From: Synechococcus sp. CS-1331
Lineage (GTDB): Bacteria; Cyanobacteriota; Cyanobacteriia; PCC-6307; Cyanobiaceae
NCBI GenBank assembly: GCA_025127975.1
Contig: JAHLYQ010000025.1
Span: 115,281-179,280, forward strand
Reading direction: 5' to 3'
Length of the DNA stretch: 64,000 bases
This document shows, one piece after another, positions 1 through 64,000 of this stretch. Within the stretch, counting starts at the first letter, position 1. Each line of letters opens with the position of its first letter. The notes below the pieces were generated by a model, which made no database searches, was not told the origin of the DNA, and worked only from the letters and a program-made list of their open reading frames with translations. Both the position numbers and the translations under genes were made by a program.

Positions 1-101
1 TGATCCAGAAGGATTTCTACGTGGCCCGCGTGAAGATGGACGCAAAAGGCAAAACCGGGCGCTTTGCGCTGCTGCCCAACCCATCGCCTGCCACCCCCTA
101 G
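1..101 (+). CDS. ABC transporter substrate-binding protein, C-terminal end (partial)
   Basis: An open frame enters from the left edge, reads IQKDFYVARV and onward, and stops with TAG at 99-101. About 32 residues are visible. No domain can be recognised in so short a piece. Its position 11 bases before a LivH-type permease, on the same strand, fits the periplasmic amino-acid-binding protein that normally leads such operons. The function is therefore inferred from context only. Confidence 0.55.
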   Translation, partial: IQKDFYVARVKMDAKGKTGRFALLPNPSPATP

Positions 102-112
102 ACCCAGAGCGC

Positions 113-1045
113 ATGGAAGCCCTACTGCAACTTTTGTTTAACGGTCTCTCGGTTGGGGCGGTCTATGCCCTGTTTGCCCTGGGCTACACCCTGGTGTTCT
201 CGGTGCTAGGCGTGATCAACTTCGCCCATGGCGCCATCTTCACCCTGGGGGCCTACTTCACCTATTTCCTGATCGGAGGCGCGGTGGGGGCCAATGGACT
301 TATGGCCGGCCTGCAGCTCCCCTTTGCCCTGCCCTTCTGGCTGGCCCTACCACTGGCCGGATTGGGAGCGGCGGCGGTAGCGCTGGTGCTCGAACGCATC
401 GCCTTCCGCCCCCTGCGCGACCGGGGCTCCGATCCCCTGCTGGCCCTGATCACGAGCCTGGGGGCCGGGGTGATTTTGGTGAACCTGATCCAATTGCTGG
501 TGGGAGCCGAGAGCTATTCGATCCCGGTTGAAACCCTTGAGTCGCTCCCTGTGGCTCTGAGCATCGCCGGTGCCAAGGTGCGCACCGTGCAGGTGATGCT
601 GCTGGCCATTGCCGGCCTGCTGCTGGCAGCCCTTTCGATCTGGATAGACGGCAGCCGCAGCGGCAAGGCGCTGCAAGCCGTTTCCGAAGACCCGATCACC
701 GCCCAGCTGCTGGGGATCAACAGCGGCCGCATGATCCAGATCGCCTTCGGCATCAGTGGCTTCCTGGCCGGTGTGGCCGGGGGTCTGGTGGGGTTGAGCG
801 TCAGCATCGCCGGGCCTTACTTCGGCATTGGCTACGGGCTCAAGGGGCTGGGGGTGCTGGTGCTAGGCGGGCTCGGCAGCGTGCCTGGCGCCGTGCTGGG
901 CGGCTTGATCATCGGCCTGGCCGAGGCCTGCGTGCCGGCCGAACTATCGGGCTACAAAGATGCGGTCTCCTTTGGCTTCCTGTTCCTGGTGCTGTTGATC
1001 AGGCCCCAGGGTCTGCTGGGCCGCCCCCAGGCCAACAAGGTGTGA
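113..1045 (+). CDS. Branched-chain/neutral amino-acid ABC transporter permease, LivH type
   Basis: This 310-residue inner-membrane protein has about eight hydrophobic segments and the hallmarks of LivH permeases: an N-terminal stretch like NGLSVGAVYALFALGYTLVF, a FAHGA motif, and the late EAA-like loop LGINSGRMIQIAFGISG that contacts the ATPases. It forms half of the translocation channel with the next gene. The stop overlaps the next start (GTGA). In cyanobacteria such operons are the Nat/Liv uptake systems for neutral and hydrophobic amino acids. The urea transporter permease UrtB is related but usually longer, so I prefer an amino-acid substrate; this is not proven. Confidence 0.88.
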   Translation: MEALLQLLFNGLSVGAVYALFALGYTLVFSVLGVINFAHGAIFTLGAYFTYFLIGGAVGANGLMAGLQLPFALPFWLALPLAGLGAAAVALVLERIAFRPLRDRGSDPLLALITSLGAGVILVNLIQLLVGAESYSIPVETLESLPVALSIAGAKVRTVQVMLLAIAGLLLAALSIWIDGSRSGKALQAVSEDPITAQLLGINSGRMIQIAFGISGFLAGVAGGLVGLSVSIAGPYFGIGYGLKGLGVLVLGGLGSVPGAVLGGLIIGLAEACVPAELSGYKDAVSFGFLFLVLLIRPQGLLGRPQANKV

Positions 1046-1959
1046 TCAGCATGGATGCCGGCCTGCTCGAACAAATGCTGCTGGGGGCCCTGCTGGGCCT
1101 ATCGGTGTACCTGCCCCTGCGCTGCGGCCAGCTCTCCCTCGCCACCCCTGGCTTCTTCGCCATTGGCGGCACGGTGGCAGCCCTGCTCTCGACGCGGCTG
1201 CCCGCCCTAGCCGGCAGCGGCAGCACCTACCCGATCACTTCAGTTTTGCTGGAGATGGCTCTAGCAGCCCTGCTCACCGGCGTGCTGGCCCTGGGCCTGG
1301 GCCGGGTGGTGCTGCGGCTGCGGGGCATCTACCTAGCCATCGCCACGATCGCCCTGGTTGAGATTCTGCGGGTTGTCACCCTCAACCTGGAATTCACCGG
1401 CGGAGCCCTGGGCATCTTCGGCATCCCCCAGCCATTTGATAGCGCCGCTGGCTACGCCGCCTTCACCCTGGCGCTGCTGGCGCTGATCTGCTGGCTATGC
1501 GATCGGCTCGAAAAGACCAGGCCTGGCCGGGCTATGGCCGCCATCCGCGACGACGAACTGGCCGCCGCCAGCCAGGGCATCAACACCGCCGACACCAAGC
1601 TGCTCGCCTTTGTGCTCAGCGCCCTGGTGGCGGGGATCACCGGTGTTGTGGCCGCCCACTTCCTCAACTCCTGGAACGCCAAACTGGGCAACTTCGACGC
1701 CAGCATCACCACCCTGGCTTTCGTGGTGTTCGGCGGCTCGCGCACCTGGCTGGGGCCGGTGTTTGGCGGCCTGCTGCTCACCGCCTTACCGGAACTGCTG
1801 CGCCCGGTCGGCGACCTGCGCCTGATTGTCTTTGGCGCCGTGATTCTGGTGGGTCCCCTGTTCTTTCCCCAAGGAGTGATCACCCCGGAGCTGTTTAAGA
1901 CGCTCAAGCGAATAATGCTGCGCCCACCCACCCCAGCAGCGCAGGGGGGAAAGCCATGA
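1042..1959 (+). CDS. Branched-chain/neutral amino-acid ABC transporter permease, LivM type
   Basis: This 305-residue membrane protein has the LivM pattern: SLATPGFFAIGG near the N-terminus, LRLRGIYLAIATIALVEILR in the middle, and an ATPase-contacting loop AIRDDELAAASQGINTADTK. It pairs with the upstream LivH-type subunit. The GTG start at 1042 overlaps the previous stop; an ATG at 1051 would be an equally good start. Its own stop overlaps the next ATG, as expected for a translationally coupled transporter operon. Confidence 0.87.
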   Translation: MISMDAGLLEQMLLGALLGLSVYLPLRCGQLSLATPGFFAIGGTVAALLSTRLPALAGSGSTYPITSVLLEMALAALLTGVLALGLGRVVLRLRGIYLAIATIALVEILRVVTLNLEFTGGALGIFGIPQPFDSAAGYAAFTLALLALICWLCDRLEKTRPGRAMAAIRDDELAAASQGINTADTKLLAFVLSALVAGITGVVAAHFLNSWNAKLGNFDASITTLAFVVFGGSRTWLGPVFGGLLLTALPELLRPVGDLRLIVFGAVILVGPLFFPQGVITPELFKTLKRIMLRPPTPAAQGGKP

Positions 1960-2720
1960 GCCTGCTTCAGGTTGAGGATGTGGGGGTGCGCTTCGGTGGC
2001 CTGCAGGCCTTGCAGGGTGTCGATCTCGAGGTGCAGCAGGGCGAGATTTTTGGCCTACTTGGCCCCAATGGTGCCGGCAAGACCACCCTGTTCAACGTGA
2101 TTTCTGGCCTCACCGCCGCCAGCTGCGGCCGCGTGCGCTGGCGCGGGGCAAGCCTTGCTGGCCTCAGCAGCCACCGCATTGCCCGCCTCGGCATCGCTCG
2201 CACCTTCCAGAATCTGCGTCTGTTTAACTCGCTGAGTTGTCTCGACAACGTTCTGGTTGGCATGCATCAGCACGGCCGTCAGCCGCCCCTAGCGGCCCTG
2301 CTGCAAACCCAGGCCTTTCGCCGCCGCGAAACCCAGCTGCATCAACAGGCTCAAGAGCTGCTTGCCCTATTCCAGCTGGAAGCCGCTGCCCACCAAAACG
2401 CCGCCAGCCTTTCCTACGGAGACCGGCGCCGCCTGGAGATGGCCCGGGCCCTGGCCAGCCGCCCCCAGCTCCTGCTGCTCGATGAGCCGGCCGCTGGCAT
2501 GAACCCAGCAGAGAAAGATGAGCTGCGGGAGCTGATCCGGCGCATCCGGGACCAGTTCAAGCTGACGGTGCTGATCATTGAGCACCATGTGCCCTTGATG
2601 TTGGGTCTTTGCGACCGTCTGGCAGTACTCAACTTCGGCCAATGCATCGCCCTGGGCAGCCCCGACCAGGTGCGGCGCGACCCGGCCGTGATCGAGGCCT
2701 ATCTGGGCGGTGGCGCATGA
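1956..2720 (+). CDS. Amino-acid ABC transporter ATP-binding protein, LivG type
   Basis: This 254-residue ABC ATPase has Walker A GPNGAGKTT, a family-specific signature LSYGDRRRLEMARAL and Walker B LLLLDEPAAGMNP. The MNPAEKDEL continuation is typical of LivG, and so is the long helical insert around residues 100-130. It powers uptake through the two permeases encoded just upstream. ATGA overlaps join it to the genes on both sides. Confidence 0.9.
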   Translation: MSLLQVEDVGVRFGGLQALQGVDLEVQQGEIFGLLGPNGAGKTTLFNVISGLTAASCGRVRWRGASLAGLSSHRIARLGIARTFQNLRLFNSLSCLDNVLVGMHQHGRQPPLAALLQTQAFRRRETQLHQQAQELLALFQLEAAAHQNAASLSYGDRRRLEMARALASRPQLLLLDEPAAGMNPAEKDELRELIRRIRDQFKLTVLIIEHHVPLMLGLCDRLAVLNFGQCIALGSPDQVRRDPAVIEAYLGGGA

Positions 2721-3445
2721 ACGGCCCCCAAGCGCCCCTGCTGGAGCTTCGCAACCTGGTGGTGCGCTACGGCAGCATCACGGCCCTGCATGGCATCAAT
2801 TTGACGGTGCAAGCCGGCGAACTGGTGACCCTGCTGGGGGCCAATGGCGCCGGTAAAAGCACCACCCTGCGGGCCATCTCCGGCCTGATTCACCCAGCCG
2901 GCGGCGAGATTTTCTGGCATGGCGGCTTGATCAATCGCCTGCGCACCGAGCGCACCGTCAAACTGGGCATCAGCCACTGCCCGGAAGGTCGCCGGGTGCT
3001 CAGCCGCCAGTCGGTAGCCGACAACCTGGCCCTGGGCGCCTGGTTGCGCCGGGACAAAGCCGCAATCGCCAGTGATCTGGAGCGCTGCTACGCCCTATTT
3101 CCCCGCCTGGCCGAGCGCCGCAGCCAGCTGGCCGGCTCCCTTTCCGGCGGCGAGCAGCAGATGCTGGCCATCAGCCGCTCCCTGATGGCCAGGCCCACCC
3201 TGTTGATGTTGGATGAGCCGAGTCTGGGATTAGCGCCCCGGCTAGTAGCCGAGGTGATGGCCGCCCTGGCCCAGCTGCACCGCGATGGCCTCACCATTTT
3301 GCTCGTAGAGCAAAACGCCCAGGCAGCCCTAACCATTGCCGATCGGGGCCTGGTACTGGAGGCAGGAAGCATCAGCGCCGCCGGCCGCGCCGAACAACTC
3401 CTGGCCGACGACAGCCTCCAGGCCTCCTATCTAGGGGCGAACTGA
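2717..3445 (+). CDS. Amino-acid ABC transporter ATP-binding protein, LivF type
   Basis: This 242-residue ABC ATPase has Walker A GANGAGKST, signature LSGGEQQMLAISRSL and Walker B LLMLDEPSLGLAP, the usual LivF wording. I chose the ATG at 2717, inside the stop of the preceding gene. The longer open frame from 2609 would run through the LivG coding region in another frame. It closes the operon as the second ATPase. Its last codons and stop (GGGGCGAACTGA) are partly duplicated just downstream. Confidence 0.9.
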   Translation: MNGPQAPLLELRNLVVRYGSITALHGINLTVQAGELVTLLGANGAGKSTTLRAISGLIHPAGGEIFWHGGLINRLRTERTVKLGISHCPEGRRVLSRQSVADNLALGAWLRRDKAAIASDLERCYALFPRLAERRSQLAGSLSGGEQQMLAISRSLMARPTLLMLDEPSLGLAPRLVAEVMAALAQLHRDGLTILLVEQNAQAALTIADRGLVLEAGSISAAGRAEQLLADDSLQASYLGAN

Positions 3446-3486
3446 CTATTGGCTAACTGAGCAGGGGCGAACTGAGCAGGGGCAGC
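3432..3486. repeat. Imperfect short duplications behind livF-like stop
   Basis: The sequence GGGCGAACTGA at the livF-like stop recurs about 30 bases later, together with two copies of ACTGAGCAGGGGC. These look like slipped-strand duplications in the gap between the convergent livF-like and Nif11 genes. Confidence 0.6.
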
Positions 3487-3741
3487 TCAGTCGTTCTCAG
3501 TAGCTCCGAAGCAATGCATCAGGGCATCACCCCAGCTGTTGATGCCAGCCAGTTCATGGTCTTGGGCAGTGGAGAGCACCTTGGCGTGCTCCCGCAGCAG
3601 CACCGCCTTGTCGATTTCGTGGCCATGGGCTGCCGCGATCGCGACAATGTCATCGACACCCGCAGCGGCATGCAGCTTGTCGCGCAGGGTCCCATCCCCG
3701 GCCACGCGAGACACGAAGGACTTGATCGACGCAAGAGACAT
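3487..3741 (-). CDS. Nif11-like small protein
   Basis: The 84-residue product begins MSLASIKSFVSRVAGDGTLR and continues DKLHAAAGVDDIVAIAAAHG. This matches the Nif11 domain layout: an amphipathic helix, then D-x-x-L-x-x-K-L, then a second helix with IA..HG/GF. In other cyanobacteria such domains serve as leader peptides for modified peptides or occur in nitrogen-related clusters. Here there is no Gly-Gly cleavage site, no Cys/Ser/Thr-rich core and no modification enzyme next door, so it may be a free-standing protein. A longer upstream open frame in the same frame runs antisense to the NADH dehydrogenase and is not used. The start ATG at 3741 is divergent from ndh, 81 bases away. Confidence 0.75.
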   Translation of the reverse strand: MSLASIKSFVSRVAGDGTLRDKLHAAAGVDDIVAIAAAHGHEIDKAVLLREHAKVLSTAQDHELAGINSWGDALMHCFGATEND

Positions 3742-3822
3742 GACGGTGTCAACAACCAGGCCCACCTTTAGCAGGGCAAACCGGCCCGGGATCGATACCT
3801 TGAGGCCACTGCCCAGGCACCG

Positions 3823-5193
3823 ATGACCCGCGAACGCTTCTTCCTCGAACTGGAACCACCGGACCAGCGCCTCAGGGCCCTGCCCCATGTGGTGATCGTC
3901 GGTGGTGGCTTCGCCGGGCTCCAGGCCTGCCACGCCCTGATCAACCAGCCGGTGCGGGTGACCCTGGTCGACAAGCGCAACTTCACCCTGTTCCAGCCCC
4001 TGCTCTACCAGGTGGCCACCGGGCTGGTGGCGGAGGCCGACGTGGCTTCGCCCCTGCGCCAGCTGGTGGGCCAGGCCTCGAATGTGCAGGTGCTGCTGGG
4101 CGAAGTGGAGGAGATCGACACCCAGGCCAAACAGGTCGTGTTCAACGACCGCCAGCTGGCCTACGACCACCTGGTCCTGGCGGCCGGCTCCGGCAGCAGC
4201 TACTTCGGCCACGACGACTGGCGCGAAGCGGCACCGCCGATGAAGATCCTCGAGCACGCCGATGAGATCCGCCGGAGGGTGCTGCTGGCCCTGGAGGAGG
4301 CCGAGCAGACCCCCGATCCGACGCGCCGGGCCTTTCTGCAGTCAGCGGTGGTGGTGGGGGGCGGCCCCTCGGGCTGTGAACTCTCCGGCTCCCTGATGGA
4401 GCTGATGGTGCATGCCCTGGGCCGCGACTTCAAACAACTCGACCCGAAACAGTGCAAGGTCACCCTGGTGGACCCGGGCGACCGGGTGCTGCGGGCCATG
4501 GATCCGAGCCTGTCGGCAGCCGCCGGCACCTACCTGCAGTCGGCGGGGGTGGAGCTGCTGCTGGGCGGGCGGGTGCAGACGATCGAGGCAGGCAAGGTGG
4601 AGGTGAACACCGCCGCTGGCCCCCGCACCCTGGAGGCCGCCACCATCTGCTGGACCGCCGGCGTGAAGGCCTCCCATCTGGGCCAGGTGCTGGCCGATGC
4701 GAGTGGTTGCAGCGTCGACCGGGGCGGAAGGGTGGTGGTGGAGCCCGACTTCTCGATCCCAAACCATCCGGAGATCCGCGTCATCGGCGACCTCTGCTCC
4801 TACAGCCACACCAGCGATGGCAAGCCCCTGGCCGGCATGGCCGGGCCCGCCGTGCAGATGGGTGGCTGGGTGGCGGCCGACATCGTGGCCAAGATCCAGG
4901 GGCAGGCCCACAAGGCTTTTACGTTCACCGATTTCGGCACCATGGCGGTACTGGGCCCACTCCATGCGGTCGCCGACCTGCGCGGCCTCAAGGTGAGTGG
5001 TCTGCCGGGCTGGATTCTCTGGGGTCTGGCCCACCTGATGTTCATGCCCGCCAACGAAAATCGGCTCACCCTGCTGACCAAATGGTTGTGGGCGATTGCC
5101 ACCCGCCAGCGGGCCTCGATGCTGATCACCGGTCGTCCGAATCAGCACCTGAATGTGGAGGTGGGGCTGGAGCGGCCGACCCCCGCTGCCTGA
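3823..5193 (+). CDS. ndh: Type II NAD(P)H dehydrogenase (NDH-2)
   Basis: This 456-residue flavoprotein oxidises NAD(P)H and reduces quinone without pumping protons. The FAD Rossmann motif VVIVGGGFAGLQA lies near residue 23, the NFTLFQPLLYQVATG quinone-side segment follows, and a second dinucleotide fold VVVGGGPSGCELSG lies near residue 170. The late VIGDLCSY motif binds FAD. Hydrophobic and amphipathic segments near the C-terminus would anchor it to the membrane. The last 68 bases overlap the tail of the convergent channel gene. It is a plausible quinol source for the alternative oxidase encoded 15 kb away, but that link is inference. Confidence 0.92.
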   Translation: MTRERFFLELEPPDQRLRALPHVVIVGGGFAGLQACHALINQPVRVTLVDKRNFTLFQPLLYQVATGLVAEADVASPLRQLVGQASNVQVLLGEVEEIDTQAKQVVFNDRQLAYDHLVLAAGSGSSYFGHDDWREAAPPMKILEHADEIRRRVLLALEEAEQTPDPTRRAFLQSAVVVGGGPSGCELSGSLMELMVHALGRDFKQLDPKQCKVTLVDPGDRVLRAMDPSLSAAAGTYLQSAGVELLLGGRVQTIEAGKVEVNTAAGPRTLEAATICWTAGVKASHLGQVLADASGCSVDRGGRVVVEPDFSIPNHPEIRVIGDLCSYSHTSDGKPLAGMAGPAVQMGGWVAADIVAKIQGQAHKAFTFTDFGTMAVLGPLHAVADLRGLKVSGLPGWILWGLAHLMFMPANENRLTLLTKWLWAIATRQRASMLITGRPNQHLNVEVGLERPTPAA

Positions 5194-5938
5194 CCTGTTG
5201 CTCCTCCTCACCCTGGATTGTGTAGCGGCTGATCAGCAGGCCCATCACAATCGCCAGGTAAAGCGGCCCGCAAATGCTCAGCGATACGCTCAGGAACTGG
5301 GAGACAGACGTGGCAGGGATGATATCGCCATAGCCCACCGTGGTCAGACTCACAAAAGCAAAGTAGTGAATTCGACTGAAATCCAGATCCCAGATTCGAA
5401 AGCCAGCCGGATCAGACGCCAGCCCACTGAGCAGCAGCTCTTGGCCCCTGTCTGCATGGTCAACGAAACTACCGAGCGCGATAGTTTCCAGCACGCTGAA
5501 TACCAAGCCACCACTAATCCCCAGCAAGAGATAGCCCGCTACGGCACCACCCAATACATCCATCCCAACACGCTTTTCCTGGCCAAGACAGATCAGGAGC
5601 CGCCTTAAGCTCCACGCTATAAACACAGTGGTGACTATCAACACCGGGAAACCAATGAAGGCGAATTGCCCCGGACTGCTGATCCATAACGCCTCCAACA
5701 ACAGGGCCAGGATTCCCGCTCGCCGATAAACCCCATCATTCCAATGGGATCGAGACTGCCGAGCGCGAATCGGCTGTCCGAGCTCGATAGCCAGAAGCAA
5801 CACCAACAACATGGTGCCCAGGGCACCCATTCGATGCCAGGGGAATGGCAAGGCAAGGCAAGCCACCACAAGAACCGAAAGTACAAAGAGGTGCCGATAG
5901 AAGCGGTGTCGAGAGGAGAGGGAGCGTTTATTGATCAC
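5126..5938 (-). CDS. Six-helix potassium channel with TVGYGD filter
   Basis: This 270-residue membrane protein has an intact K+ selectivity filter, TTVGYGD, at residues 199-205, followed by the pore-lining helix GPLYLAIVMGLLISRY. About four hydrophobic segments precede the pore. No arginine-rich voltage sensor is visible in the fourth. The C-terminal tail is short, hydrophilic and glutamate/proline rich, with no RCK or cyclic-nucleotide domain. The GTG start overlaps the stop of the upstream channel-like gene by four bases. The last 68 bases run antisense to the end of ndh. A role in membrane potential or osmotic K+ control is inferred from the filter alone. Confidence 0.85.
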   Translation of the reverse strand: MINKRSLSSRHRFYRHLFVLSVLVVACLALPFPWHRMGALGTMLLVLLLAIELGQPIRARQSRSHWNDGVYRRAGILALLLEALWISSPGQFAFIGFPVLIVTTVFIAWSLRRLLICLGQEKRVGMDVLGGAVAGYLLLGISGGLVFSVLETIALGSFVDHADRGQELLLSGLASDPAGFRIWDLDFSRIHYFAFVSLTTVGYGDIIPATSVSQFLSVSLSICGPLYLAIVMGLLISRYTIQGEEEQQVRQRGSAAPAPPPHSGADSDDR

Positions 5939-6648
5939 GTGCGCCAGCGAAAACGGCCAAGAATCAGGGCGATCAGGATGGCCACGTAGAGCTGGCCCAC
6001 CACGGTGATAACCGTGGTCACCACCTGGCCGCCCACATGGCTGGTTTTGAGCACCGAGGTGCCGATGGTGGTGAGCATGGTGAAGGAGGCGGCCATCAGC
6101 GCAGGCGCCACCGACACATTGGGCAGCGCCGCAGTGGATCCCACCGCAGGCAGGGCCGTCAGGTCAAAGGCGGCGGGATCGAGCACCCAGAGGGCGGTGA
6201 GCAGCAACCCACCTGCCATGCCAACCAGTAGGTAGCCAGAAGCGGCACCCATCACCACCGAGACGGTGACAAAGGGCTCCCGGGTGAGGGTCTTGACCTT
6301 GCGGAGCACAGCAAGCGACAAAAAGACCAGCCAGACGATCACGTGGGGAATGGTGAGCGCCCGCCCCACGGCTGGCCAGAGGTTGAGTGACAGGTGCCAG
6401 ATCACTTCAAGGGCAATCGCCAGCCCGCCCAGGCCATAAATCAGCGGGCGGGTTTTGCGGAGGGGCGAATAGCGGCTGACGAACACCATCAACACCAACG
6501 CCAGCAGGATCAGCAGAACCGCCAACAGCCAGATCTGGGCCTGGGCCACCGGCAGCAGCAACAGCAGGGCCACTTCAGTGGCCAATGTCAGCCAATAACC
6601 GCGGTGGCGCCCGCGCAGGCGAATGATCTCCTCCGGGGTGATGCGCAT
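5935..6648 (-). CDS. Channel-like paralogue with degenerate selectivity filter
   Basis: This 237-residue protein has the same six-helix plan as the next gene. Both share a G-A-x-x-G-Y-L-L-x-G-x-x-G-G-L segment (residues 134-148 here) and a last helix ending GQLYVAILIALILGRF. Where the K+ filter should be, it reads TTIGTSV (residues 193-199), so the GYGD core is lost. I start at ATG 6648 (MRITPEEIIRLRGR); the longer frame to 6750 would overlap the upstream dehydrogenase. It may be a modulatory subunit that assembles with the intact channel or a channel of different selectivity. It is translationally coupled to that gene. Confidence 0.75.
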   Translation of the reverse strand: MRITPEEIIRLRGRHRGYWLTLATEVALLLLLPVAQAQIWLLAVLLILLALVLMVFVSRYSPLRKTRPLIYGLGGLAIALEVIWHLSLNLWPAVGRALTIPHVIVWLVFLSLAVLRKVKTLTREPFVTVSVVMGAASGYLLVGMAGGLLLTALWVLDPAAFDLTALPAVGSTAALPNVSVAPALMAASFTMLTTIGTSVLKTSHVGGQVVTTVITVVGQLYVAILIALILGRFRWRT

Positions 6649-6673
6649 GCCGGCCCTCGTAGCCTCGAGGCGC

Positions 6674-7489
6674 CTAGAGCCCTGGGCTGCTCTGCATGAT
6701 GCCGCCGTCGGCAAAAATCGTGGTTGCCGTGATGTAGCTGGCCGCATCACTGGCCAGGAAGCCCACCACCCTGGCGATCTCCTCTGGTTGGGCCATGCGG
6801 CCCAGGGGGATGGCGGCGTTCAACTTGGCCAGCAACTCCGGGTTGTTCATGGTGGAGTCGTTGATCGGTGTGGCCACGGCGCCAGGGCCCACATTCACCA
6901 TGGTGATGCCATGGGAGGCCAACTCCAGCCCGGCGGTGCGGGTGAGCATGCGCACCCCTCCCTTGGCACAGCAGTAGGGGGTGTTTTCCGGCATCGGCCA
7001 GTCTTCGTGCACCGAGGAGATGTTGATGATCCGGCCGCCGCCACCCTGGGCGATCATCTGCTTGGCGGCGTACTGACAGGCAAAGAAGACGCCCCGCAGA
7101 TTCACGTTCAACACCTTGTCGAAATCATCGGGGGTAGTGTTGAGGATTGAGGTGCGGGTCTCGACCCCGGCGTTATTCACCATCACGTCCAGGCGGCCGT
7201 ACTTGTCCACGGCTGCCTGCACCAGCCGCTGCAGATCATCGAGCTTCGACACATCGGCCTGCACGCCAAAGCTGCTGCCCCCAAAGCCACCGATCTCCCG
7301 CTCCAGCTCTTCGGTGGCCTCGGGGTGGGAGCGGTAGTCGATCACCACCTTGGCGCCCAATTCGGCCAGGTTTTCCACAATGGCCTTGCCGATGCCGCTG
7401 TTGCCGCCAGTGACAATCGCCACCTTGCCCTGCAGGAAGCTGGACAGGGTTTTTCCCGCTAGGGGGTTGGTGCTGGCGCTGGCTGTCAT
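6674..7489 (-). CDS. SDR-family oxidoreductase, glucose 1-dehydrogenase-like
   Basis: This 271-residue classical short-chain dehydrogenase has the nucleotide motif TGGNSGIGKA, the NNAG motif in VMVNNAGVET, catalytic Ser in NISSVHE and the YxxxK pair in PYCCAKGG. The GPGAVATPI and GGIMQSSPGL endings resemble bacterial glucose 1-dehydrogenase and related sugar-alcohol dehydrogenases. The substrate cannot be fixed from sequence. I chose ATG 7489; an upstream in-frame start would add 22 residues unlike the family. It is first in a three-gene unit with two channel proteins (25-base gap) and divergent from the RidA operon. Confidence 0.88.
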   Translation of the reverse strand: MTASASTNPLAGKTLSSFLQGKVAIVTGGNSGIGKAIVENLAELGAKVVIDYRSHPEATEELEREIGGFGGSSFGVQADVSKLDDLQRLVQAAVDKYGRLDVMVNNAGVETRTSILNTTPDDFDKVLNVNLRGVFFACQYAAKQMIAQGGGGRIINISSVHEDWPMPENTPYCCAKGGVRMLTRTAGLELASHGITMVNVGPGAVATPINDSTMNNPELLAKLNAAIPLGRMAQPEEIARVVGFLASDAASYITATTIFADGGIMQSSPGL

Positions 7490-7621
7490 GGATGGCAGTT
7501 GCTGGATGGCTGCAGGGTAAGCAAATCGGTGCGTTCGCGCCGCAGGGTGCAACACATCCAGAGGAGGTGGGTGAAAGCGGCGAGGGCCCCATTAGGTTAA
7601 AAGTATCGTCGAAAAACGACC
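7490..7621. promoter_or_regulatory. Divergent promoter region, SDR / RidA operons
   Basis: This 132-base gap must hold start signals for both the leftward SDR-channel unit and the rightward nine-gene operon. Just before the RidA start there is an AT-rich stretch (TTAGGTTAAAAGTAT) that could hold a -10 element. It is followed by a small inverted repeat, GTCG-AAAAA-CGAC, directly in front of the ATG. No transcription-factor box was recognised. Confidence 0.4.
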
Positions 7622-8023
7622 ATGGCTCCCCTGGTTCGCAGGGCAATCCACAGCGACCGATTCCCCACCCCCGTGGCCTCCTACAGCCAGGGCTTCCAGG
7701 CTGGGAACATGCTCTTCATCACCGGCCAGCTGCCGGTGGATCCGGTCACAAGTAAAAAAGTTGGCGATGGCGACATCACCCTGGAAGCCAGACAGGTGAT
7801 GGAGAACATGATGGCGGTGCTGGAGGAGGCGGGGTTTTCGGCCGCAGATGTGGTGAGCGCCGTGGTGTATCTCACCGACATCGACACCCTCGACACCGTG
7901 GACGCGGTGTGGCAGGAGTATTTCAGCGATCCCCAGGCCTACCCCTCGAGAGCCGTGGTGGAAGTCTCCGCTCTTGTGCTCGGCATCCAGCTGGAGATCT
8001 CCGCCATCGCCATCAAGGACTGA
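7622..8023 (+). CDS. RidA/YjgF/UK114-family protein
   Basis: The 133-residue product has the RidA fold signature: YSQGFQAGNMLFITGQLPVD at the N-terminal strand, DVVSAVVYLTDID in the middle and YPSRAVVEVSAL with the conserved substrate-binding Arg near the end. RidA proteins hydrolyse reactive enamine/imine intermediates released by PLP enzymes, but many relatives act in catabolic operons. It heads a nine-gene operon and lies 16 bases before a cupin gene. The start is a normal ATG. Confidence 0.88.
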   Translation: MAPLVRRAIHSDRFPTPVASYSQGFQAGNMLFITGQLPVDPVTSKKVGDGDITLEARQVMENMMAVLEEAGFSAADVVSAVVYLTDIDTLDTVDAVWQEYFSDPQAYPSRAVVEVSALVLGIQLEISAIAIKD

Positions 8024-8039
8024 ATCATCCTTCCCCCCC

Positions 8040-8495
8040 ATGCCGGATATAAACCAGCCAGCCCCCCTGCCCTACTGGCACCTCTGGACCGATGACGGGG
8101 GCATTAGCCGCCAGACCCTCTGCACCATGGCCCCCTACACCCTGGGTGTGCTCGGACCGAACGACTCTCCCCAGTGGAACCTGGATCTGATGAAGGAAGG
8201 AAATAGCTTCCTCACCGAGCTGCCACTGGGCTGGACGGCCGACTGGCATGAAAACCACATTCCCAAGTGGATCTATGTGCTGCGCGGCAGCTGGTCGGTG
8301 GAAAGCATGGATGGCCAGAAACAGATCTTCGGGCCCGGCGACTTCTCCTTCGGCGGCGACCAGCAGTGCATCGCCACTGCGTCAGGAGCCAAGGGCCATC
8401 TCTCTGCCCAGGTGGGCGATGAACCCTGCCTGCAGCTGATCATCCAGCGCAACGACAACCTGTGGAGCGGGGTCAGGCCAGGGTTCTTCTCCTGA
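8040..8495 (+). CDS. Cupin-fold protein
   Basis: This 151-residue protein has a single cupin barrel: the first motif is around DWHENHIPKWIYVLRGSWSV and the second around FGPGDFSFGGDQQC. Metal ligands are plausible at H and E of WHENH. No signal peptide is seen. The start is ATG 8040; the upstream in-frame region overlaps ridA. Its operon neighbours (RidA, SMP-30 lactonase) suggest a role in small-molecule oxidation or sugar-acid metabolism, but the substrate is unknown. Confidence 0.75.
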   Translation: MPDINQPAPLPYWHLWTDDGGISRQTLCTMAPYTLGVLGPNDSPQWNLDLMKEGNSFLTELPLGWTADWHENHIPKWIYVLRGSWSVESMDGQKQIFGPGDFSFGGDQQCIATASGAKGHLSAQVGDEPCLQLIIQRNDNLWSGVRPGFFS

Positions 8496-8515
8496 ACACA
8501 ACCAACCCTTCAGCG

Positions 8516-9439
8516 ATGGCGAGCACCCACCCCTCCCCCTGCACCGAGAGCTACGACCCACGCTTCGACCAGCTGGTGCTGTTCAACGCCGAGCTGGAGC
8601 TGCTAGCCGAGGGCTTCCGCTGGGTGGAGGGGCCGGTGTGGTTTGGCGATCACCAATGCCTGCTCTTTAACGACATTCCCAACAACCGCACCCTGCGCTG
8701 GCACAAGCAGAACGGGGTGAGTGTGTTCAGGGAACCATCCGGCTTTGCCAATGGCCAAACCCGCGATCGTCAAGGCCGGCTGATCACGTGCCACCACAGC
8801 CAGCGTGAACTCACCCGTATTGAGCACAACGGGGACGTCACCACGCTCGTTAACACTGCCCATGGGAAAAAGCTCAACACGCCCAATGATGTGGTGGTGA
8901 AAAGTGATGGCTCGATCTGGTTCAGTGATCCTGTCTATGGACTACTCAATGACTACGAAGGTGGAAGACAGACATCAGAACAGCATCCCGCTCTCTATCG
9001 CCTCGATCCCAGCACTGGTGAGGTCACGGCCGTGGCCCGTGACTTTGAAGGCCCGAATGGCCTGGCCTTCTCTCCGGATGAAACCAAGCTCTATGTGGCG
9101 GAATCAGGCGGAGCAGGAGAGAGCAATCCAAACCAATACATCCGGGAATTCGAAGTCTCTGCAGATGGCAAAAGCCTGGTCGGTACAAAAATATTTCACA
9201 AGATCAGCCCGGGCTGGGCAGACGGATTCAGGGTTGATGAACAGGGCAACATCTGGTGTGGTGCCGCCGATGGTGTGCACTGCATCGCGCCCGACGGCAC
9301 CCTGATTGGCAAAGTCTTGGTGCCAAAACGAGTCTCGAACCTCTGCTTTGGCGACCGATTCCATAGCCGCCTATTTCTCTGCGCCTCCACGGCGCTTTAC
9401 GCCCTGTTCACCAACACCCGGGGCGCCCAGACGCCCTGA
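8516..9439 (+). CDS. SMP-30/gluconolactonase-family lactonase
   Basis: This 307-residue six-bladed beta-propeller enzyme has the family landmarks: metal-binding Glu in RWVEGPVWFGD, Asn in LNTPNDVVV, the GPNGLAFSPDE blade and the late Asp in GWADGFRVDEQGNIWCG. These four positions hold the divalent metal in gluconolactonases, which open sugar lactones to aldonic acids. I start at ATG 8516, 20 bases after the cupin gene. With an SDR glucose-dehydrogenase-like gene nearby it suggests an oxidative sugar route (sugar to lactone to acid); this is an inference. Confidence 0.88.
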   Translation: MASTHPSPCTESYDPRFDQLVLFNAELELLAEGFRWVEGPVWFGDHQCLLFNDIPNNRTLRWHKQNGVSVFREPSGFANGQTRDRQGRLITCHHSQRELTRIEHNGDVTTLVNTAHGKKLNTPNDVVVKSDGSIWFSDPVYGLLNDYEGGRQTSEQHPALYRLDPSTGEVTAVARDFEGPNGLAFSPDETKLYVAESGGAGESNPNQYIREFEVSADGKSLVGTKIFHKISPGWADGFRVDEQGNIWCGAADGVHCIAPDGTLIGKVLVPKRVSNLCFGDRFHSRLFLCASTALYALFTNTRGAQTP

Positions 9440-9452
9440 TTGCATCCCCACC

Positions 9453-9710
9453 ATGGCCCGCGACCAACTCGAAGCCTTCCTGAAAACTGTCAAAGGCGAC
9501 CCGGCCCTGCTCGAGCGCTTCAGCGCTTGTCCCAACCTCAATGCCATCGCCGAGCTGGGGGCAACAATGGGCTACGGCTTCAGCGGCGTGGATCTGGTGC
9601 GGCACCAGGCCGAAGCCACCCTGAAGCTGCCGGAAGCCGAGCTGGAGGCCGCCGCCGCCGGGGTGGAACTGCAGGGGCACCTCTGGCTGGCCAAAATCGT
9701 CTGGAGCTGA
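9453..9710 (+). CDS. Nif11-like small protein, second copy
   Basis: The 85-residue product begins MARDQLEAFLKTVKGDPALL and continues ERFSACPNLNAIAELGATMGY, then GFSGVDLVRHQA. This is the Nif11 pattern of two helices joined by an aspartate turn and a G-Y/F-x-F/I element. As in the copy at 3.5 kb there is no Gly-Gly cleavage motif and no peptide core. It sits 13 bases after the lactonase gene, inside a metabolic operon with no lanthipeptide synthetase, so a non-leader role is likely. The function is unknown. Confidence 0.7.
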   Translation: MARDQLEAFLKTVKGDPALLERFSACPNLNAIAELGATMGYGFSGVDLVRHQAEATLKLPEAELEAAAAGVELQGHLWLAKIVWS

Positions 9711-9739
9711 CTCGTCCACAACCAACCTCCCTGGAGCTG

Positions 9740-10156
9740 ATGCGCCACCAACCCCTCCTGGAGCTCGACGACTGCCGGGCCATCGTTGCGGCCAGTCACC
9801 AGGCAGCCGATCAGCTTGAGGCAAGCGTATCGATCGCCGTTGTCGACAGCGGCGGGCATCTGCTGCTGATGGAGCGCCGCGACGGTGCCAGTCCGGCCAG
9901 TGCCGAGGCTGCCATCGCCAAGGCCCGCATGGCCGCCCTCAACGGCAAATCCACCGCTGCCATGGAAGCGAGCATCAATAGCGATCGCCCTGCCCTGTTG
10001 CAGCTCGCCGGCCTGCTAGGCCAACCGGCGGCCGCCATGGCCGGTGGCTTACCACTCCTGCAAGACGGGATCTGCATCGGGGCGATCGGCATCTCGGGCA
10101 TGACACCGGAGCTCGACAGCGCCATCGCCGCCGCAGGCGTCGCCGGCCTCTCCTGA
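9740..10156 (+). CDS. GlcG/HbpS-family protein (DUF336)
   Basis: The 138-residue product matches the GlcG/HbpS (DUF336) fold: an N-terminal helix with AIVAASHQAADQLEASVSIA, then VVDSGGHLLLMERRDGAS, an A-x-x-K-A-R-x-A helix and a closing IGAIGISGM strand. Relatives include haem-binding HbpS and proteins of glycolate or propanediol operons. No signal peptide is seen, so it is probably cytoplasmic. The start is ATG 9740; the longer upstream open frame overlaps the Nif11-like gene. The next gene follows after 5 bases. Confidence 0.82.
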   Translation: MRHQPLLELDDCRAIVAASHQAADQLEASVSIAVVDSGGHLLLMERRDGASPASAEAAIAKARMAALNGKSTAAMEASINSDRPALLQLAGLLGQPAAAMAGGLPLLQDGICIGAIGISGMTPELDSAIAAAGVAGLS

Positions 10157-10161
10157 GCGCC

Positions 10162-11145
10162 ATGCCTCCCACCAGCCCCCACATCAGCAGCATCGGCTTC
10201 ACCACAGCCAATGCAGAAGCCACTGCCATTTTCTTCGAGCAAACCCTGGGCTTCAGCCGCGGCGAGAGCCTGCTTGTTGACGCTGGCCCCTACGCCCAGC
10301 TGCTAGGCCTGGCCGGCTCCCGGCTGAAGCTGGTGCGGCTGCGCCTGGGCGAGGAGACCCTGGAGCTCACCGAGCTGCTGAGCCTGGGCGAGGGGCTGCG
10401 GCCTGGCCGCCCGATCCCGGCCGACTCGCGCAGCTGCGACCTCTGGTTTCAACACATGTGCATTGTGGTGAGTGATCTGGAAGCCGCCAGCGCCAAGGCG
10501 CGCCAAGCCATCGCCCACGGCTCCCTGGTGGGGGTGTCCACCGCCCCCCAAACCCTGCCGGAGTGGAACACCGCCGCCGCCGGCATCCAGGCCTTCAAGT
10601 TTCGCGACCCGGAGGGCCACAACCTGGAGCTGCTGCAGTTCCCCGCAGGCAAAGGCGAGACCCGCTGGCACCGAACCGCGCCGGCCAGTGCCCCCTTCCT
10701 AGGGATCGACCACAGCGCTATCTCTGTGGCCGATACCCCGCGCAGCTGCCGCTTTTACGACGGGCTGCTGGGGTTAAAGCTGGGGGGCGATGGGGTCAAC
10801 AGCGGCCCCACCCAGGATGGGCTCGATGGCCTCCAAGACACCCGGGTGCGCATCACCGGCCACCGCTGCCCCACGGGCGCCGGCGTGGAATGCCTCAACT
10901 ACCAGCCCCCCAACAGCGGCAGGCCCAGGCCCCTCGATCAGGGCGCCCAAGACCTGGCCCACTGGCAGATCCGTCTGCGGGTAGCCGACCTGGATCGCAT
11001 CGCCGCAACGGCGCAGGCCTGCGGCGGCCAGGTGCTCCATGGCGGCGTGATCGAGCTGGGCGCGCAGGCCTCCCTGGTAGGCGCTGAACGGGCCCTGCAA
11101 CTTTCAGACCCCGATGGCCACCAACTGCAACTGCTGCAGGGATAG
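10162..11145 (+). CDS. Two-domain VOC-superfamily protein (glyoxalase/dioxygenase type)
   Basis: This 327-residue protein holds two vicinal-oxygen-chelate domains. The first runs from about 6 to 160 (starting ISSIGFTTANAEATAIFFEQ, ending FRDPEGHNLELLQFP) and the second from about 180 to 325 (starting IDHSAISVADTPRSCRFYDG, ending SDPDGHQLQLLQ). The paired H and E residues that usually hold the metal are visible in each C-terminal strand region (HNLELLQ; the second has HQLQLLQ, with Gln for Glu). Such proteins are dioxygenases, lyases or isomerases; the exact reaction cannot be read. Confidence 0.82.
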   Translation: MPPTSPHISSIGFTTANAEATAIFFEQTLGFSRGESLLVDAGPYAQLLGLAGSRLKLVRLRLGEETLELTELLSLGEGLRPGRPIPADSRSCDLWFQHMCIVVSDLEAASAKARQAIAHGSLVGVSTAPQTLPEWNTAAAGIQAFKFRDPEGHNLELLQFPAGKGETRWHRTAPASAPFLGIDHSAISVADTPRSCRFYDGLLGLKLGGDGVNSGPTQDGLDGLQDTRVRITGHRCPTGAGVECLNYQPPNSGRPRPLDQGAQDLAHWQIRLRVADLDRIAATAQACGGQVLHGGVIELGAQASLVGAERALQLSDPDGHQLQLLQG

Positions 11146-11188
11146 GCCGACCTGGGTACGTTGAGCTGAGTTTTCCTGCCCAGACCAG

Positions 11189-11686
11189 ATGGAGATCACC
11201 GTTGTGGAGCTGCTGGTGCCAGCGGCCCCCTCCACCCTGGCCCAGGCATCCCTGCTGGTGATGCGGCTGTTCCTGGGGATCTGCTTCATCCGCCACGGCT
11301 GGCCCAAGCTGCGCAACCTCAAGACCTGGGCCACGGCGATGCAGACGCCAGAGTGGCTTTGCTTTCTCTCCGCCTTCTCAATGTGGGGTGCCGGCATCGC
11401 CCTGATCCCGGGCCTGCTCACCCCCCTGGCCGCCCTGGCGATCCTGGTATCGATGGCCTACGCGGTAGTGGTTGAGCTGAAGGCGGGCTTTCCCTTCATC
11501 GGCCCTGACCCCTACCAGATTCCCCCCGGCGATTACGCCGGCCCCATGGGGGTGGGGGACCCCCCTAGCTGGGAGAAGGCGGCCATGTATGTGGTGATGT
11601 GTGCGGTGCTGGCCAGCTGCGGTGGCGGCCTCTTTTCGCTCGACAACCTGCTGATCGCCGATCTGCTCAACCAGGGGGCGGCCTGA
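11189..11686 (+). CDS. DoxX-family membrane protein
   Basis: This 165-residue integral membrane protein has four hydrophobic segments and the DoxX opening RLFLGICFIRHGWPKL. A segment before the last helix is polar and proline/glycine rich (residues about 110-130). DoxX relatives include a subunit of the archaeal thiosulfate:quinone oxidoreductase and bacterial redox-stress proteins, so a link to membrane quinones is possible but unproven. The gene lies 43 bases after the VOC gene in the same operon. Confidence 0.8.
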   Translation: MEITVVELLVPAAPSTLAQASLLVMRLFLGICFIRHGWPKLRNLKTWATAMQTPEWLCFLSAFSMWGAGIALIPGLLTPLAALAILVSMAYAVVVELKAGFPFIGPDPYQIPPGDYAGPMGVGDPPSWEKAAMYVVMCAVLASCGGGLFSLDNLLIADLLNQGAA

Positions 11687-11712
11687 CAGGCTGATCGCAC
11701 TGGCTGGGGAGC

Positions 11713-12249
11713 GTGACAAAACTGGAGGCGGCAATGGGGGCCCTAGGGCACTGGCTGCTGCAGCTAGATGGCGGTTTCGAGATCCTGCTGCTGGTGGGTC
11801 TGTCGATGTCCCTGGCCCACCTCTTCGCCCTGGTGGCCAACCAGCTCACCCCGCGCCAGATCGTCTTCCAGCTGCTGCTCGATGCCCTGGTGCTGGCGGT
11901 GGCGCTGCTGCTAGCGACCCTGGTGGACATCGTGCTGCTCGCCCTGGTGGTTGACGGGCCGCTGCAGCCCTGGGCGCTGTTCGAGAGTCTCGGCGCCGCC
12001 TTACTTCCCGGGGTGTTCTATGTGCTGGTGGCGGCGCCGTACGTGAGCAACCTGATCGCCGTGACGATCTGGGCGCTGATTCACCTGAACGTTGTGGCCG
12101 TGCTGCAGGTGCGCTTCGCCCTGCCGGCTGCCCAGGCCCTGGCCCTGGCCACCCCCGGCTACTGCCTGGCCCTGTTGCTGGTGAGCGCACTCTTCTACCA
12201 GGGCTGGCAGCGGGGCTACCGGCGGCTGGCCGACAGCCTGGGCCGATGA
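11713..12249 (+). CDS. Uncharacterised multi-spanning membrane protein
   Basis: The 178-residue product contains about five long hydrophobic stretches (residues 20-40, 52-80, 92-112, 118-140 and 148-165) and few charged residues. I do not recognise the family. The start is a GTG at 11713; an ATG seven codons later is also possible. The last four bases overlap the next start, so the two are translationally coupled and may work together. It is likely an inner- or thylakoid-membrane protein. Confidence 0.65.
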   Translation: MTKLEAAMGALGHWLLQLDGGFEILLLVGLSMSLAHLFALVANQLTPRQIVFQLLLDALVLAVALLLATLVDIVLLALVVDGPLQPWALFESLGAALLPGVFYVLVAAPYVSNLIAVTIWALIHLNVVAVLQVRFALPAAQALALATPGYCLALLLVSALFYQGWQRGYRRLADSLGR

Positions 12250-13400
12250 GGGGGCGGGCCGCCCGCTTCATTGGCCTGGGGAGGCGCTGGCTGCGGATCG
12301 GCCTCAGCGGCTGCCTACTGATGGGCGGGGTGCTCATGATCGCCGCCCTGCTCCGCGGCGGCCTGGAACGGTTCGGCCCGGGGCCGTCCAACGATCTTCA
12401 GGAGCTGGCCATCCTGCTGGCCTGGCTGGTGGGTCTGCTGGTGCCGATCGCGGGCATCTACTCGGTGGCAGGGCATTACGCCTTCTGGAACGGCTGGCTG
12501 GGGAAGCTGCCCGATCCGGCCAGCATGTTTGCTGAGCAGGCCAGCTCGGCCGCCAAGCCATCGGCACGGTGTTATGTGGTGTATCTCGACGGCATCCACC
12601 AGAGCACGGAGCAACACCCGCCGCGGGTGGCGGCCCTGCTGGCGGAGCTAGCGGCCCAGCTCCCGGCCGGGACGGTGCTGATCGAGGGGATCGAGACCTA
12701 CACAATCAGCCCGGCGGAACTGGCCGCCGACGCCGGCAGTCGCTGGTTCTGGCGGCGCCTGTTCGCCCTCCAGGAGAGTCACCCCAATCCGCTGGTGAGC
12801 GGGATCTGCGCGGCCCTGGTGCAGGCCAACAACGTGATCAAGGTGGGGATCTCCGCCGACCGCCGCTATGGGCCAATCCTCAACTACGAACTGGCCCTGA
12901 AGGTGGCGCAGCGGCTGGTGGAGGGCGGCCTGCGCCAGGGCAGCGACCAGCGGATCGTGCTGCTGGGCTACAGCGGCGGCGGCGAGATGGCGATGGGCAT
13001 GGCCGATGTGCTGCAGGTGATCTGCCGCTGCCCGGTGCAGATCCTCACCTTCTGCGGCGTGTTCAGCGGCAACCAGCGCCTCAGCCAGGTGGCCGGCATC
13101 GCCATGGTGGTGGGCAGCCGCGATCCGGTGGCGGCCCTGGGCCAGCTGCTATTTCCTGGCCGCTCGCCGCTGCTACCCCTTTCCAACTGGAACAAGGCAC
13201 GCCTGGCCGGCGGGGTGAGGCGGCAGGTGGTGGCCGGCATGGGCCACAACGGCCAAAGCGGGCCCTTCTCCCCACGCCATCGCCCGGCGGTGGTCAGCCT
13301 GATCCTGCGGAGCCTGGCCTGGATGGATCGGGCCGTAGATCAGTCTCTAGATCGGGCTCTAGATCGGCCTGGATCCGCTGCACCAGGGCAAACGGACTGA
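12246..13400 (+). CDS. Membrane-anchored serine-hydrolase-like protein
   Basis: This 384-residue protein has two N-terminal membrane segments (about residues 14-36 and 50-72) followed by a soluble domain. That domain contains YVVYLDGIHQST and a nucleophile-elbow motif LLGYSGGGEMAMGM like those of alpha/beta hydrolases, and later VVGSRDPV and GMGHNG, which could supply the acid and histidine of a triad. The substrate is unknown. It is the last gene of the plus-strand operon. Its 3' end overlaps the convergent gene by 107 bases, where a 12-base repeat makes both tails repetitive. Confidence 0.65.
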   Translation: MRGRAARFIGLGRRWLRIGLSGCLLMGGVLMIAALLRGGLERFGPGPSNDLQELAILLAWLVGLLVPIAGIYSVAGHYAFWNGWLGKLPDPASMFAEQASSAAKPSARCYVVYLDGIHQSTEQHPPRVAALLAELAAQLPAGTVLIEGIETYTISPAELAADAGSRWFWRRLFALQESHPNPLVSGICAALVQANNVIKVGISADRRYGPILNYELALKVAQRLVEGGLRQGSDQRIVLLGYSGGGEMAMGMADVLQVICRCPVQILTFCGVFSGNQRLSQVAGIAMVVGSRDPVAALGQLLFPGRSPLLPLSNWNKARLAGGVRRQVVAGMGHNGQSGPFSPRHRPAVVSLILRSLAWMDRAVDQSLDRALDRPGSAAPGQTD

Positions 13401-14790
13401 CCAGCGGCAGGGTGTTGCGCAGCCGGCCCCAGGCGTTGCTGCGCTCCGAACCATGGTGGGCCAGGTCGATCGGCAGATCCTCCAGGGCCTGCTGGTAACT
13501 CCGATTGGCAGCCAGCAGGGCGGCCGACTCGGCCGCAAGCCGGGGCTCGATCGCCAGGCTCTCAGCCAGCAAGTACTGGCGCCAGATGCCATGGAGAAGC
13601 AGCGGGTAGTGATCACAGCTGCCGCTGAGGGCCTGCTGCAGCAGCGCCACGCTGTCGATGCAGAGGCCGAGGGGGCCGTAACCACCCAGCAGCAGCTGGC
13701 GACTGGAGGCCAACCGGTTGTGCACCAGCGCTACAACCTCCGTAAGCCGCGCCAAGCGGGCCAACTCAGGCTCCGATCGGATGGCGTCCGCGTAGCGAAC
13801 GGTGCCGTTGGCCCGATCGTTCTGCCAGGGGCGGGGCTGATCATTGAGGGGTTCCCAGCCGCACAGTCCCTCGGTGCCCTGATACCACTGGACCAGCAAC
13901 TGATCATCGCCGCGGCTGAGCTCCAGCTCCAGGGCGCAGTGGGGCAGCAGGGTCAGCCGCTCCTGGCCCTGGGCATCGAGAAAGCCCGTGCGCATGGGCA
14001 GCGCCAGGGCCACCTGGCACCAGCCACGCTCGGGGAGATGCAGGCTGGCACCCAACCCGAAGCTGGCGATACTGCTGCGCCAGCGGGCCCTCAGCTGCCA
14101 GCCCCCCGCCTGAAAACGATCAAACAGCTCGGCGGTGGTGCCGCAGCCTTCAAAACGGCCAGCCACCTCGGAGCTCGAGGGGGCAGGGCCCGCCAGCCGG
14201 GCACCCAGCCGGTTGAGCACCCGGGCCAGCAGCCGGTTGGCCTGGCACTGCCTGGGGCTGGGGCCCGCCGGCAGGCCTGTGTTGTGCCACACCAGGGTTG
14301 GGCCTGGGCCAGCCGGAGTGGCAGGTGGTGTGGGGGGTGAAGTGGGTGGCGGCACCGATCGGCAGCTGGCCTGTTCTGCCTCGGCCAGCAGGGCGGCGAT
14401 CGTGGCAGGCAGTGCCTCCCGGCCACCCCGCCAGAGCTCCAGGGCAGAGGGCTGGGCCCGATCAGGTGGCGGCATCAGATGGCCCAGCTCATCAAACAGG
14501 CTGGCCAGCAGCAGGGGGCTGAGCAATTGGTCGCGCAACACCACGCCCAGATCCCGCAGCGATTCGGGCAGCTCGGCCGGCATCAGACGCCAGCGCCGCG
14601 GCAATAACCAGAGCAAGGGGATCAGGCTTGAGTGATGCACCCGGGCGAGCAGTCGCCGGATGAACTCCTGGCGGCTGAGGCCCGAGGCCAGCAGGTCATG
14701 GTTGAGGGCCTCCTCCAGGGCGATCAAGGGTGGGGCCCCCACCCAGGCAGGGTCGAGGCCGAGGGGATCCGCCGCCGGGAAATGGTTCAA
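13294..14790 (-). CDS. Orphan protein at end of oxidase-GMC operon
   Basis: I do not recognise this 498-residue protein. It has a helical, leucine-rich first 130 residues, a proline-rich linker near residues 145-165 (PPPTSPPTPPATPAGPGPT), a mixed middle region with several Trp residues, and a helical end. No signal peptide and no clear membrane helix are seen. The start overlaps the stop of the GMC oxidoreductase by four bases, so it may be a partner or maturation factor of that enzyme. The C-terminal DLEPDLETDLRPDP repeat arises from a tandem duplication and overlaps the convergent gene. Confidence 0.7.
   Translation of the reverse strand: MNHFPAADPLGLDPAWVGAPPLIALEEALNHDLLASGLSRQEFIRRLLARVHHSSLIPLLWLLPRRWRLMPAELPESLRDLGVVLRDQLLSPLLLASLFDELGHLMPPPDRAQPSALELWRGGREALPATIAALLAEAEQASCRSVPPPTSPPTPPATPAGPGPTLVWHNTGLPAGPSPRQCQANRLLARVLNRLGARLAGPAPSSSEVAGRFEGCGTTAELFDRFQAGGWQLRARWRSSIASFGLGASLHLPERGWCQVALALPMRTGFLDAQGQERLTLLPHCALELELSRGDDQLLVQWYQGTEGLCGWEPLNDQPRPWQNDRANGTVRYADAIRSEPELARLARLTEVVALVHNRLASSRQLLLGGYGPLGLCIDSVALLQQALSGSCDHYPLLLHGIWRQYLLAESLAIEPRLAAESAALLAANRSYQQALEDLPIDLAHHGSERSNAWGRLRNTLPLVSPFALVQRIQADLEPDLETDLRPDPSRPGSAGSG
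13318..13372. repeat. 12-bp tandem repeat shared by two overlapping coding tails
   Basis: About four imperfect copies of a 12-base unit related to CTAGATCGGGCT lie here. Because the unit is a multiple of three it preserves both reading frames. It is read as D-R-A-V/L-D-type repeats on the plus strand and as D-L-E-x/D-L-R-type repeats on the minus strand. Confidence 0.7.
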
Positions 14791-16427
14791 CGACCGAGGC
14801 GTTCGCGCAGATGGTCGCCGACCCGCAGGGCATTGGCGATGGCCGTCAGGGAGGGGTTAACGGCCCCGATCGTCGGCATAAAGCTCGTATCAACTACATA
14901 GAGGTTGTCCAGTTCATGGGCCTTGCAGTTGAGATCGAGCACTGATGTAGCCGGGTCACTGCCGAAGCGGCAGGTGCCGGCCTGGTGCGCTACAGCCCCA
15001 ACACCCATGGCGTTCTTGACATAAATCTGGCGCTCCACCAGATGCTTCTTGAGATAGAGCTGATCCAGCATCCCGGTGAGCCGGCCGTAGAGCCGCTGGG
15101 CCGCGGTTGGGTTGTTGGGCGTGTAGTCCAGATGAATCTGCCCCTCGCCATCGATGGTCACCCGGTTGTTGGGGTCCGGCAGATCTTCTGAAGAGATCCA
15201 GAAATCAATCGCGTGCTCAGCGATTTTGTCCATCGACCAACCTGGCATCAAGAAGGTTTCGAGCGGCGCATAGCCCTTCATGATCGTGCCGTTGGTCTTC
15301 CCCGTCATCTGGATGTTCCCCATCGGATAGTCAAAGTCGGCATCCCCCAGATACCAGTCGTTGATCGAGAGCGTCTTCTGGAACACGGTGGTGTTCGGCT
15401 CATGGGCCAGGGCAACCATCGCCTTACTGTTGTGGAACATGTAGTTGCGGCCCACCTGATCGGAGCCATTGGCCAGGCCCCGGGGGTGCTTGTCATTGGC
15501 AGACATCAACAGCAGCCGGGCCGTATTGGCGGCACCACAACTCACCACCACCACATCACCCCGCACGGTCATCGGTTGACCATCCCTCTCCAGCAGCACG
15601 GCCTGCACGCTGCGGCCCCAGGCATCGGTCTCCAGACGACGCACATGGGCCCGGGTCAGCAGCGACACATTCGGGGCCGCCAGGGCCGGCCGCATGCCGA
15701 GCACGTCCGCATCGGATTTGGCATGCACCAGACAGGGGAAGCCATCGCAGCAATTGCACCTGCGGCAACGGCTAAAGGCCATGTTGGCCTCATCCAGCAT
15801 CACCCCGGTAGGGGCATGGAAGGGATGCAATCCGGCCAATCGCAGATCATCCACCAGCTTCTGGATGCGGGGCTCATGGGCCACCGGCGGATGGGGATAG
15901 GGACCACTGCAGGGGGGCTCGGTGGGATCTTCCCCCCTCTGGCCATGCACGTGATACATCTCCTCAGCCCGCTGGTAATAGGGCTCGAAATCGCTGTAGC
16001 GCAGGGGCCAGGCCGGTGAGATGCCGTCGAAGTGTTGTAGCTGCTCAAAATCCTGTTGGCGCAGGCGGAAGTGGGCAGCGCCATACATCTTCGTTGCCCC
16101 ACCCACGAAGTAATGGCTGCCGGGCTGAAACGGCTTGCCATGCTTGTCATGCCATACGTCTTTGGAGATGTAACGGCCTTTCTGAAACACCTCCTCGGCA
16201 TTCCAATTCTCAGGTTCCTGGGGCAGCCAGTCGCCGCGCTCCAACACCAAAATCTTGAGGCCACTGGGGGCCAGATGGCGCGCCAGGGTGCCGCCACCGG
16301 CTCCGCTGCCGATGATCACCACGTCGAAATGGGCCCCATCGGCCACCTCCAGCTGGGCGGCAGCGGGCAAGGGCGAAATGGCCAAGGAAGGGCCGGGAAG
16401 CTCGCTGAGGTGGGAGGGATAGGCCAT
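14787..16427 (-). CDS. GMC-family FAD oxidoreductase
   Basis: This 546-residue flavoenzyme has the FAD motif VVIIGSGAGGGTLARHL at about residue 37, a cysteine-rich segment CRRCNCCDGFPC near 223, the family stretch RGLANGSDQVGRNYMFHNS and the catalytic region HQAGTCRFG ... VNPSLTAIANALR with the expected His and Asn. GMC enzymes oxidise alcohols, sugars or aldonic acids. The cysteine-rich insert is typical of the gluconate/sorbose dehydrogenase-like branch. There is no Tat or Sec signal, so it should face the cytoplasm. It is coupled to the orphan downstream and lies 61 bases after the glucosidase. Confidence 0.9.
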   Translation of the reverse strand: MAYPSHLSELPGPSLAISPLPAAAQLEVADGAHFDVVIIGSGAGGGTLARHLAPSGLKILVLERGDWLPQEPENWNAEEVFQKGRYISKDVWHDKHGKPFQPGSHYFVGGATKMYGAAHFRLRQQDFEQLQHFDGISPAWPLRYSDFEPYYQRAEEMYHVHGQRGEDPTEPPCSGPYPHPPVAHEPRIQKLVDDLRLAGLHPFHAPTGVMLDEANMAFSRCRRCNCCDGFPCLVHAKSDADVLGMRPALAAPNVSLLTRAHVRRLETDAWGRSVQAVLLERDGQPMTVRGDVVVVSCGAANTARLLLMSANDKHPRGLANGSDQVGRNYMFHNSKAMVALAHEPNTTVFQKTLSINDWYLGDADFDYPMGNIQMTGKTNGTIMKGYAPLETFLMPGWSMDKIAEHAIDFWISSEDLPDPNNRVTIDGEGQIHLDYTPNNPTAAQRLYGRLTGMLDQLYLKKHLVERQIYVKNAMGVGAVAHQAGTCRFGSDPATSVLDLNCKAHELDNLYVVDTSFMPTIGAVNPSLTAIANALRVGDHLRERLGR

Positions 16428-16488
16428 AGCTGGGCAAGGATAAAAAATTAATTAATTAACTAACTAAATAAGCCAGAAGAGCCACGCC

Positions 16489-19161
16489 TTAAGGGGCGGG
16501 ATAACGGCTCAACTGGTTGATCATCTTGGCCACCATGGCGCTCCAGCCGGTCTGGTGGGAGGCACCCACACCACGGCCGTCTTCGCCGTGGAAATACTCA
16601 TTGAAAAGGAGCAGATCTCGCCAATGGGGATCATTTTGGAACAGCTCCACGTCGCCATTGAAGGCCCGCCGCCCAGCTCCATCGCGGCGGAAGATCCCCA
16701 CCAGGCGCTTCTCGAGCTCTAGCGACACTTCCCAGAGATTGAGCCAGTTGCCAGAGCGAGTGGGGAACTCCACCTGGAAACTGTCGCCGTAGTAGTGGGC
16801 GTATTTTTGCAACGACTCGATCAGCAGGAAGTTCATCGGCATCCACACCGGCCCACGCCAGTTGGAATTGCCCCCAAACATTGCCACCGGGCTGTCCGCA
16901 GGGCTGTAGGCCAAGATCTGGCTGTCGGAGCCCTCGGTGAAAGAATAGGGATGGTCCCGGTACACCTTGGACAGGGAGCGAATCCCATAGGAGGAAAGAA
17001 ACTCCTCCTCATCGAACAACCGCTGGCAGATCCGCCGCAGGCGGTCTTCTGGCACGAGGGTATAGAGAATACGGTCGTTATTCCATCGTCCGAGATTCTG
17101 CTCCAACCAGGTGGGAGTGGTGCGCTCGTGCACAAACCAGGCCAAGCTCTCTCGCACATCCAGCACTTGAACACGATTCACTGTTTCGCGATCGAAACTC
17201 GCTACAGCGAGCAGGGGCACTAGGCCGGAGAGCGAGCGAGTGCGGAGGTAGTCGCTACTGCCATCCGGCCGCTTGATCACGTCGTAATAGAAACCATCCT
17301 CGTCATCCCAGTTGATAAAGCCTCGATCCGACGGGGCATTCAAGGTGATCGCCAGTTGGGTGAAGTCGTAAACGAAGCGCTCACAGGTATCGGCATACTC
17401 AGGCTCCTCTCGGCTCAGCTCCACCGCAATGTTGAGCAGATTGAGGCTGAGGGAAGCCATCCAGGCCGTGCCATCGCACTGCTCGATGCGGCTGCCATCG
17501 GCCAAGGGAAAGCGGCGGTCAAACACGGCGATGTTGTCGAGGCCGAGGAAGCCGCCTTCAAACACGTTGTCGCCGGAGCGATCGTTTCTGTTTGCCCACC
17601 AGCCGTATTCGAGCAACAACTTGCGCAGGGCGGCCCGCAGAAAAGGCTGATCTGCCTGGCCGCTCTGCTTGCGGTCGATCTGGTAGATCCGCATTGCCGC
17701 CCAGGCGCCGATCGGCGGATTGGGGTCGGAGAGCGCCCACTCATAGGCGGGGGTCTGGGCGCTGGGGGCTGTGAAGTGGGGGCTACGCAGCAACATCGCC
17801 TGCTGCTTGGCCATCTCCGGATCGAAGATGGCGAAGGCCACCGCGTGGAACATCAGATCCCACTGGCAGAAATAGGGGTACTCCCAGGCATCCGGCATCG
17901 AGATCACATGGTGGGCATGGAGTCGTTTCCAAAGGGCCGTATCGGACTGCCAACGGTTAGCAGGTGGCGTGGGCTGGGTGGGATCCCCCTCCAGCCAACG
18001 AAAGACGCTCCAGCCGTAGTACTTCTTGCACCACAGCAAGCCCGCCAGGGCGGAGGAGTGAATCAAGCGGTCTTCGGCATTGAGCCCCGGCAGGGTGTGC
18101 TCAAAGAACTGCGCCCATTCCGCCTCCCGCTCCTGGAAGAGGGCATCAAAGGAGGCGCCAAAGGCAGGCTCGTTGGCCCCGGCAGCCCCCACCCTGTCGA
18201 GCTGACGGAGGCGCAGCTCGACAGTCCACTCCTCAGCAGGCGCCAGGGTGCGCTGCAACAGCCGGGCCGCCTTGGTGCCGCACTGGGCTGGATTAATGGC
18301 CTGCTCCTCAGCACCGATCAGATAGCGGTGAAAACCATCCTTCTGATAAGGGGTGGGATTTGACTGGCCGTAGAGGCGCTGGTGGTTGGTCTCGTTATCG
18401 GTGAACAACCAGGTGCCACCATCCCGGCAGAGCAACTCATAGGCCCCCAGTTGGGGCAGCTCACCGGTAACCAGGGCGTCACCGTTCAGGCCCATCGGCT
18501 GGCGCTGCTCATCGGGATAGCCCCAGGCCCAGGTGTTGCGCATCCACAGGGTGGGCAACAGGGTGAGGGGGGCAGGATCGGGGCCGCGATTGATAACCCG
18601 GATGCGAATCAGCAGATCGGTGGCTGACGCCTTGGCATACTCAATAAAGACGTCGAAGTAACGACTTTCGGCAAAGATGCCCGTATCCACCAGCTCATAT
18701 TCAGGCTCATTGCGGCTGCGCCGCCCGTTTTCATCCACCAGCTGCTGGTAGGGAAATTCGGACTGGGGATACTTGTAAAGCCCCCGCATGAAGCTGTGGG
18801 TGGGGGTATTGGCGAGGTGGAAGTAGTAATCCTTGAGATCTTCGCCGTGGTTGCCCTCGGGGTTGCCCAGGCCGAAGGGTCGCTCCTTGAGGATCGGATC
18901 GGCCCCATTCCAGAGGGCCACCGAGAAACACAAACGGCACTGCTCATCACAGATTCCCAGCAGGCCATCTTCCCCCCAGCGATAGACGCGAGAACGGGCC
19001 TGGTCGTGGGGAAAGGAGCGCCAGGCATCGCCGTCAGCGGAATAGTCTTCACGCACCGTGCCCCACTGGCGATCGGGCAGATAGCTGCCCCACAGGGTCC
19101 AGGGATAGAGGCCCTGGTCACGTTCCCGAATCCGAACGACCTCAGGGGTTGGGGGGATCAC
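16489..19161 (-). CDS. GH63-like glucosidase
   Basis: This 890-residue protein matches the bacterial GH63/mannosylglycerate-hydrolase-like glucosidases: start RERDQGLYPWTLWGSYLPDR, then WNGADPILKERPFGL, NHGEDLKDYYF, the (alpha/alpha)6 barrel segments WQSDTALWKRLHAHH, YPYFCQWDLMFHAVAF, DRSGDNVFEGGFLGLDNI and the end segment FGGNSNWRGPVWMPMNFLLI. No signal peptide is seen, so it is cytoplasmic. It would release glucose from a glucoside or oligosaccharide; glucosylglycerol/glucosylglycerate-type osmolytes are candidates but are not shown. The GTG start overlaps the stop of the GMC gene upstream, tying sugar release to oxidation. Confidence 0.85.
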   Translation of the reverse strand: MIPPTPEVVRIRERDQGLYPWTLWGSYLPDRQWGTVREDYSADGDAWRSFPHDQARSRVYRWGEDGLLGICDEQCRLCFSVALWNGADPILKERPFGLGNPEGNHGEDLKDYYFHLANTPTHSFMRGLYKYPQSEFPYQQLVDENGRRSRNEPEYELVDTGIFAESRYFDVFIEYAKASATDLLIRIRVINRGPDPAPLTLLPTLWMRNTWAWGYPDEQRQPMGLNGDALVTGELPQLGAYELLCRDGGTWLFTDNETNHQRLYGQSNPTPYQKDGFHRYLIGAEEQAINPAQCGTKAARLLQRTLAPAEEWTVELRLRQLDRVGAAGANEPAFGASFDALFQEREAEWAQFFEHTLPGLNAEDRLIHSSALAGLLWCKKYYGWSVFRWLEGDPTQPTPPANRWQSDTALWKRLHAHHVISMPDAWEYPYFCQWDLMFHAVAFAIFDPEMAKQQAMLLRSPHFTAPSAQTPAYEWALSDPNPPIGAWAAMRIYQIDRKQSGQADQPFLRAALRKLLLEYGWWANRNDRSGDNVFEGGFLGLDNIAVFDRRFPLADGSRIEQCDGTAWMASLSLNLLNIAVELSREEPEYADTCERFVYDFTQLAITLNAPSDRGFINWDDEDGFYYDVIKRPDGSSDYLRTRSLSGLVPLLAVASFDRETVNRVQVLDVRESLAWFVHERTTPTWLEQNLGRWNNDRILYTLVPEDRLRRICQRLFDEEEFLSSYGIRSLSKVYRDHPYSFTEGSDSQILAYSPADSPVAMFGGNSNWRGPVWMPMNFLLIESLQKYAHYYGDSFQVEFPTRSGNWLNLWEVSLELEKRLVGIFRRDGAGRRAFNGDVELFQNDPHWRDLLLFNEYFHGEDGRGVGASHQTGWSAMVAKMINQLSRYPAP

Positions 19162-20672
19162 AACGAAGCCTTCAGTCCCTCGGCAATGCGCAGGGCATTG
19201 GCGATCACGGTGAGTCCGAAACCCATGGCCGGACAGGCCGGAAATACGCTGGCATCCGCAATCGTGAGGTTGGCCAGCTCATGGCTGCGGCCCTGCAGGT
19301 CGACCACCGAGGTGGCCGGATTGTCACCCATACGGCAGGTGCCGCAGCTGTAGCCAATCGCCGAGAGCGGAGCTTCGCCCCGGGGGTGGGTAGGGGCCTC
19401 CTTGACCACATGGCACTCGGGATCGGCCTCCACCGCCTTGAGGGTGTCGATCCAGCGATAGACAAGCCTGTCGTGGGCTTCACGGTTATTGGGCTGGTAC
19501 GTAACTTGAATCCGATCTCCCCGCAGGCTGACGCGGTTGTGGGGATCGGGCAGCACCGGACTCATCGCCCACCAACTTATGGAACGGGAGGCGAGCTGGT
19601 TGAGGCCGAAATTGGGCAACAGCTTGGTCACCAGCGAGAGCACCGGTGGCGACTCGGCAAACAGGGCATCTTGGAGAACCCCACCGCCGTTCTGAATCGC
19701 CCCGAGCGGGAAGGAGACGTTCTTATCGCCCCAGAGGTAGTCGTTGATGGCGAAACTGCGCGGGTAGCGGCCGCTGTTGGGCTCGGTGGCCAGCTGCAGG
19801 ATCGAGGTGAGCTGGAGTTTCATCAGGTTGCGGCCCACCTGGTCGGAGCCATTGGCCAGGCCCCTGGGATGGCGGTCGGTAGCGGAGCGCAGCAGGATCG
19901 CGGGGCTGTTGATGGCGCCGGCGGCGAGCACCACCTGATGGCCCAAAAAAATCCAGCTCTGGCCATCAACCACGGCCTCCACCCCCCGCACCTCCGTACC
20001 GCTGGGCTTGACATGCAGCCGCCTTACCTCCGCCCCAGACCTGACCAAAAAGGAGGTTGAAGCACGGGCCAGATCGACCCCGAACAATTCCGCATCGCCG
20101 CTTGGGTCGGCAGCCGACTCAGACCAGCTCAGCGGCAGGGGATAGGGGCGCACGCCCTGTCGCCCAAAGGCGAGGCGCAGCTCCTCAAAAAAAGGCTCAA
20201 CTGGCCTGGGCGCAAAGTCGTATGGCCTGGCTGCGGCCGGTTCGGTGGGATCGATCCCCCGCTGTCCGTGGACCCGATAAAGGCTTTCCGCCTGGTCATA
20301 CCAGGGCTCGAAGTCGCCCTGGCTGAGCCCCCACCCGGGCGCCTGGCCAGCCTGCAGGGCCAGGCCTGCCCATTCCTGATCACGCAGCCGCTCAAGCACG
20401 CCACCCCAGATTTTGGTGTTCCCACCGAGGGCATAGATCGTCTGGGGGGAGAAAGGATCCCCATCGGTGCCGAACCACTGCTCCTTAGGGTGATATCGAT
20501 CCTTGCGGAACAGATCCACATCGGCGACGTTCTGATCGGCCAGGGGCATCTGCTGCCCCCGCTCCAGCAGCAGCACCGCATAGCCGCCACTGGCTAGGGA
20601 GCGAGCCATGGTGCCACCGGCAGCTCCGCTACCGATGATGATGAAGTCGTAATGGCGGTCGTCGATGATCAT
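19158..20672 (-). CDS. GMC-family FAD oxidoreductase with altered active site
   Basis: This 504-residue protein has the FAD motif FIIIGSGAAGGTMARSL at residue 10 and the GMC stretches IYALGGNTKIWGG and RGLANGSDQVGRNLM. At the catalytic site it differs from its neighbour: the His of the HQAGTCR-type motif is Tyr (GYSCGTCRMG), and the Asn of the VNPSLT-type motif is Gly (MGFGLTVIANALR). The cysteine-rich segment of the other GMC gene is absent. It is probably a distinct subfamily with different chemistry. It lies 11 bases after ctaE and overlaps the glucosidase start, inside the oxidase operon. No signal peptide. Confidence 0.85.
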   Translation of the reverse strand: MIIDDRHYDFIIIGSGAAGGTMARSLASGGYAVLLLERGQQMPLADQNVADVDLFRKDRYHPKEQWFGTDGDPFSPQTIYALGGNTKIWGGVLERLRDQEWAGLALQAGQAPGWGLSQGDFEPWYDQAESLYRVHGQRGIDPTEPAAARPYDFAPRPVEPFFEELRLAFGRQGVRPYPLPLSWSESAADPSGDAELFGVDLARASTSFLVRSGAEVRRLHVKPSGTEVRGVEAVVDGQSWIFLGHQVVLAAGAINSPAILLRSATDRHPRGLANGSDQVGRNLMKLQLTSILQLATEPNSGRYPRSFAINDYLWGDKNVSFPLGAIQNGGGVLQDALFAESPPVLSLVTKLLPNFGLNQLASRSISWWAMSPVLPDPHNRVSLRGDRIQVTYQPNNREAHDRLVYRWIDTLKAVEADPECHVVKEAPTHPRGEAPLSAIGYSCGTCRMGDNPATSVVDLQGRSHELANLTIADASVFPACPAMGFGLTVIANALRIAEGLKASL

Positions 20673-20683
20673 GGGTTAGGAGC

Positions 20684-21262
20684 TCAACTGCGCTGCCAGA
20701 CGTAAATGAGCACGAAGAGGATGATCCAGATCACATCCACAAAGTGCCAGAACAGGGATGTAGCCTGCACCCCCTGCTCTCCCCCCGCATAGTTCTGGGG
20801 GATAAATGACTTCACCAGCATCAGGCCCATCAGGAACACCCCTGTGGCCACATGCAGGCCATGAAAGCCGGTGAGAAGGTAGAAGGTGCCCCCAAACACC
20901 CCACTGGTTAAGCCAAACTGCAAACCACTCCACTCAAGGGCTTGGCCGTAGAGGAAATAGGCGCCAAGGGCCATGGTGAGTAGCCAGAAAGCCCGAAATC
21001 CCATCAGATTCCCCTTGCTCATGCAGCGCTCTGCCAGCCAGATCGTGCCCGAACTAGAAATCAATACGACCGTGTTGAGCAGGGGTGTGCGCCACTCGAG
21101 GCCTTCCACACCGGGGGGGAGCCAATTGAGCGCAGCGGTTTTCAGCAGGGCGAAGCCGCTGAAGAATGCCAAAAAGATGACACTCTCAGAACAGAGAAAG
21201 ATGATGAAGCCCGTGAGGTTGTGCTTCGGGTGCTCAGTGTTCAAATGAGGTGTAGCAGTCAT
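20684..21262 (-). CDS. ctaE: Haem-copper oxidase subunit III, alternative oxidase (ARTO) type
   Basis: This 192-residue membrane protein has about five helices. It shows the subunit III landmarks LTGFIIFLCSESVIFLAFF, LNTVVLISSSGTIWLAE, FYLLTGFHGLHVATG and FWHFVDVIWIILF, with the conserved Glu and His residues of the subunit III fold. It lacks the two extra N-terminal helices of mitochondrial subunit III, as usual in this bacterial type. The ATG overlaps the ctaD stop. Placed with the CuA-less ctaC it belongs to the alternative respiratory terminal oxidase rather than the cytochrome c oxidase. Confidence 0.93.
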   Translation of the reverse strand: MTATPHLNTEHPKHNLTGFIIFLCSESVIFLAFFSGFALLKTAALNWLPPGVEGLEWRTPLLNTVVLISSSGTIWLAERCMSKGNLMGFRAFWLLTMALGAYFLYGQALEWSGLQFGLTSGVFGGTFYLLTGFHGLHVATGVFLMGLMLVKSFIPQNYAGGEQGVQATSLFWHFVDVIWIILFVLIYVWQRS

Positions 21263-22935
21263 GCGCTGGCCTCCTGCAGGGTGAGCTGATTTTCAATCTC
21301 TGCCTGGTGCTCAACCAATGGTTCTCCAGTGCCGTAACCATAGGGGCGTGCAATCACGGTCGGCACGTGCTCACCAAAGTTGTCTTCAGGTGGCGGTGAT
21401 GGCAGCAGCCACTCAAGACCAATGGCATTCCAGGGGTTATGGGGGGCTTTCGGGCCCCGCACCCAGGAACTCACCATGTTGAGCAGGAAGGGAATAATCG
21501 ACACTCCCAGCAAGAAGGCGCCCAGGCTAGCCAGCACATTCCAGAAGGCAAATTCCGGGTCGTAACTTGAAACCCGCCGGGGCATGCCCATCAAACCAAG
21601 GGGGTGCATGGGCAGGAAGTTGAGGTTGGCCCCAACAAAGGTGAATAGGAAATGGACCTTGCCAAGGCCCTCGTAGGGCATGCGGCCAATAAACTTGGGG
21701 AACCAGTGATAGATAGCGGCAAAGATTCCCATCACCGCTGCCCCATAGATCACATAGTGGAAATGACCCACCACAAAATAGGTGTTCGATACGTGAATAT
21801 CGACCGGCACCGTGGCCAGCATGATGCCAGTGATACCGGCAAATACAAAGTTGAACAGGCCACCCAGGCAAAAAAGCATTGGCGTGGTGAGGCGCAGTTT
21901 ACCGCGCCAAATGGTTCCCAACCAGGCAAACACCTTTACCCCCGTAGGCACGGCAATCAGCATCGTAGAAAACATAAAGAAGTTACGCATCCACTGCGCC
22001 ACTCCACTGGGGAACATGTGGTGCACCCACACAACTAAACCCAGTGCCACGATGATGAAGGAGGCCAGGCAGACGTAGACGTAGCCAAACAGTGGCTTAC
22101 GCGAGTAAACCGGGAACAGCTCGGAGAAGATGCCAAACACCGGCAGAATGATCACATACACGGCCGGGTGGGAATAAAACCAGAAAAAGTGCTGATAAAG
22201 CACTGGGTCGCCCCCTCCCTCTGGCTGATAAAAGCTGGTGCCAAAGCTGAGGTCCATCAGCAACATCACCGCTCCACCGGTGAGGGCCGGCAGGCCGATC
22301 AACTGCAGACTTTGGGCTGCAAGGGCCGTCCAGCAGAACACCGGCATGCGGAAGAAGCCCATGCCAGGGGCGCGCATGCGCAGAATCGTGGTGACGAAGT
22401 TGAGCGCTCCCATGATCGAGGAGACACCCGAAAGGGCCACGGCTGTGATCCACAGGCCTTGGCCATTGATAAAGTGGCCCAGCGGGTTCTGGGTGCTCAC
22501 CGGTGGATAGGACCACCAGCCGGAATAGGCCGGCCCACCAGGAACGAAAAAGCTGCCGATCAACAGGGCGCCAAAAATGGGAACCAGCCAGAAGGCCACC
22601 GCATTAAGCCGCGGAAAGGCCATATCTGGAGCGCCGATCATGGTGGGGATCAGCAGGTTATTGAGCCCATTCAGCACCGGAAAGATAAACAGGAACAGCA
22701 TGATTGTTCCATGCATCGTGTAGATGCCGTTGTAGACAGTGCGGTCGACCAGGTCGGCCGCTGGCGTGATCAATTCACCGCGGATGATCATGGCCAGCAG
22801 GCCACCGATCAGAAAGAAGAAAAAGGCCGTAACGATGTACTGAATGCCAATCACCTTGGCATCTGTGTTGAAGCCGAAGTAACGGCTCCAGGAGGTGTTT
22901 TCGGGAGGACTGGGCGGGAAGGTAGCGGAGGTCAT
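21259..22935 (-). CDS. ctaD: Haem-copper oxidase subunit I, alternative oxidase (ARTO) type
   Basis: This 558-residue catalytic subunit has about twelve helices. The low-spin haem ligand is in YTMHGTIM, the CuB/Tyr motif is FFWFYSHPAVYVIILPVFG, the CuB histidines are in WVHHMF, and the two haem ligands are in YFVVGHFHYV. The YSHPAVY form, in place of HPEVY, is the A2-type proton-channel arrangement. It reduces O2 to water. It lies 5 bases after ctaC and overlaps ctaE by four bases. Whether the electron donor is quinol depends on subunit II, see there. Confidence 0.95.
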   Translation of the reverse strand: MTSATFPPSPPENTSWSRYFGFNTDAKVIGIQYIVTAFFFFLIGGLLAMIIRGELITPAADLVDRTVYNGIYTMHGTIMLFLFIFPVLNGLNNLLIPTMIGAPDMAFPRLNAVAFWLVPIFGALLIGSFFVPGGPAYSGWWSYPPVSTQNPLGHFINGQGLWITAVALSGVSSIMGALNFVTTILRMRAPGMGFFRMPVFCWTALAAQSLQLIGLPALTGGAVMLLMDLSFGTSFYQPEGGGDPVLYQHFFWFYSHPAVYVIILPVFGIFSELFPVYSRKPLFGYVYVCLASFIIVALGLVVWVHHMFPSGVAQWMRNFFMFSTMLIAVPTGVKVFAWLGTIWRGKLRLTTPMLFCLGGLFNFVFAGITGIMLATVPVDIHVSNTYFVVGHFHYVIYGAAVMGIFAAIYHWFPKFIGRMPYEGLGKVHFLFTFVGANLNFLPMHPLGLMGMPRRVSSYDPEFAFWNVLASLGAFLLGVSIIPFLLNMVSSWVRGPKAPHNPWNAIGLEWLLPSPPPEDNFGEHVPTVIARPYGYGTGEPLVEHQAEIENQLTLQEASA

Positions 22936-22940
22936 CGGGC

Positions 22941-23888
22941 TCAGGCGTCGTGCGGCAGGGAGTTGGATCCGGGAACGTTCACCTGGGGCGGTGGGGCTGG
23001 CGGCACGGTGGCCCAGCCTGGGTTTTTCAGCTGTTTACGCTCGCCGTATTCGATTACTGCATCACTTAAACCAGGCTGCAGCGGTTGGCTAGCGGCGTTC
23101 TTCAGCCAAGCCTGGTAAGCCTCGGGGCTCTCGACCACCACATCGGCCTGGTTGGCGGCAAACCAGGTGCCACTGAACTGGGAATCGCGCAGGCGGTAGC
23201 GCCCCTCCCGCGTTGGAGTGAGATTGAAGTTGATCGCCCGGCCAGGAATTACGTCCTGCTTAAGGCGAAATGCTGGAATGTAAAAGCCATGAATTACGTC
23301 GTCTGACACCAAACGGAAGCTGACGGGCTGATCAACCGGCAGATGCAGCTCGGTGGTGGAAACATTGGCGCTTGGATAGCGAAATTCCCAAGACCACTGG
23401 CGGGCAATCACCTCCACCTGCTCGGCCGGCAAGCGATCGGCGGCGTAGCCCCCCTGGTCTTCCACAGGATTAGCCAAATGGATGTGCTCCATCGGACCAA
23501 GAACTCCGAGTTTGGTGTTGACGCGCATGGCGTAAACCGCGATGGCCATCACAAGCAGTAAGGGAATGACCGTCCAGATCACCTCGAGCCGGGTATTTCC
23601 CTCAATCGGCTCCGCATCGCTTTCGTCGTATTTCTCGGCGCGGTGCTTAAGCAGCACCCAAGCCATCACCGACACCACCGACCCAAACACGAAGGTGCCG
23701 ATGCCCGTTTCAAAGCTGAACAGCCCATCGACCAGTGGTGCCGCGGTAGAGGCCTGCACCGGCAACCAGCTGTAGGACTGCTGGGCCATCCACCAGCTCA
23801 AGGCCACCAACACCCCAATCCAAGCCAGCAAGCCGGCTAAGCCGGCGCTGCTGATTGGTGGGCGGGAGCGCTCAGAAGAGTTACTCAC
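22941..23888 (-). CDS. ctaC: Oxidase subunit II lacking the CuA site (ARTO type)
   Basis: This 315-residue subunit has two N-terminal membrane helices and the cupredoxin domain with the aromatic entry motif RQWSWEF. The first copper-ligand histidine position survives in DVIHGFYIP (H200). The cluster usually read as C-S-E-x-C-G-x-x-H-x-x-M is replaced by D-S-Q-F-S-G-T-W-F-A-A-N at 235-246, so both Cys, the bridging Glu position, the second His and the Met are gone. Loss of CuA is known for cyanobacterial CtaCII (ARTO), thought to oxidise quinol. The GTG start overlaps the preceding stop. The C-terminal tail is proline rich. Confidence 0.92.
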   Translation of the reverse strand: MSNSSERSRPPISSAGLAGLLAWIGVLVALSWWMAQQSYSWLPVQASTAAPLVDGLFSFETGIGTFVFGSVVSVMAWVLLKHRAEKYDESDAEPIEGNTRLEVIWTVIPLLLVMAIAVYAMRVNTKLGVLGPMEHIHLANPVEDQGGYAADRLPAEQVEVIARQWSWEFRYPSANVSTTELHLPVDQPVSFRLVSDDVIHGFYIPAFRLKQDVIPGRAINFNLTPTREGRYRLRDSQFSGTWFAANQADVVVESPEAYQAWLKNAASQPLQPGLSDAVIEYGERKQLKNPGWATVPPAPPPQVNVPGSNSLPHDA

Positions 23889-24529
23889 GGCAGGGCCTCG
23901 CTGAGATCAGCACCAGCGGCGAGCAGCTGGTCGGCGCTGACATGCACGCCAAACTCACCGGCCAACTCGGCCCCGAGGGTGCCGTGCAGACCGATCACCA
24001 GGAACAGCCCGAGCCCAACCAGCAAATAGAGCCACTGCACCTGCCGGCCCATGTCGCGGCGCCAGACAAAGCGCTGATAGCCCCGCCACACCGTCATCGC
24101 GACGATCACCAGCAGGATCACCACGCCTCCGACGCCGTGCCACAGCATGGTTTCCATGCTCTGCAGCCCGATGGTGCTGGTGACCCCGGGCAGGGGCACC
24201 GCCAGCAGCATCTCGAAGAAGCCAGCCGCCACGGTGAAGAAAGTGACGATGGAGCATGCCAGCAGGTTGTACCAACCCACATCGTGGAAGCCGCCACGGG
24301 TGACGGGCAGGGCCAGAAAGCGGAACACCCGCTTCTCAACTGGGTAGAGGGCGCCGGCTATATCAAAGGCGATGGCAATCACAAAAAGCCCGATGGTGAA
24401 GTGCACCAGGTTTGGATGAATGGGCAGGGCGTAGGGCAGACCATTGGGCCCCAGATCGGCTGCCAACTGTTCAATCGGTGAGCTGGAGGAAATGAATTGG
24501 GTGCCAGCAACCAGAAGGGGGGCGGCCAT
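23885..24529 (-). CDS. DUF2231 membrane protein, oxidase-associated
   Basis: This 214-residue protein has four to five hydrophobic segments and the DUF2231 hallmark LPIHPNLVHFTIGLFVIAIAFD, with conserved His residues in IHPNLVHF that could bind haem or metal. A second His-rich point is METMLWHGVGG. I use ATG 24529, next to an in-frame GTG at 24532; either overlaps the previous stop. Two such genes before ctaC2-D2-E2 are, as I recall, a common arrangement in cyanobacterial ARTO loci, which suggests a cytochrome-like electron-transfer or assembly partner; this is inference. Confidence 0.8.
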   Translation of the reverse strand: MAAPLLVAGTQFISSSSPIEQLAADLGPNGLPYALPIHPNLVHFTIGLFVIAIAFDIAGALYPVEKRVFRFLALPVTRGGFHDVGWYNLLACSIVTFFTVAAGFFEMLLAVPLPGVTSTIGLQSMETMLWHGVGGVVILLVIVAMTVWRGYQRFVWRRDMGRQVQWLYLLVGLGLFLVIGLHGTLGAELAGEFGVHVSADQLLAAGADLSEALP

Positions 24530-25026
24530 CACACCAGCCCCGAGCGCATTGCCTGCACCACCGGCACCGTGTGCAGGCCGTACACCCAGATCAACTGATT
24601 GCCGAGGGTCACCTGCAGCACAATTAGGGCACTGAGCAGTCCACCGGCGCCTAGGAAAGCCAGGGGCAGCTGCTGGGGGTCCTTGCTGCGGATCACGTAG
24701 CGCCAGCCGGACATCATCGACAGCACCCCAGCCAGCGACCAGCCGATCGTGCTGTGCAGGTTGAGAATGTCGCGGGAGGCGCCGTAGGGATTGGCCAGCC
24801 CCGCCTCAACCTGTCCAAACATGATCGCCACAAAAATAGCTGCAGTGGCAAACAGCAGGTTCCAGAAGCTGACCTCAAACAGCGCTGACCGGCGGGTCAC
24901 CACTCCGATCAAATCAAATACAAACGAGATCAGCCCCATGGCGATTACGAAGTGCACAACGATCGGATGGATGGTGTCCATCCAAGGGAGGTTGTGATCG
25001 TTGAGCGGCGGTAGCAGCTCAAGCAT
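24529..25026 (-). CDS. DUF2231 membrane protein, first gene of oxidase operon
   Basis: This 165-residue protein is a relative of the next gene: DTIHPIVVHFVIAMGLISFVFD carries the IHP-x-x-VHF histidines, and LNLHSTIGW gives another conserved His. Four membrane helices follow. I start at ATG 25026 (MLELLPPLNDHNLPW); an in-frame GTG at 25056 lies two bases from a strong hairpin and is less likely. The stop overlaps the next start. It is the head of a nine-gene minus-strand unit that runs to 13.3 kb. Confidence 0.78.
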   Translation of the reverse strand: MLELLPPLNDHNLPWMDTIHPIVVHFVIAMGLISFVFDLIGVVTRRSALFEVSFWNLLFATAAIFVAIMFGQVEAGLANPYGASRDILNLHSTIGWSLAGVLSMMSGWRYVIRSKDPQQLPLAFLGAGGLLSALIVLQVTLGNQLIWVYGLHTVPVVQAMRSGLV

Positions 25027-25057
25027 GGGGCCCAAACCAGCAGGGTTGACCTCCACG

Positions 25058-25085
25058 TTGCTAAGCCCCCGCAGGGGGCGAGCAA
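25058..25085. promoter_or_regulatory. Strong stem-loop in 5' leader of oxidase operon
   Basis: TTGCT and AGCAA flank a perfect GCCCCC-GCA-GGGGGC hairpin. It lies about 30 bases upstream of the ATG of the first DUF2231 gene, in the region that would be its mRNA leader. There is no U-tract on either strand, so it is not a classical intrinsic terminator. It could shield the ribosome site or stabilise the message. Confidence 0.55.
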
Positions 25086-25198
25086 AGCTGTGATGATTTG
25101 CTACACGAATGTGCGCATTGCCTGACTGGAAACTTGCGCCCGGGGCAATTGTTTTCCAAGGAAAGATTTAGGGTGAAAGATTCTATGTTTCTGCCCAG
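25086..25198. promoter_or_regulatory. Divergent promoter region, oxidase operon / hdeD-like
   Basis: This AT-richer gap separates the two divergent genes. On the minus strand TAGAAT and on the plus strand GATTTAGGGTGAAAGATT could contribute -10-like elements. No known operator was recognised. The assignment is by position. Confidence 0.35.
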
Positions 25199-25714
25199 GT
25201 GACGGTTCCTGCCTCTCCCACCCTGCGCTGGGTCAGCGCCGCCCTGCTGTTCGCCGCGGCCGGGCTGTCGATCGTGCTGCCGTTTGTATCTGCCACCTTG
25301 CTGACCATCGCCGTTGGCGCCGTATCGGTGATTGCCGGGGTGTCCCAGCTGCTGCGGCTCACTGGCGAAGCCGACATCAAGGGCAAGATTTTCCGGCTAC
25401 TTTCCGGCTTGCTGTACTTGGCCGGCGGAGTGTGGGTTCTGGCATTTCCGGTCGCCAGCGAGGTGAGCCTCACCCTGTTTGTGGGCTTCCTGCTGGCCTT
25501 TGAAGGGGTGATGGAATTGGCCGCCGCCGCCACCGGCCAGGGGGCCGCCCGTGGCCTGGTGCTGATTGATGGCATTGTCACCGCCGTACTTGGCGGCATG
25601 CTCATCGCAGAGTGGCCCTCCGACAGCATCTGGGCAATCGGCATGCTGTTTGGCATTGGTCTGGCCTTTTCAGCCGTCAACCTGCTCACCGCCCCCAGCC
25701 AGGCGGCCACCTGA
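25199..25714 (+). CDS. HdeD-family (DUF308) membrane protein
   Basis: This 171-residue protein has six short hydrophobic helices arranged as three pairs, with GAVSVIAGVSQLLRL, FVGFLLAFEGVMELAAA and MLFGIGLAFSAVNLL repeats. This is the DUF308/HdeD pattern, known from an acid-resistance membrane protein of enterics; its molecular role is unclear. The start is GTG 25199. The last 45 bases overlap the 3' end of the convergent oxoprolinase gene. Confidence 0.8.
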   Translation: MTVPASPTLRWVSAALLFAAAGLSIVLPFVSATLLTIAVGAVSVIAGVSQLLRLTGEADIKGKIFRLLSGLLYLAGGVWVLAFPVASEVSLTLFVGFLLAFEGVMELAAAATGQGAARGLVLIDGIVTAVLGGMLIAEWPSDSIWAIGMLFGIGLAFSAVNLLTAPSQAAT

Positions 25715-28700
25715 TCCGACCACCCCATAGCCACCCCCGCCAGGGGTTTCGATGCGCAGGGCCTCACCGGGCCGCAGCTCCAGCTCGCAGCAGCCCGGCA
25801 GCGGCCTGATCGAACCATCCGGGCCGATCAGGCTGTTGCGTCCGCAGGCCCCCGCTCCCCCGCCAGCCAAGCCGGCGGGGGCTACTCGCCGGGATCCGGA
25901 AATGAGCGCGGCGGCCATCGGCTCAAGAAAGCGCAGCTGCCTCACCACACCATCGCCGCCACGCAAAGCGCCCGCGCCCCCCGAGCCCGGGCGAATCGCA
26001 AACCGTTCCACCCTGATCGGATAGCGGGTTTCGAGGATCTCCGGATCGGTTAGGCGCGAATTGGTCATGTGGCTCTGCACCGCGGAGGCCCCGGCAAAGG
26101 GCTCACCGCCTGGCCGGCGACCGGCGCCGGTGCCGCCGCAGATCGTTTCGTAGTACTGAAGCTGGGCATTGCCGAAGCTGAGGTTGTTCATCGTGCCCTG
26201 GGCTGCCGCCTGCACCCCAAGGGCCAGGAACAGGGCATTGGTGGCCGCCTGGGAGATTTCCACATTGCCCGCCACCACCGCCGCTGGAGCAAGCGGATGG
26301 AGCAGGGAACCCTCCGGCACCACCAGGTCGATGGGCTCGAAGCAGCCGGCGTTGAGCGGAATCGCCTCCCCAACCAGGCAACGGAAGACATAGAGCACCA
26401 CCGCCTTGGTGACGGCCAAGGGGGCATTGAGATTGCCATCGTGCTGGGGGGAGGTGCCGCTGAAATCGACCCGGGCCCGGCGTGCCGCCACATCGATCTG
26501 CACGGCCACCCGGATCTGGCCGCCATGGTCGAGCTCAACTTGGGCCTCATAGGTATCCGGGGCCTGGCCGCTGCCCAGCCCCGCAATCACCCGGGCCACC
26601 GCCTCTGCCCCATTGGCCAGCACATGGGCCTGATAGGACAGCACTTCCTCCAGGCCATGGCGGCCAATCAGTCGCTGCAGCCCATCGACCCCCAGGCGAT
26701 TGGCTGCAGCCTGGGCCTGGAGATCGGCGAGCAATTGGTCGGGGTTGCGCACCGGATGGCACCCCGCTGCGAAGCGTTGCCGCCAGCTGGCCTCCTCGAA
26801 GCTGCCATCGGTGAGAAACAGGACGTTGTCCAGCAGCAGGCCCTCATCGGCGATGGTGCGGCTGAAGGCCGGCATCGAGCCCGGGGTGATTCCGCCCACA
26901 TCGGCGTGGTGGCCCCGCGAGGCCACAAAGAACAGGGGGTCCCCATCGACAAACACCGGTGTGATCGCCGTGATGTCCGGCAGGTGGGTGCCGCCGTTGT
27001 ATGGGTTGTTGGAGAGCACCACGTCCCCCGGAGCTAGGGGGGGGCGATCGCCGCGGGCGATGGCCTCCAGCAAGCTGGCCACGCTGTCGCCCATCGAGCC
27101 CAGATGGACCGGGATATGGGGGGCATTGGCCACCAGTCGGCCGGCGCCATCAAAGAGGGCGCAGGAGAAATCGAGCCGCTCGCGGATATTCACCGAGCGG
27201 GCGCTCTGCTGCAGCCGCACCCCCATCTGCTCGGCAATGGCGGAGAAGCGGTGGTTGTAGAGCTCCAGCAAGGTGGGGTCTGGCCCTACGGCAGGGCGAG
27301 CGGACGCACCAGGGATGGCCAGGGGGGAAGCCAGCCGCTCCAGCAGCAGGGCCCCGTCAGCTAGCAGCCGCGCCTGCCAACCGGGCTCCAGCACGGTGGT
27401 GGTGGTCAGATCCACCACCAGGGCCGGGCCCTCCAGGTGTTGGCCAGGCTGCAGCTGGAACCTCCGCCAGAGGGGCACCGCCTGCCAGCCGGCCTCCTCC
27501 CCCAGCCAGAGGCGGCTGGTTTGGGCCAAGGGAGGCATGCCGGCAGGCCCATCCGGCCGAGGGGAGCCCATTGGCATGGACCCTGCCGCCGGGGGCACCG
27601 GGGTCGCCGGAGTCAGCTCCACCAGCAGCCGTTCCACGATCAAATCGTCGCCGGGGCGGTAGCCATAGCGCTGCTGGTAGCTCTCAGCAAAGGCCTCCTG
27701 CAGCTCAGCCACCCCAGCCCCTGCGCTGGGCTCCTGCAGCGACCAGCCCACCTCCAGCCCCTGCTCGCTGCCGGCCGCGCGGATCTCCAGCCGCACCCCA
27801 ACCCGGGGCGGCATCGCCGGGGGGCCAAGCCCGGCTAGGGCCCCGGCAACGAGCTCGGCGCCCTGCTGCCGCAACAGGGGCAAGGAGGCGGGCCGCAGGG
27901 GCAAGCGGGGCGAGCACTCCAGCAGCCGGGCCTGCTCGGCCATGCCCAGGCCGTAGGCAGACAGCACCCCGGCCAGGGGGTGGAGCAGCACCCGCTGCAG
28001 GCCCAGCAGCTCGGCCAGGCGGCAGGCGTGCTGACCTCCTGCTCCGCCGAAACTCACCAGCAGGGCCTCGCGCAGGTCGTGGCCGCGCTGAATTGAGATC
28101 CGGCGCAGGGCCTCAGCCATGGTTTCCACCGCGATCTGGAGGGCGCCGGCCGCCACCCGCTCCGGCGTGATGCCTGGGGCCGCCGCCGCCATGGCAGTGG
28201 CCAGCTCGGAGAAGCGCTGCCGCACCGCCTCTCCATCGGCGGGTTGGTCGGCGGTGGGACCAAACACCGCCGGCAGGGCGGCGATCGGCAGCCGGCCCAG
28301 CAGCAAATTGGCATCGGTGATCGTGGCCGGCCCGCCGCGGCGGTAAGCCGCCGGCCCCGGATCTGCCCCGGCTGAGGCCGGCCCCACCTGCAGCCGCTGG
28401 CCATCGAAACGCAAGATTGATCCCCCACCGGCTGCCACCGAGTGAATGGGCAGCATCGGAGCCTGGAGCTGCAGCCCGACGATCTCGGTGCAGGGGCTGC
28501 GCTCCCAGGCCAGATCCCCCCGCCGCCCGTCGAAATGGAAGACATCGGTGGAGGTACCACCCATGTCGAAGCCAACGATGGCCTGGGGCGGCAGGCCCGC
28601 GAGCCCCAGGGCCCGCTGGGCCACGGCCACCGCCCCCACCATGCCGCCGGCCGGCCCCGAGAGGATCGTGTCCTTGGCCAGCAGCTCCTGGGGATCCGCC

Positions 28701-29473
28701 AGGGTTCCGCTGGAACACATCACCCGCAGCCGGGTTGCTGGCCCCAAGGCCAGCTGCACCTGGCGCAAATAGCGCCGCAGCACCGGCGCCACCGCCGCCT
28801 CTACCAGGGCGGTCTGGCCGCGGGGCACCAGCCGGGGTTGACTGCTGAGCCGGTGGGAGAGCACCACCGCGCCAAACCCCAGGGGCGCAAGCCAATCCCC
28901 CAGCCTTTGCTCATGGCTGGGATTGCGGGTGCTGTGCAGCAGGGCAACGGCGCAGCTGCTGAAGCCGTCGGCCTGGGCACGGCGCAGCGACTGGCCCAGT
29001 TGCTCCGTTAGCTGCAGGGGCTCGAGCTCGGCGCCGTCAACCGCCAGGCGCCCCTCCACCTCCAACACCCGCACCCGCAGGGGCTGGGGCCGCTCGATCG
29101 CCAGGGCAAAAAGATCGGGGCGGTGCTGATCGCCGATGCTGAGCAGGTCGGCAAAGCCGCGGTTGATCAGCAGCACCACGCCAGCGCCACGCTGCTCCAG
29201 CAGGGCATTGGTGGCCACGGTGGTGCCCAGGCGCACCTCCTGCACCAGGCCCTCCGGCACGGGCTGGCCCGGCGCCAGGCCCAGCACGGCCCCGATCGCC
29301 TTCACGGCCGGGTCGTCCGGGCAATCGGCCTGCACCGACAGCACCTTGCGCACCACCAGCTCACCGGCGGGGCTGCAGCCCACCACATCGGTGAAGGTGC
29401 CGCCCCGGTCGATCCAGAACCGCCAACCGGGGGTTGGGCAGGCCGGCTGCACTGGCTCAGCGGTAATTCTCAA
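25670..29473 (-). CDS. Fused hydantoinase/5-oxoprolinase (HyuA-HyuB)
   Basis: This 1267-residue protein joins both halves of the hydantoinase/oxoprolinase family. The N-terminal HyuA part has the ATPase-fold motifs WIDRGGTFTDVVG, GTTVATNALLEQRG, DTILSGPAGGMVGA, GFDMGGTSTDV and FGGAGGQHACRLAE. The HyuB part, from about residue 700, has FSCALFDGAGRLVANAPHIP, VVLSNNPYNGGTHLPDIT and GGTGAGRRPGG. The fused form hydrolyses 5-oxoproline to glutamate with ATP in the glutathione cycle; N-methylhydantoinases are close relatives. The annotated start is TTG 29473, inside the YajQ gene; an in-frame GTG at 29452 is an alternative. GC content is very high, like its surroundings. Confidence 0.9.
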   Translation of the reverse strand: MRITAEPVQPACPTPGWRFWIDRGGTFTDVVGCSPAGELVVRKVLSVQADCPDDPAVKAIGAVLGLAPGQPVPEGLVQEVRLGTTVATNALLEQRGAGVVLLINRGFADLLSIGDQHRPDLFALAIERPQPLRVRVLEVEGRLAVDGAELEPLQLTEQLGQSLRRAQADGFSSCAVALLHSTRNPSHEQRLGDWLAPLGFGAVVLSHRLSSQPRLVPRGQTALVEAAVAPVLRRYLRQVQLALGPATRLRVMCSSGTLADPQELLAKDTILSGPAGGMVGAVAVAQRALGLAGLPPQAIVGFDMGGTSTDVFHFDGRRGDLAWERSPCTEIVGLQLQAPMLPIHSVAAGGGSILRFDGQRLQVGPASAGADPGPAAYRRGGPATITDANLLLGRLPIAALPAVFGPTADQPADGEAVRQRFSELATAMAAAAPGITPERVAAGALQIAVETMAEALRRISIQRGHDLREALLVSFGGAGGQHACRLAELLGLQRVLLHPLAGVLSAYGLGMAEQARLLECSPRLPLRPASLPLLRQQGAELVAGALAGLGPPAMPPRVGVRLEIRAAGSEQGLEVGWSLQEPSAGAGVAELQEAFAESYQQRYGYRPGDDLIVERLLVELTPATPVPPAAGSMPMGSPRPDGPAGMPPLAQTSRLWLGEEAGWQAVPLWRRFQLQPGQHLEGPALVVDLTTTTVLEPGWQARLLADGALLLERLASPLAIPGASARPAVGPDPTLLELYNHRFSAIAEQMGVRLQQSARSVNIRERLDFSCALFDGAGRLVANAPHIPVHLGSMGDSVASLLEAIARGDRPPLAPGDVVLSNNPYNGGTHLPDITAITPVFVDGDPLFFVASRGHHADVGGITPGSMPAFSRTIADEGLLLDNVLFLTDGSFEEASWRQRFAAGCHPVRNPDQLLADLQAQAAANRLGVDGLQRLIGRHGLEEVLSYQAHVLANGAEAVARVIAGLGSGQAPDTYEAQVELDHGGQIRVAVQIDVAARRARVDFSGTSPQHDGNLNAPLAVTKAVVLYVFRCLVGEAIPLNAGCFEPIDLVVPEGSLLHPLAPAAVVAGNVEISQAATNALFLALGVQAAAQGTMNNLSFGNAQLQYYETICGGTGAGRRPGGEPFAGASAVQSHMTNSRLTDPEILETRYPIRVERFAIRPGSGGAGALRGGDGVVRQLRFLEPMAAALISGSRRVAPAGLAGGGAGACGRNSLIGPDGSIRPLPGCCELELRPGEALRIETPGGGGYGVVGSGGRLAGGGEQVDG

Positions 29474-29948
29474 ACTGGAGCGGCACCTCCACGTCCTGGG
29501 CCTTGAGCAGGTTGATGGCCTGCTGCAGGTCGTCCTTGTTCTTGCCGGTGATCCGCAGGCTGTCGCCCTGGATCGAGACGGTGACCTTCTTGAGCTCGTC
29601 CCGCACGGTTTTGCTTAGCTGCTTGGCCAGCTCCGAGCTGAGCCCCTTGCGCAGTTTCACCACCTGCTTGACCCGATTGCCGCCCACGGGCTCGGGGGTC
29701 TGGAAGTCGAAGATCTTCAGCGAGAGATTGCGCTTGGTGGCCTTCTGGCGCAGCACATCCTCCACGGCCTGGAGGGTCATGTCGCTGGCGGTGGTGATCG
29801 TGAGGCTGGTTTCCTCCACGTCTATCTCGGTGGCCGAATCCTTGAGGTCGTAGCGGGTGCCGACGTCGCGGCGCACCTGGTCAATCGTGTTGACGAGCTC
29901 CTGGCGATCAAAATCACTCACCACATCGAAGGAATAGGTGTCGGCCAT
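29457..29948 (-). CDS. YajQ-family nucleotide-binding protein
   Basis: The 163-residue product is a full YajQ: start YSFDVVSDFDRQELVNTIDQ, middle RYDLKDSATEIDVEE, end RITGKNKDDLQQAINLL. YajQ proteins are two-domain RNA/nucleotide-binding proteins, and a Xanthomonas member senses cyclic di-GMP; the role in cyanobacteria is unclear. The start is ATG 29948, where the family sequence begins. A longer upstream open frame is not supported. The 3' end overlaps the oxoprolinase start by up to 17 bases. Confidence 0.92.
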   Translation of the reverse strand: MADTYSFDVVSDFDRQELVNTIDQVRRDVGTRYDLKDSATEIDVEETSLTITTASDMTLQAVEDVLRQKATKRNLSLKIFDFQTPEPVGGNRVKQVVKLRKGLSSELAKQLSKTVRDELKKVTVSIQGDSLRITGKNKDDLQQAINLLKAQDVEVPLQFENYR

Positions 29949-30033
29949 GGGGCTGGTTCGGCTGGACGAAGACGTCTGCGGATCGTAGATGCGGCCTGCC
30001 AACCTGGACCCACAGTCCGCTCCGCCTGCCGCC

Positions 30034-30453
30034 ATGACCGCCAACCTCGCTCCCTTTGCCTGGTCGTTGTTGCTGGCCGCCGGTGTGGTGGTGTTCAGCA
30101 CGGTGCCCCTGGGGGCCGCCCGCTCCCAGGCCAATTTCCAGATGGACGATCTGGCGGCACCGCGGGCGATGTTCGAGCGGCTGCCGGCCTGGGGCAAGCG
30201 GGCCGCCTGGGCCCATCAGAACTGCTTTGAGGCCCTCACCCTGCATGCCCCCGCCTGCCTGCTGTGTCTGCTAGCCGGCGTCAGCAGCCCGGCGGCCCTG
30301 ATCGCCGCCTGGCTACACCCCGCCCTGCGACTGGCCTACATCGGTGTCTACGTGGGCAACGTGCCTGCCGTCCGCGGCTTGTGCTGGGCCGGTGGCCTGG
30401 TGTGCACCGGGGTGCTCTACGCCGAAGGCCTGAAGGCTGTAATTGCTGGCTGA
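30034..30453 (+). CDS. MAPEG-family membrane protein
   Basis: This 139-residue protein has four hydrophobic helices and the MAPEG pattern: RAAWAHQNCFEALTLHAPA on the first cytoplasmic loop, then ALRLAYIGVYVGNVPAVRGLCW. The family includes glutathione S-transferases and eicosanoid-pathway enzymes in eukaryotes; bacterial members are mostly uncharacterised. I use ATG 30034, since the upstream in-frame ATG at 29989 lies in the divergent promoter area with yajQ. Confidence 0.82.
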   Translation: MTANLAPFAWSLLLAAGVVVFSTVPLGAARSQANFQMDDLAAPRAMFERLPAWGKRAAWAHQNCFEALTLHAPACLLCLLAGVSSPAALIAAWLHPALRLAYIGVYVGNVPAVRGLCWAGGLVCTGVLYAEGLKAVIAG

Positions 30454-30475
30454 GCTGGGCTGGCTGAGCTGGGCT
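30448..30475. repeat. 14-bp tandem duplication across MAPEG stop codon
   Basis: GGCTGAGCTGGGCT occurs twice in perfect tandem. The first copy carries the last bases and the stop codon of the MAPEG gene. Confidence 0.85.
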
Positions 30476-30481
30476 GGGTCG

Positions 30482-30994
30482 CTAGTCGAAGAACATGACG
30501 CTCACCACCTTGCCCATGTCTTCAGCCACACGGCAGCTGGCCAGGAGGGTCTCGCTGTCGTGGAAGGCGTAGCAGATCAGCTGGTCACAGCGAGTGATGA
30601 TCTCGTGATTGCAGAGGCTGCTGGCCATCGGCAGGGGCAGTTCGTCGTGCTCGGGCTTCTCCACCAGGTGCAGCACCTGCTCCAGCTGCTCCCGGGATTC
30701 GCCTGGCTGGCGATCCAGGCTCTGGGGCAGCAGCACGGTGAGCCGGGCCGGATCAATCTCCAGCACGCTGCGAATCACGGCCGCATTCACCCCCTGGGAG
30801 CCGGAGGTGATCAGGTTGTGCCCCTCCTGGGCCAGGGAGCGGGCCACCAGCTCCACCAGATGGATCGAAACCACAGGCACGTGGCGACTGCCCAGGATGG
30901 CAATCCGGCGTTTGCCCCGGTCCTGGAGCATGGCCAGTTCCTGGGCAAGGGTGTCGATCCGGCCCAATGCCGGAAGATCAAGGGACCGGGTCAC
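30482..30994 (-). CDS. DprA-like Rossmann protein (DNA recombination-mediator type)
   Basis: This 170-residue protein has a Rossmann-like fold with RRIAILGSRHVPVV at the first strand, ITSGSQGVNAAVI at the second and LTVLLPQSL later. These are the positions of the DprA/Smf and LOG-type nucleotide-binding loops. Cyanobacterial genes of this type are commonly named DNA recombination-mediator protein A. The short length means it lacks DprA's accessory domains. The start is a GTG at 30994. Function is not established. Confidence 0.7.
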   Translation of the reverse strand: MTRSLDLPALGRIDTLAQELAMLQDRGKRRIAILGSRHVPVVSIHLVELVARSLAQEGHNLITSGSQGVNAAVIRSVLEIDPARLTVLLPQSLDRQPGESREQLEQVLHLVEKPEHDELPLPMASSLCNHEIITRCDQLICYAFHDSETLLASCRVAEDMGKVVSVMFFD

Positions 30995-31030
30995 CTGTAG
31001 CCCTCTGCCTGCATCCCGAAAATAGCAGCG

Positions 31031-32127
31031 TTATTTAGCCAGCGCGGGCAACTGCAACCTCGTGAACAGCCGCTCAAAATCGCAGTGCTCTGCCACCAAC
31101 CGAAAGGCAAAGCTGGCCTTGACCGCCTCGTGCAGACGCACGTGACCAAAGGCCTGCTCAATCACTTCCACGGTGGTGAGGGTGTCATGTTCCACCTTGA
31201 GCAGGGGCACCTCCAGCTCCTCGGCCCGGTTGATCAGCTGGGGCAGGGGCTCTGCGGCCCCTGTGAGGATCAGACATTGGGTTGATGCCTCCAGGGCAGC
31301 CAGCTGGATATCGGTGCGGTCCGCACCGGTCACAACCGCCATGTTGCGGCGGCGACGGAAAAATTCCATCGCCGAGTTGACATTCATGGCTCCGATTGAG
31401 AGGGTTTCAACCAGCAGGTCGAGCCGCTCGGGACAACAGAGCACCTTGGCCCCGAGTCGCAGAACCAGCTCCTCCACCGTGACACTGCGCAGCAGGGGGC
31501 TCTGGGGCATCACCCCCAGCACCGGCAGTCCCAACCGCTCCAGGGCAGGCACCATGTCGGCGCGCAGGGCCCCAACCAGCTGGGGTTGAACGGCATTGAG
31601 CACCACCCCCGCCAGACGGTCACCCAGCCGGGCCCGAGCCGCCAGCAGGGGATCAACGCTGCTGCTGTCTACCCAGGGATGCACCAGCAGCACCTGGGCC
31701 CCCATCCCCTCAGCCAGCTGGGGCAGGCTGAGGCCGTAGAGCAAGCCCTCATCCATGCTGCCGCCAGCTTCCAGCAGGGTGAGGCCATCGCTAAAGGCTG
31801 CCAGCTGCAAACTCTGTTCGCTGAAACCCGCCCCCGGATCCAGGTTGCCCTGCAACAAACGCTGCTGGGCCTGCTGGGGATCGGCAACCTGGAGGGAGGG
31901 GATCAGCTGGCTGTCAGGCAGCCCCAGGGTGGCCCCCACAAAGCGCACATCCGCATCGAGCAGTGGGGTGCCTACCGGCATCTCGGCGGGGGAATCCAGG
32001 CTGGTGGCCAGGGGCTTGCCGAAGCGAACCTCTACCCCTTGGCGGAGCAGCTGGCGAGCGAGCCCAAGCACCACGGCGGATTTGCCGCTAAGGGTTCACA
32101 GGAACCAACCAGCAAGGTGGGGGCCAT
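31031..32127 (-). pseudogene. Phosphotransacetylase-family (BioD-like plus DRTGG) gene, frameshifted at the P-loop
   Basis: The open frame from 32074 gives 347 residues with the late VVTGADRTDIQLAAL and an N-terminal BioD-like P-loop NTPase region. The true N-terminus lies upstream in another frame: from ATG 32127 it reads MAPTLLVGSCEP, then shifts. One missing T in CCCTT(T)AGC near 32090-32092 explains it; restoring it gives CEPFSGKSAVVLGLARQL, the P-loop of this family. So the gene has lost one base exactly at the nucleotide-binding loop, or the base is a sequencing error. The internal GTG at 32074 would give a protein without a P-loop. Confidence 0.8.
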
Positions 32128-32228
32128 CGGGTCAACCTCGCTGGGGCTCAGCTGGTGGGAATTTAGGCGGTTGTTTCCATACCGACCTGCTCCATGCTGG
32201 CGCGTCAGGGGTCGTTAGCGCCAGGCTC

Positions 32229-32966
32229 ATGTCGAGTTGCCAGGATCAATGCACCGTTGCCGTCACAGGGGCAAGTGGCAGCTTCGGCAGGGCCCTGCTG
32301 CGTCGTTGGCCCCGCCAGGATGTCCACCTGGTGGGGCTCACCAGCAGCCCAGAGCCGCTGGATCTGCGCGATGGAGCCGGAGAGCCGATCCCCCATGAGC
32401 AGGTGGTCTGGCGGATCGGCGAGGAGTGGGCCCTGCGGCCGGTACTGGAACGGGTGGATGTGCTCGTGCTCAACCATGGCATCAACCAACCCCAGGCCCG
32501 CAGCCGCGCAGCCACCGGCCAGGCCCTGGAGGTGAATGCGCTCAGCAGCTGGCGGCTGCTGGAACTGTTTGCCGAGGTCGTGCAGCAACGCGCCGGCGCC
32601 CGCCGCCAGGCAGAGCTTTGGGTCAACACCTCCGAAGCGGAGATCCAGCCGGCCCTGAGCCCGCTCTACGAGCTCAGTAAACGGCTACTGGGAAACCTGG
32701 TGAGCCTGCGGGCCCTAGACCTCGGCGGCAGCCAGGGGCCGCTGCGCATCCGCCGGTTGGTGCTGGGGCCCTTCCGCTCGGCCCTCAACCCGATTGGCTT
32801 GATGGGGGCCGATTTCGTGGCCGGCCAGGTGCTGGCCCAGGCCCGGCTGGGCTTCAACCTGATCATCGTCAGCCCCAACCCCCTCACCTACGTGCTGATG
32901 CCGCTCAGCACCCTGAGCCGCTGGCTCTACTGCCGGCTGCTGACGCGGGCTGCTGACGAGAGCTGA
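32229..32966 (+). CDS. SDR-like NAD(P)-binding protein
   Basis: This 245-residue protein begins with the nucleotide-binding motif VAVTGASGSFGRALLRR, then VLVLNHGINQPQARS at the NNAG position and LSPLYELSKRLLGN at the Y-x-x-x-K position. The last 40 residues are hydrophobic (FNLIIVSPNPLTYVLMPLST), suggesting membrane association. It resembles the dehydrogenase-like half of cyanobacterial sterol-desaturase/SDR proteins. The start is ATG 32229. It is divergent from the frameshifted gene. Confidence 0.75.
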   Translation: MSSCQDQCTVAVTGASGSFGRALLRRWPRQDVHLVGLTSSPEPLDLRDGAGEPIPHEQVVWRIGEEWALRPVLERVDVLVLNHGINQPQARSRAATGQALEVNALSSWRLLELFAEVVQQRAGARRQAELWVNTSEAEIQPALSPLYELSKRLLGNLVSLRALDLGGSQGPLRIRRLVLGPFRSALNPIGLMGADFVAGQVLAQARLGFNLIIVSPNPLTYVLMPLSTLSRWLYCRLLTRAADES

Positions 32967-32999
32967 GGGCTAAGACTGAGGGCCGAGGGCTGAGCTGGC

Positions 33000-33842
33000 C
33001 TAGAAATCCCGGTCGGTGAGAATCTCGCAACCGTCGCTGCCGACGGCGATGGTGTGCTCCCACTGGGCCGACCAACTGCCATCGGCCGTCACCACGGTCC
33101 AGCGGTCCTTAAGGGTGCGGCAGGCCTTGCTGCCGGCATTGAGGATCGGCTCCACCGCCAGGGTCATGCCCGAACGCAACTTCATGTTGGGCAGATCCCG
33201 GGTGCGGAAATTGAACACCGATGGCTCTTCGTGCAGGTTGCGGCCAACCCCATGGCCGGTGTAGTCCTCGACGACGGCGAAGCCGTGGGCTTCGACGTGG
33301 TCTTGAACGGCGCCGGCGATATCCAGCAGGGTGTTGCCCGCCTTGATTTGGGCCAAGCCCCGCATTAGGGATTCCTGGGCCACGCGGCAGAGGGTCTGGG
33401 CTTCCTCACTGGCACCTTGGCCGACGCAGAGGCTCACACAGCTGTCCCCGTGATAGCCGTCGAAGTAGGCCCCCGTATCGATCTTGAGCAGATCGCCGGC
33501 CTGGATCACCCGCTTGCTGCTGGGGATGCCGTGCACCACCTCGTTGTTGATCGAGGCGCAGATGCTGGCAGGGAAGCCGTGGTAGCCCTTAAAGCTGGGA
33601 GTGGCTCCCAGCTCGCGGATGCGCTTTTCGGCATGGGTGTCGAGATCGCCGGTGGTCATGCCAGGGGCCGCCAGCTCCAGGAGCTCACGCAGCACCGTGG
33701 CCACAATCCGGCTGGCCTGGCGCATCGTGGCGATCTCCCGGGCGCTCTTGATCTCCACGCCCCGTCTGCCCTTCTGGATGCGAGGGCCTGTCTCCAGGAC
33801 TGGGGTTTTGGTGGTAGCCAGCAGATCGGCAAACAGATTCAT
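33000..33842 (-). CDS. map: Methionine aminopeptidase, type I
   Basis: This 280-residue enzyme removes N-terminal methionine from nascent proteins. The metal ligands are visible: Asp pair in [16 protein letters not shown], His in [13 protein letters not shown], Glu in AVEPIL and Glu in QWEHTIAV. The N-terminal 30 residues are a short extension before [14 protein letters not shown] prefer ATG 33842 to the GTG at 33869. A duplicated CTGAGGGC tract lies just behind the stop. Confidence 0.93.
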
Positions 33843-33891
33843 GCTGGGAGCTCGAGCCGCGATGGACACATCTGGAGATCAAGCTACCAAT

Positions 33892-33962
33892 GGCGGGGAG
33901 GCGCTGCGGGCTCCCCGCCGGCCGGTACACTAAGGGATTGGCCAGGCCTAAGCGGAGTTGAG
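33892..33962 (+). promoter_or_regulatory. rplS promoter/leader with hairpin
   Basis: A 9-bp stem GGCGGGGAG / CTCCCCGCC with a 10-base loop lies at about 33892-33919. It is followed by TACACT at about 33927, a possible -10 box roughly 30 bases before the rplS ATG. GGAG just before the ATG can serve as the ribosome site. The hairpin would overlap the -35 region rather than lie in the message. Confidence 0.4.
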
Positions 33963-34439
33963 ATGGCAACGGAGACGACCGACAACCAGAGCGAGATCCA
34001 GACCGAGAACCAGCCGGAAAATCCAGCTGAGATTCCTGAAACCGGTCCAGTGGCGGTGAAAACCAAGGTCACCACTGGCAAACTCAGCGCCCAGGAGCTG
34101 ATTCGAGCCTTCGAGGCCGAACAACTTAAGAGCGAGTTGCCCGAGATTTATGTGGGCGACACCGTGAAGGTGGGCGTGCGGATCCGTGAGGGCAACAAGG
34201 AGCGCGTCCAGCCCTACGAGGGTGTGGTTATTGCCAAGCGCCACGGCGGTCTCAACGAGACCATCACCGTGCGGCGCATCTTTCAGGGCATCGGCGTGGA
34301 GCGGGTCTTCATGCTGCACAGTCCCCAGGTGGCCTCCGTGAAAGTGGAGCGCCGCGGTAAGGTGCGTCGGGCGAAGCTCTTCTATCTGCGTGATCGGGTG
34401 GGTAAAGCCACACGGGTCAAGCAACGCTTCGATCGCTGA
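33963..34439 (+). CDS. rplS: 50S ribosomal protein L19
   Basis: The 158-residue product contains a complete L19 from about residue 42 ([58 protein letters not shown]). L19 sits at the 30S-50S interface. The first 40 residues form an acidic, Glu/Thr/Pro-rich extension that most bacteria lack but cyanobacterial L19 often carries. tRNA-Trp follows 93 bases downstream. Confidence 0.96.
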
Positions 34440-34532
34440 GGCTGCGGCGGGTCTGCCCATATGTCTGGAGAGTTTCTCCCCAGTCGTATTGGTTCCCACC
34501 CATTGGCCTCATGTTTACGGGGCATCGGCATT

Positions 34533-34605
34533 GCGCCGTTAGTTCAGTTGGTAGAACGCAGGTCTCCAAAACCTGATGTCGGGGGTTCAAGTCCTCCACG
34601 GCGCG
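34533..34605 (+). tRNA. tRNA-Trp (CCA anticodon)
   Basis: A full cloverleaf is visible: acceptor stem GCGCCGT/ACGGCGC, D-arm with GTTCAGTTGGTAGAAC, anticodon stem-loop AGGTCTCCAAAACCT with CCA, and T-arm GGGGGTTCAAGTCCTCC. The discriminator is G. The 3' CCA is not encoded. Confidence 0.95.
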
Positions 34606-34641
34606 TTCGATGCTCCAATCTGCAGTTTCCTGGTTTCGAGC

Positions 34642-34830
34642 ATGGAGTTGGATTTACAACCCGGAGATGTGGTGAAGGTGCTCGAGTCAGCTGCTCTGGG
34701 CTGGGTACGAGCCCGCGTGATCCGGGTCAAGTCCGGTGGTCGAGTGGTTGTTCAAAGCGACCAGGGGCGTGAATTCACCGCCCGTGGCAACCAGGTTCGT
34801 CTGATCGAGCCCGCCGGATTCAGGCCCTGA
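34642..34830 (+). CDS. Small SH3-like protein conserved in cyanobacteria
   Basis: The 62-residue product starts MELDLQPGDVVKVLESAALG and ends GNQVRLIEPAGFRP. It reads as a small beta-barrel (strands around VVKVLES, ARVIRVK, GRVVVQS, VRLIEP). Two Gly/Arg-rich turns could contact nucleic acid or a complex. The start ATG 34642 lies 36 bases after tRNA-Trp. I do not know its function; very similar short proteins occur widely in Synechococcus as I recall it. Confidence 0.75.
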   Translation: MELDLQPGDVVKVLESAALGWVRARVIRVKSGGRVVVQSDQGREFTARGNQVRLIEPAGFRP

Positions 34831-34971
34831 GGGGCCGTTGACGGCGGGCAGGGTGGCGATGGATACTTCTTAAGTCGGTGAGTCGGCGCAATCGGGCCTG
34901 CCCCGAATCGGACTCCTGACTGGGAATTCAGACTGGAAAACCAGACTGGGTATTCAAATTAGACCAGACTT
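34831..34971. repeat. Spacer with degenerate CAGACTGG repeats before tRNA-Asp
   Basis: The 141-base spacer has three to four imperfect copies of CAGACTGGG/A-AA/TTTCA between about 34917 and 34971. No promoter was recognised. The repeats look like local slippage products. Confidence 0.55.
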
Positions 34972-35045
34972 GGGACTGTAGTTCAACCGGTTAGAGCACC
35001 GCCCTGTCACGGCGGAAGTTGCGGGTTCGAATCCCGTCAGTCCCG
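34972..35045 (+). tRNA. tRNA-Asp (GTC anticodon)
   Basis: The 74-base cloverleaf has acceptor stem GGGACTG/CAGTCCC, D-loop with AACCGGTTAGA, anticodon loop CTGTCAC with GTC, and T-arm GCGGGTTCGAATCCCGT. The discriminator is G and CCA is not encoded. Confidence 0.95.
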
Positions 35046-35046
35046 T

Positions 35047-35100
35047 TTATTAAATCCGAGCCAGTTCATTGAATCGGAGCCCGTTCACTGAATCGGAGAA
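35047..35100. repeat. Two imperfect ~20-bp direct repeats before gltX
   Basis: CAGTTCATTGAATCGGAG and CCGTTCACTGAATCGGAG lie in tandem between tRNA-Asp and gltX. The second copy supplies the GGAG ribosome site used by the GTG at 35108. Confidence 0.7.
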
Positions 35101-35107
35101 CGTTTGC

Positions 35108-36583
35108 GTGAAGTTTGCTAGTGCAGCTGGATCTGCGGTGCGGGTTCGCCTGGCCCCCAGCCCCACGGGAACCCTGCACATCGGCACGGCCCGCACGGCA
35201 ATGTTCAACTGGCTGTTCGCCCGCCGCCAGGGCGGCCAGTTTCTGCTGCGCATCGAAGACACCGACAGCGTCCGCAGCAAGCCCGAATACACCGCAAACA
35301 TCCTCGAAGGGCTGCAGTGGCTCGGGCTGGACTGGGATGGCGAGCCCGTCATCCAGAGCGAGCGGATCGGCGAGCACCGGGCCGCGATCCAGCAGTTGCT
35401 GGATGGTGGCCACGCCTACCGCTGCTTCGCCAGCGAAGCGGAACTCACCGCCATGCGGGAGCAGCAGGCCGCCCACAAGCAGGCCCCCCGCTACGACAAT
35501 CGCCACCGCGACCTGAGCGCCCAGCAGCAACAGGCCTACATCGCCGAGGGGCGCCAGGCCACGATCCGCTTCCGCATCGCCGACTCCGCCAGCATCACCT
35601 GGAGCGACCTGGTGCGCGGGGAGATGGCCTGGAAAGGCAGCGACCTGGGCGGTGACATGGTGATCGCCCGTAGGGCCCCGGCCGATCAGATCGGCGACCC
35701 GCTCTACAACCTGGTGGTGGTGGTGGACGACATCGCCATGGCCATCAGCCACGTGATCCGCGGCGAAGACCACATCGCCAACACCGCCAAGCAGCTGCTG
35801 CTCTACCAGGCCCTCGCCGCCGAGCCGCCGGTATTTGCCCACACACCCCTGATCCTTAACCAGGAGGGCAAAAAGCTCTCCAAGCGCGATGGCGTCACTT
35901 CGGTGAGCGAATTTCGGGCCATGGGCTACACCGCCGAAGCCCTGGCCAACTACATGACCCTGCTGGGCTGGTCGCCGCCTGAGGGCATGGGGGAACGCTT
36001 CAGCCTGGCCGAGGCGGCAGCGGTGTTTGACTTCGAGCGGGTCAACCGGGCCGGGGCCCGCTTCGACTGGGAGAAACTCAATTGGCTCAACGGCCAGGTG
36101 CTGCACGGCCTCGGCCCCGAGAGCCTGCGCCAGCAACTGCTGCCCCTGTGGGCCGAGCACGGCTGGGGCACCGAACCAGGCAGCGCATGCGCTGATCCCG
36201 CCTGGCAGATTGACCTCTGCAGCCTGATCGGCCCCTCCCTCACCCTGCTGGCCGATGGGGTGGAGCAGGCCCGCCCCTTTTTCACCACCCCCGAGCTGGA
36301 GCAAGCCGCCGAAACCCAACTGGCCACCGACGGAGCCAGAGCTGCCCTGGCGGCCCTGCTGGAGAGCCTGCTGAAACTCCTGCCGGAGGTCCCCCTGGAG
36401 GCAGACCAGGCCCAGGCCCTGCTCCTGGCGGCGGCCACGTCGGCTGGAGTTAAAAAAGGGGTGATCATGAAGACCCTGCGGGCCGCCCTGCTGGGCAGCC
36501 TCCAGGGCCCCGACCTACTGACCACCTGGCTGTTGCTGCACCGCAGCGGGGCCGACCGGGCCCGGATCAGCCGCTGCCTCTAG
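35108..36583 (+). CDS. gltX: Glutamyl-tRNA synthetase
   Basis: The 491-residue class I synthetase charges tRNA-Glu, which also feeds tetrapyrrole synthesis in cyanobacteria. The HIGH region is [15 protein letters not shown], followed by [16 protein letters not shown]; the KMSKS equivalent is KKLSKRDG at about residue 255. The C-terminal anticodon domain is complete. I start at GTG 35108 because GGAG lies about 9 bases upstream and the family sequence begins soon after; a TTG at 35069 is a weaker choice. The last 69 bases overlap the convergent antiporter gene. Confidence 0.94.
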
Positions 36584-37762
36584 GCCCAGGCGGCGGGCCA
36601 GGGGGCCGGCGCTGAGGCCCTGCAGGCCCACGGTGAGCAGGATCGTCAGAAACACAAGCCCCTGGAGGCGGCCAGCCCCCACAACCCCCGCCTGCTCGAG
36701 GCGGATGGCAAATAGGCTCGCCACGGCGGCGGTGACGATGCCCCTGGGCGCCAACCAGGCCAGCAGGGCCCGCTGGGGCAGGCTGAAATCCAGGCCCCAG
36801 GTGGCCAGGCCGACCGCCACGGGGCGCACCACAAGCATCAACACCAGCACGCAGGCCACCCCACCCCAGCCCAGGGGGCTGAGTTCGGCCCAGCTCACAT
36901 CGGCGGCCAGAAAGGGGAAGAGCATGGTGATCGCCAGCTGGGCCAACTGACGGATCAGCCCATCGAGCTCGGCCGCATCCGTATCCGGCCTGCGGCCGAC
37001 CACCACCCCGGCGGCCACCGCCGCGGGCAGGCCCGATTCGGGCAGCCACAACTCGCAGCCGCTGAACATCAGAAAAAGACTGCCCAGGGTGAGCTGGAGC
37101 CGCAGGGCGCCGGCCGCCTGGGCGGGGATGCGGCTGAGGGCTTCGGCCAGCAACCAACCACAGCCAGCCCCAATCAGCACCCCACCGCCAAGCCTTTGCA
37201 GCAGGCCCAGGGCCAGCTCCCGCCAGCCATGCAGATCGCCGAGGGCCAGCTCAAGCAGCAGCAGGGCCAGCACGGCCCCGATCGGCTCGAGCACAAGCCC
37301 CTCCCCCTCCAGCACCTCGCCCAGGGGGGATGCCAGGCGGATCTGGCGCACCAGTGGAGTCACCACCGTGGGGCCGGTGGCCAGCACGATGGCGCTGAAC
37401 ACAGCTGCCAGCGACCAGTTCAATCCCGCCAGCCAGTGGGCCGCCAGCAGGCCGGCCGCAAGGGCGAGCACCAGCCGCACCAGCACGATGCGCAGCACGG
37501 CTTGACGGGTGCCGTCGTCGGGCAGGCGCAGGTTGATGCCGCCATCGAACAGCACCAGGCTCACCAGCAGGCCCACCACCGTGCCCAGCCCTGCCCCGAG
37601 GTCGAGGGGTTCGACCAGGCCAAAGCCCGAGCGCCCGATCACCAGGCCGGCACTGAGCAGCAGCACCACCCCCGGCAGACCGGTGAGCCAGGCAAGCCCC
37701 TGGGCCACCGCACCGGCAAACACGGTGACGCCCCAGAGCAGCCCCAGCCGCTCAGGTGTCAT
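36515..37762 (-). CDS. Cation/proton antiporter (CPA1/NhaP type)
   Basis: This 415-residue protein has about twelve membrane helices. Typical segments are [36 protein letters not shown] (the site region) and [20 protein letters not shown] with the conserved Arg-Gly. The second ion-site segment reads [16 protein letters not shown], Glu taking the place of the usual Asp in NDP/DPIG. It should exchange Na+ or K+ for H+. The C-terminus is short, without a regulatory domain. It overlaps gltX at its tail and the next minus-strand gene at its start. Confidence 0.88.
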
Positions 37763-38001
37763 TCATCAAGGGCATTGAACTTGGGCTCCACATGAATTCC
37801 AATCACCGCCGCAGGCCTTACCACCAGATATTCACCCTCCAGATCCGCCAGCGGCACATTTACGAAAGTATCGGAAGCCGAAGCGGTCAGCACACTCCCG
37901 TACCACTGCTGAAAGGCCTCCAGGGTGTGGAAATGGACGGTTTCGCTCTGCCCCCCACTCAGGTGCAGATGAACGGCATAGCGGCGGGGGAGGGCAGACA
38001 T
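37759..38001 (-). CDS. Conserved small protein of unknown function
   Basis: The 80-residue product, MSALPRRYAVHLHLSGGQSE then TVHFHTLEAFQQWYGSVL, looks like a compact alpha/beta domain with alternating strands and one helix. I do not recognise it. It overlaps the antiporter start by four bases and the DUF1643 gene by 43 bases, all on the minus strand, so the three are probably co-transcribed. Confidence 0.65.
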   Translation of the reverse strand: MSALPRRYAVHLHLSGGQSETVHFHTLEAFQQWYGSVLTASASDTFVNVPLADLEGEYLVVRPAAVIGIHVEPKFNALDE

Positions 38002-38573
38002 GGGGTCTTGGCGAGCAACGGATTAGCGGGCAGCAGTCCGGAGTTGTCCTCAGGATGGCCCAGGCTCCCTGGGTTGGGATAGGAGAGTGGCTGCAGCGCA
38101 ACATCGCCGGCCACATAGAGAGGATGGCGGGGCTGGCCGGCGGCGGTGAGACCCAGGGCCCAGAGGTCCCGGCCCTGCAACAAGGCCAGCACCGCCCGAT
38201 CCCGCCCCCGCCAGGCGCCCTGGTTGCCCCAGCCCAGCCACAGCGTCGCCTGGGGATGGGCCACCAGACGTTGCTGCATCCAGACATCGGCCTCGGCGCC
38301 CACCGGATCGGCGGCGCGGCGCAACACCGCCGGCGAAGGGCTGATGCGCGCAAACAAATTGAGCACCTCAAGGCTGCCGAAGCCCCAGCGCTGGGCAAAG
38401 CCCACCAGCCGCCGCAGGGTATGGTCGTCGCGCTGGCCATCGGCCCGCGACGGATTGAGGCCGATGAACAACAGCCGCGGCGCCGCCGGCTGCCACAGCC
38501 GCTCCAGCCACCAGCGGTAGTGGCCGCAGGGGCTGAAGGCGGCGCTACCGCTGACGATGGCCAACTGCACCAT
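37959..38573 (-). CDS. DUF1643-family protein
   Basis: The 204-residue product has the DUF1643 pattern: FSPCGHYRWWLERLW at the start, LLFIGLNPSRADGQRDDHTL, VLNLFARISPSPAVL and LWALGLTAAGQPRHPLYV with late basic residues. The family fold resembles uracil-DNA-glycosylase-like proteins, but the activity is unproven. The start ATG 38573 lies 17 bases from the divergent nucleotidyltransferase gene. Confidence 0.8.
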   Translation of the reverse strand: MVQLAIVSGSAAFSPCGHYRWWLERLWQPAAPRLLFIGLNPSRADGQRDDHTLRRLVGFAQRWGFGSLEVLNLFARISPSPAVLRRAADPVGAEADVWMQQRLVAHPQATLWLGWGNQGAWRGRDRAVLALLQGRDLWALGLTAAGQPRHPLYVAGDVALQPLSYPNPGSLGHPEDNSGLLPANPLLAKTPCLPSPAAMPFICT

Positions 38574-38590
38574 CGCCTTAGCATGAAACG

Positions 38591-38929
38591 ATGCCCAGCC
38601 TGGCCGCCATACGCGAGCAGCGCCACAGCGCCCGCCTAAGGGCGTTGCGCGTAGGTGCCGCAGAGGTCGCCGCCAGCCAGCCGGGCGGCGAGGTGTGGCT
38701 ATTTGGCTCGATGGCGCGGGGCAACTGGGATGGCTGCTCAGACGTTGACCTACTGGCCATCGCCCCTAGCCGGCAGCAGGCTGATGCCCTAGCCGATGCA
38801 CTGCTGGACGCCCGCCTCGGTGACGACGTGCTGGCCCTCAGCCAGGAGCGCTGGCAGCAGCTGAAGCAGGGCGACGATCCTTACTGGCGGTCCATCGGCC
38901 GCGACGCCCTGCGCCTGGATCAGCCGTGA
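38591..38929 (+). CDS. MNT-type minimal nucleotidyltransferase
   Basis: The 112-residue product has the minimal nucleotidyltransferase motif VWLFGSMARGNWDGCSDVDLLAIA, with the G-S and D-x-D residues needed for nucleotide transfer. Together with the HEPN gene it overlaps (GTGA), it forms the MNT/HEPN arrangement of toxin-antitoxin modules, where MNT modifies and silences the HEPN partner. The third catalytic acid near DDVLALS is plausible. Confidence 0.85.
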   Translation: MPSLAAIREQRHSARLRALRVGAAEVAASQPGGEVWLFGSMARGNWDGCSDVDLLAIAPSRQQADALADALLDARLGDDVLALSQERWQQLKQGDDPYWRSIGRDALRLDQP

Positions 38930-39318
38930 CTCCCCGGGTTGAAGCCTGGATCCGCCAGGCGAACAACGATCTGGAAGCGGCGGGCCTTACGGCCGGCCAG
39001 GGGTTCCATGCCCAGGCCTGCTACCTGGCGGGTCAGGCCGCCGAAAAAGCCCTCAAGGCCTTGCTGCTGGCGGCCGGGATCACTCCGCCATACAGCCACT
39101 CCCTCGAGAAACTGGTGGAGCTGCTGCAACAGCAGGGCCTGGATCTCCCAGCCCTGGCTGAGCTGCATCTAAAGGCGCTCACGCGCATGAATAGCGCCAG
39201 CCGCTACCCCCAAGGCGATGAGGCGCCGGCTGATCTCTTCGATGCCAACGACAGCTCCACTGCCCTGGGCACCGCGGAGGCCGTGGTGCGGATCGCCATG
39301 GCCCAACTGCAAGCCTGA
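38926..39318 (+). CDS. HEPN-domain protein, partner of MNT
   Basis: This 130-residue all-helical protein begins VEAWIRQANNDLEAAGLTAG and has FHAQACYLAGQAAEKALKAL, the core HEPN helix pair, then HSLEKLVELLQQQG and SRYPQGDEAPADLFD. I could not find the R-x(4-6)-H motif of the RNase HEPN toxins, so RNase activity is doubtful. The GTG start overlaps the MNT stop. It may be a non-toxic or nucleotide-binding variant of the module. Confidence 0.82.
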   Translation: MTPRVEAWIRQANNDLEAAGLTAGQGFHAQACYLAGQAAEKALKALLLAAGITPPYSHSLEKLVELLQQQGLDLPALAELHLKALTRMNSASRYPQGDEAPADLFDANDSSTALGTAEAVVRIAMAQLQA

Positions 39319-39359
39319 GCTCTGGCAGGCTGACCCGACCCATCACCCCTTGCAGCAAC

Positions 39360-42300
39360 GTGGCCCCTGGCACCAAGCCCCTGCTGCTGCTGATCGACGG
39401 CCACTCCCTGGCCTTCCGCAGTTTCTACGCCTTTGCCAAGGGGGGCGACGGGGGGCTGAGCACCAAGGCGGGGGTGCCCACCAGCGTCACCTACGGCTTC
39501 CTCAAGGCCCTGCTCGACAACTGCAAGGGCCTCAAGCCCAATGGCCTGGTGGTGGCCTTCGACACGGCCGAGCCCACCTTCCGCCACGAGGCAGATGCGG
39601 CCTACAAGGCCCATCGGGATGTGGCGCCGGAGCACTTTTTCGCCGACCTGGCCAACCTGCAGCAGATCCTGGCCGAGAGCCTCGACATCCCCCTGGCGAT
39701 GGCGCCCGGCTATGAAGCAGACGACGTGCTCGGCACCCTCGCCAACCGGGCGGCGGCAGAAGGCTGGCGGGTGCGGATCCTCTCGGGCGACCGCGACCTG
39801 TTCCAGCTGGTCGACGACGAGCGTGACATCGCCGTGCTCTACATGGGCGGCGGCCCCTACGCCAAAAACAGCGGACCGCTGGAGATCCGCCGCGACGGCG
39901 TGATCGCCAAGCTCGGCGTAACGCCAGACGAAGTCGTTGACCTCAAGGCACTCACGGGCGACAGCTCAGACAACATCCCCGGCGTTAAGGGAGTGGGCCC
40001 CAAAACCGCCATCAATTTGCTGAAGGAGTTTGAGCATGTCGATGGCATCTATGCCGCCCTCGACCAGCTGGCGGCCGCGGGAGCCAAGGCCACCCAGGGC
40101 AGCCTCAAGGGTGCCCTGATCGAGAAGCTGCGCGCCGACCGTGAAAGCGCCTATCGCTCGCGGATGCTGGCCGAGATCCTGATCGACATCCCCCTGCCGA
40201 GCGAGCCGCGGCTGGAGCTGGGGGCAGTCAAGGCCGAGTCCTTGGCCAGCAGCCTGGAGGAGCTGGAGCTGTACAGCCTGGTGAAACAGGTGCCCAACTT
40301 CGCCCAGCTGTTCTCGGCCGTGCCGCCGGAGCTCAGGGAGGAATCCAGCCCCGCGGGCGGCAAGGCCGTCACAGCCGCCATTAACGCGGTTTCGGCTGGT
40401 GAAACAGCTGCCGATCAGCCGGACAGCAAGGGGCTGCCTGCCCTTGAACCCCAACTGATCACCAGCGCCGAGGCCCTGTCGGCCCTCGTTAGCCACCTCA
40501 ACGGCTGCACAGATCCTGGCCGCCCCGTGGCCCTAGACACCGAAACCACCAGCCTCAACCCATTCCAGGCCGAACTGGTGGGTGTGGGCGTGGCCTGGGG
40601 AGATGGCCCGGCGGAGCTCGCTTACATCCCGATCGGCCACCATCTTCCCGAGCAGCACCCCGAGCAGCAGAGCGAGCAGCAGAGCGAAGCCAGCGGGGAC
40701 ATCCAGGAGCTTCTGAAGATCCCCTCTGGAACCTCAACCGAAAGCGCTCCGGGAGGTTGTACAGATGTACAACCTCCTCAACAGGTTCAGCAACTATCCC
40801 TAGCTGCGGTGCTCACCGCCCTGGCCCCCTGGCTAGCCAGCGCCGCCCACCCCAAAGCGCTGCAGAACGCCAAATACGACCGGCTGATCCTGATGCGCCA
40901 CGGCCTACCCCTGGGCGGAGTGGTAATGGACACCCTGCTGGCCGATTACCTGCGCGATGCCGGCGACAAACACGGCCTTGAGGCGATGGCCGAGCGCAAC
41001 TTCGGCTTCAGCCCCACCAGCTATGGAGAGCTGGTGCCCAAGGGCGCCAATTTTTCAGCGGTGTCGATCGAGGCCGCGGCCCAATACTGCGGCATGGATG
41101 TGCACCTCACCTGGCGCCTGGCCCTGCTGCTGCGCCAGGAGCTGATCGCCATGGGCGCGGCCCTGCCCCAGCTGCTCGACCAGCTGGAGTTGCCGCTGGA
41201 GCCGGTGCTGGCCCAGATGGAGGCCACCGGCATCCGCATCGACACCGCCTACCTGGGCGAGCTGAGCACCGAGCTCAAAATCACCCTGGATCGCCTCGAG
41301 GTCGAAGCGAAGGCGGCCGCCGGGTTGGACTTCAACCTCGCCTCGCCCAAGCAGCTGGGGGAGCTGCTGTTTGACACCCTTGGGCTCGATCGCAAGAAAT
41401 CCCGCAAGACCAAAACCGGCTGGAGCACCGATGCGGTGGTGCTCGAAAAGCTCGAAGATGCCCACCCGGTGGTGGCCCTGGTGCTGGAGCACCGCACCAT
41501 CAGCAAGCTCAAGAGCACCTACGTGGATGCCCTGCCGGCCCTGATGGAGCCCGAGACGGGCCGAGTGCACACGGATTTCAACCAGGCGGTGACCGCCACG
41601 GGCCGGCTCTCCAGCAGCAATCCCAACTTACAAAACATCCCGATCCGCACTGAGTTTTCGCGGCGCATCCGCAAGGCCTTCTTGCCCCAGGAGGGCTGGA
41701 GCCTGATCAGCGCCGACTACTCCCAGATCGAGCTACGCATCCTGACCCACCTCTGCGGTGAAGCGGTGCTGGTGGAGGCCTACCGCAGCGGCGACGACGT
41801 GCATGCCCTTACCGCCCGGCTGCTGCTCGAGAAGGACACCGTGACACCGGATGAGCGCCGCCTGGGCAAGACGATCAACTTCGGCGTGATCTACGGCATG
41901 GGCGCCCAGCGTTTCGCCCGCGAAACGGGCGTGAGCCAGGCCGAAGCCAAAGACTTTCTGGTCAAATACAAGCAGCGCTACCCGAAGGTGTTCGCCTTCC
42001 TGGAGTTGCAGGAGCGGCTGGCGTTGAGCCGGGGCTATGTGGAAACGATCCTGGGCCGGAGGCGACCCTTCCACTTCGACCCCAACGGCCTGGGCCGCCT
42101 GCGCGGCAAGGATCCCCTCGAGATCGAGCTGGAGGTGGCCCGCCGCGGCGGTATGGAAGCCCAGCAACTGCGGGCCGCCGCCAACGCGCCGATCCAGGGC
42201 TCCAGCGCCGACATCATCAAGCTGGCCATGGTGCAACTGCAGCGGGAGCTGGAGTCGGCCGCCCTGCCCGCCCGACTGCTGCTGCAGGTGCACGACGAAC

Positions 42301-42437
42301 TGGTGCTTGAGACAGCGCCTGAGGCCCTGGAGACAGTGCTGACCCTGACGCGTCAAACCATGGAGAACGCCATGGCCCTGTCGGTGCCCCTGGTGGTGGA
42401 AACGGGCGTGGGGCCCAACTGGATGGACGCGAAATGA
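39360..42437 (+). CDS. polA: DNA polymerase I
   Basis: The 1025-residue protein has all three Pol I parts. The 5' nuclease has VAFDTAEPTFRHEADAAYKA, GYEADDVLGTLA and GDRDLFQLV. The 3'-5' exonuclease has ALDTETTSLNPF (DxE), NAKYDRLILMRHG and YCGMDVHLTW (YxxxD), so proofreading should be active. The polymerase has DYSQIELRILTHL, TINFGVIYGMGAQ and VHDELVLE. A low-complexity insert of about 50 residues (EQHPEQQSEQQSE onwards, near residues 425-480) lies in the exonuclease part; it carries a perfect DNA palindrome. The start is GTG 39360. Confidence 0.95.
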   Translation: MAPGTKPLLLLIDGHSLAFRSFYAFAKGGDGGLSTKAGVPTSVTYGFLKALLDNCKGLKPNGLVVAFDTAEPTFRHEADAAYKAHRDVAPEHFFADLANLQQILAESLDIPLAMAPGYEADDVLGTLANRAAAEGWRVRILSGDRDLFQLVDDERDIAVLYMGGGPYAKNSGPLEIRRDGVIAKLGVTPDEVVDLKALTGDSSDNIPGVKGVGPKTAINLLKEFEHVDGIYAALDQLAAAGAKATQGSLKGALIEKLRADRESAYRSRMLAEILIDIPLPSEPRLELGAVKAESLASSLEELELYSLVKQVPNFAQLFSAVPPELREESSPAGGKAVTAAINAVSAGETAADQPDSKGLPALEPQLITSAEALSALVSHLNGCTDPGRPVALDTETTSLNPFQAELVGVGVAWGDGPAELAYIPIGHHLPEQHPEQQSEQQSEASGDIQELLKIPSGTSTESAPGGCTDVQPPQQVQQLSLAAVLTALAPWLASAAHPKALQNAKYDRLILMRHGLPLGGVVMDTLLADYLRDAGDKHGLEAMAERNFGFSPTSYGELVPKGANFSAVSIEAAAQYCGMDVHLTWRLALLLRQELIAMGAALPQLLDQLELPLEPVLAQMEATGIRIDTAYLGELSTELKITLDRLEVEAKAAAGLDFNLASPKQLGELLFDTLGLDRKKSRKTKTGWSTDAVVLEKLEDAHPVVALVLEHRTISKLKSTYVDALPALMEPETGRVHTDFNQAVTATGRLSSSNPNLQNIPIRTEFSRRIRKAFLPQEGWSLISADYSQIELRILTHLCGEAVLVEAYRSGDDVHALTARLLLEKDTVTPDERRLGKTINFGVIYGMGAQRFARETGVSQAEAKDFLVKYKQRYPKVFAFLELQERLALSRGYVETILGRRRPFHFDPNGLGRLRGKDPLEIELEVARRGGMEAQQLRAAANAPIQGSSADIIKLAMVQLQRELESAALPARLLLQVHDELVLETAPEALETVLTLTRQTMENAMALSVPLVVETGVGPNWMDAK
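40752..40777. repeat. Perfect 12-bp palindrome inside polA insert
   Basis: GGAGGTTGTACA, then GA, then TGTACAACCTCC. It is translated in frame as part of the low-complexity insert of polA. Its core, TGTACA-N2-TGTACA, resembles the larger palindrome behind polA. Confidence 0.9.
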
Positions 42438-42785
42438 CCCGCCCCGGCGAGGTTTGAGCCTGCGGGGTGCAGCAGCCTGCCCGCACTCAGAACCTGCGAC
42501 CGCCTAGGAGAACCTTCAGCGCTCTCCTTGATTCTGTACAGCTTGTACAGAATCAAGGACACAGGCGTGAAAGAACAGCAGCCGCGCCCCCCTTCTGCCT
42601 ATGCCCTGCCCGAGCCCTTCAGTCCCGCCCAATCCTTGAGTCAGTTTTGCCGGCCCCCCCCGCCAGGCGGCATGGGGAGGTACCGAACCGCTGGGATTGC
42701 TACGGTCAGCTTGATCAGGCGAGCAGGGACTCTGGCCACTGCCCTGATTCCTGGATCCCCCCAGCCTGAGCTCTGCAGATCGTCG
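42438..42785. other. 348-bp spacer between polA and small ORF
   Basis: Apart from the 35-bp palindrome at its start I see no supported gene. Open frames on both strands arise partly because the palindrome reads alike in both directions (LYKLYRIK / LYSLYRIK). No promoter was recognised. Confidence 0.5.
42525..42559. repeat. Perfect 16-bp inverted repeat behind polA
   Basis: Left arm TCCTTGATTCTGTACA, loop GCT, right arm TGTACAGAATCAAGGA. It lies 88 bases after the polA stop. There is no T-run on either strand, so it is not a standard intrinsic terminator. It could be a protein-binding palindrome, a mobile mini-repeat or an RNA hairpin. Confidence 0.9.
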
Positions 42786-42923
42786 ATGTCCTTACCCCCT
42801 GAACCGGGTGAAGCTGAGTTCCAGCAACGGTTTGAACAACTGAGCGGAGAACAGGGGGCAGTGGTGGGCGTGGCCCTGGACATGCTGTTCGGCCGCTTCA
42901 GCGCCCGACGCCCCGATGCTTGA
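42786..42923 (+). CDS. Possible 45-residue protein upstream of cysS
   Basis: The frame from ATG 42786 reads MSLPPEPGEAEFQQRFEQLS and ends FGRFSARRPDA. It is helical and charged, with protein-like codon use, and lies 39 bases before cysS. The longer frame upstream passes through the palindrome and is unlikely to be used. I do not recognise it. Confidence 0.45.
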   Translation: MSLPPEPGEAEFQQRFEQLSGEQGAVVGVALDMLFGRFSARRPDA

Positions 42924-42962
42924 TTCCAGCAAACCTCGCCACTCCCCCACCGTGAACCCACT

Positions 42963-44447
42963 GTGACCCTCCGGCTCACTAACACCCTCAGCCGCCGCAT
43001 CGAGCCCTTCGAGCCCCTGGTGCCCGGCCAGGTGAGCATCTACTGCTGCGGCGTGACGGTCTACGACCTCTGCCACCTGGGCCATGCCCGCAGCTATATC
43101 GCCTGGGATGTGCTGCGCCGGTATCTGCTCTGGAGCGGCTATGCCGTCACTTTTGTGCAGAACTACACCGACATCGACGACAAGATCCTGAACCGCGCCG
43201 CCGAGGAGGGCAGCTCGATGCAGATCGTAAGCGAGCGCAATATCGAGGCCTTTGTGGCCGACATGGCCCGGCTCAACATTCTGCCGCCCGATCGTATGCC
43301 CCGGGCCACCCAAAGCCTGGATGCAATTCGCGCCTTGATCACCGAACTGGAAGCCAAGGGGGCGGCCTACAGCGCTGATGGCGATGTGTACTTTGCCGTG
43401 ATGAAGCACGCCGGCTACGGCAAGTTGAGCGGCCGCGATCTAGCTGAGCAACAGGACAATGCAGCCGGCCGAGTGGCCACTGCAGAGGAAGCCCGCAAGC
43501 AGCACCCCTTCGACTTTGCCCTCTGGAAGGGCACCAAAGCGGGCGAGCCCAGCTGGGAATCCCCCTGGGGCCCCGGCCGGCCTGGCTGGCACATCGAGTG
43601 CTCCGCCATGGTGCGCGAGGAGCTGGGCGACACGATCGACATCCACCTCGGTGGCGCCGACCTGATCTTTCCCCACCACGAAAACGAAATTGCCCAGTCG
43701 GAGGCGGCCACCGGCCACGAGCTGGCTCGCTACTGGCTGCACAACGGCATGGTGAATGTGGGCGGCCAGAAGATGTCCAAATCCCTGGGCAACTTCACCA
43801 CCATCCGTGCCCTGCTGGATTCGGGCATATCGCCGATGAACCTGCGCCTGTTCACGCTCCAAGCCCACTACCGAAAGCCGCTCGACTTCAGCGCCCCAGC
43901 CCTCGAGGCCGCCGCCACCGGCTGGAAGGGGCTCAACGCCGCCCTCGGGCTGGCTGCCAGCGCCGAAGCCGCACCGGCCAGCGATGCCGCCGACCTGCCC
44001 AGCGATCTGGCTGAAGCCCGCCAGCGGTTTGCCGCCGCCATGGACGACGACCTCAACACCTCCGCTGCCCTGGCCGTGCTGTTCGAGCTGGCCAAACCCC
44101 TGCGGGCCCTGGCCAACCGCATCGAGCGCGGTGATGGGGCCGCAGCAGCCGCAGCCACCTCCCCTGGCCTGGCGGCCCAGGGCCAGCTGCTGCTGGAGCT
44201 GGCGGGGGTGCTGGGCCTCCAGCATGAGCGGGCAGCCGAGGGCCCGGCCGCCGGCCCGGGATCGGGATCGGGATCGGGATCAGCGAGCCCCAGCGACGCC
44301 GAGATCGACGCCCAGATCACAGCCCGCCAAGCCGCCAAGGCCGCCCGCAACTTCACAGAAGCCGATCGGATCCGCGACGGCCTCAAAACCCAGGGGATCG
44401 AGCTGATCGACCGGCCCGGCGGCGTCACTGAATGGATTCGGAGCTAA
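42963..44447 (+). CDS. cysS: Cysteinyl-tRNA synthetase
   Basis: The 494-residue class I enzyme has [20 protein letters not shown] (HIGH region with a zinc-ligand Cys), [19 protein letters not shown] and [10 protein letters not shown] with further zinc ligands, and KMSKSLGN. The C-terminal domain contains a GSGSGSGS tract near residue 437, made by GGATC-type repeats, which makes it slightly longer than usual. The start is GTG 42963. A 13-bp tandem repeat follows the stop. Confidence 0.95.
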
Positions 44448-44454
44448 GTGGATT

Positions 44455-44500
44455 GGGCTGGGGGACTGGGCTGGGGGACTGGGCTGGGGGACTGGGCTGG
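44455..44500. repeat. 13-bp tandem repeat behind cysS
   Basis: Three perfect copies of GGGCTGGGGGACT and a fourth partial copy begin eight bases after the cysS stop. The G-rich tracts could also fold into a G-quadruplex on the plus strand. Confidence 0.9.
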
Positions 44501-44519
44501 CCTGATCGGCACAAACAAC

Positions 44520-44729
44520 TCAGCTTCCAGGCGGACGCTGTTGGCCCTGCATCATTCGCTCGATCTTGCGAAGCCGCTGCAGGGTGGTGGTCCACACCTC
44601 CTTCTGAAAACCGGGCGGACAGTTCTCCACCAGCGCCTCCAGGTCTTCCTTGCGCTCGAAGGCCTCCCACAGCTGCCGCTCCAGCCGGGCCCGCTCAATG
44701 AAGTTCCAGCGCTGCAGAAAGGCGTTCAA
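44520..44729 (-). CDS. Small helical protein behind NSS transporter
   Basis: The 69-residue product, NAFLQRWNFIERARLERQLW then EAFERKEDLEALVENCPPGF, is helical and rich in Arg and Glu. It resembles short hypothetical proteins of cyanobacteria as far as I can judge. The start would be a TTG at 44729, 30 bases after the transporter stop; I found no ATG or GTG in frame before an upstream stop at 44760-44762. Confidence 0.55.
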   Translation of the reverse strand: MNAFLQRWNFIERARLERQLWEAFERKEDLEALVENCPPGFQKEVWTTTLQRLRKIERMMQGQQRPPGS

Positions 44730-44759
44730 AGGCCAAGGGCGGGGGCAGTTTGAGCCTAA

Positions 44760-46139
44760 TCAGCCCGCCCCGCGGCCGATCAGGTCGAAGCTCGACATGG
44801 CCAGGCCGAGGCCAAGCGCGGGCGCGGCCAGCCAGCGCAGGGCCCAGAGCAGGGCACCCACCAGCCAGGGCGGACTGCCCGATCCGAGCAGGTCGGCGTG
44901 GAAGCGGGCCGGGGCCTGCCAGCCCAGCAGCAGGGCCATCGCCAGGCCGCCGCTGAGCAACAGCACGCCGCCGAAAATGGCGTCCATGCGCTCCAGCGCC
45001 GCCACATTCAGGGCTGGGGGTAGGCCGAGCACGGCGATCACGGCCACGCACAGCCACACCGCCCGGCCCCGGCTCCAGCCGAAGCGGTCGATCAGCGAAC
45101 TCACGGGCACCTCCAGCAGCGACACCGAGGAAGTGATCGCTGCGATGAAGGCCAGGGCAAAGAACAGCCCCGCCACCAGCCGGCCGATCGCTCCCTGCGA
45201 AGCCAGGCCGGTGGGCAGGGCAATGAACAGGGTGCCAACGGTGCTGCCGCTCACCCCAGCCCCTAGCCCGAAGCTGGCAACCACCGGAAAGGTGACGCAA
45301 CCTGCCATCAGGGCCACGGCCGTGTCCATGCCCACCACCAGCGCCGCTTCGGCGGGGATGGCGCTGCGCCGATCCAGGTAGGTGCCATAGGCCAGGATCG
45401 CGCCGACGCCGGTGCCGATTGAGAAGAAGGCCTGGGTGAAGGCGTTGCGGATCGTGGTGGGGTCGATCAGCTTGCTGGCGTCCCAGCGCAGCAGGAAGGT
45501 GGCGTAGCCCTCGCGGGCGCCGGGCAAGCCGGCGGCCCAGATGGCCAGGCCCAGCAGCAGTAGAAACAGCAGCGGCAGGCCCCAGCGGCTGAGCCGCTCG
45601 ATGCCAGAGCGGATGCCGGCCGCCACCACCACGCCGGTGAGCGCCAGGCTGATTAGGTGGCCCAGCACGGCGTCGCCACCGCTGCTGATCGCGCCGAAAT
45701 AGGCCTCCGCCTCCGCCATCGTGGCCGGCAAGCTCTCCAGCAGGGCGTGCAGCAGGCTGCGGCCCGTCCAGCCCATCAGCACCGAGTAATAAGCCAAAAT
45801 CCCAGCTGCCACAAGCAGATAGAGCCAGCCCAGGGGTGCCCAGCGCCGGCCGCCGGCGGTGAGGGGCGCGAGCAGGGGGGAGTGGCCGGTGCTGCGGCCG
45901 AGCACCATTTCGGCCACCAGCACCGGCAGGCACACCACCAGCACGATCAGCAGGTAAAGCAGCACGAAGGCGGCGCCACCCCCCTGGGAGGCCCGGTAGG
46001 CAAAGCCCCAGAGGTTGCCCAGCCCCACCGCGCTGCCGGCGGTGGCCAGCACAAAACCCATGGTTGAGCTCCAGCGCTCAGCTGGCCGGCCCTGCTCTGG
46101 GGCCTCGTAACTGGGGGGAGGGGGTGGGGCCATCGACAT
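44760..46139 (-). CDS. Neurotransmitter:sodium symporter (NSS) family transporter
   Basis: The 459-residue protein has the NSS core. Helix 1 reads LATAGSAVGLGNLWGFAYRA, with the Na+- and substrate-binding unwound region G-x-G-N-x-W-x-F-P-like. Later helices include AFFSIGTGVGAILAYGTYLD (site of helix 6) and FFALAFIAAITSSVSLLEVP (helix 8). Bacterial NSS members import amino acids or small amines with Na+. The substrate is not predictable. It lies 17 bases behind the DUF368 gene. Confidence 0.88.
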   Translation of the reverse strand: MSMAPPPPPSYEAPEQGRPAERWSSTMGFVLATAGSAVGLGNLWGFAYRASQGGGAAFVLLYLLIVLVVCLPVLVAEMVLGRSTGHSPLLAPLTAGGRRWAPLGWLYLLVAAGILAYYSVLMGWTGRSLLHALLESLPATMAEAEAYFGAISSGGDAVLGHLISLALTGVVVAAGIRSGIERLSRWGLPLLFLLLLGLAIWAAGLPGAREGYATFLLRWDASKLIDPTTIRNAFTQAFFSIGTGVGAILAYGTYLDRRSAIPAEAALVVGMDTAVALMAGCVTFPVVASFGLGAGVSGSTVGTLFIALPTGLASQGAIGRLVAGLFFALAFIAAITSSVSLLEVPVSSLIDRFGWSRGRAVWLCVAVIAVLGLPPALNVAALERMDAIFGGVLLLSGGLAMALLLGWQAPARFHADLLGSGSPPWLVGALLWALRWLAAPALGLGLAMSSFDLIGRGAG

Positions 46140-46156
46140 GGAGCCATCGACAGGTC

Positions 46157-47098
46157 TCAGCCGCCCATTTCAGCCACGCCCACCCGCTGCTGCAGCCACT
46201 CCAGGCCCACCACCAGCAGCACCCCAATCGCCCCCAGCAGCAGGGCCACCAGCAGGGCTGAAGCACTGGGCGGCGCTGCCAGGGCATCGCGCAGCACGAT
46301 CAGCTTGCCCTTGGCATTGGTGCTGCTCTCAAGCACGGTGCGGAACGGCCAGATCTTCCAGAGCGAGCCGGCCATCACCCCCACCAACAGGGCCACGGTC
46401 TGGCCGTGCCAGCGGGCCAGCAGCCAGCGCAGCAGCCGCACAAAGGCGATCAGCCCAGTGGCACATCCAAGGGCGAAGGGCAGCAGCACAACCAGGTCGA
46501 GGCCCTTGACTGCCTCCATCACGTGCTGGTATTGGCCCAGCACCAGCAGCAGGAAGGAGCCGGAAATCCCAGGCAGGATCATGGCCATGATTGCCACCGC
46601 CCCGCTCCAGAAGAGGGTGAAAGGGTCGTGGGGCATGGTCACCGGCACCCGGGTCACAAACACCAGGGCCCCGGCCGCCCCCAGCGCCATCGCCACCAGG
46701 CCGCTGGCACCCCAGTGGGCATGGCGGGCAATCAGCACGATCGAGCCCACGATCAAGCCGAAGAAGAAAGCAAATAGAAATACCGGGTGTTGGACGTATA
46801 GCCAGGTGATCGGTCGCACCAGCAGCAGCACCGAGCCGAATATCCCCGCCAGCAGGGGCAGCAGGAAACCCAGATGCACCCGTGCCGCCGCCGCCCCCCA
46901 CCGCCCCCCAGCGAGCAGCTTGAGCAGCTCCAGATCGAAGCCCGCAATGGCCTCCAGCAGGGTGGAGTAGATGCCGAGGATGAAGGCCATCGAACCGCCG
47001 CTGACGCCCGGCACCACATCGGCAGCCCCCATGGCCAGGCCACAGAGCAGCACGTACCCACGCGGCAACGGGGCTTGTGGAGGAGGAGCTGCGGTCAT
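46157..47098 (-). CDS. DUF368 (PopT-type) membrane protein
   Basis: The 313-residue protein has about eight to nine helices and the DUF368 hallmarks GAADVVPGVSGGSMAFILGIY near the start and MILPGISGSFLLLVLGQY in the middle. Proteins of this family return undecaprenyl phosphate across the membrane for envelope synthesis in other bacteria. The two inverted P-G-x-S-G-x repeats fit that role. It is likely co-transcribed with the NSS transporter and divergent from dxr. Confidence 0.88.
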   Translation of the reverse strand: MTAAPPPQAPLPRGYVLLCGLAMGAADVVPGVSGGSMAFILGIYSTLLEAIAGFDLELLKLLAGGRWGAAAARVHLGFLLPLLAGIFGSVLLLVRPITWLYVQHPVFLFAFFFGLIVGSIVLIARHAHWGASGLVAMALGAAGALVFVTRVPVTMPHDPFTLFWSGAVAIMAMILPGISGSFLLLVLGQYQHVMEAVKGLDLVVLLPFALGCATGLIAFVRLLRWLLARWHGQTVALLVGVMAGSLWKIWPFRTVLESSTNAKGKLIVLRDALAAPPSASALLVALLLGAIGVLLVVGLEWLQQRVGVAEMGG

Positions 47099-47150
47099 CG
47101 GGAAGGAGCGGTGGGAGACTGATGCGCCGAAACCTTAAGGGGCCCCCACC

Positions 47151-48401
47151 GTGAAAGCCATCGCCGTGCTGGGTTCCACCGGGTCAATCGGCACCCAGAC
47201 CCTGGAGCTGGCCGAAGAATTTCCCGATCGCTTCAAGGTGGTGGCCCTCACCGCCGGCAACAACCTCGACCTGCTGGTCGACCAGATCTGCCGCCACGCC
47301 CCGGAGGTGGTGGCCCTGGCCAACGGCGATCGCGTTGGCGAATTGCGCGAGCGCCTCCACGCCCTTGAGCCCGCCGCTAGGCCAGAGCGCCTGCCGGAGC
47401 TGCTGGGGGGCAACGAGGGCCTCTGCGCCGCCGCCGCCTGGCCCTCGGCCGATCTGGTGGTCACCGGCATCGTCGGCTGCGCCGGCCTGCTGCCCACCCT
47501 GGCGGCGGTCAAGGCCGGCAAGGATCTAGCCCTGGCCAACAAGGAAACCCTGATCGCCGCGGGGCCCGTAGTGCTGCCGGAGCTGGCCAAGAGCGGCTCG
47601 CGCCTGCTGCCGGCCGATTCCGAGCATTCCGCCATCTTCCAGTGCCTGCAGGGCACCCCCTGGGCCGACACGGCCCGCCTCTCCACCGGCGTGCCCACTC
47701 CAGGCCTGCGCCGCATCCAGCTCACCGCCAGCGGCGGCGCCTTCCGCGACTGGGCCCCCGAAGACCTCCACAAGGCCACCGTGGCCGACGCCACCAGCCA
47801 TCCCAATTGGACGATGGGCCGCAAGATCACCGTCGATTCGGCCTCCCTGATGAACAAGGGGCTCGAGGTGATCGAGGCCCACTACCTGTTTGGCCTCGAC
47901 TACGACCACATCGATATAGTCATCCACCCCCAGTCGATCATCCACTCGATGGTGGAGCTGGCCGATTCCTCGGTGCTGGCCCAGCTGGGCTGGCCAGACA
48001 TGAAGCTGCCGATCCTCTACTGCCTCAGCTGGCCCGAACGCCTGGAAACCCCCTGGCGTCGCCTAAATCTCACCGAAGTGGGCTCGCTCAGCTTCCGCGC
48101 CCCCGATCCGGCCCGCTACCCCTGCATGGAGCTGGCCTACGCGGTGGGGCGCGCCGGCGGCACCATGCCGGCGGTGATGAACGCAGCTAACGAGCAGGCC
48201 GTGGCCCTCTTCCTCGACGAGCAAGTGCATTTCCTCGATATCCCCAGGCTGATCGACGGGGTGTGTGATCGCCACCGGGCCGATCTGACGGCCAACCCCT
48301 CCCTGGACGACGTGCTGGCCATCGACGCCTGGGCCCGGCAGGCGGTGCATGAAGCTGCAGCCCGGCTGAACGCCAAGACCCCCGCGGCGCTGCCGGTCTG
48401 A
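47151..48401 (+). CDS. dxr: 1-deoxy-D-xylulose 5-phosphate reductoisomerase
   Basis: The 416-residue enzyme makes MEP in the plastid-type isoprenoid pathway. Visible are the NADPH motif [26 protein letters not shown], the metal-site [15 protein letters not shown], the SGGAFRDW loop, [20 protein letters not shown] and [12 protein letters not shown]. It is essential for carotenoids and phytol in cyanobacteria. The start is GTG 47151. The stop overlaps the next ATG by one base. Confidence 0.96.
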
Positions 48402-48748
48402 TGCCCGTCTCCCACCACCTGCTGCTCTGCGCCACCCCCAGCAAGGCGCTCTGCTGCCCGGATCCCGCCATCGGCGCCGCCAGCTGGGCCGCCCTCAAGC
48501 ACCTGGTGCGAGAACTGGGCCTGGAGGATCCGGCCCGACCCGGCGGCATCGTGCTGCGCACCAAGGCCGATTGCCTGCGGGTCTGCGCCGAGGGGCCCGT
48601 GCTGCTGATCTGGCCCGACGGCGTTGTGTACGGCGGCGTCACGCCAGAGCGGATGGAGCGCATCGTGCGCGAGCACGTGATCGGCGGCCGGATCGTTGGG
48701 GAATGGGTTGTGCAGCGCTATCAACTACAACTCAAGCCCACAGGTTGA
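48401..48748 (+). CDS. Thioredoxin-like [2Fe-2S] ferredoxin
   Basis: The 115-residue protein has cysteines in LLLCATPSKALCC and DCLRVCAEGPVLLIWPDGV, the spacing of the thioredoxin-like [2Fe-2S] ferredoxins related to the NuoE fold. It is coupled to dxr by a one-base overlap (TGATG). As downstream MEP-pathway enzymes need reduced iron-sulphur partners, a redox link is possible but unproven. Confidence 0.85.
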   Translation: MPVSHHLLLCATPSKALCCPDPAIGAASWAALKHLVRELGLEDPARPGGIVLRTKADCLRVCAEGPVLLIWPDGVVYGGVTPERMERIVREHVIGGRIVGEWVVQRYQLQLKPTG

Positions 48749-48768
48749 AAAGGGCTGGTCCGTACTTT

Positions 48769-49764
48769 TCAGAGGAAGCCGGCCGGGAGCTCTCGACACC
48801 GCCTTGCCAGCCACTCACCAACGTGGCAATCAGCCCAGCTGCCGTCGGGCGGATCAGCCGCGCCATGGAAGCCGTTGTGGCCGCCCCAGCCCGGCAGCAA
48901 AATCTCTCTATTTTCAAACTGCTGGCCCGCCAGGGCCACGAGCGAACCGGCGGGAACCAAGGGATCATCCAGGGCATGGATAAACAAAAGGGGCGGCAGG
49001 GAGGCACCTGAGCAAAGCCCCTGCAGCGGAGAGGCCTCCCTGTAGTAGTGGTCCACGTTCGCGTAGCCCCAGCCGGGTGCGGTGATCAGGGCATCAAAGT
49101 CTCGAATCGTGCCGATCCGAGCGATCCTGCCCAGGCTGGCTGGTGCGATCGCCTGGGGATCGGCCAGGGCCAGGCGGATCAGGGCCCGCACCATATGCCA
49201 CTGGTAAAGAGCGTTGCGGGGTTTGGCGATCTGCCGCGCACAAGCACCCAGATCCAGGGGGCTGCTGACGCAGGCAAGTCCATCCAGGCCGCCCGGGTGC
49301 TCCAACAGGCCGTTGAGCAGAACGGTGCCCCCCAAGGAGAGCCCCACCCCGAGCAAGGGCCGGCCCCGGGCCCGTTCCCTCACAGCCGCCAGAACAGGAA
49401 TCAGATCTCGGTTGCAGGAGGCCGCATAGGTACCCGAGGCCAGGGAGCGCCCCTCGCCAGCACCCCGCAAATTCAAACGCCAAACAGCGAACCCTTTGAG
49501 AACCAGTAAACGGGCCAGTCGCCGCACGCCAGGGCGATCACTACTGCCGCCAAGACCATGCACCAATAGCACCCAGCCCCAGGGATCCTGCTGCTGGGGC
49601 AGATCCAGCTTGAGCAGCAGGGAACCCCCATCTGGGGCCCTGATCAAAAGGCGCTGAGCCGTATCGGCAGGGCAGGGGGGAACCATCAAGGTGTCCCGCA
49701 GGGTCTGCAGATCGCCACCGATCCAGGGCCAGCGCTGTCGGCAGCCAAATACAAGATCAGCCAT
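48769..49764 (-). CDS. Alpha/beta hydrolase, YheT type
   Basis: The 331-residue protein has LVHGLGGSSDRPGVRRLARL (oxyanion region), the nucleophile elbow GVGLSLGGTVLL, the acid in FIHALDDPLVPAGS and the late His in GWGGHNGFHG. These define the YheT/EMB8 group of esterase-like hydrolases. The substrate is unknown. No signal peptide. It is convergent with the ferredoxin gene and divergent from the outer-membrane-type gene. Confidence 0.87.
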   Translation of the reverse strand: MADLVFGCRQRWPWIGGDLQTLRDTLMVPPCPADTAQRLLIRAPDGGSLLLKLDLPQQQDPWGWVLLVHGLGGSSDRPGVRRLARLLVLKGFAVWRLNLRGAGEGRSLASGTYAASCNRDLIPVLAAVRERARGRPLLGVGLSLGGTVLLNGLLEHPGGLDGLACVSSPLDLGACARQIAKPRNALYQWHMVRALIRLALADPQAIAPASLGRIARIGTIRDFDALITAPGWGYANVDHYYREASPLQGLCSGASLPPLLFIHALDDPLVPAGSLVALAGQQFENREILLPGWGGHNGFHGAADPPDGSWADCHVGEWLARRCRELPAGFL

Positions 49765-49819
49765 TGATCCCGGGGCGCGGGCCTGCTAAATTAAACTATA
49801 TTTAGAGTAGATAGCCGTA

Positions 49820-50656
49820 GTGAAGATCCCGTCGATTTCCATATCAGGCCCTCTATCAATTTCGGCCTCTGTATCAATCTCGATCATTTGCACAGCCGCT
49901 TTCCACCCTCCCCTTGCGGCCCAAACCCTTAGACCAGCAGCAAGCTTGCCTGAAAACCCGAATCGGCATGCAAGGCCCTTCAACCATGACATTTCATCCA
50001 GCCTGACCAGCCAGGATTCAATCCCAGCGCCCACTTGGGAATTGGGCCAACCCGCCAATACCAAGCCTGGCTCAACCTGGCAAAAAGCTTCCCCTCTCCC
50101 TACAAATTCATCGCCAGCTTGGCAGCCAGCGCCAGCTGCTGAACAGCCATCCGACCAGCCAGCCGCCCAGCCAACACCAGCTGTTCAGCTAGGCGATCAG
50201 CCAGGCGAGCAGCCAAAGCCCTCCGCCCAAACTTCGCTTGCACCCTGGATTGTGGGACTGGGTGGTGGCGTACGCATCGGCATCGGCGAGCCAACATTTG
50301 GCATGGTCTACGGGCGCGTTGGCAGGGAAATTGGCAAAGATACGGCGATTTCACTGCGCCCGGCCTACGTTTTTGGCAACGTCAACTCAGATGGCTCCTC
50401 AAACAACCAAGGCGCTTTCCAGATGCCCCTGACACTTGATCTCTATCCAAATAGCCCAGTCAGCCCCTATGCCGGCGTTGGCGTGGCAACCAATACCGAC
50501 AGCAACGGCAATGCTGATGCCATGATCACGGCGGGCCTGGACATCAATCTTGTCAAGCACCTGAGTTTAAGCCTGGGCTTAAACTATATATTCGAAGGCT
50601 CCGATCAAGACAACAGGGACGTCGAAGCCTTTACCGTTCTCTATTATAGATTTTAG
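49820..50656 (+). CDS. Outer-membrane beta-barrel-like protein with Gln/Pro-rich linker
   Basis: The 278-residue product has a signal-like hydrophobic start (about residues 5-35, ending LAAQ), a long Pro/Gln/Ser/Ala-rich linker at about 70-137 with QP-repeats, and a C-terminal domain with alternating strands: GGGVRIGIGEPTFGMVYGRV, AISLRPAYVFGN, HLSLSLGLNYIF. It ends in LYYRF, the terminal Phe typical of barrel proteins. The domain resembles small OmpA-like eight-strand barrels. The start is GTG 49820. The composition is less GC-rich than its neighbours, so horizontal origin is possible. Confidence 0.65.
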   Translation: MKIPSISISGPLSISASVSISIICTAAFHPPLAAQTLRPAASLPENPNRHARPFNHDISSSLTSQDSIPAPTWELGQPANTKPGSTWQKASPLPTNSSPAWQPAPAAEQPSDQPAAQPTPAVQLGDQPGEQPKPSAQTSLAPWIVGLGGGVRIGIGEPTFGMVYGRVGREIGKDTAISLRPAYVFGNVNSDGSSNNQGAFQMPLTLDLYPNSPVSPYAGVGVATNTDSNGNADAMITAGLDINLVKHLSLSLGLNYIFEGSDQDNRDVEAFTVLYYRF

Positions 50657-50673
50657 CAACGGAGACATTGCCC

Positions 50674-52089
50674 CTACTTCTTGCCGATCCCCATGCTGCG
50701 CAGCTCCGTGAGCAGACCGTTGAGCACGGCCTTGGCATCACCAAAGACCATCGCCGTCTGAGGTAATTCAAACAGAGCGTTCTTGATGCCGGCATAACCG
50801 GCACCCAGGCTGCGCTTTACCACGAACACCTGGCGGGCCTGGTCAACCTCAAGCACGGGCATGCCATAGAGGGGACTGGAGGAATCGGTCTTGGCATCGG
50901 GATTGACCACGTCGTTGGCACCCAGCACGATTACCACGTCTGTGCGGGGAAATTCGGGGTTGATTGTGTCCATCTCCAGCAACTGCTCGTAGGGCACGTC
51001 GGCCTCAGCCAACAACACATTCATGTGGCCAGGCATGCGCCCTGCCACCGGGTGGATGGCATAGGAAACCTCCACCCCATGGAGCTCGAGCAACTTGGAG
51101 AGTTCGCGCAGGGCGTGCTGGGCCTGGGCAACGGCCAGGCCGTAGCCAGGCACAAACACCACCCTTTCGGCCGCTTCCAGGGCCAGGGCGCATTCCTCGG
51201 CGCTGCAACTGGTGATGCGGGTGTAGCCGGCCTCATCGCCGCCCCCACCAACGGGAGCTACGCCGCCAAGGGCTCCGCCAAACAACACGCTTACCAATGA
51301 GCGGTTCATGCCCGTACACATCACCTGGGTGAGGATCAGGCCGGCGGCCCCAACCATCGCCCCAGCGACGATCAACAACTGGCTGCCCACCACAAAACCG
51401 GCGGCGGCTGCAGCCACACCCGAGTAGCTGTTGAGCAGGGAAATCACCACCGGCATGTCGGCACCGCCGATCGGCAGGGTGACACCGATGCCCAGCAGGG
51501 AGGAGGCCAGCAACAGCACCCAAAGAGGGGCGCCAGCCATAGAGCCGGGCAAGGTGATTGCACCTGCCAGGCAGGCAACTGCCAGGGAGATGTTGACTGC
51601 ATGGCGCAGGGAGTTCTGGGTCCACGCCGGGGTACTGATCCAACCCTGCAGCTTGCCCATGGCCACGATTGAGCCGCTGAAGGTGATCGCCCCCACAAAC
51701 ACCGAGATCACAATCGAGATCTGCTCCACCAGGCCAGGGGCACCACCGGGGCTGTAAATAGCCACGCCCAGGGCCACCAGCAGGGATGCCATGCCGCCGC
51801 AGCCGTTGAACAGGGCGACTGTTTCGGGCATGGCCGTCATCGGCACCCGTTGGGCCGTCAGCAGGCCGAGCAGGCCGCCAATGCCCGTGCCGATCGCTAT
51901 CCAGAGCCAGGCCTGGGCACTGAGCGGCTGCTCGATCAGCAGGCCCAGCACCGCCAGGCCCATGGCCAGGGCCGCCAGGCCATTGGCCGAGCGTGCCGTG
52001 CTGACCTTCGAGAGTCCTTTGATGCCCAGTGCCAGCAGCAACACCGCCACCAGATCAATCAAAGCTGGTAAGAGGTTGGGTAAGGCCAT
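50674..52089 (-). CDS. pntB: NAD(P) transhydrogenase subunit beta
   Basis: The 471-residue subunit has about eight membrane helices and a C-terminal NADP-binding domain with VVFVPGYGLAVAQAQHAL, YAIHPVAGRMPGHMNVLLAE, VIVLGANDVVNPDA and VVKRSLGAGYAG. With the two alpha subunits it couples proton flow to hydride transfer between NADH and NADP+. Start and upstream stop overlap by one base. Confidence 0.95.
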   Translation of the reverse strand: MALPNLLPALIDLVAVLLLALGIKGLSKVSTARSANGLAALAMGLAVLGLLIEQPLSAQAWLWIAIGTGIGGLLGLLTAQRVPMTAMPETVALFNGCGGMASLLVALGVAIYSPGGAPGLVEQISIVISVFVGAITFSGSIVAMGKLQGWISTPAWTQNSLRHAVNISLAVACLAGAITLPGSMAGAPLWVLLLASSLLGIGVTLPIGGADMPVVISLLNSYSGVAAAAAGFVVGSQLLIVAGAMVGAAGLILTQVMCTGMNRSLVSVLFGGALGGVAPVGGGGDEAGYTRITSCSAEECALALEAAERVVFVPGYGLAVAQAQHALRELSKLLELHGVEVSYAIHPVAGRMPGHMNVLLAEADVPYEQLLEMDTINPEFPRTDVVIVLGANDVVNPDAKTDSSSPLYGMPVLEVDQARQVFVVKRSLGAGYAGIKNALFELPQTAMVFGDAKAVLNGLLTELRSMGIGKK

Positions 52090-52394
52090 CAGCGTGCCCC
52101 CCCGCTGCGGGACGATTTGCGCGAAAACATCGCCAGCATCCGGTCTGTGACCAGGAAGCCACCGACCACGTTGAACAGGGCGAATCCCAGGGACAGGGAT
52201 CCAAGCAACAACAGGGGCACCTGGCCGTTGGCCTGGGCGATCAGGGTGAGTGAAGCCAGCACGGTGATGCCGCTGATGGCGTTGGCACCGCTCATCAGCG
52301 GCGTGTGCAAGGTGGGCGGCACCTTACCGATCAGTTCAAGACCGAGCAGGCTGCCCAGTAGCAGCACCCACAGGGCCTGGGTCAAGGCGCTCAT
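52089..52394 (-). CDS. pntAB: NAD(P) transhydrogenase subunit alpha 2 (membrane part)
   Basis: The 101-residue protein has three helices: ALWVLLLGSLLGLELIGKVP, then HTPLMSGANAISGI with conserved residues of the proton path, and FALFNVVGGFLVTDRML. It is the split alpha-2 form usual in cyanobacteria. TGATG-type overlaps join it to both neighbours. Confidence 0.94.
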   Translation of the reverse strand: MSALTQALWVLLLGSLLGLELIGKVPPTLHTPLMSGANAISGITVLASLTLIAQANGQVPLLLLGSLSLGFALFNVVGGFLVTDRMLAMFSRKSSRSGGAR

Positions 52395-53527
52395 CAGTTA
52401 ACTCCGGAAACGAGATCGGGGAAACGGCAGTGGCCATCGTGGGTGAGCAGGCAGCCCGCCACGATCGGATCCTCTTGGTCGAGCTGGAAGCCGGCTCCAT
52501 CGAGCACATGCTCCACCAGGGCGGCCAGGTTGCGGGCATAGAGGGCGCTGGCGTGGTTGGCAACCGAGCTGGGCAGGCCATCGCCACCGATCAGCTGCAC
52601 CCCGTTGCGCTCGACGGTCTGGCCGCAGACCGTGCCGGCACAGTTACCACCCTGGGCCACGGCCAGGTCAACCACCACCGAACCGGGCCGCATGCCCGCC
52701 AGCATCTCCTCAGAGATCAGCAGCGGCGCCCGCCGGCCGGGGACTAGGGCGGTGCAGATCACCATGTCTGCCAGGGCCAGCTGGTCGGCCAGCTGCTGGC
52801 GCTGGGCGGCGAGGAAGGCTTCGCTGGCGGCTTTCGCATAGCCGCCGGATTCGGCTGGCGCCTCCTCCTGCTCTGGCGGGGAGAGAAACCTGCCACCCAG
52901 GGATTCCACCTGTTCCTTGGCTGCAGGCCGCACATCACTGACGTAGACCACCGCTCCAAGACGGCGGGCTGTGGCAAGGGCCTGCAGGCCCGCCACCCCC
53001 GCACCCAGGATCAGGGCGCGGGCGGGCTGGATCGTGCCTGCAGCTGTCATCAGCATGGGCACATAGCGATCCAGGGCCGCAGCAGCCAACAGAACCGCCT
53101 TGTAACCGGCGATGTTCGCCTGGGATGAGAGCACATCCATGCTCTGGGCCCGGCTGATGCGGGGCAGCAGCTCGAGCGCCAGGGCCGACACCCGGCGGGC
53201 CAGGAGCTGCTCCACCAAATCCACCGCTCCGTAGGGGGAGAGCAAACCGGCCACCAGGGTCCCTGGCTTGAGCTGGTCCAGCAGCTCAGCGGCCGGTGGA
53301 TTGACGCAGAGCACCGCATCAATCTCCCCGCCAAAGTTGGCTTCCGGCTCCACCAGCCGGGCCCCGGCCTCGGAGAAATCGCCATCGCTGTAGCCGGCAG
53401 CCAGGCCCGCACCCTGTTGCACCCGCACATCCAGGCCGCGGGCCCGCAGCCTGCGCACGGTTTCCGGGGTCGCCGCCACCCGACACTCACCAGGACTGCG
53501 TTCCCGCAGAATCAGTACATCAGCCAA
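52394..53527 (-). CDS. pntAA: NAD(P) transhydrogenase subunit alpha 1 (NAD domain)
   Basis: The 377-residue soluble NAD(H)-binding subunit has LRERSPGECRVAATPETVRR, LSPYGAVDLVEQLLARRVSA, SSQANIAGYKAVLLAA, ALILGAGVAGLQALATARRLGA and CTALVPGRRAPLLI. I place the start at TTG 53527 (LADVLILRER), where family similarity begins; an upstream in-frame GTG at 53590 would add 21 unlike residues. Confidence 0.9.
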   Translation of the reverse strand: MADVLILRERSPGECRVAATPETVRRLRARGLDVRVQQGAGLAAGYSDGDFSEAGARLVEPEANFGGEIDAVLCVNPPAAELLDQLKPGTLVAGLLSPYGAVDLVEQLLARRVSALALELLPRISRAQSMDVLSSQANIAGYKAVLLAAAALDRYVPMLMTAAGTIQPARALILGAGVAGLQALATARRLGAVVYVSDVRPAAKEQVESLGGRFLSPPEQEEAPAESGGYAKAASEAFLAAQRQQLADQLALADMVICTALVPGRRAPLLISEEMLAGMRPGSVVVDLAVAQGGNCAGTVCGQTVERNGVQLIGGDGLPSSVANHASALYARNLAALVEHVLDGAGFQLDQEDPIVAGCLLTHDGHCRFPDLVSGVN

Positions 53528-53626
53528 GGGGATCGCCTGTAGCCATCTACCTATTAGGGGGGAATGGCCCGCCCGGGGGCAATACGGCACCTACAAATGT
53601 GCGCAGTTGCCCATGGGGCGCTGGCA

Positions 53627-53815
53627 TCAAAACAGGGGCAACAACTCCTCTTCCACGCAGCTGGCCTGGGGCAGGGCTCCCTGGCGCCTCAGCTGGCGGG
53701 CCCGCAGAATCATCGGGTCGATGTCGCACTCCAACGCCCAGCAGAGGCTCAGATGCTGGCGGTGCAGGGCATCTGACCAGGCCCAGCAACCCGGGTCATG
53801 GAAGGGGATGGCCAT
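53627..53815 (-). CDS. Small conserved-looking protein between pntAA and helicase
   Basis: From ATG 53815 the frame gives 62 residues: AIPFHDPGCWAWSDALHRQH, then LSLCWALECDIDPMILRARQ, ending VEEELLPLF. It is helical with several Trp and Cys residues. I do not recognise it. It stands upstream of the pnt operon on the same strand. Confidence 0.5.
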   Translation of the reverse strand: MAIPFHDPGCWAWSDALHRQHLSLCWALECDIDPMILRARQLRRQGALPQASCVEEELLPLF

Positions 53816-53945
53816 GGGGGATGGGTGGCGCCGGCCCGGGGGGATGGTCAAAAGTTAGGCCCGGCACGCCCCAAACCTATTAGGCCAGATCACTCATTTG
53901 CAGCGGGGCTGGTCTGGCCCCACCCGCCTTCGACACAATGGCGCC

Positions 53946-55406
53946 ATGGGGTTCCCTTCCTTTGATCTGGGCCTGACAACAGGTGGTGCGGCCCCAACCC
54001 TGCGACCCAGGCAATGGCAGAGCCGGCTGATCCAGCTGCTGAGAGCCCGACTGCTCAATCCCGAACCAGGGGGCCATGACGTGCTGATCCACGCCGGGCC
54101 GGGAGCCGGCAAAACCCTGGGAGCCCTGCTCAGCTTCCAGGCCATGCAGCGGGAAGGCCGGATTGGTCACTTCGTGGTGTTCTGCCATCGCAGTTCAATC
54201 GCCCGCCAATGGCTGGCGGCGGCGGCACGACTCAATCTGCAGCTGGTGGAGTGGGAGCCGGAGCAGGGGCTGGCGGCCCTCCATCCCAGCCGCGGCTGGG
54301 ATGGACTGCTGCTGAGCTACCAGAGCGCAGGTCGGCACCGCCGCCCGCTCAGCGCGGCCCTGGGAGCAGGGAGCCTGGGGCCCTGGCTGGCGATCGCCGA
54401 TGAGGTCCATCACCTCGGGCTCGATCCCGACGAACCGGAGGCCGCCGCCTGGGGCTTTGCCTTCGGCCAGCTCACCAGCGGAGCCCGGCTGAGGCTTGGG
54501 CTCACGGGAACCCCCTTCCGAGCCGACAACCTGGCCTTCTGCGCTGCCCGCCGGGTGCGGGTGCGCGAGGGCGAGGAGGAAATCGAGCGCATCGTCCCAG
54601 ACCTGAGCATTGCCCCCCGCCAACTGATCCAGGCCGGCGACGTGCGCCCCCTGGAATTTCGTTTTCAGGACGGCTGGGTGGACCACGGCAGACCCCAGGA
54701 CGGCGCTCCTACGGAGACCTCACCGCTCTCGGGTGAAGAGCGCGAGAGCTGGCGGGCTCGCAACCTACGCCGCGCCATTCGCCTGGGGGACTCGAGCTGC
54801 ATCGCCCTGCGGCTCCTGCTCAATGCCCGCAAACGGCTCGAGCTGGTGCGCCCCAGCCACCCGGAGGCCGGCGGACTGGTAATAGCCCGCGACATCGCCC
54901 ATGCCAGGCGCATCACGGGCCTGCTCGAAGAGCAGGGCGATCGGGTGCACCTGGTGCACTCCCAAGACCCGGCAGCCGCCACCCGACTGGCCGGCTTCCA
55001 GGCCGGGGAGGCCGACTGGCTGGTGAGCATAGATATGTGCGCCGAGGGCTTCGATGCCCCAAGGCTGCGGGTAGTGGCCTACCTCACCACCGTTGTCACC
55101 CGCAGTCGCTTCGTGCAGGCGATCACCCGGGCCGTGCGCATCGATGGCGGCCGCAGCAGCCTGGAAGCCATACCTCGGGATCCCTCCTACGTATTCGCCC
55201 CTGCCGACCCCCTGCTGATCCGCTATGCCCGCAGCTGGTCCATAAGCGAGCCCTACCTGATTCGCCCCAAGCTGGCCACTCCCGGCTCAGAGAATGCCGG
55301 TGGCAACGGCGGCCAGCAGCCCCTCGAAACCGTTGGCGAAAGGGTTGGGCAGGTGATTCAGCTGGGGGGACCTGAACTGCCTGATTTTCTCGGTCAAAGG
55401 GCTTGA
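53946..55406 (+). CDS. Stand-alone SF2 DEAD/DEAH-box helicase
   Basis: The 486-residue protein has the SF2 motifs: Q-like LRPRQWQSRLIQLL, Walker A IHAGPGAGKTLGAL, FCHRSSIARQWL (Ia), DEVHH (II), LGLTGTPFRA (III), the second lobe with GGLVIARDIAHARRI (IV), SIDMCAEGFDAPRLRVV (V) and FVQAITRAVRIDGG (VI). It resembles the ATPase parts of type III restriction or UvsW/RAD25-like proteins but has no nuclease domain and no methylase neighbour. I start at ATG 53946 (MGFPSFDLGL). The target is unknown. Confidence 0.88.
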   Translation: MGFPSFDLGLTTGGAAPTLRPRQWQSRLIQLLRARLLNPEPGGHDVLIHAGPGAGKTLGALLSFQAMQREGRIGHFVVFCHRSSIARQWLAAAARLNLQLVEWEPEQGLAALHPSRGWDGLLLSYQSAGRHRRPLSAALGAGSLGPWLAIADEVHHLGLDPDEPEAAAWGFAFGQLTSGARLRLGLTGTPFRADNLAFCAARRVRVREGEEEIERIVPDLSIAPRQLIQAGDVRPLEFRFQDGWVDHGRPQDGAPTETSPLSGEERESWRARNLRRAIRLGDSSCIALRLLLNARKRLELVRPSHPEAGGLVIARDIAHARRITGLLEEQGDRVHLVHSQDPAAATRLAGFQAGEADWLVSIDMCAEGFDAPRLRVVAYLTTVVTRSRFVQAITRAVRIDGGRSSLEAIPRDPSYVFAPADPLLIRYARSWSISEPYLIRPKLATPGSENAGGNGGQQPLETVGERVGQVIQLGGPELPDFLGQRA

Positions 55407-55516
55407 ACCCCAATGGGGGCCTGAGGGCTCTGGGGCCACAATGCGACGTTGTGTCAACCACTACCTCAGGAAGGGCCCCGTGCCGGCAACTTGGTACGAA
55501 CCAACGCAGTAGGGGA

Positions 55517-55753
55517 ATGGACGCCGCAGTCAATCGCCGTCTCACCGTTGCTGTCAGCTGGGCCCTAGCCCGCAGGGCCACCCTGGATTGCCAGGAGCAT
55601 TTCGAAGAAAGCTTTGCCGTCACCGAGGAATTCAGGGAATGGCTGGTGTGCCTGGAGGAGCATCCCGAACACCTCGCCGCCAACGTGCTGATGGTGCCCA
55701 CCAATCGCGCTGAGCTGAGCCAGCCCGAAATGGATGGGCTCCTGGAAATCTGA
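55517..55753 (+). CDS. Conserved small protein of unknown function
   Basis: The 78-residue product starts MDAAVNRRLTVAVSWALARR, has EHFEESFAVTEEFREWLVCL and ends in an acidic stretch. It appears all-helical. The start is ATG 55517 with AGGGGA just before it. The longer frame from 55403 overlaps the helicase stop region and lacks protein-like composition. Confidence 0.65.
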   Translation: MDAAVNRRLTVAVSWALARRATLDCQEHFEESFAVTEEFREWLVCLEEHPEHLAANVLMVPTNRAELSQPEMDGLLEI

Positions 55754-55803
55754 GCAGAGCCGACCATCCCCTAGGCTTAAGTCATACTCAGTCCGCTTTA
55801 GTC

Positions 55804-57207
55804 ATGACATCCCCGGGGATGGCTGCAGGCCCTTCTTCCAATTCGGCCGGAGCCCTGGAGAACCTGGTGATTGTGGGGTCCGGCCCTGCCGGCTACACCG
55901 CAGCCATCTACGCCGCCCGGGCCAACCTGAGCCCCCTGCTGATCACCGGCTTTCAGGACGGCGGCATTCCCGGCGGCCAGCTGATGACCACCACCCACGT
56001 TGAAAACTATCCGGGCTTTCCCGACGGCATCCTCGGCCCGGAGCTGATGGACAAGATGAAAGCCCAGGCCGTGCGCTGGGGCACCCGCCTGGTGGAGGCC
56101 GATGCCACTGCCATCGACCTCTCCCAGCGGCCCTACTTGATCACCGCCGAAGGCCAAACCATCCAGGCCCAGGCCCTGATCCTGGCGACCGGCGCCAGTG
56201 CCAACCGACTTGGGCTTCCCAGCGAAGAGCTGTTCTGGAGTAAGGGCATCAGCGCCTGCGCCATCTGCGATGGCGCCACCCCCCAGTTCCGTCAGGCCGA
56301 ATTGGCCGTGGTGGGTGGCGGTGATTCCGCCTGCGAAGAGGCGGTGTATCTCACCAAATACGGCAGCCAGGTGCACCTAATCGTGCGCGGCGAAAAGCTA
56401 CGTGCCAGCGGCGCCATGGCCGACCGGGTGCTGACCAACCCCGCCATCACCGTGCACTGGAACCGCCAGGTGGCCGACGCCAGCGGCGGCGACTGGCTGG
56501 AAGCCATCACCCTCCGCGATGTCAACAGTGGCGCCAGCGAGGAACTGGCCATCAAGGGCCTCTTCTATGCCATCGGCCACACCCCCAACACCCGCCTGCT
56601 CACGGGCCAGCTGGAAGTGGATGGGCACGGCTACCTGGTGACCAGGCCCGGCCGCCCCGAAACCAGCATGGAGGGAGTGTTCGCGGCCGGCGACGTGGCC
56701 GATGCCGAATGGCGCCAGGGCATCACCGCGGCCGGCAGCGGCTGCCAGGCGGCCCTGGCCGCCGAACGCTGGCTCAGCCACCACGATCTGGCGGTCACCG
56801 TCAGCCACGAGCCGGTCGATCCCGCCGAAGTGGGGGAACCGCGGCGCACGGCCGAAAGCGACGAAACCAACTACGACCCCGCTGCCCTCTGGCAGAAGGG
56901 CGGCTATGCCCTGCGCAAGCTATACCACGACAGCAACAAGCCCCTGCTGGTGGTCTACACCTCACCCACCTGCGGGCCCTGTCACGTGCTCAAGCCCCAG
57001 CTCAAGCGGGTGCTCGACGAACTCGGCGGTGCCTCCCAGGGAGTGGAGATCGACATCGAAGCCGATCAGGAGATCGCCGCCCAGGCCGGGGTAACCGGCA
57101 CACCCACGGTGCAGCTCTTTTTCCAGAAGGAGCTCAAGCAGACCTTCCGCGGCGTGAAGCAGCGCAGCGAATTCAAGGCCGCCATCGAAGGCCTGCTGGG
57201 GCCCTAG
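55804..57207 (+). CDS. ntrC: NADPH-thioredoxin reductase with fused thioredoxin (NTRC)
   Basis: The 467-residue protein fuses two redox modules. The reductase part has the FAD motif VIVGSGPAGYTAAIYAARAN, the active cysteines CAIC in SACAICDGATP, and the NADPH motif VVGGGDSACEEAVYL. After a linker at about residues 345-365 comes a thioredoxin domain with YTSPTCGPCHVLKPQ and GTPTVQLFF. NTRC uses NADPH to reduce 2-Cys peroxiredoxins and tune photosynthetic enzymes. The symbol here means the reductase, not the nitrogen regulator. The last four bases overlap infA. Confidence 0.96.
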   Translation: MTSPGMAAGPSSNSAGALENLVIVGSGPAGYTAAIYAARANLSPLLITGFQDGGIPGGQLMTTTHVENYPGFPDGILGPELMDKMKAQAVRWGTRLVEADATAIDLSQRPYLITAEGQTIQAQALILATGASANRLGLPSEELFWSKGISACAICDGATPQFRQAELAVVGGGDSACEEAVYLTKYGSQVHLIVRGEKLRASGAMADRVLTNPAITVHWNRQVADASGGDWLEAITLRDVNSGASEELAIKGLFYAIGHTPNTRLLTGQLEVDGHGYLVTRPGRPETSMEGVFAAGDVADAEWRQGITAAGSGCQAALAAERWLSHHDLAVTVSHEPVDPAEVGEPRRTAESDETNYDPAALWQKGGYALRKLYHDSNKPLLVVYTSPTCGPCHVLKPQLKRVLDELGGASQGVEIDIEADQEIAAQAGVTGTPTVQLFFQKELKQTFRGVKQRSEFKAAIEGLLGP

Positions 57208-57470
57208 CGACGCCGGGGGCCGCCTGGACGGTTGCCGCCCGGACGCGGACCGGCGGCTGCGTTGCGCTCCCGATAGGTGATCCGGCCACGGGTGAGGTCG
57301 TAGGGGCTGATCTCGACAAGCACTTTGTCGCCCGCCAGCAGCTTGATCCGGAACTTGGTGAGCTTGCCCGCCGCGCGGCAGAGGCACTGGTGACCAGCCG
57401 GCTGCTCCAGGGTAACCAGGTAAAACCCGTTGCCCTGCTCCTTTTCAATCACACCGGAGGTCTCAATCAT
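57204..57470 (-). CDS. infA: Translation initiation factor IF-1 family
   Basis: The 88-residue product is an S1-like OB fold: GVIEKEQGNGFYLVTLEQPA, CRAAGKLTKFRIKLLAGDKV, EISPYDLTRGRITYRER. It matches IF-1, which blocks the A site during initiation. It carries a basic Gly/Pro/Arg-rich tail (residues 72-88) and an internal C-L-C pair, both unusual for the main bacterial IF-1, so it could be a second, divergent IF-1-like copy. Confidence 0.85.
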   Translation of the reverse strand: MIETSGVIEKEQGNGFYLVTLEQPAGHQCLCRAAGKLTKFRIKLLAGDKVLVEISPYDLTRGRITYRERNAAAGPRPGGNRPGGPRRR

Positions 57471-57567
57471 GCGGGGGCGCTGGCTTGGGAATGAATCGCT
57501 GCCATCAGCTTAATTGCAGCCGCTCCGGGCGATAGTGTCTGCATTCATATGCCTCCCCGGCTCTGTC

Positions 57568-57657
57568 ATGGTTCTGCCGCCGCTTTCGATGGACCTGGGG
57601 CTGCTGCTGATCTCCATTGGCCTGGTGAATCTCTGGAAGGCCCGTCAGACCAGCTGA
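57568..57657 (+). CDS. Possible 29-residue membrane peptide
   Basis: ATG 57568 opens MVLPPLSMDLGLLLISIGLV, then NLWKARQTS. The middle is one short hydrophobic helix with a basic end, like many small photosynthetic or regulatory peptides. It sits directly before the pseudouridine synthase frame. It may be a real small protein or only a leader; I do not recognise it. Confidence 0.4.
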   Translation: MVLPPLSMDLGLLLISIGLVNLWKARQTS

Positions 57658-57667
57658 GCTCAGGACC

Positions 57668-58303
57668 CTGACCACCCTTCTCTTCCACAAGCCCTATGGG
57701 GTGTTGAGCCAGTTCAGCCCAGAACCGGCCAGCCGCTGGAGCTCCCTGGCGGAATTCATCGAGATCCCAGCGGTTTATGCGGCCGGGCGGCTCGATGCAG
57801 ACAGCGAAGGGCTGCTGCTGCTGACCAGCAAAGGACGGCTGCAACAGCGCCTCACCGATCCAACCTTCGGCCACTGGCGTCGCTACTGGGCCCAGGTGGA
57901 AGGCAATGCCGCCCAGCTGCAGGCAGGCCTGGGCCCGCTATGCCAGGGCGTCTTGATCCAGGGTCAGCGCACCCGGCCAGCCCGCTGCCGGGCCTTGCCC
58001 GCCGCAGAGCTGGCGGCAGCGGCGCTGCCCGCAAGGGAGCCGCCGATTCGCCACCGGATCAACGTGCCCACCAGCTGGCTCGAGCTTGAGCTGCGCGAGG
58101 GCCGCAACCGTCAGGTGAGGCGCATGACCGCTTCGGTTGGCCTGCCCACCCTGCGCCTGATCCGCGTCGCCATTGACCTGCTCGATGGCAAGCCGCCGCT
58201 GGATTTGGCCGGCCTGGCCCCGGGCGAATGGCGCCTTGCCAGTAGCACCGAATCGGAACGGCTGGACCAGATTTTGAGGCATGCTCCCAGCCCAGGGGCC
58301 TAG
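57668..58303 (+). CDS. Pseudouridine synthase, RsuA/RluE type
   Basis: The frame carries AAGRLDADSEGLLLLTSKGR with the catalytic Asp and ELREGRNRQVRRMTASVGLP, typical of the RsuA/RluB/E/F family. The family N-terminus TTLLFHKPYGVLSQFSPE is encoded upstream of the first GTG (57701), so the protein should begin near CTG 57668, giving 211 residues. A CTG start would be unusual; AGGA precedes it by only two bases. Modified substrate (16S or 23S) unknown. Confidence 0.85.
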   Translation: MTTLLFHKPYGVLSQFSPEPASRWSSLAEFIEIPAVYAAGRLDADSEGLLLLTSKGRLQQRLTDPTFGHWRRYWAQVEGNAAQLQAGLGPLCQGVLIQGQRTRPARCRALPAAELAAAALPAREPPIRHRINVPTSWLELELREGRNRQVRRMTASVGLPTLRLIRVAIDLLDGKPPLDLAGLAPGEWRLASSTESERLDQILRHAPSPGA

Positions 58304-58309
58304 GCAGAC

Positions 58310-58525
58310 TCAGCCCACCACATCTTTGAGCTCCCTTACGGTTTGCAGCTGGCCGTAGTAGTAGTTCGCCCGGGCACGGCGGTCGCCGTCGTCAAGACCA
58401 TCAAAGGCATCAAAACCCAGCGACTGCCAGAGTTCATGGCCGCAGGCCCGGTTGAGCTCTTCGATGGCCTCGGCCTCGAGATTGGCCAGTCGACGCTGGA
58501 GGTTCTTGATCTGGGCAACCGACAT
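58310..58525 (-). CDS. Small helical protein conserved in cyanobacteria
   Basis: The 71-residue product, MSVAQIKNLQRRLANLEAEA then IEELNRACGHELWQSLGFDA, is helical with a coiled-coil-like first half and a Tyr-rich region ANYYYGQLQ. I do not recognise a function. The stop lies six bases from the convergent pseudouridine synthase. Confidence 0.65.
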   Translation of the reverse strand: MSVAQIKNLQRRLANLEAEAIEELNRACGHELWQSLGFDAFDGLDDGDRRARANYYYGQLQTVRELKDVVG

Positions 58526-58591
58526 CTTGGTTACTGGGTAAAGCGCAGGGGCAGGACAAAGCAGCCCTAGCCGAATAGTACACCTGAACTG

Positions 58592-59554
58592 TTAAAAGGG
58601 CAGCTTTTTCTTGGCTTCCTTGTCGAGGTCTTTTTCCATCTCGCGCAGGCGCTTGAGGATGGTGTCGTAGTACTCCTTGAGATAGGCCTCCAGCCCAGTG
58701 GTTTCGGCAGGGTCGAGGCCGAAGGCCGCGTAGCTGGCCTCCATCGGCGCATCGAGGGCCTGGCCGCCCCCGGTCACCGCATCAAAGGCCAACCGCTCTG
58801 CCACGTTGAGGCTCGCCTCAAAGAAGCCGGTCACCGAACGCATCAGCCCCAACAGGGCCGGTGGCACCCGGAACACCCTGGCCTCCTTACCCGTAAAGCG
58901 CTCGCAGAGCTGGGTGATCTCACTGGTGGTCCAGGCGCGCGGACCCACCACCGGGAAGGCCTGGCGCACGGTTTCGGCATGGTCGATGGCCGCCACGGCA
59001 AAACGGGCCATGTCCTGGGTATTCATGTAGGCAATCGGGGTGGGCGCACCGCTGACCCAAACCGTTTGGCTCTCCAGCACGGGAATCGCAAACTGACTGA
59101 TCACCCCCTGCATGAAGGCCACCCCCCGCAGGATCGTGTAGTCCAGATCCGAGGCCATCAGCCAGTCTTCGCTGCAGGCCTTGATATCCATAAGCGGCAC
59201 TTCGCGGTGCTGGTGCGCATCCAGCAGGGACACAAACACCAGTCGCTTCAGCTCGGCGCCCTTGCAGGCGGAGAAGAGATTTTGTTTGCCACCCCAGTCG
59301 ATGTCATAGGAACTGGCTGAATCGGTAGCCCGGGCCGTGGCCGCATCGATCACAGCTTCCTGGCCTTCAAGGGCATAGACCAGGCTGTCGGGTTCGAGCA
59401 GATCACCGCGGGTGAGCTCGCAACCCCACTCCTGCAAAAAGGATGCCTTGCGAGGTGATCGCACCATGCAGCGCACCTGGTGGCCAGCATCGAGGGCGCG
59501 GCGAGCAACCTGACGCCCCAGGGTGCCCGTTCCGCCAACCACCAGAACCCGCAT
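58592..59554 (-). CDS. ycf39: Ycf39-like atypical SDR, photosystem II assembly factor
   Basis: The 320-residue protein has the atypical SDR motif VLVVGGTGTLGRQVARRAL, LEGQEAVIDAATARA and KRLVFVSLLDAHQHREVPLMD with DYTILRGVAFMQGV. This matches Ycf39, which works with small HLIP proteins in delivering chlorophyll to the D1 protein during PSII assembly. I use ATG 59554; a TTG two codons earlier is possible. petM lies upstream, a common cyanobacterial arrangement. A basic lysine-rich tail ends the protein. Confidence 0.9.
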   Translation of the reverse strand: MRVLVVGGTGTLGRQVARRALDAGHQVRCMVRSPRKASFLQEWGCELTRGDLLEPDSLVYALEGQEAVIDAATARATDSASSYDIDWGGKQNLFSACKGAELKRLVFVSLLDAHQHREVPLMDIKACSEDWLMASDLDYTILRGVAFMQGVISQFAIPVLESQTVWVSGAPTPIAYMNTQDMARFAVAAIDHAETVRQAFPVVGPRAWTTSEITQLCERFTGKEARVFRVPPALLGLMRSVTGFFEASLNVAERLAFDAVTGGGQALDAPMEASYAAFGLDPAETTGLEAYLKEYYDTILKRLREMEKDLDKEAKKKLPF

Positions 59555-59619
59555 TGCCAAAGATCAAGCGGGCCTGAGCCTAGGGGTCCGCAGAGCCCAA
59601 ACGTCAGGGCCAGGGGCGC

Positions 59620-59721
59620 TCAGTCGTTGTCAGCCAGTTTCAACAGCAGGGCACCACCCGCCAAGCCAATCGGAATCAACACCCAGAAGAGCGCGGCGGT
59701 ACCGAAGATTTCAGAGGCCAT
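59620..59721 (-). CDS. petM: Cytochrome b6-f complex subunit 7 (PetM)
   Basis: The 33-residue product begins [20 protein letters not shown] and ends LLKLADND. It is a single-helix subunit of the cytochrome b6-f complex and matches PetM closely. It was found by reading the sequence directly, as it is shorter than usual gene-calling limits. It lies 65 bases upstream of ycf39 on the same strand. Confidence 0.9.
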
Positions 59722-59743
59722 GGGCCGACGGGCAAACATTTCC

Positions 59744-60898
59744 CTATCTAGCAGCGCCCGGAGCAATTCCGACTAATTGGCCACCAGTCTGCAAAATCTC
59801 CCCCCAGGGAGCATCGCTGCGCAACTGGCCCGGCATCACTCCGCTGGCCTCAGCCAGCCAACCCTTGGTCCGCAGGGCGCCAACCAGGTCGGCCAGTGGC
59901 GGCGGGCCGCAGCCGAGGCGGCGGCCCAGCTCCGCCGTGGGCCAGCAGCGGGCGGGCAGGCCTGGATCGGCGGCAAACTGGGCGAGCAAACGGGCACTGC
60001 CTGGCCCAAGAATCGAGTTGTCGTCGGCGGCCATCGCGGCCAGGAAGCCTGGATCCTGCAGGGGCCCAATCCAGAGCGGTCCGCTGATAGCCAGCGGCGG
60101 CACCTGGTTTGCAGGGCAGAGGCACCCCTGCCACTGGCGCAGCCGAACCAGCTCCTGCACCTGCTGGTCGCCGCAACCATGGCAATGGGCCACCATCCCC
60201 AACTGGGCCTCCTGCCCACGGCTGGCCCGGCGCCGCAGCCTCACCGCCGTGCGGAAGGTGCGGCCCTCGCTGAAGCTGAACAGGGGTTCGAGGCCACGCC
60301 CCAGTGCCCAGGCCGCCCGCGCCACACTGCCGAGCTGGAGGCGCAGGGCCAGCTCCCAACTGGCGGGATGGGCCCGGGCGGCCGCCCCCAGCTTGCGAAC
60401 CGCCGCGGGGCGGTCGTGGCCGGTAGGGGAGCGGCCATCGGTGCTGGCGAGATAGAGGGCGCCATCGCAGGCCACCGCCTCCAACGCCAGGGCCAGCAGG
60501 GGGGCGGGGCAACCAAAGGCATCGAGATCCACCAACTCAAAGCGCTCCTGCCGCTGCAGACATCCCGCCAGCAGGTGCTGGGCCGTGAGGGCCGTGCAGC
60601 GCAGTCCGGCCTGGCCAGCCAGATTCGCCTCGAGCAGGGGTAGCCGGTCTGGATCGGCGTCGTTGACCCACACCGCCGCGGCCCCCGCCTCCCGGCCGTA
60701 GCGCAAACCCCTGATGCCGCAGCCAGCCATCGCATCGAGCACCCGCAGCGGCCCCCGCTCAGCCAACCGGCGCGCCAGCAGCACCCCCAGATCGCGGGAG
60801 GGACGAGATTCCGGTCGAAAAAAGCCCCTGCCAGGCTGCAGCCGGGCCAACCCTTCGCAATAGTGAGCGTCGGCTTGCTTGCCCAGGGGATCGACCAA
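59744..60898 (-). CDS. Trm1-type tRNA (guanine-26-N2)-methyltransferase
   Basis: The 384-residue protein has [40 protein letters not shown] (SAM-binding loop), [30 protein letters not shown] and a zinc-type C-x-x-C in HCHGCGDQQ. This is the Trm1 family, which makes m2G/m2,2G26 in tRNA; the family is mostly archaeal and eukaryotic but occurs in cyanobacteria. The start is TTG 60898, sharing a base with the divergent hydrolase gene. Confidence 0.88.
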
Positions 60899-61872
60899 TG
60901 ACTCGGAGCAACCAGCCTGACCCCTCGGCCAGCGGCCACAGAAATAGCGGTGCCGACTGGGGGGTCCATGCCGAGTGGCGCTGGGCTGGGCAAAGCTGCC
61001 ACTGGCGGGTGCTGGGGGATAGGGCCTCGCCTGCCCTGGTGCTGGTGCACGGTTTCGCCGCTGGCAGCGGCCACTGGCGTCGCAACGCCGCGGTGTTGGC
61101 CGCCGCGGGCTGGCGGGTGTATGGGCTCGACCTGATTGGCTTTGGAGCCTCCAGCCAACCAGCCCTTTGGCTCGACAACCGCCTCTGGGCCAGGCAGCTG
61201 CGGGCCTTTATCGAGCAGGTGGTGCAGGCCCCGGTGGTGCTGGTGGGCCATTCGCTCGGGGGGTTGGTAGCCCTCAGCTGTGCCGTGTTCTTCCCCGATC
61301 TGGTGCGGGCCGTCGTGGCAGCGCCCTTGCCCGATCCCAGCTTGATGTTGCCGCCGGCCGGCAGCCATCCCCGCCGCAGGCCCTTGCTGCGGCGCCTGCG
61401 GCGCTGGCTGGTGAACCTGCTCTGCCGGCTGCTGCCGCTGGAGCTGCTGGTGCCACTGCTGGCCCATTCACCCCTGCTCGACCTAGGCATCCAATCGGCA
61501 TACCGCACCGCGGTGATCGGTGACGGGGAACTGCACCGGGTGATTGCCAAACCCGCCAGGCGACCCGGAGCCGTAAGGGCCCTGCGGGCCATGAGCATCG
61601 CCATGGCGCTGAGGCCCCAGGCCGCCACCGCTCCGGCCCTGCTGAAGCGGCTCAGCCAGCCGCTGCTATTGATCTGGGGTCTTGAAGACCGCCTGGTGCC
61701 CGTGCTAGTGGCCGAGCAAGTGGGTCGGTTGCGACCCGACCTTCCCTTGGAACTTATCGAGGGCAGCGGCCACTGCCCCCATGACGAGCACCCCGACGCC
61801 TTCAACGCCTTGCTTCTGCAATGGCTGGCCCAGCTGCCAGGGAGCGGCCCCGCCGCCAGCCCTGGGCGGTAA
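60898..61872 (+). CDS. Alpha/beta hydrolase
   Basis: The 324-residue protein has [30 protein letters not shown], the nucleophile elbow [13 protein letters not shown], the acid in [14 protein letters not shown] and the His in [15 protein letters not shown]. An Arg-rich cap segment lies at about 160-180. It resembles the plant and cyanobacterial hydrolases near chlorophyll metabolism, but the substrate is not identified. It is divergent from Trm1. Confidence 0.88.
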
Positions 61873-61909
61873 TTTGGAACCCTGGCCAGCGCAGCGGGTT
61901 ACTCAGCTA

Positions 61910-62440
61910 ATGAAACACACCCTCTCGGTGTTGGTGGAAGACGAATCCGGGGCCTTGAGTCGCATCTCCGGTCTATTCGCCAGGCGGGGTTTCAACATCG
62001 AGAGCCTGGCGGTGGGGCCTGCCGAACGACCAGGCATCTCCCGTCTCACCATGGTGGTGGAGGGTGACGACCACACCCTCGAGCAGATGACCAAGCAACT
62101 CGACAAGCTGGTCAACGTGCTGGGCGTGATCGACCTGAGCAAAATCCCTGCAGTGGAGCGGGAGCTGATGCTGCTGAAAGTTTCGGCGCCGGCCGCAAGC
62201 CGCAGCGCCATCTTGGATTTGGTCCAGGTTTTCCGGGCCAATGTGGTCGACGTGGCCGACGACGCCCTGACCCTGGAGGTGGTGGGCGATCCAGGCAAAC
62301 TGGTGGCCCTGGAGCAGGTGATGGAGAGCTTCGGCATCCTCGAGATCGCGCGCACGGGCAAGGTTGCCCTGGAGCGGGCCTCGGGGGTGAACACTGCCTT
62401 CCTGAAGATTTCCGCATCCAACAAGCGGGTGCCTGCCTAG
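61910..62440 (+). CDS. ilvN: Acetolactate synthase small (regulatory) subunit
   Basis: The 176-residue protein has the ACT domain start [20 protein letters not shown], then [15 protein letters not shown] and [11 protein letters not shown], full length for IlvH/IlvN. It activates acetolactate synthase and gives valine feedback control in branched-chain amino acid synthesis. The start is ATG 61910; the longer frame overlaps the hydrolase. Four bases at the end overlap the convergent cyclophilin. Confidence 0.96.
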
Positions 62441-63153
62441 GGCTTGCCCTGCACCAGGGTTCCGCCTGCCACCACGGAGGCCTTGATCAGCTTGTCTCCC
62501 TGGCGGATCTGGTCGACCACCTCCATCCCCTTGCTGATGCGGCCGAAAACCGCATAGCGGCCATCGAGTTCAGGCAGGGCCTGGAGGGCCACATAAAACT
62601 GGGCACTGGCGGAGTTGGGATCGGCTGAGCGGGCCATCGCCACGGCTCCACGCTGGTGGACCAGATCCAGCTTGCTCGTCACCCCAGGGGCGGTGACCGG
62701 CTCTCCGTAGCGGGGAGCGGGTTCATCGCTGCGCTTGATCTCCAGGGGAATCAGCCGGGCTTCGCCACTGGCCGGATCCAGGTAGCTGCCGAGTCCGTAT
62801 TGGCTGGCCGAAACCTTGGGATCGGCGCTGGCAGGGTCCCCCCCCTGAACCACGAAGGGCACCGGCTCCCTCACCACCCGGTGAAACACGGTCCCGTTGT
62901 AGGTGCCCCGGTTGACCAGATCGACGAAATTGCCAGCCGTCAGGGGGGCAGCGGCGCCATCGAGCTGGAGCTGCACCTCCCCCTTACTGGTCTGCAAGAC
63001 CACCGTGGCCGTGCCCTTGAGGCAGGGGGTGCTGGAGGCACTGCAGCCCAGATCGGAGCCTGTGCCGCCATCGGCGGCACAGGCTCCGAGGCTGAAGGGC
63101 ACCAGTAGCAGCAAGCCGCCGAGAAAAAGACGACTCAACCAAATCCTTGCCAT
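62437..63153 (-). CDS. Cyclophilin-type peptidyl-prolyl isomerase, likely lipoprotein
   Basis: The 238-residue protein has a hydrophobic leader ending in a lipobox-like LGAC at about residues 22-25, and a cyclophilin domain from about 48: [48 protein letters not shown] and [17 protein letters not shown]. It should act in the lumen or periplasm. I use ATG 63153, which overlaps the ycf4 stop. Confidence 0.9.
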
Positions 63154-63701
63154 CACACTCCCTCCAAGGGGACGCCCAGAAAGCGGGCCAGCTGGGCACC
63201 GGAGAGCTCCAGATCGGCCAAGGGCAGCGGTTCACCCACCCGGGTGAGGGGCATGTCACGGCGACCCTGCACCTTCAGGGCCAGGCGGCGGCGTGGGCTG
63301 AGGCCGTCACGCACCTCCACCTTCACCGCCTGGATGTCCCGCAGGGGGATTTCGACGCTGATTGCCTGGCGGAAACCGCGGCGACTGATCGTGGCCACAC
63401 CGGCCGAGCGATCAAAGCAGTTACTGCCAGCCCCCACGTCGATGCCGATCACCACCCAGAGGTAGGTGCAAAGGGCCATGGCCGCCAGGCCATAGAGCCC
63501 CATCACCAGTCCCTGGGGCACCCAGTTCAGTTCGGCCGGGTGGCCGATTGGCAGCAGATCGGTGCCAAGGAAGCTGGAGCCACTGGTGAGCAGGAAGCCG
63601 ATCCCTCCAACGGTGACCACCAGGGCCACCAGCACGTTGGAGAGGCGCCGCGATCCCAACACCGGCAGCTCAAGTGACTCGGTCACTGGGGTAGGAGCCA
63701 T
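63153..63701 (-). CDS. ycf4: Photosystem I assembly protein Ycf4
   Basis: The 182-residue protein has two helices near residues 20-40 and 65-88 and the soluble part SISRRGFR-like region ([20 protein letters not shown]) of Ycf4, which helps assemble photosystem I. It is coupled to the cyclophilin gene by a one-base overlap, and both are divergent from psbD. Confidence 0.93.
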
Positions 63702-63860
63702 GGGGGCATGCAGTCAATCCTGGTTATCTTGACGGGTCGCAGCCTGGCCTGGAGCTGCCGTTGCAGCCCATTGCGAAGCGCCTCGCGATCCGCCCCAGCG
63801 TTGTTACCATCGCCGGGTAATCCTTCAGTTTCCGCGGGTTTTCCGCACCGTTTCATCACC
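63702..63860. promoter_or_regulatory. Divergent promoter region, ycf4 / psbD
   Basis: This 159-base gap must serve psbD and ycf4. TTGACG at about 63729 and GGTAAT at about 63818 are weak candidates for plus-strand elements, too far apart to pair. No operator was recognised. psbD is normally strongly light-regulated, but I see no direct sign of this here. Confidence 0.4.
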
Positions 63861-64000
63861 ATGACGATCGCTCTAGGGCGCGCGCCACAGCGGGGATGGT
63901 TCGACGTCCTCGATGACTGGCTCAAGCGCGACCGCTTTGTCTTTGTCGGTTGGTCGGGCCTGCTCCTGTTCCCCACCGCCTATCTCGCCCTTGGCGGCTG
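63861..64000 (+). CDS. psbD: Photosystem II D2 protein, N-terminal part (partial)
   Basis: The frame starts [20 protein letters not shown] and continues [18 protein letters not shown] before the window ends at residue 46. This is the start of D2, a reaction-centre subunit of photosystem II that binds chlorophyll, pheophytin and the QA quinone. The first transmembrane helix begins here. psbC probably follows outside the window. Confidence 0.97.

Follow-up and report, generated by a model that had tools for sequence, protein, structure and literature searches.

Among the closest described systems is the type-1 ARTO / Qox (Cox3) operon of Anabaena sp. PCC 7120, with the gene order alr2729-alr2730-coxB3-coxA3-coxC3 in the excerpted account (PMC6616624). 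The locus analyzed here is situated in a 64,000-nucleotide stretch of Synechococcus sp. CS-1331 DNA (hereafter the window). As far as the same excerpt goes, it resembles the Anabaena operon in having two extra genes before the oxidase genes (a likeness by position), a subunit II without CuA and a conventional oxidase in the genome (PMC6616624). It differs in what follows the oxidase, since the operon described in that excerpt ends at coxC3, with no GMC, GH63 or second GMC gene (PMC6616624). No publication joining GMC proteins with ARTO was found among the papers listed in an open-access library, which mostly leaves out subscription journals.

Gene order and junctions

An earlier note on this DNA had listed nine tightly spaced open reading frames on one strand at 13294-25056 as one unit. 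All nine were found there, with matching families. The first two genes encode DUF2231 membrane proteins, a (24529..25056, 175 aa, Pfam DUF2231 118.7 bits) and b (23885..24532, 215 aa, 129.2 bits). The haem-copper oxidase genes then follow in the operon-like order ctaC-ctaD-ctaE, as read from the gene order, i.e. subunit II without CuA ligands (22941..23888, Pfam COX2/COX2_TM), subunit I with a SHPAVY motif (21259..22935, Pfam COX1 503.6 bits) and subunit III (20684..21262, Pfam COX3 115.8 bits). Behind these are the GMC flavoprotein GMC1 (19158..20672), an 890-aa GH63 / MGH1-like glycoside hydrolase (16489..19161, Pfam MGH1-like_GH and Glyco_hydro_63), the GMC dehydrogenase GMC2 (14787..16427) and a 498-aa orphan gene of no family (13294..14790), all on the minus strand.

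The tight junctions were likewise recovered: five of the eight are 4-nt overlaps and the remaining gaps are 5, 11 and 61 bp. The 4-nt overlap between GMC1 and GH63 is present in the window and in 7 of 15 relatives; for the gaps in the relatives the start codon farthest upstream was used, and the large negative values among them are artefacts of this choice. As for a promoter and terminator separating the GMC and GH63 genes from the oxidase genes, which the earlier note had considered, a weak scan of positions 12800-25800 gave no promoter-like site on the minus strand and no terminator at a junction. The sole promoter-like site is on the plus strand within ctaE (21177-21205), and all 12 terminator-like sites (9.8 +/- 3.0 in shuffles) are inside genes. 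Judged by the coordinates, the short divergent intergenic stretch before DUF2231 a (25057..25198, no strand) is the probable place of the promoter, and a divergent DUF308 gene likewise precedes DUF2231 a in many relatives.

The order of the unit recurs across relatives, which excludes that it exists in this genome only, as the earlier note had allowed. The unit of nine genes was nevertheless rejected. The orphan gene was present in 3 of the 49 named loci reaching GMC2 (3 of 80 named loci in all) and, among a separate set of 36 loci, in L034 only; it is therefore probably outside a conserved unit of eight genes.

The oxidase and its linkage to GMC1

Subunit II in the window reads RDSQFSGTWFAAN where the other subunit II of the same genome reads CAELCGPYHGGM, and the CuA motif was replaced in 32 of 32 aligned ARTO-type ctaC. 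Every further ctaC aligned was also without CuA. The one exception is that of L296, where CuA is retained and the oxidase is not an ARTO. The conventional oxidase of the source genome is represented by a second COX1 on contig C15, together with the CuA-bearing subunit II. These comparisons agree with the earlier suggestion of an ARTO that has lost CuA, and at the level of sequence they support the assignment of the oxidase as a type-1 ARTO.

Two DUF2231 genes are found directly before ctaC here and in most ARTO loci read. Each of the two proteins has four invariant His, namely H30, H35, H101 and H162 in a, and H39, H44, H132 and H197 in b, in 32 of 32 aligned sequences for each (a few of those for a being from one and the same genome). 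The AF2 model of DUF2231 a is a four-helix bundle (pLDDT 74.8). With regard to DUF2231 as a known cytochrome, no sequence match was found among solved structures (E up to 1). Foldseek gave no match at E <= 0.001, the best being a chain of cytochrome bd II (E 0.027) and the next, at E 0.3-0.6, a chain of bo3 and b561.

Linkage was examined in an order sample of 120 genomes and a class sample of 242 genomes. In the former, GMC1 was found downstream of ARTO on the same strand in 57 out of 57 ARTO genomes, and GMC1 was absent from all 63 genomes without ARTO (Fisher p 1.2e-35 over the 120 genomes, kinship ignored). In the class sample, 118 genomes had an ARTO-like ctaC at E <= 1e-55, and the counts use the 110 with at least 255 bits: GMC1 was linked in 87 of these, at 88 of 115 loci and always downstream, where one of the 88 holds a GMC without the catalytic pair but with the Cys cluster (G187 C80, L207). 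Out of the 27 unlinked loci, 11 had a GMC1-type match on another contig and one had it 19.5 kb away; the rest comprise 12 loci in family f32 and three others. Among the eight excluded weaker genomes, G304 has ARTO plus GMC1, G191 and G202 combine ARTO with a GMC that is without the pair but bears the Cys (L209, L210), in G207 a GMC2-type gene follows ctaE at a distance of 7.5 kb (L287), and G196 has the CuA-bearing oxidase (L296). In G180, G313 and G324 no GMC was found within the stretch read (L194, L295 and L294, respectively), which holds ctaC only, in L194 also DUF2231, and no ctaD or ctaE. A strong GMC1 without a strong ctaC was found in five genomes (G121, G161, G169, G199 and G304).

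Some ARTO operons do without GMC1. No GMC was found behind ctaE, with more than 1.5 kb available there, in 14 read loci of the DUF2231/ctaC-D-E type (L189-L193, L195-L197, L199, L289, L291-L293 and L298). In L193, L194, L288, L291-L293 and L297, a gene for an NDH-2-like flavoprotein lies next to the ARTO operon or within it, in the same orientation; these are 7 of the 27 GMC1-less ARTO loci read, several of which are incomplete. The protein is comparable to GMC1 as a FAD protein in ARTO loci without a GMC1-type neighbor, but belongs to a different family (Pyr_redox_2 fold, which Pfam showed in L193 and L194 only). These proteins are 25-30% like the NDH-2-like Pyr_redox_2 flavoprotein encoded at 3823..5193 (plus strand) in the window, whose NDH2_C match is below cut-off and which occurs in 19 of 80 named loci. 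Some genomes of the 14 GMC-less loci carry GMC1 elsewhere.

The two GMC proteins and the GH63-GMC2 module

Both GMC proteins had been taken for dehydrogenases in the earlier note, and for GMC1 this was not supported. The catalytic His and Asn pair was found in none of 189 aligned proteins of the GMC1 clade (0/104, 0/82 and 0/3), versus 93 of 93 GMC2-type proteins, and therefore only GMC2 is a plausible sugar oxidiser. The 104 GMC1-type and 93 GMC2-type proteins were typed by their best BLASTP match to the two proteins of the window, counting those with the same last 300 residues once and dropping those with fewer than 380 aligned residues; the further ARTO-clade set (82 and 3 rows) was not de-duplicated. 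Together, the three GMC1 sets include all 88 full-length GMC1-type matches outside the family of the source genome, among those listed. The catalytic positions of GMC1 in the window are Tyr and Gly. The first His is kept in 9 of the 104 and 25 of the 82 GMC1-type proteins, so that of the pair Asn alone is lost throughout; among the 104, the first position is Y, G, S, H, F, L, N, Q, V or A. The Cys cluster is lost in 186 of the 189 and kept in three basal proteins (L207, L209 and L210), which were typed as GMC2 by the BLASTP rule and absent from the first tree; in a later tree they group with the ARTO side, at a split that has full support. As these basal forms have Cys and no pair, it appears as if the pair was lost first.

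The FAD motif GxGxxG of GMC1 is retained, with G14, G16 and G19 invariant in 23 rows, and the protein is under purifying selection (dN/dS 0.085-0.157). Its predicted model is of no more than fair quality (mean pLDDT 65, 187 residues under 50), and the best matches of the model, fructose and glucose dehydrogenases, serve only to name the subfamily. Judged by its residues, GMC1 is not a normal dehydrogenase; more likely it is a flavoprotein partner of ARTO. GMC2, nearest to FAD glucose and fructose dehydrogenases, keeps the pair (His481 and Asn524), which aligns by position with H1147 and N1190 of fructose dehydrogenase. It also keeps the four Cys (CxxCxxCDGFPC), found in 90 of the 93 GMC2-type proteins, and in the alignment this segment sits at the place of the Cys segment of fructose and glucose dehydrogenases.

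The GH63 protein matched PF22422 (MGH1-like_GH) at 74.2 bits against a cut-off of 27, and PF03200 at 39.0 against 22.4; no signal peptide was seen by eye. All 31 order genomes with a GH63 ortholog have ARTO, and the gene is found directly after GMC1 in 16 of them and 9-18 kb away in 12. One indivisible system is not supported, given the absence of a GH63 ortholog from 26 of the 57 ARTO and GMC1 order genomes, as well as the occurrence of GH63-GMC2 without ARTO in 22 class loci. The GH63-GMC2 count is 35 of 54 among the matches listed, at a GMC2 score of at least 540 bits; 31 such loci are outside the source genome's family, and the 22 are those read among them. By these sequence comparisons, the unit is two old cyanobacterial modules joined, A (the ARTO operon with its two DUF2231 genes, plus GMC1) and B (GH63 and GMC2).

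Module B is often accompanied by an SDR and, in the family of the source genome, also by a lactonase, VOC and DoxX, all of which are within the window. The SDR (6674..7555, minus strand) is over the cut-off of the NCBIfam glucose 1-dehydrogenase subfamily and was found in 19 of the 22 class loci. The plus strand carries the SMP-30/gluconolactonase gene (8462..9439), an HbpS/GlcG-like gene (9740..10156) and the DoxX gene (11189..11686), each recurrent in the family, and the VOC (glyoxalase-superfamily) gene (10162..11145), present in 8 of the 22 class loci. With the gluconolactonase, the glucose-1-dehydrogenase-type SDR and GH63, the sugar-oxidation context of the earlier note is supported. Glucosylglycerol is not favored as the substrate, as ggpS was found in only 17 of the 31 GH63-ortholog genomes. 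GgpS (TIGR02398 over cut-off) occurs in 50 of the 120 order genomes, 33 of them without a GH63 ortholog, and no match over this cut-off was found in the source genome.

Outside the source genome's family, four distant loci, chosen for the listing of both genes on a single contig, have the oxidase together with GMC2-type genes. In L288, a 17-kb stretch carries ARTO, a GMC2-type gene, GH63 and an SDR, all on one strand. A CuA-less ctaC-D-E, SMP-30, VOC, DoxX, SDR and a GMC2-type gene are present in both L287 and L302, while in L303 the gene behind ctaE is of the GMC2 type. The catalytic pair is present in each of the four GMCs, and a functional tie is therefore favored. As L303 shows, a dead GMC is not the sole kind that occurs behind ctaE.

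Possible roles and relation to known systems

The explanation that we favor, at roughly even odds, is a type-1 ARTO operon ending in a catalytically retired GMC1, which would serve the oxidase as its own partner protein; GH63 and GMC2, a putatively sugar-oxidising pair, come next. From the genes, the synteny, the residue losses and the selection observed, we infer the substrate, an Fe-S cluster, the electron route, the role of GMC1 and co-transcription as follows. GH63 would release a sugar from an intracellular glycoside, and GMC2 would oxidise it on FAD via His481/Asn524, with the electrons leaving through its Cys cluster (putative Fe-S). These may go to plastoquinone at the membrane, or to ARTO through GMC1; ARTO would then reduce O2, and opening of the lactone would fall to the neighboring SMP-30 lactonase. 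GMC1, having lost alcohol oxidation, may dock the dehydrogenase, relay electrons or gate the oxidase.

Possible, though unlikely, is that GMC1 helps ARTO to assemble or stay stable and has a purely structural FAD, module B being a metabolic neighbor under the same promoter. The strict linkage to ctaE in the order sample, the loss of catalytic residues amid otherwise conserved sequence and the 26 of 57 ARTO genomes without this GH63 would all fit, but the FAD motif is kept, four distant loci again bring ARTO together with catalytic GMC2-type genes, and GMC1 is missing from some ARTO operons. We think it rather improbable that GMC1 is an enzyme of another flavin chemistry that needs no His/Asn pair and is not an alcohol or sugar dehydrogenase. 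Fatty acid photodecarboxylase, which is among the structure matches listed, is a GMC member with other chemistry, and the conserved FAD motif and purifying selection agree with this reading; however, the first catalytic position varies freely, and relaxed constraint therefore fits better than a new catalytic residue. The scheme of the earlier note, in which both GMCs oxidise sugar and feed quinone while ARTO burns the quinol, is very unlikely. Although it accounts for the shared strand, tight junctions and conserved order, the resemblance of both GMCs to FAD glucose and fructose dehydrogenases, and the catalytic GMC behind ctaE in L303, it is at odds with the missing pair in GMC1 and its whole clade.

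ARTO could also serve ferric iron reduction or another electron outlet of the plasma membrane, with GMC1 part of that route. According to the excerpted part of a review, Synechocystis PCC 6803 deleted for ARTO takes up less iron and is lower in ferric reductase activity (PMC7676907), a phenotype that fits such a role. We nevertheless give it a low probability, since the recurrent neighbors are sugar-oxidation genes (in a neighbor survey made without an iron-gene search). Somewhat less doubtful, yet still improbable, is a flavin-fed ARTO that is not simply a quinol oxidase, with the retired GMC1 as a conserved redox subunit and other flavoproteins filling this slot elsewhere. Cytosolic dehydrogenases (in loci with GH63-GMC2 attached, GMC2) would then give electrons to GMC1, which would pass them to the CuA-less oxidase, perhaps via haems of the two DUF2231 proteins, both rich in His; lineages without GMC1 would use an NDH-2-like or still catalytic GMC flavoprotein. 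A dehydrogenase turned redox relay for a terminal oxidase would, if true, be a new kind of respiratory module.

Being linked to ARTO, with its active site lost and FAD motif kept, GMC1 offers a direct genetic handle on this oxidase, and together with the following, probably sugar-oxidising pair it is a concrete lead on what feeds ARTO, a poorly understood O2-consuming enzyme. The joining of GH63-GMC2 to ARTO, together with their co-occurrence in distant lineages, points to an outlet through which a specific internal sugar is respired.

Compared with known enzymes, the window GH63 protein matches the family model of the mannosylglycerate hydrolase-like domain PF22422 over its cut-off, and a C-terminal Glu-containing block aligns with the GH63 processing alpha-glucosidase 4j5t, although the similarity to the latter is only remote (profile E 1.3e-7). 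The nearest solved relatives of both GMCs are membrane-bound fructose dehydrogenase (7w2j) and the gamma-alpha FAD glucose dehydrogenase (6a2u). The unit differs from an FDH-type complex in that its nine genes encode, by Pfam, no small subunit and no cytochrome subunit, and GMC1 differs from both enzymes in being without the pair and the Cys segment, whereas GMC2 has the His, the Asn and the position of the Cys-rich segment in common with both.

The nine-gene unit and its oxidase-linked GMC gene

All nine minus-strand ORFs that the earlier note had placed at 13294-25056 were found at those positions. Pfam domain identification assigned them to DUF2231, DUF2231, COX2, COX1, COX3, GMC, MGH1-like/GH63 and GMC, the ninth being without a match. 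Adjacent genes overlap by 4 nt at five of the eight junctions and are separated by 5, 11 and 61 bp at the others. Scanning between 12800 and 25800 revealed neither a minus-strand promoter-like site nor a terminator-like site at any junction, although a negative scan of this kind is weak evidence. A single further COX1 gene, adjoining a subunit II with the CuA motif kept, is present in the genome (2.51 Mb, 47 contigs), which gave no match to cytochrome bd. Adjoining the unit is a fused hydantoinase A/B of the oxoprolinase type (1267 aa, 25670-29473, minus strand), a position kept in many close relatives.

The link between the CuA-less oxidase (ARTO, i.e. ctaC, ctaD and ctaE with two DUF2231 genes) and the GMC gene next to ctaE (GMC1) is real, and its conservation is wider than the earlier note supposed, with ARTO and GMC1 found together across much of the class. 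Out of 120 genomes of the order, 57 harbor a ctaC of ARTO type, scoring 300 bits or more while the next matches fall below 180 bits. In every one of the 57, GMC1 lies downstream on the same strand; its median distance from ctaC is 2320 bp, and two genomes stand out with 4.7 and 6.4 kb. GMC1 orthologs are absent from all 63 order genomes without ARTO-type ctaC. In the class sample, where ARTO ctaC was called at 255 bits or more and linkage was defined as a GMC at most 8 kb downstream, 110 of 242 genomes had ARTO ctaC and 87 of these a linked GMC1-type gene; by locus the count was 88 out of 115, every one downstream. Among the best 80 of 407 GMC1 relatives in the named collection, which are close relatives overlapping partly with the genomes of the other samples, ctaE was present in 79 loci, and in the remaining one the contig starts only 99 bp before GMC1.

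Twelve of the 27 unlinked class loci belong to a single family (f32), and each of the six inspected there (L189-L192, L195, L196) consists of a full DUF2231-DUF2231-ctaC-ctaD-ctaE set without GMC. Separately, 27 ARTO loci lacking GMC1 were inspected, several of them truncated; in seven (L193, L194, L288, L291, L292, L293, L297) a gene for an NDH-2-like flavoprotein lies within or adjoining the ARTO genes and shares their strand. It is possible that this protein substitutes for GMC1 there.

Certain loci deviate in arrangement. A few kb of other sequence separate ctaE from GMC1 in L205 (G066) and L206 (G093), with the strand unchanged, and L172 (Cyanobium sp. FGCU6) has a second DUF308-DUF2231-DUF2231 set 3' of GMC1. 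The complete six-gene ARTO-GMC1 set also occurs in three very small genomes of about 1.7 Mb (L202, L203, L204), of a genus in which most sampled genomes have no ARTO.

Active sites of the two GMC proteins

The GMC paired with GH63 (GMC2) provides the residue numbering. In the first alignment its type carried His481 and Asn524, positions which we take to be the catalytic pair of GMC enzymes, in 93 of 93 sequences, and the four cysteines of CxxCxxCDGFPC in 90. In the comparison with fructose dehydrogenase, His481 matched the His that follows the 8k6k N1146A site, and Asn524 matched an Asn 43 residues further on, an alignment that fits H1147 and N1190 as named in PDB titles.

Neither the pair nor the cysteines occurred in any of 104 GMC1-type sequences, where the first position was Y (35), G (17), S (16), H (9), F (9), L (5), N (4), Q (4), V (3) or A (2) and the second G (86), S (15) or P (3). 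Both features were likewise missing from 82 of 82 GMC1-type proteins in a second set (NS 33, HS 25, YG 14, YS 6, NG 2, FG 2); jointly the two sets cover all 88 full-length GMC1-type matches listed outside the window's family. Three ARTO-linked GMCs (L207, L209, L210) have Asn-Ser instead of His-Asn with the four cysteines kept, and diverge basally on the ARTO side of a midpoint-rooted tree (split 100/100). The simplest reading is that Asn was lost first and the cysteine segment next, with His retained by some members of the clade and drifting in the others.

GMC1 is a maintained protein under purifying selection and not a decaying gene: G14, G16 and G19 of its FAD motif are invariant, and its dN/dS against three relatives is 0.085, 0.157 and 0.125 (ctaD, 0.032-0.054). 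The earlier view of both GMCs as dehydrogenases is not supported for the oxidase-tied GMC1, which judging by its residues has lost its active site, leaving the GH63-linked GMC2 as the only plausible dehydrogenase.

The GH63-GMC2 module and a possible role

Of the 120 order genomes, 31 carry an ortholog of the window GH63 (32 counting any match), and ARTO is present in all 31. The gene directly follows GMC1 in 16, lies 8.7-18.2 kb off on the same contig in 12, sits with GMC1 at opposite contig ends in one and is on a separate contig in two. Where named loci offered over 1.5 kb of space, GH63 stood directly behind GMC1 in 54 of 72. In the class, among the matches listed, GH63 and GMC2-type genes were at most 12 kb apart in 35 of the 54 genomes having both, and on the same strand in 31 of those 35. 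Outside the window's family, 22 of 31 GH63-GMC2 loci were inspected; a window-like SDR was found in 19 and a window-like VOC in 8, and ARTO genes in none of the 22.

Within the family, GH63-GMC2 often neighbors DoxX, VOC, HbpS/GlcG, SMP-30 lactonase, SDR and NDH-2-like genes, all six kinds being present in the window at 3823-11686. The window SDR scores 230.4 bits, above the 215-bit cut-off of an NCBIfam glucose 1-dehydrogenase subfamily. The same region holds a small plus-strand ORF (9453-9710) between the lactonase and HbpS-like genes, in which a Nif11 domain was recognised at 43.5 bits, and two adjacent minus-strand genes for membrane proteins that by eye resemble potassium channels, with TVGYGD in one (5126-5938) and a divergent TIGTSV at its place in the other (5935-6750).

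Distant loci were picked, not sampled, from contigs listed with a GMC2-type gene as well as an ARTO-like ctaC. L288 carries ctaE-ctaD-ctaC, two DUF2231, DUF308, NDH-2-like, GMC2-type, GH63 and SDR genes on one strand over about 17 kb; L287 and L302 have ctaC-ctaD-ctaE, SMP-30, VOC, DoxX, SDR and GMC2-type genes within about 12 kb; and in L303 a GMC2-type gene stands immediately behind ctaE. Subunit II lacks CuA and the GMC has His and Asn in all four. Since these loci belong to families other than the window's, the association of ARTO with sugar oxidation is not confined to its lineage.

The analysis establishes the genes, their order, the residue losses and selection; beyond these, the most likely scheme is an inference, in which GH63 would set free a sugar, GMC2 would oxidise it and pass electrons to quinone or GMC1, and ARTO would reduce oxygen, while SMP-30 would open the lactone. 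No twin-arginine motif and, by eye, no signal peptide was found in GMC1, GMC2 or GH63, so the sugar chemistry would probably be cytosolic. Both DUF2231 proteins have four invariant His each (32/32 aligned), a feature compatible with the binding of haem or metal; a fold search with DUF2231 gave no significant match.

Searches of an open-access library listed nothing that connects a GMC or DUF2231 with ARTO, and a search for DUF2231 itself listed no paper; this is no proof of novelty. The parts of PMC6616624 that describe the Anabaena ARTO operon give it as alr2729-alr2730-coxB3-coxA3-coxC3 and name no partner beyond these five genes, and ARTO appears as a possible ferric reductase in the relevant portion of a review (PMC7676907).
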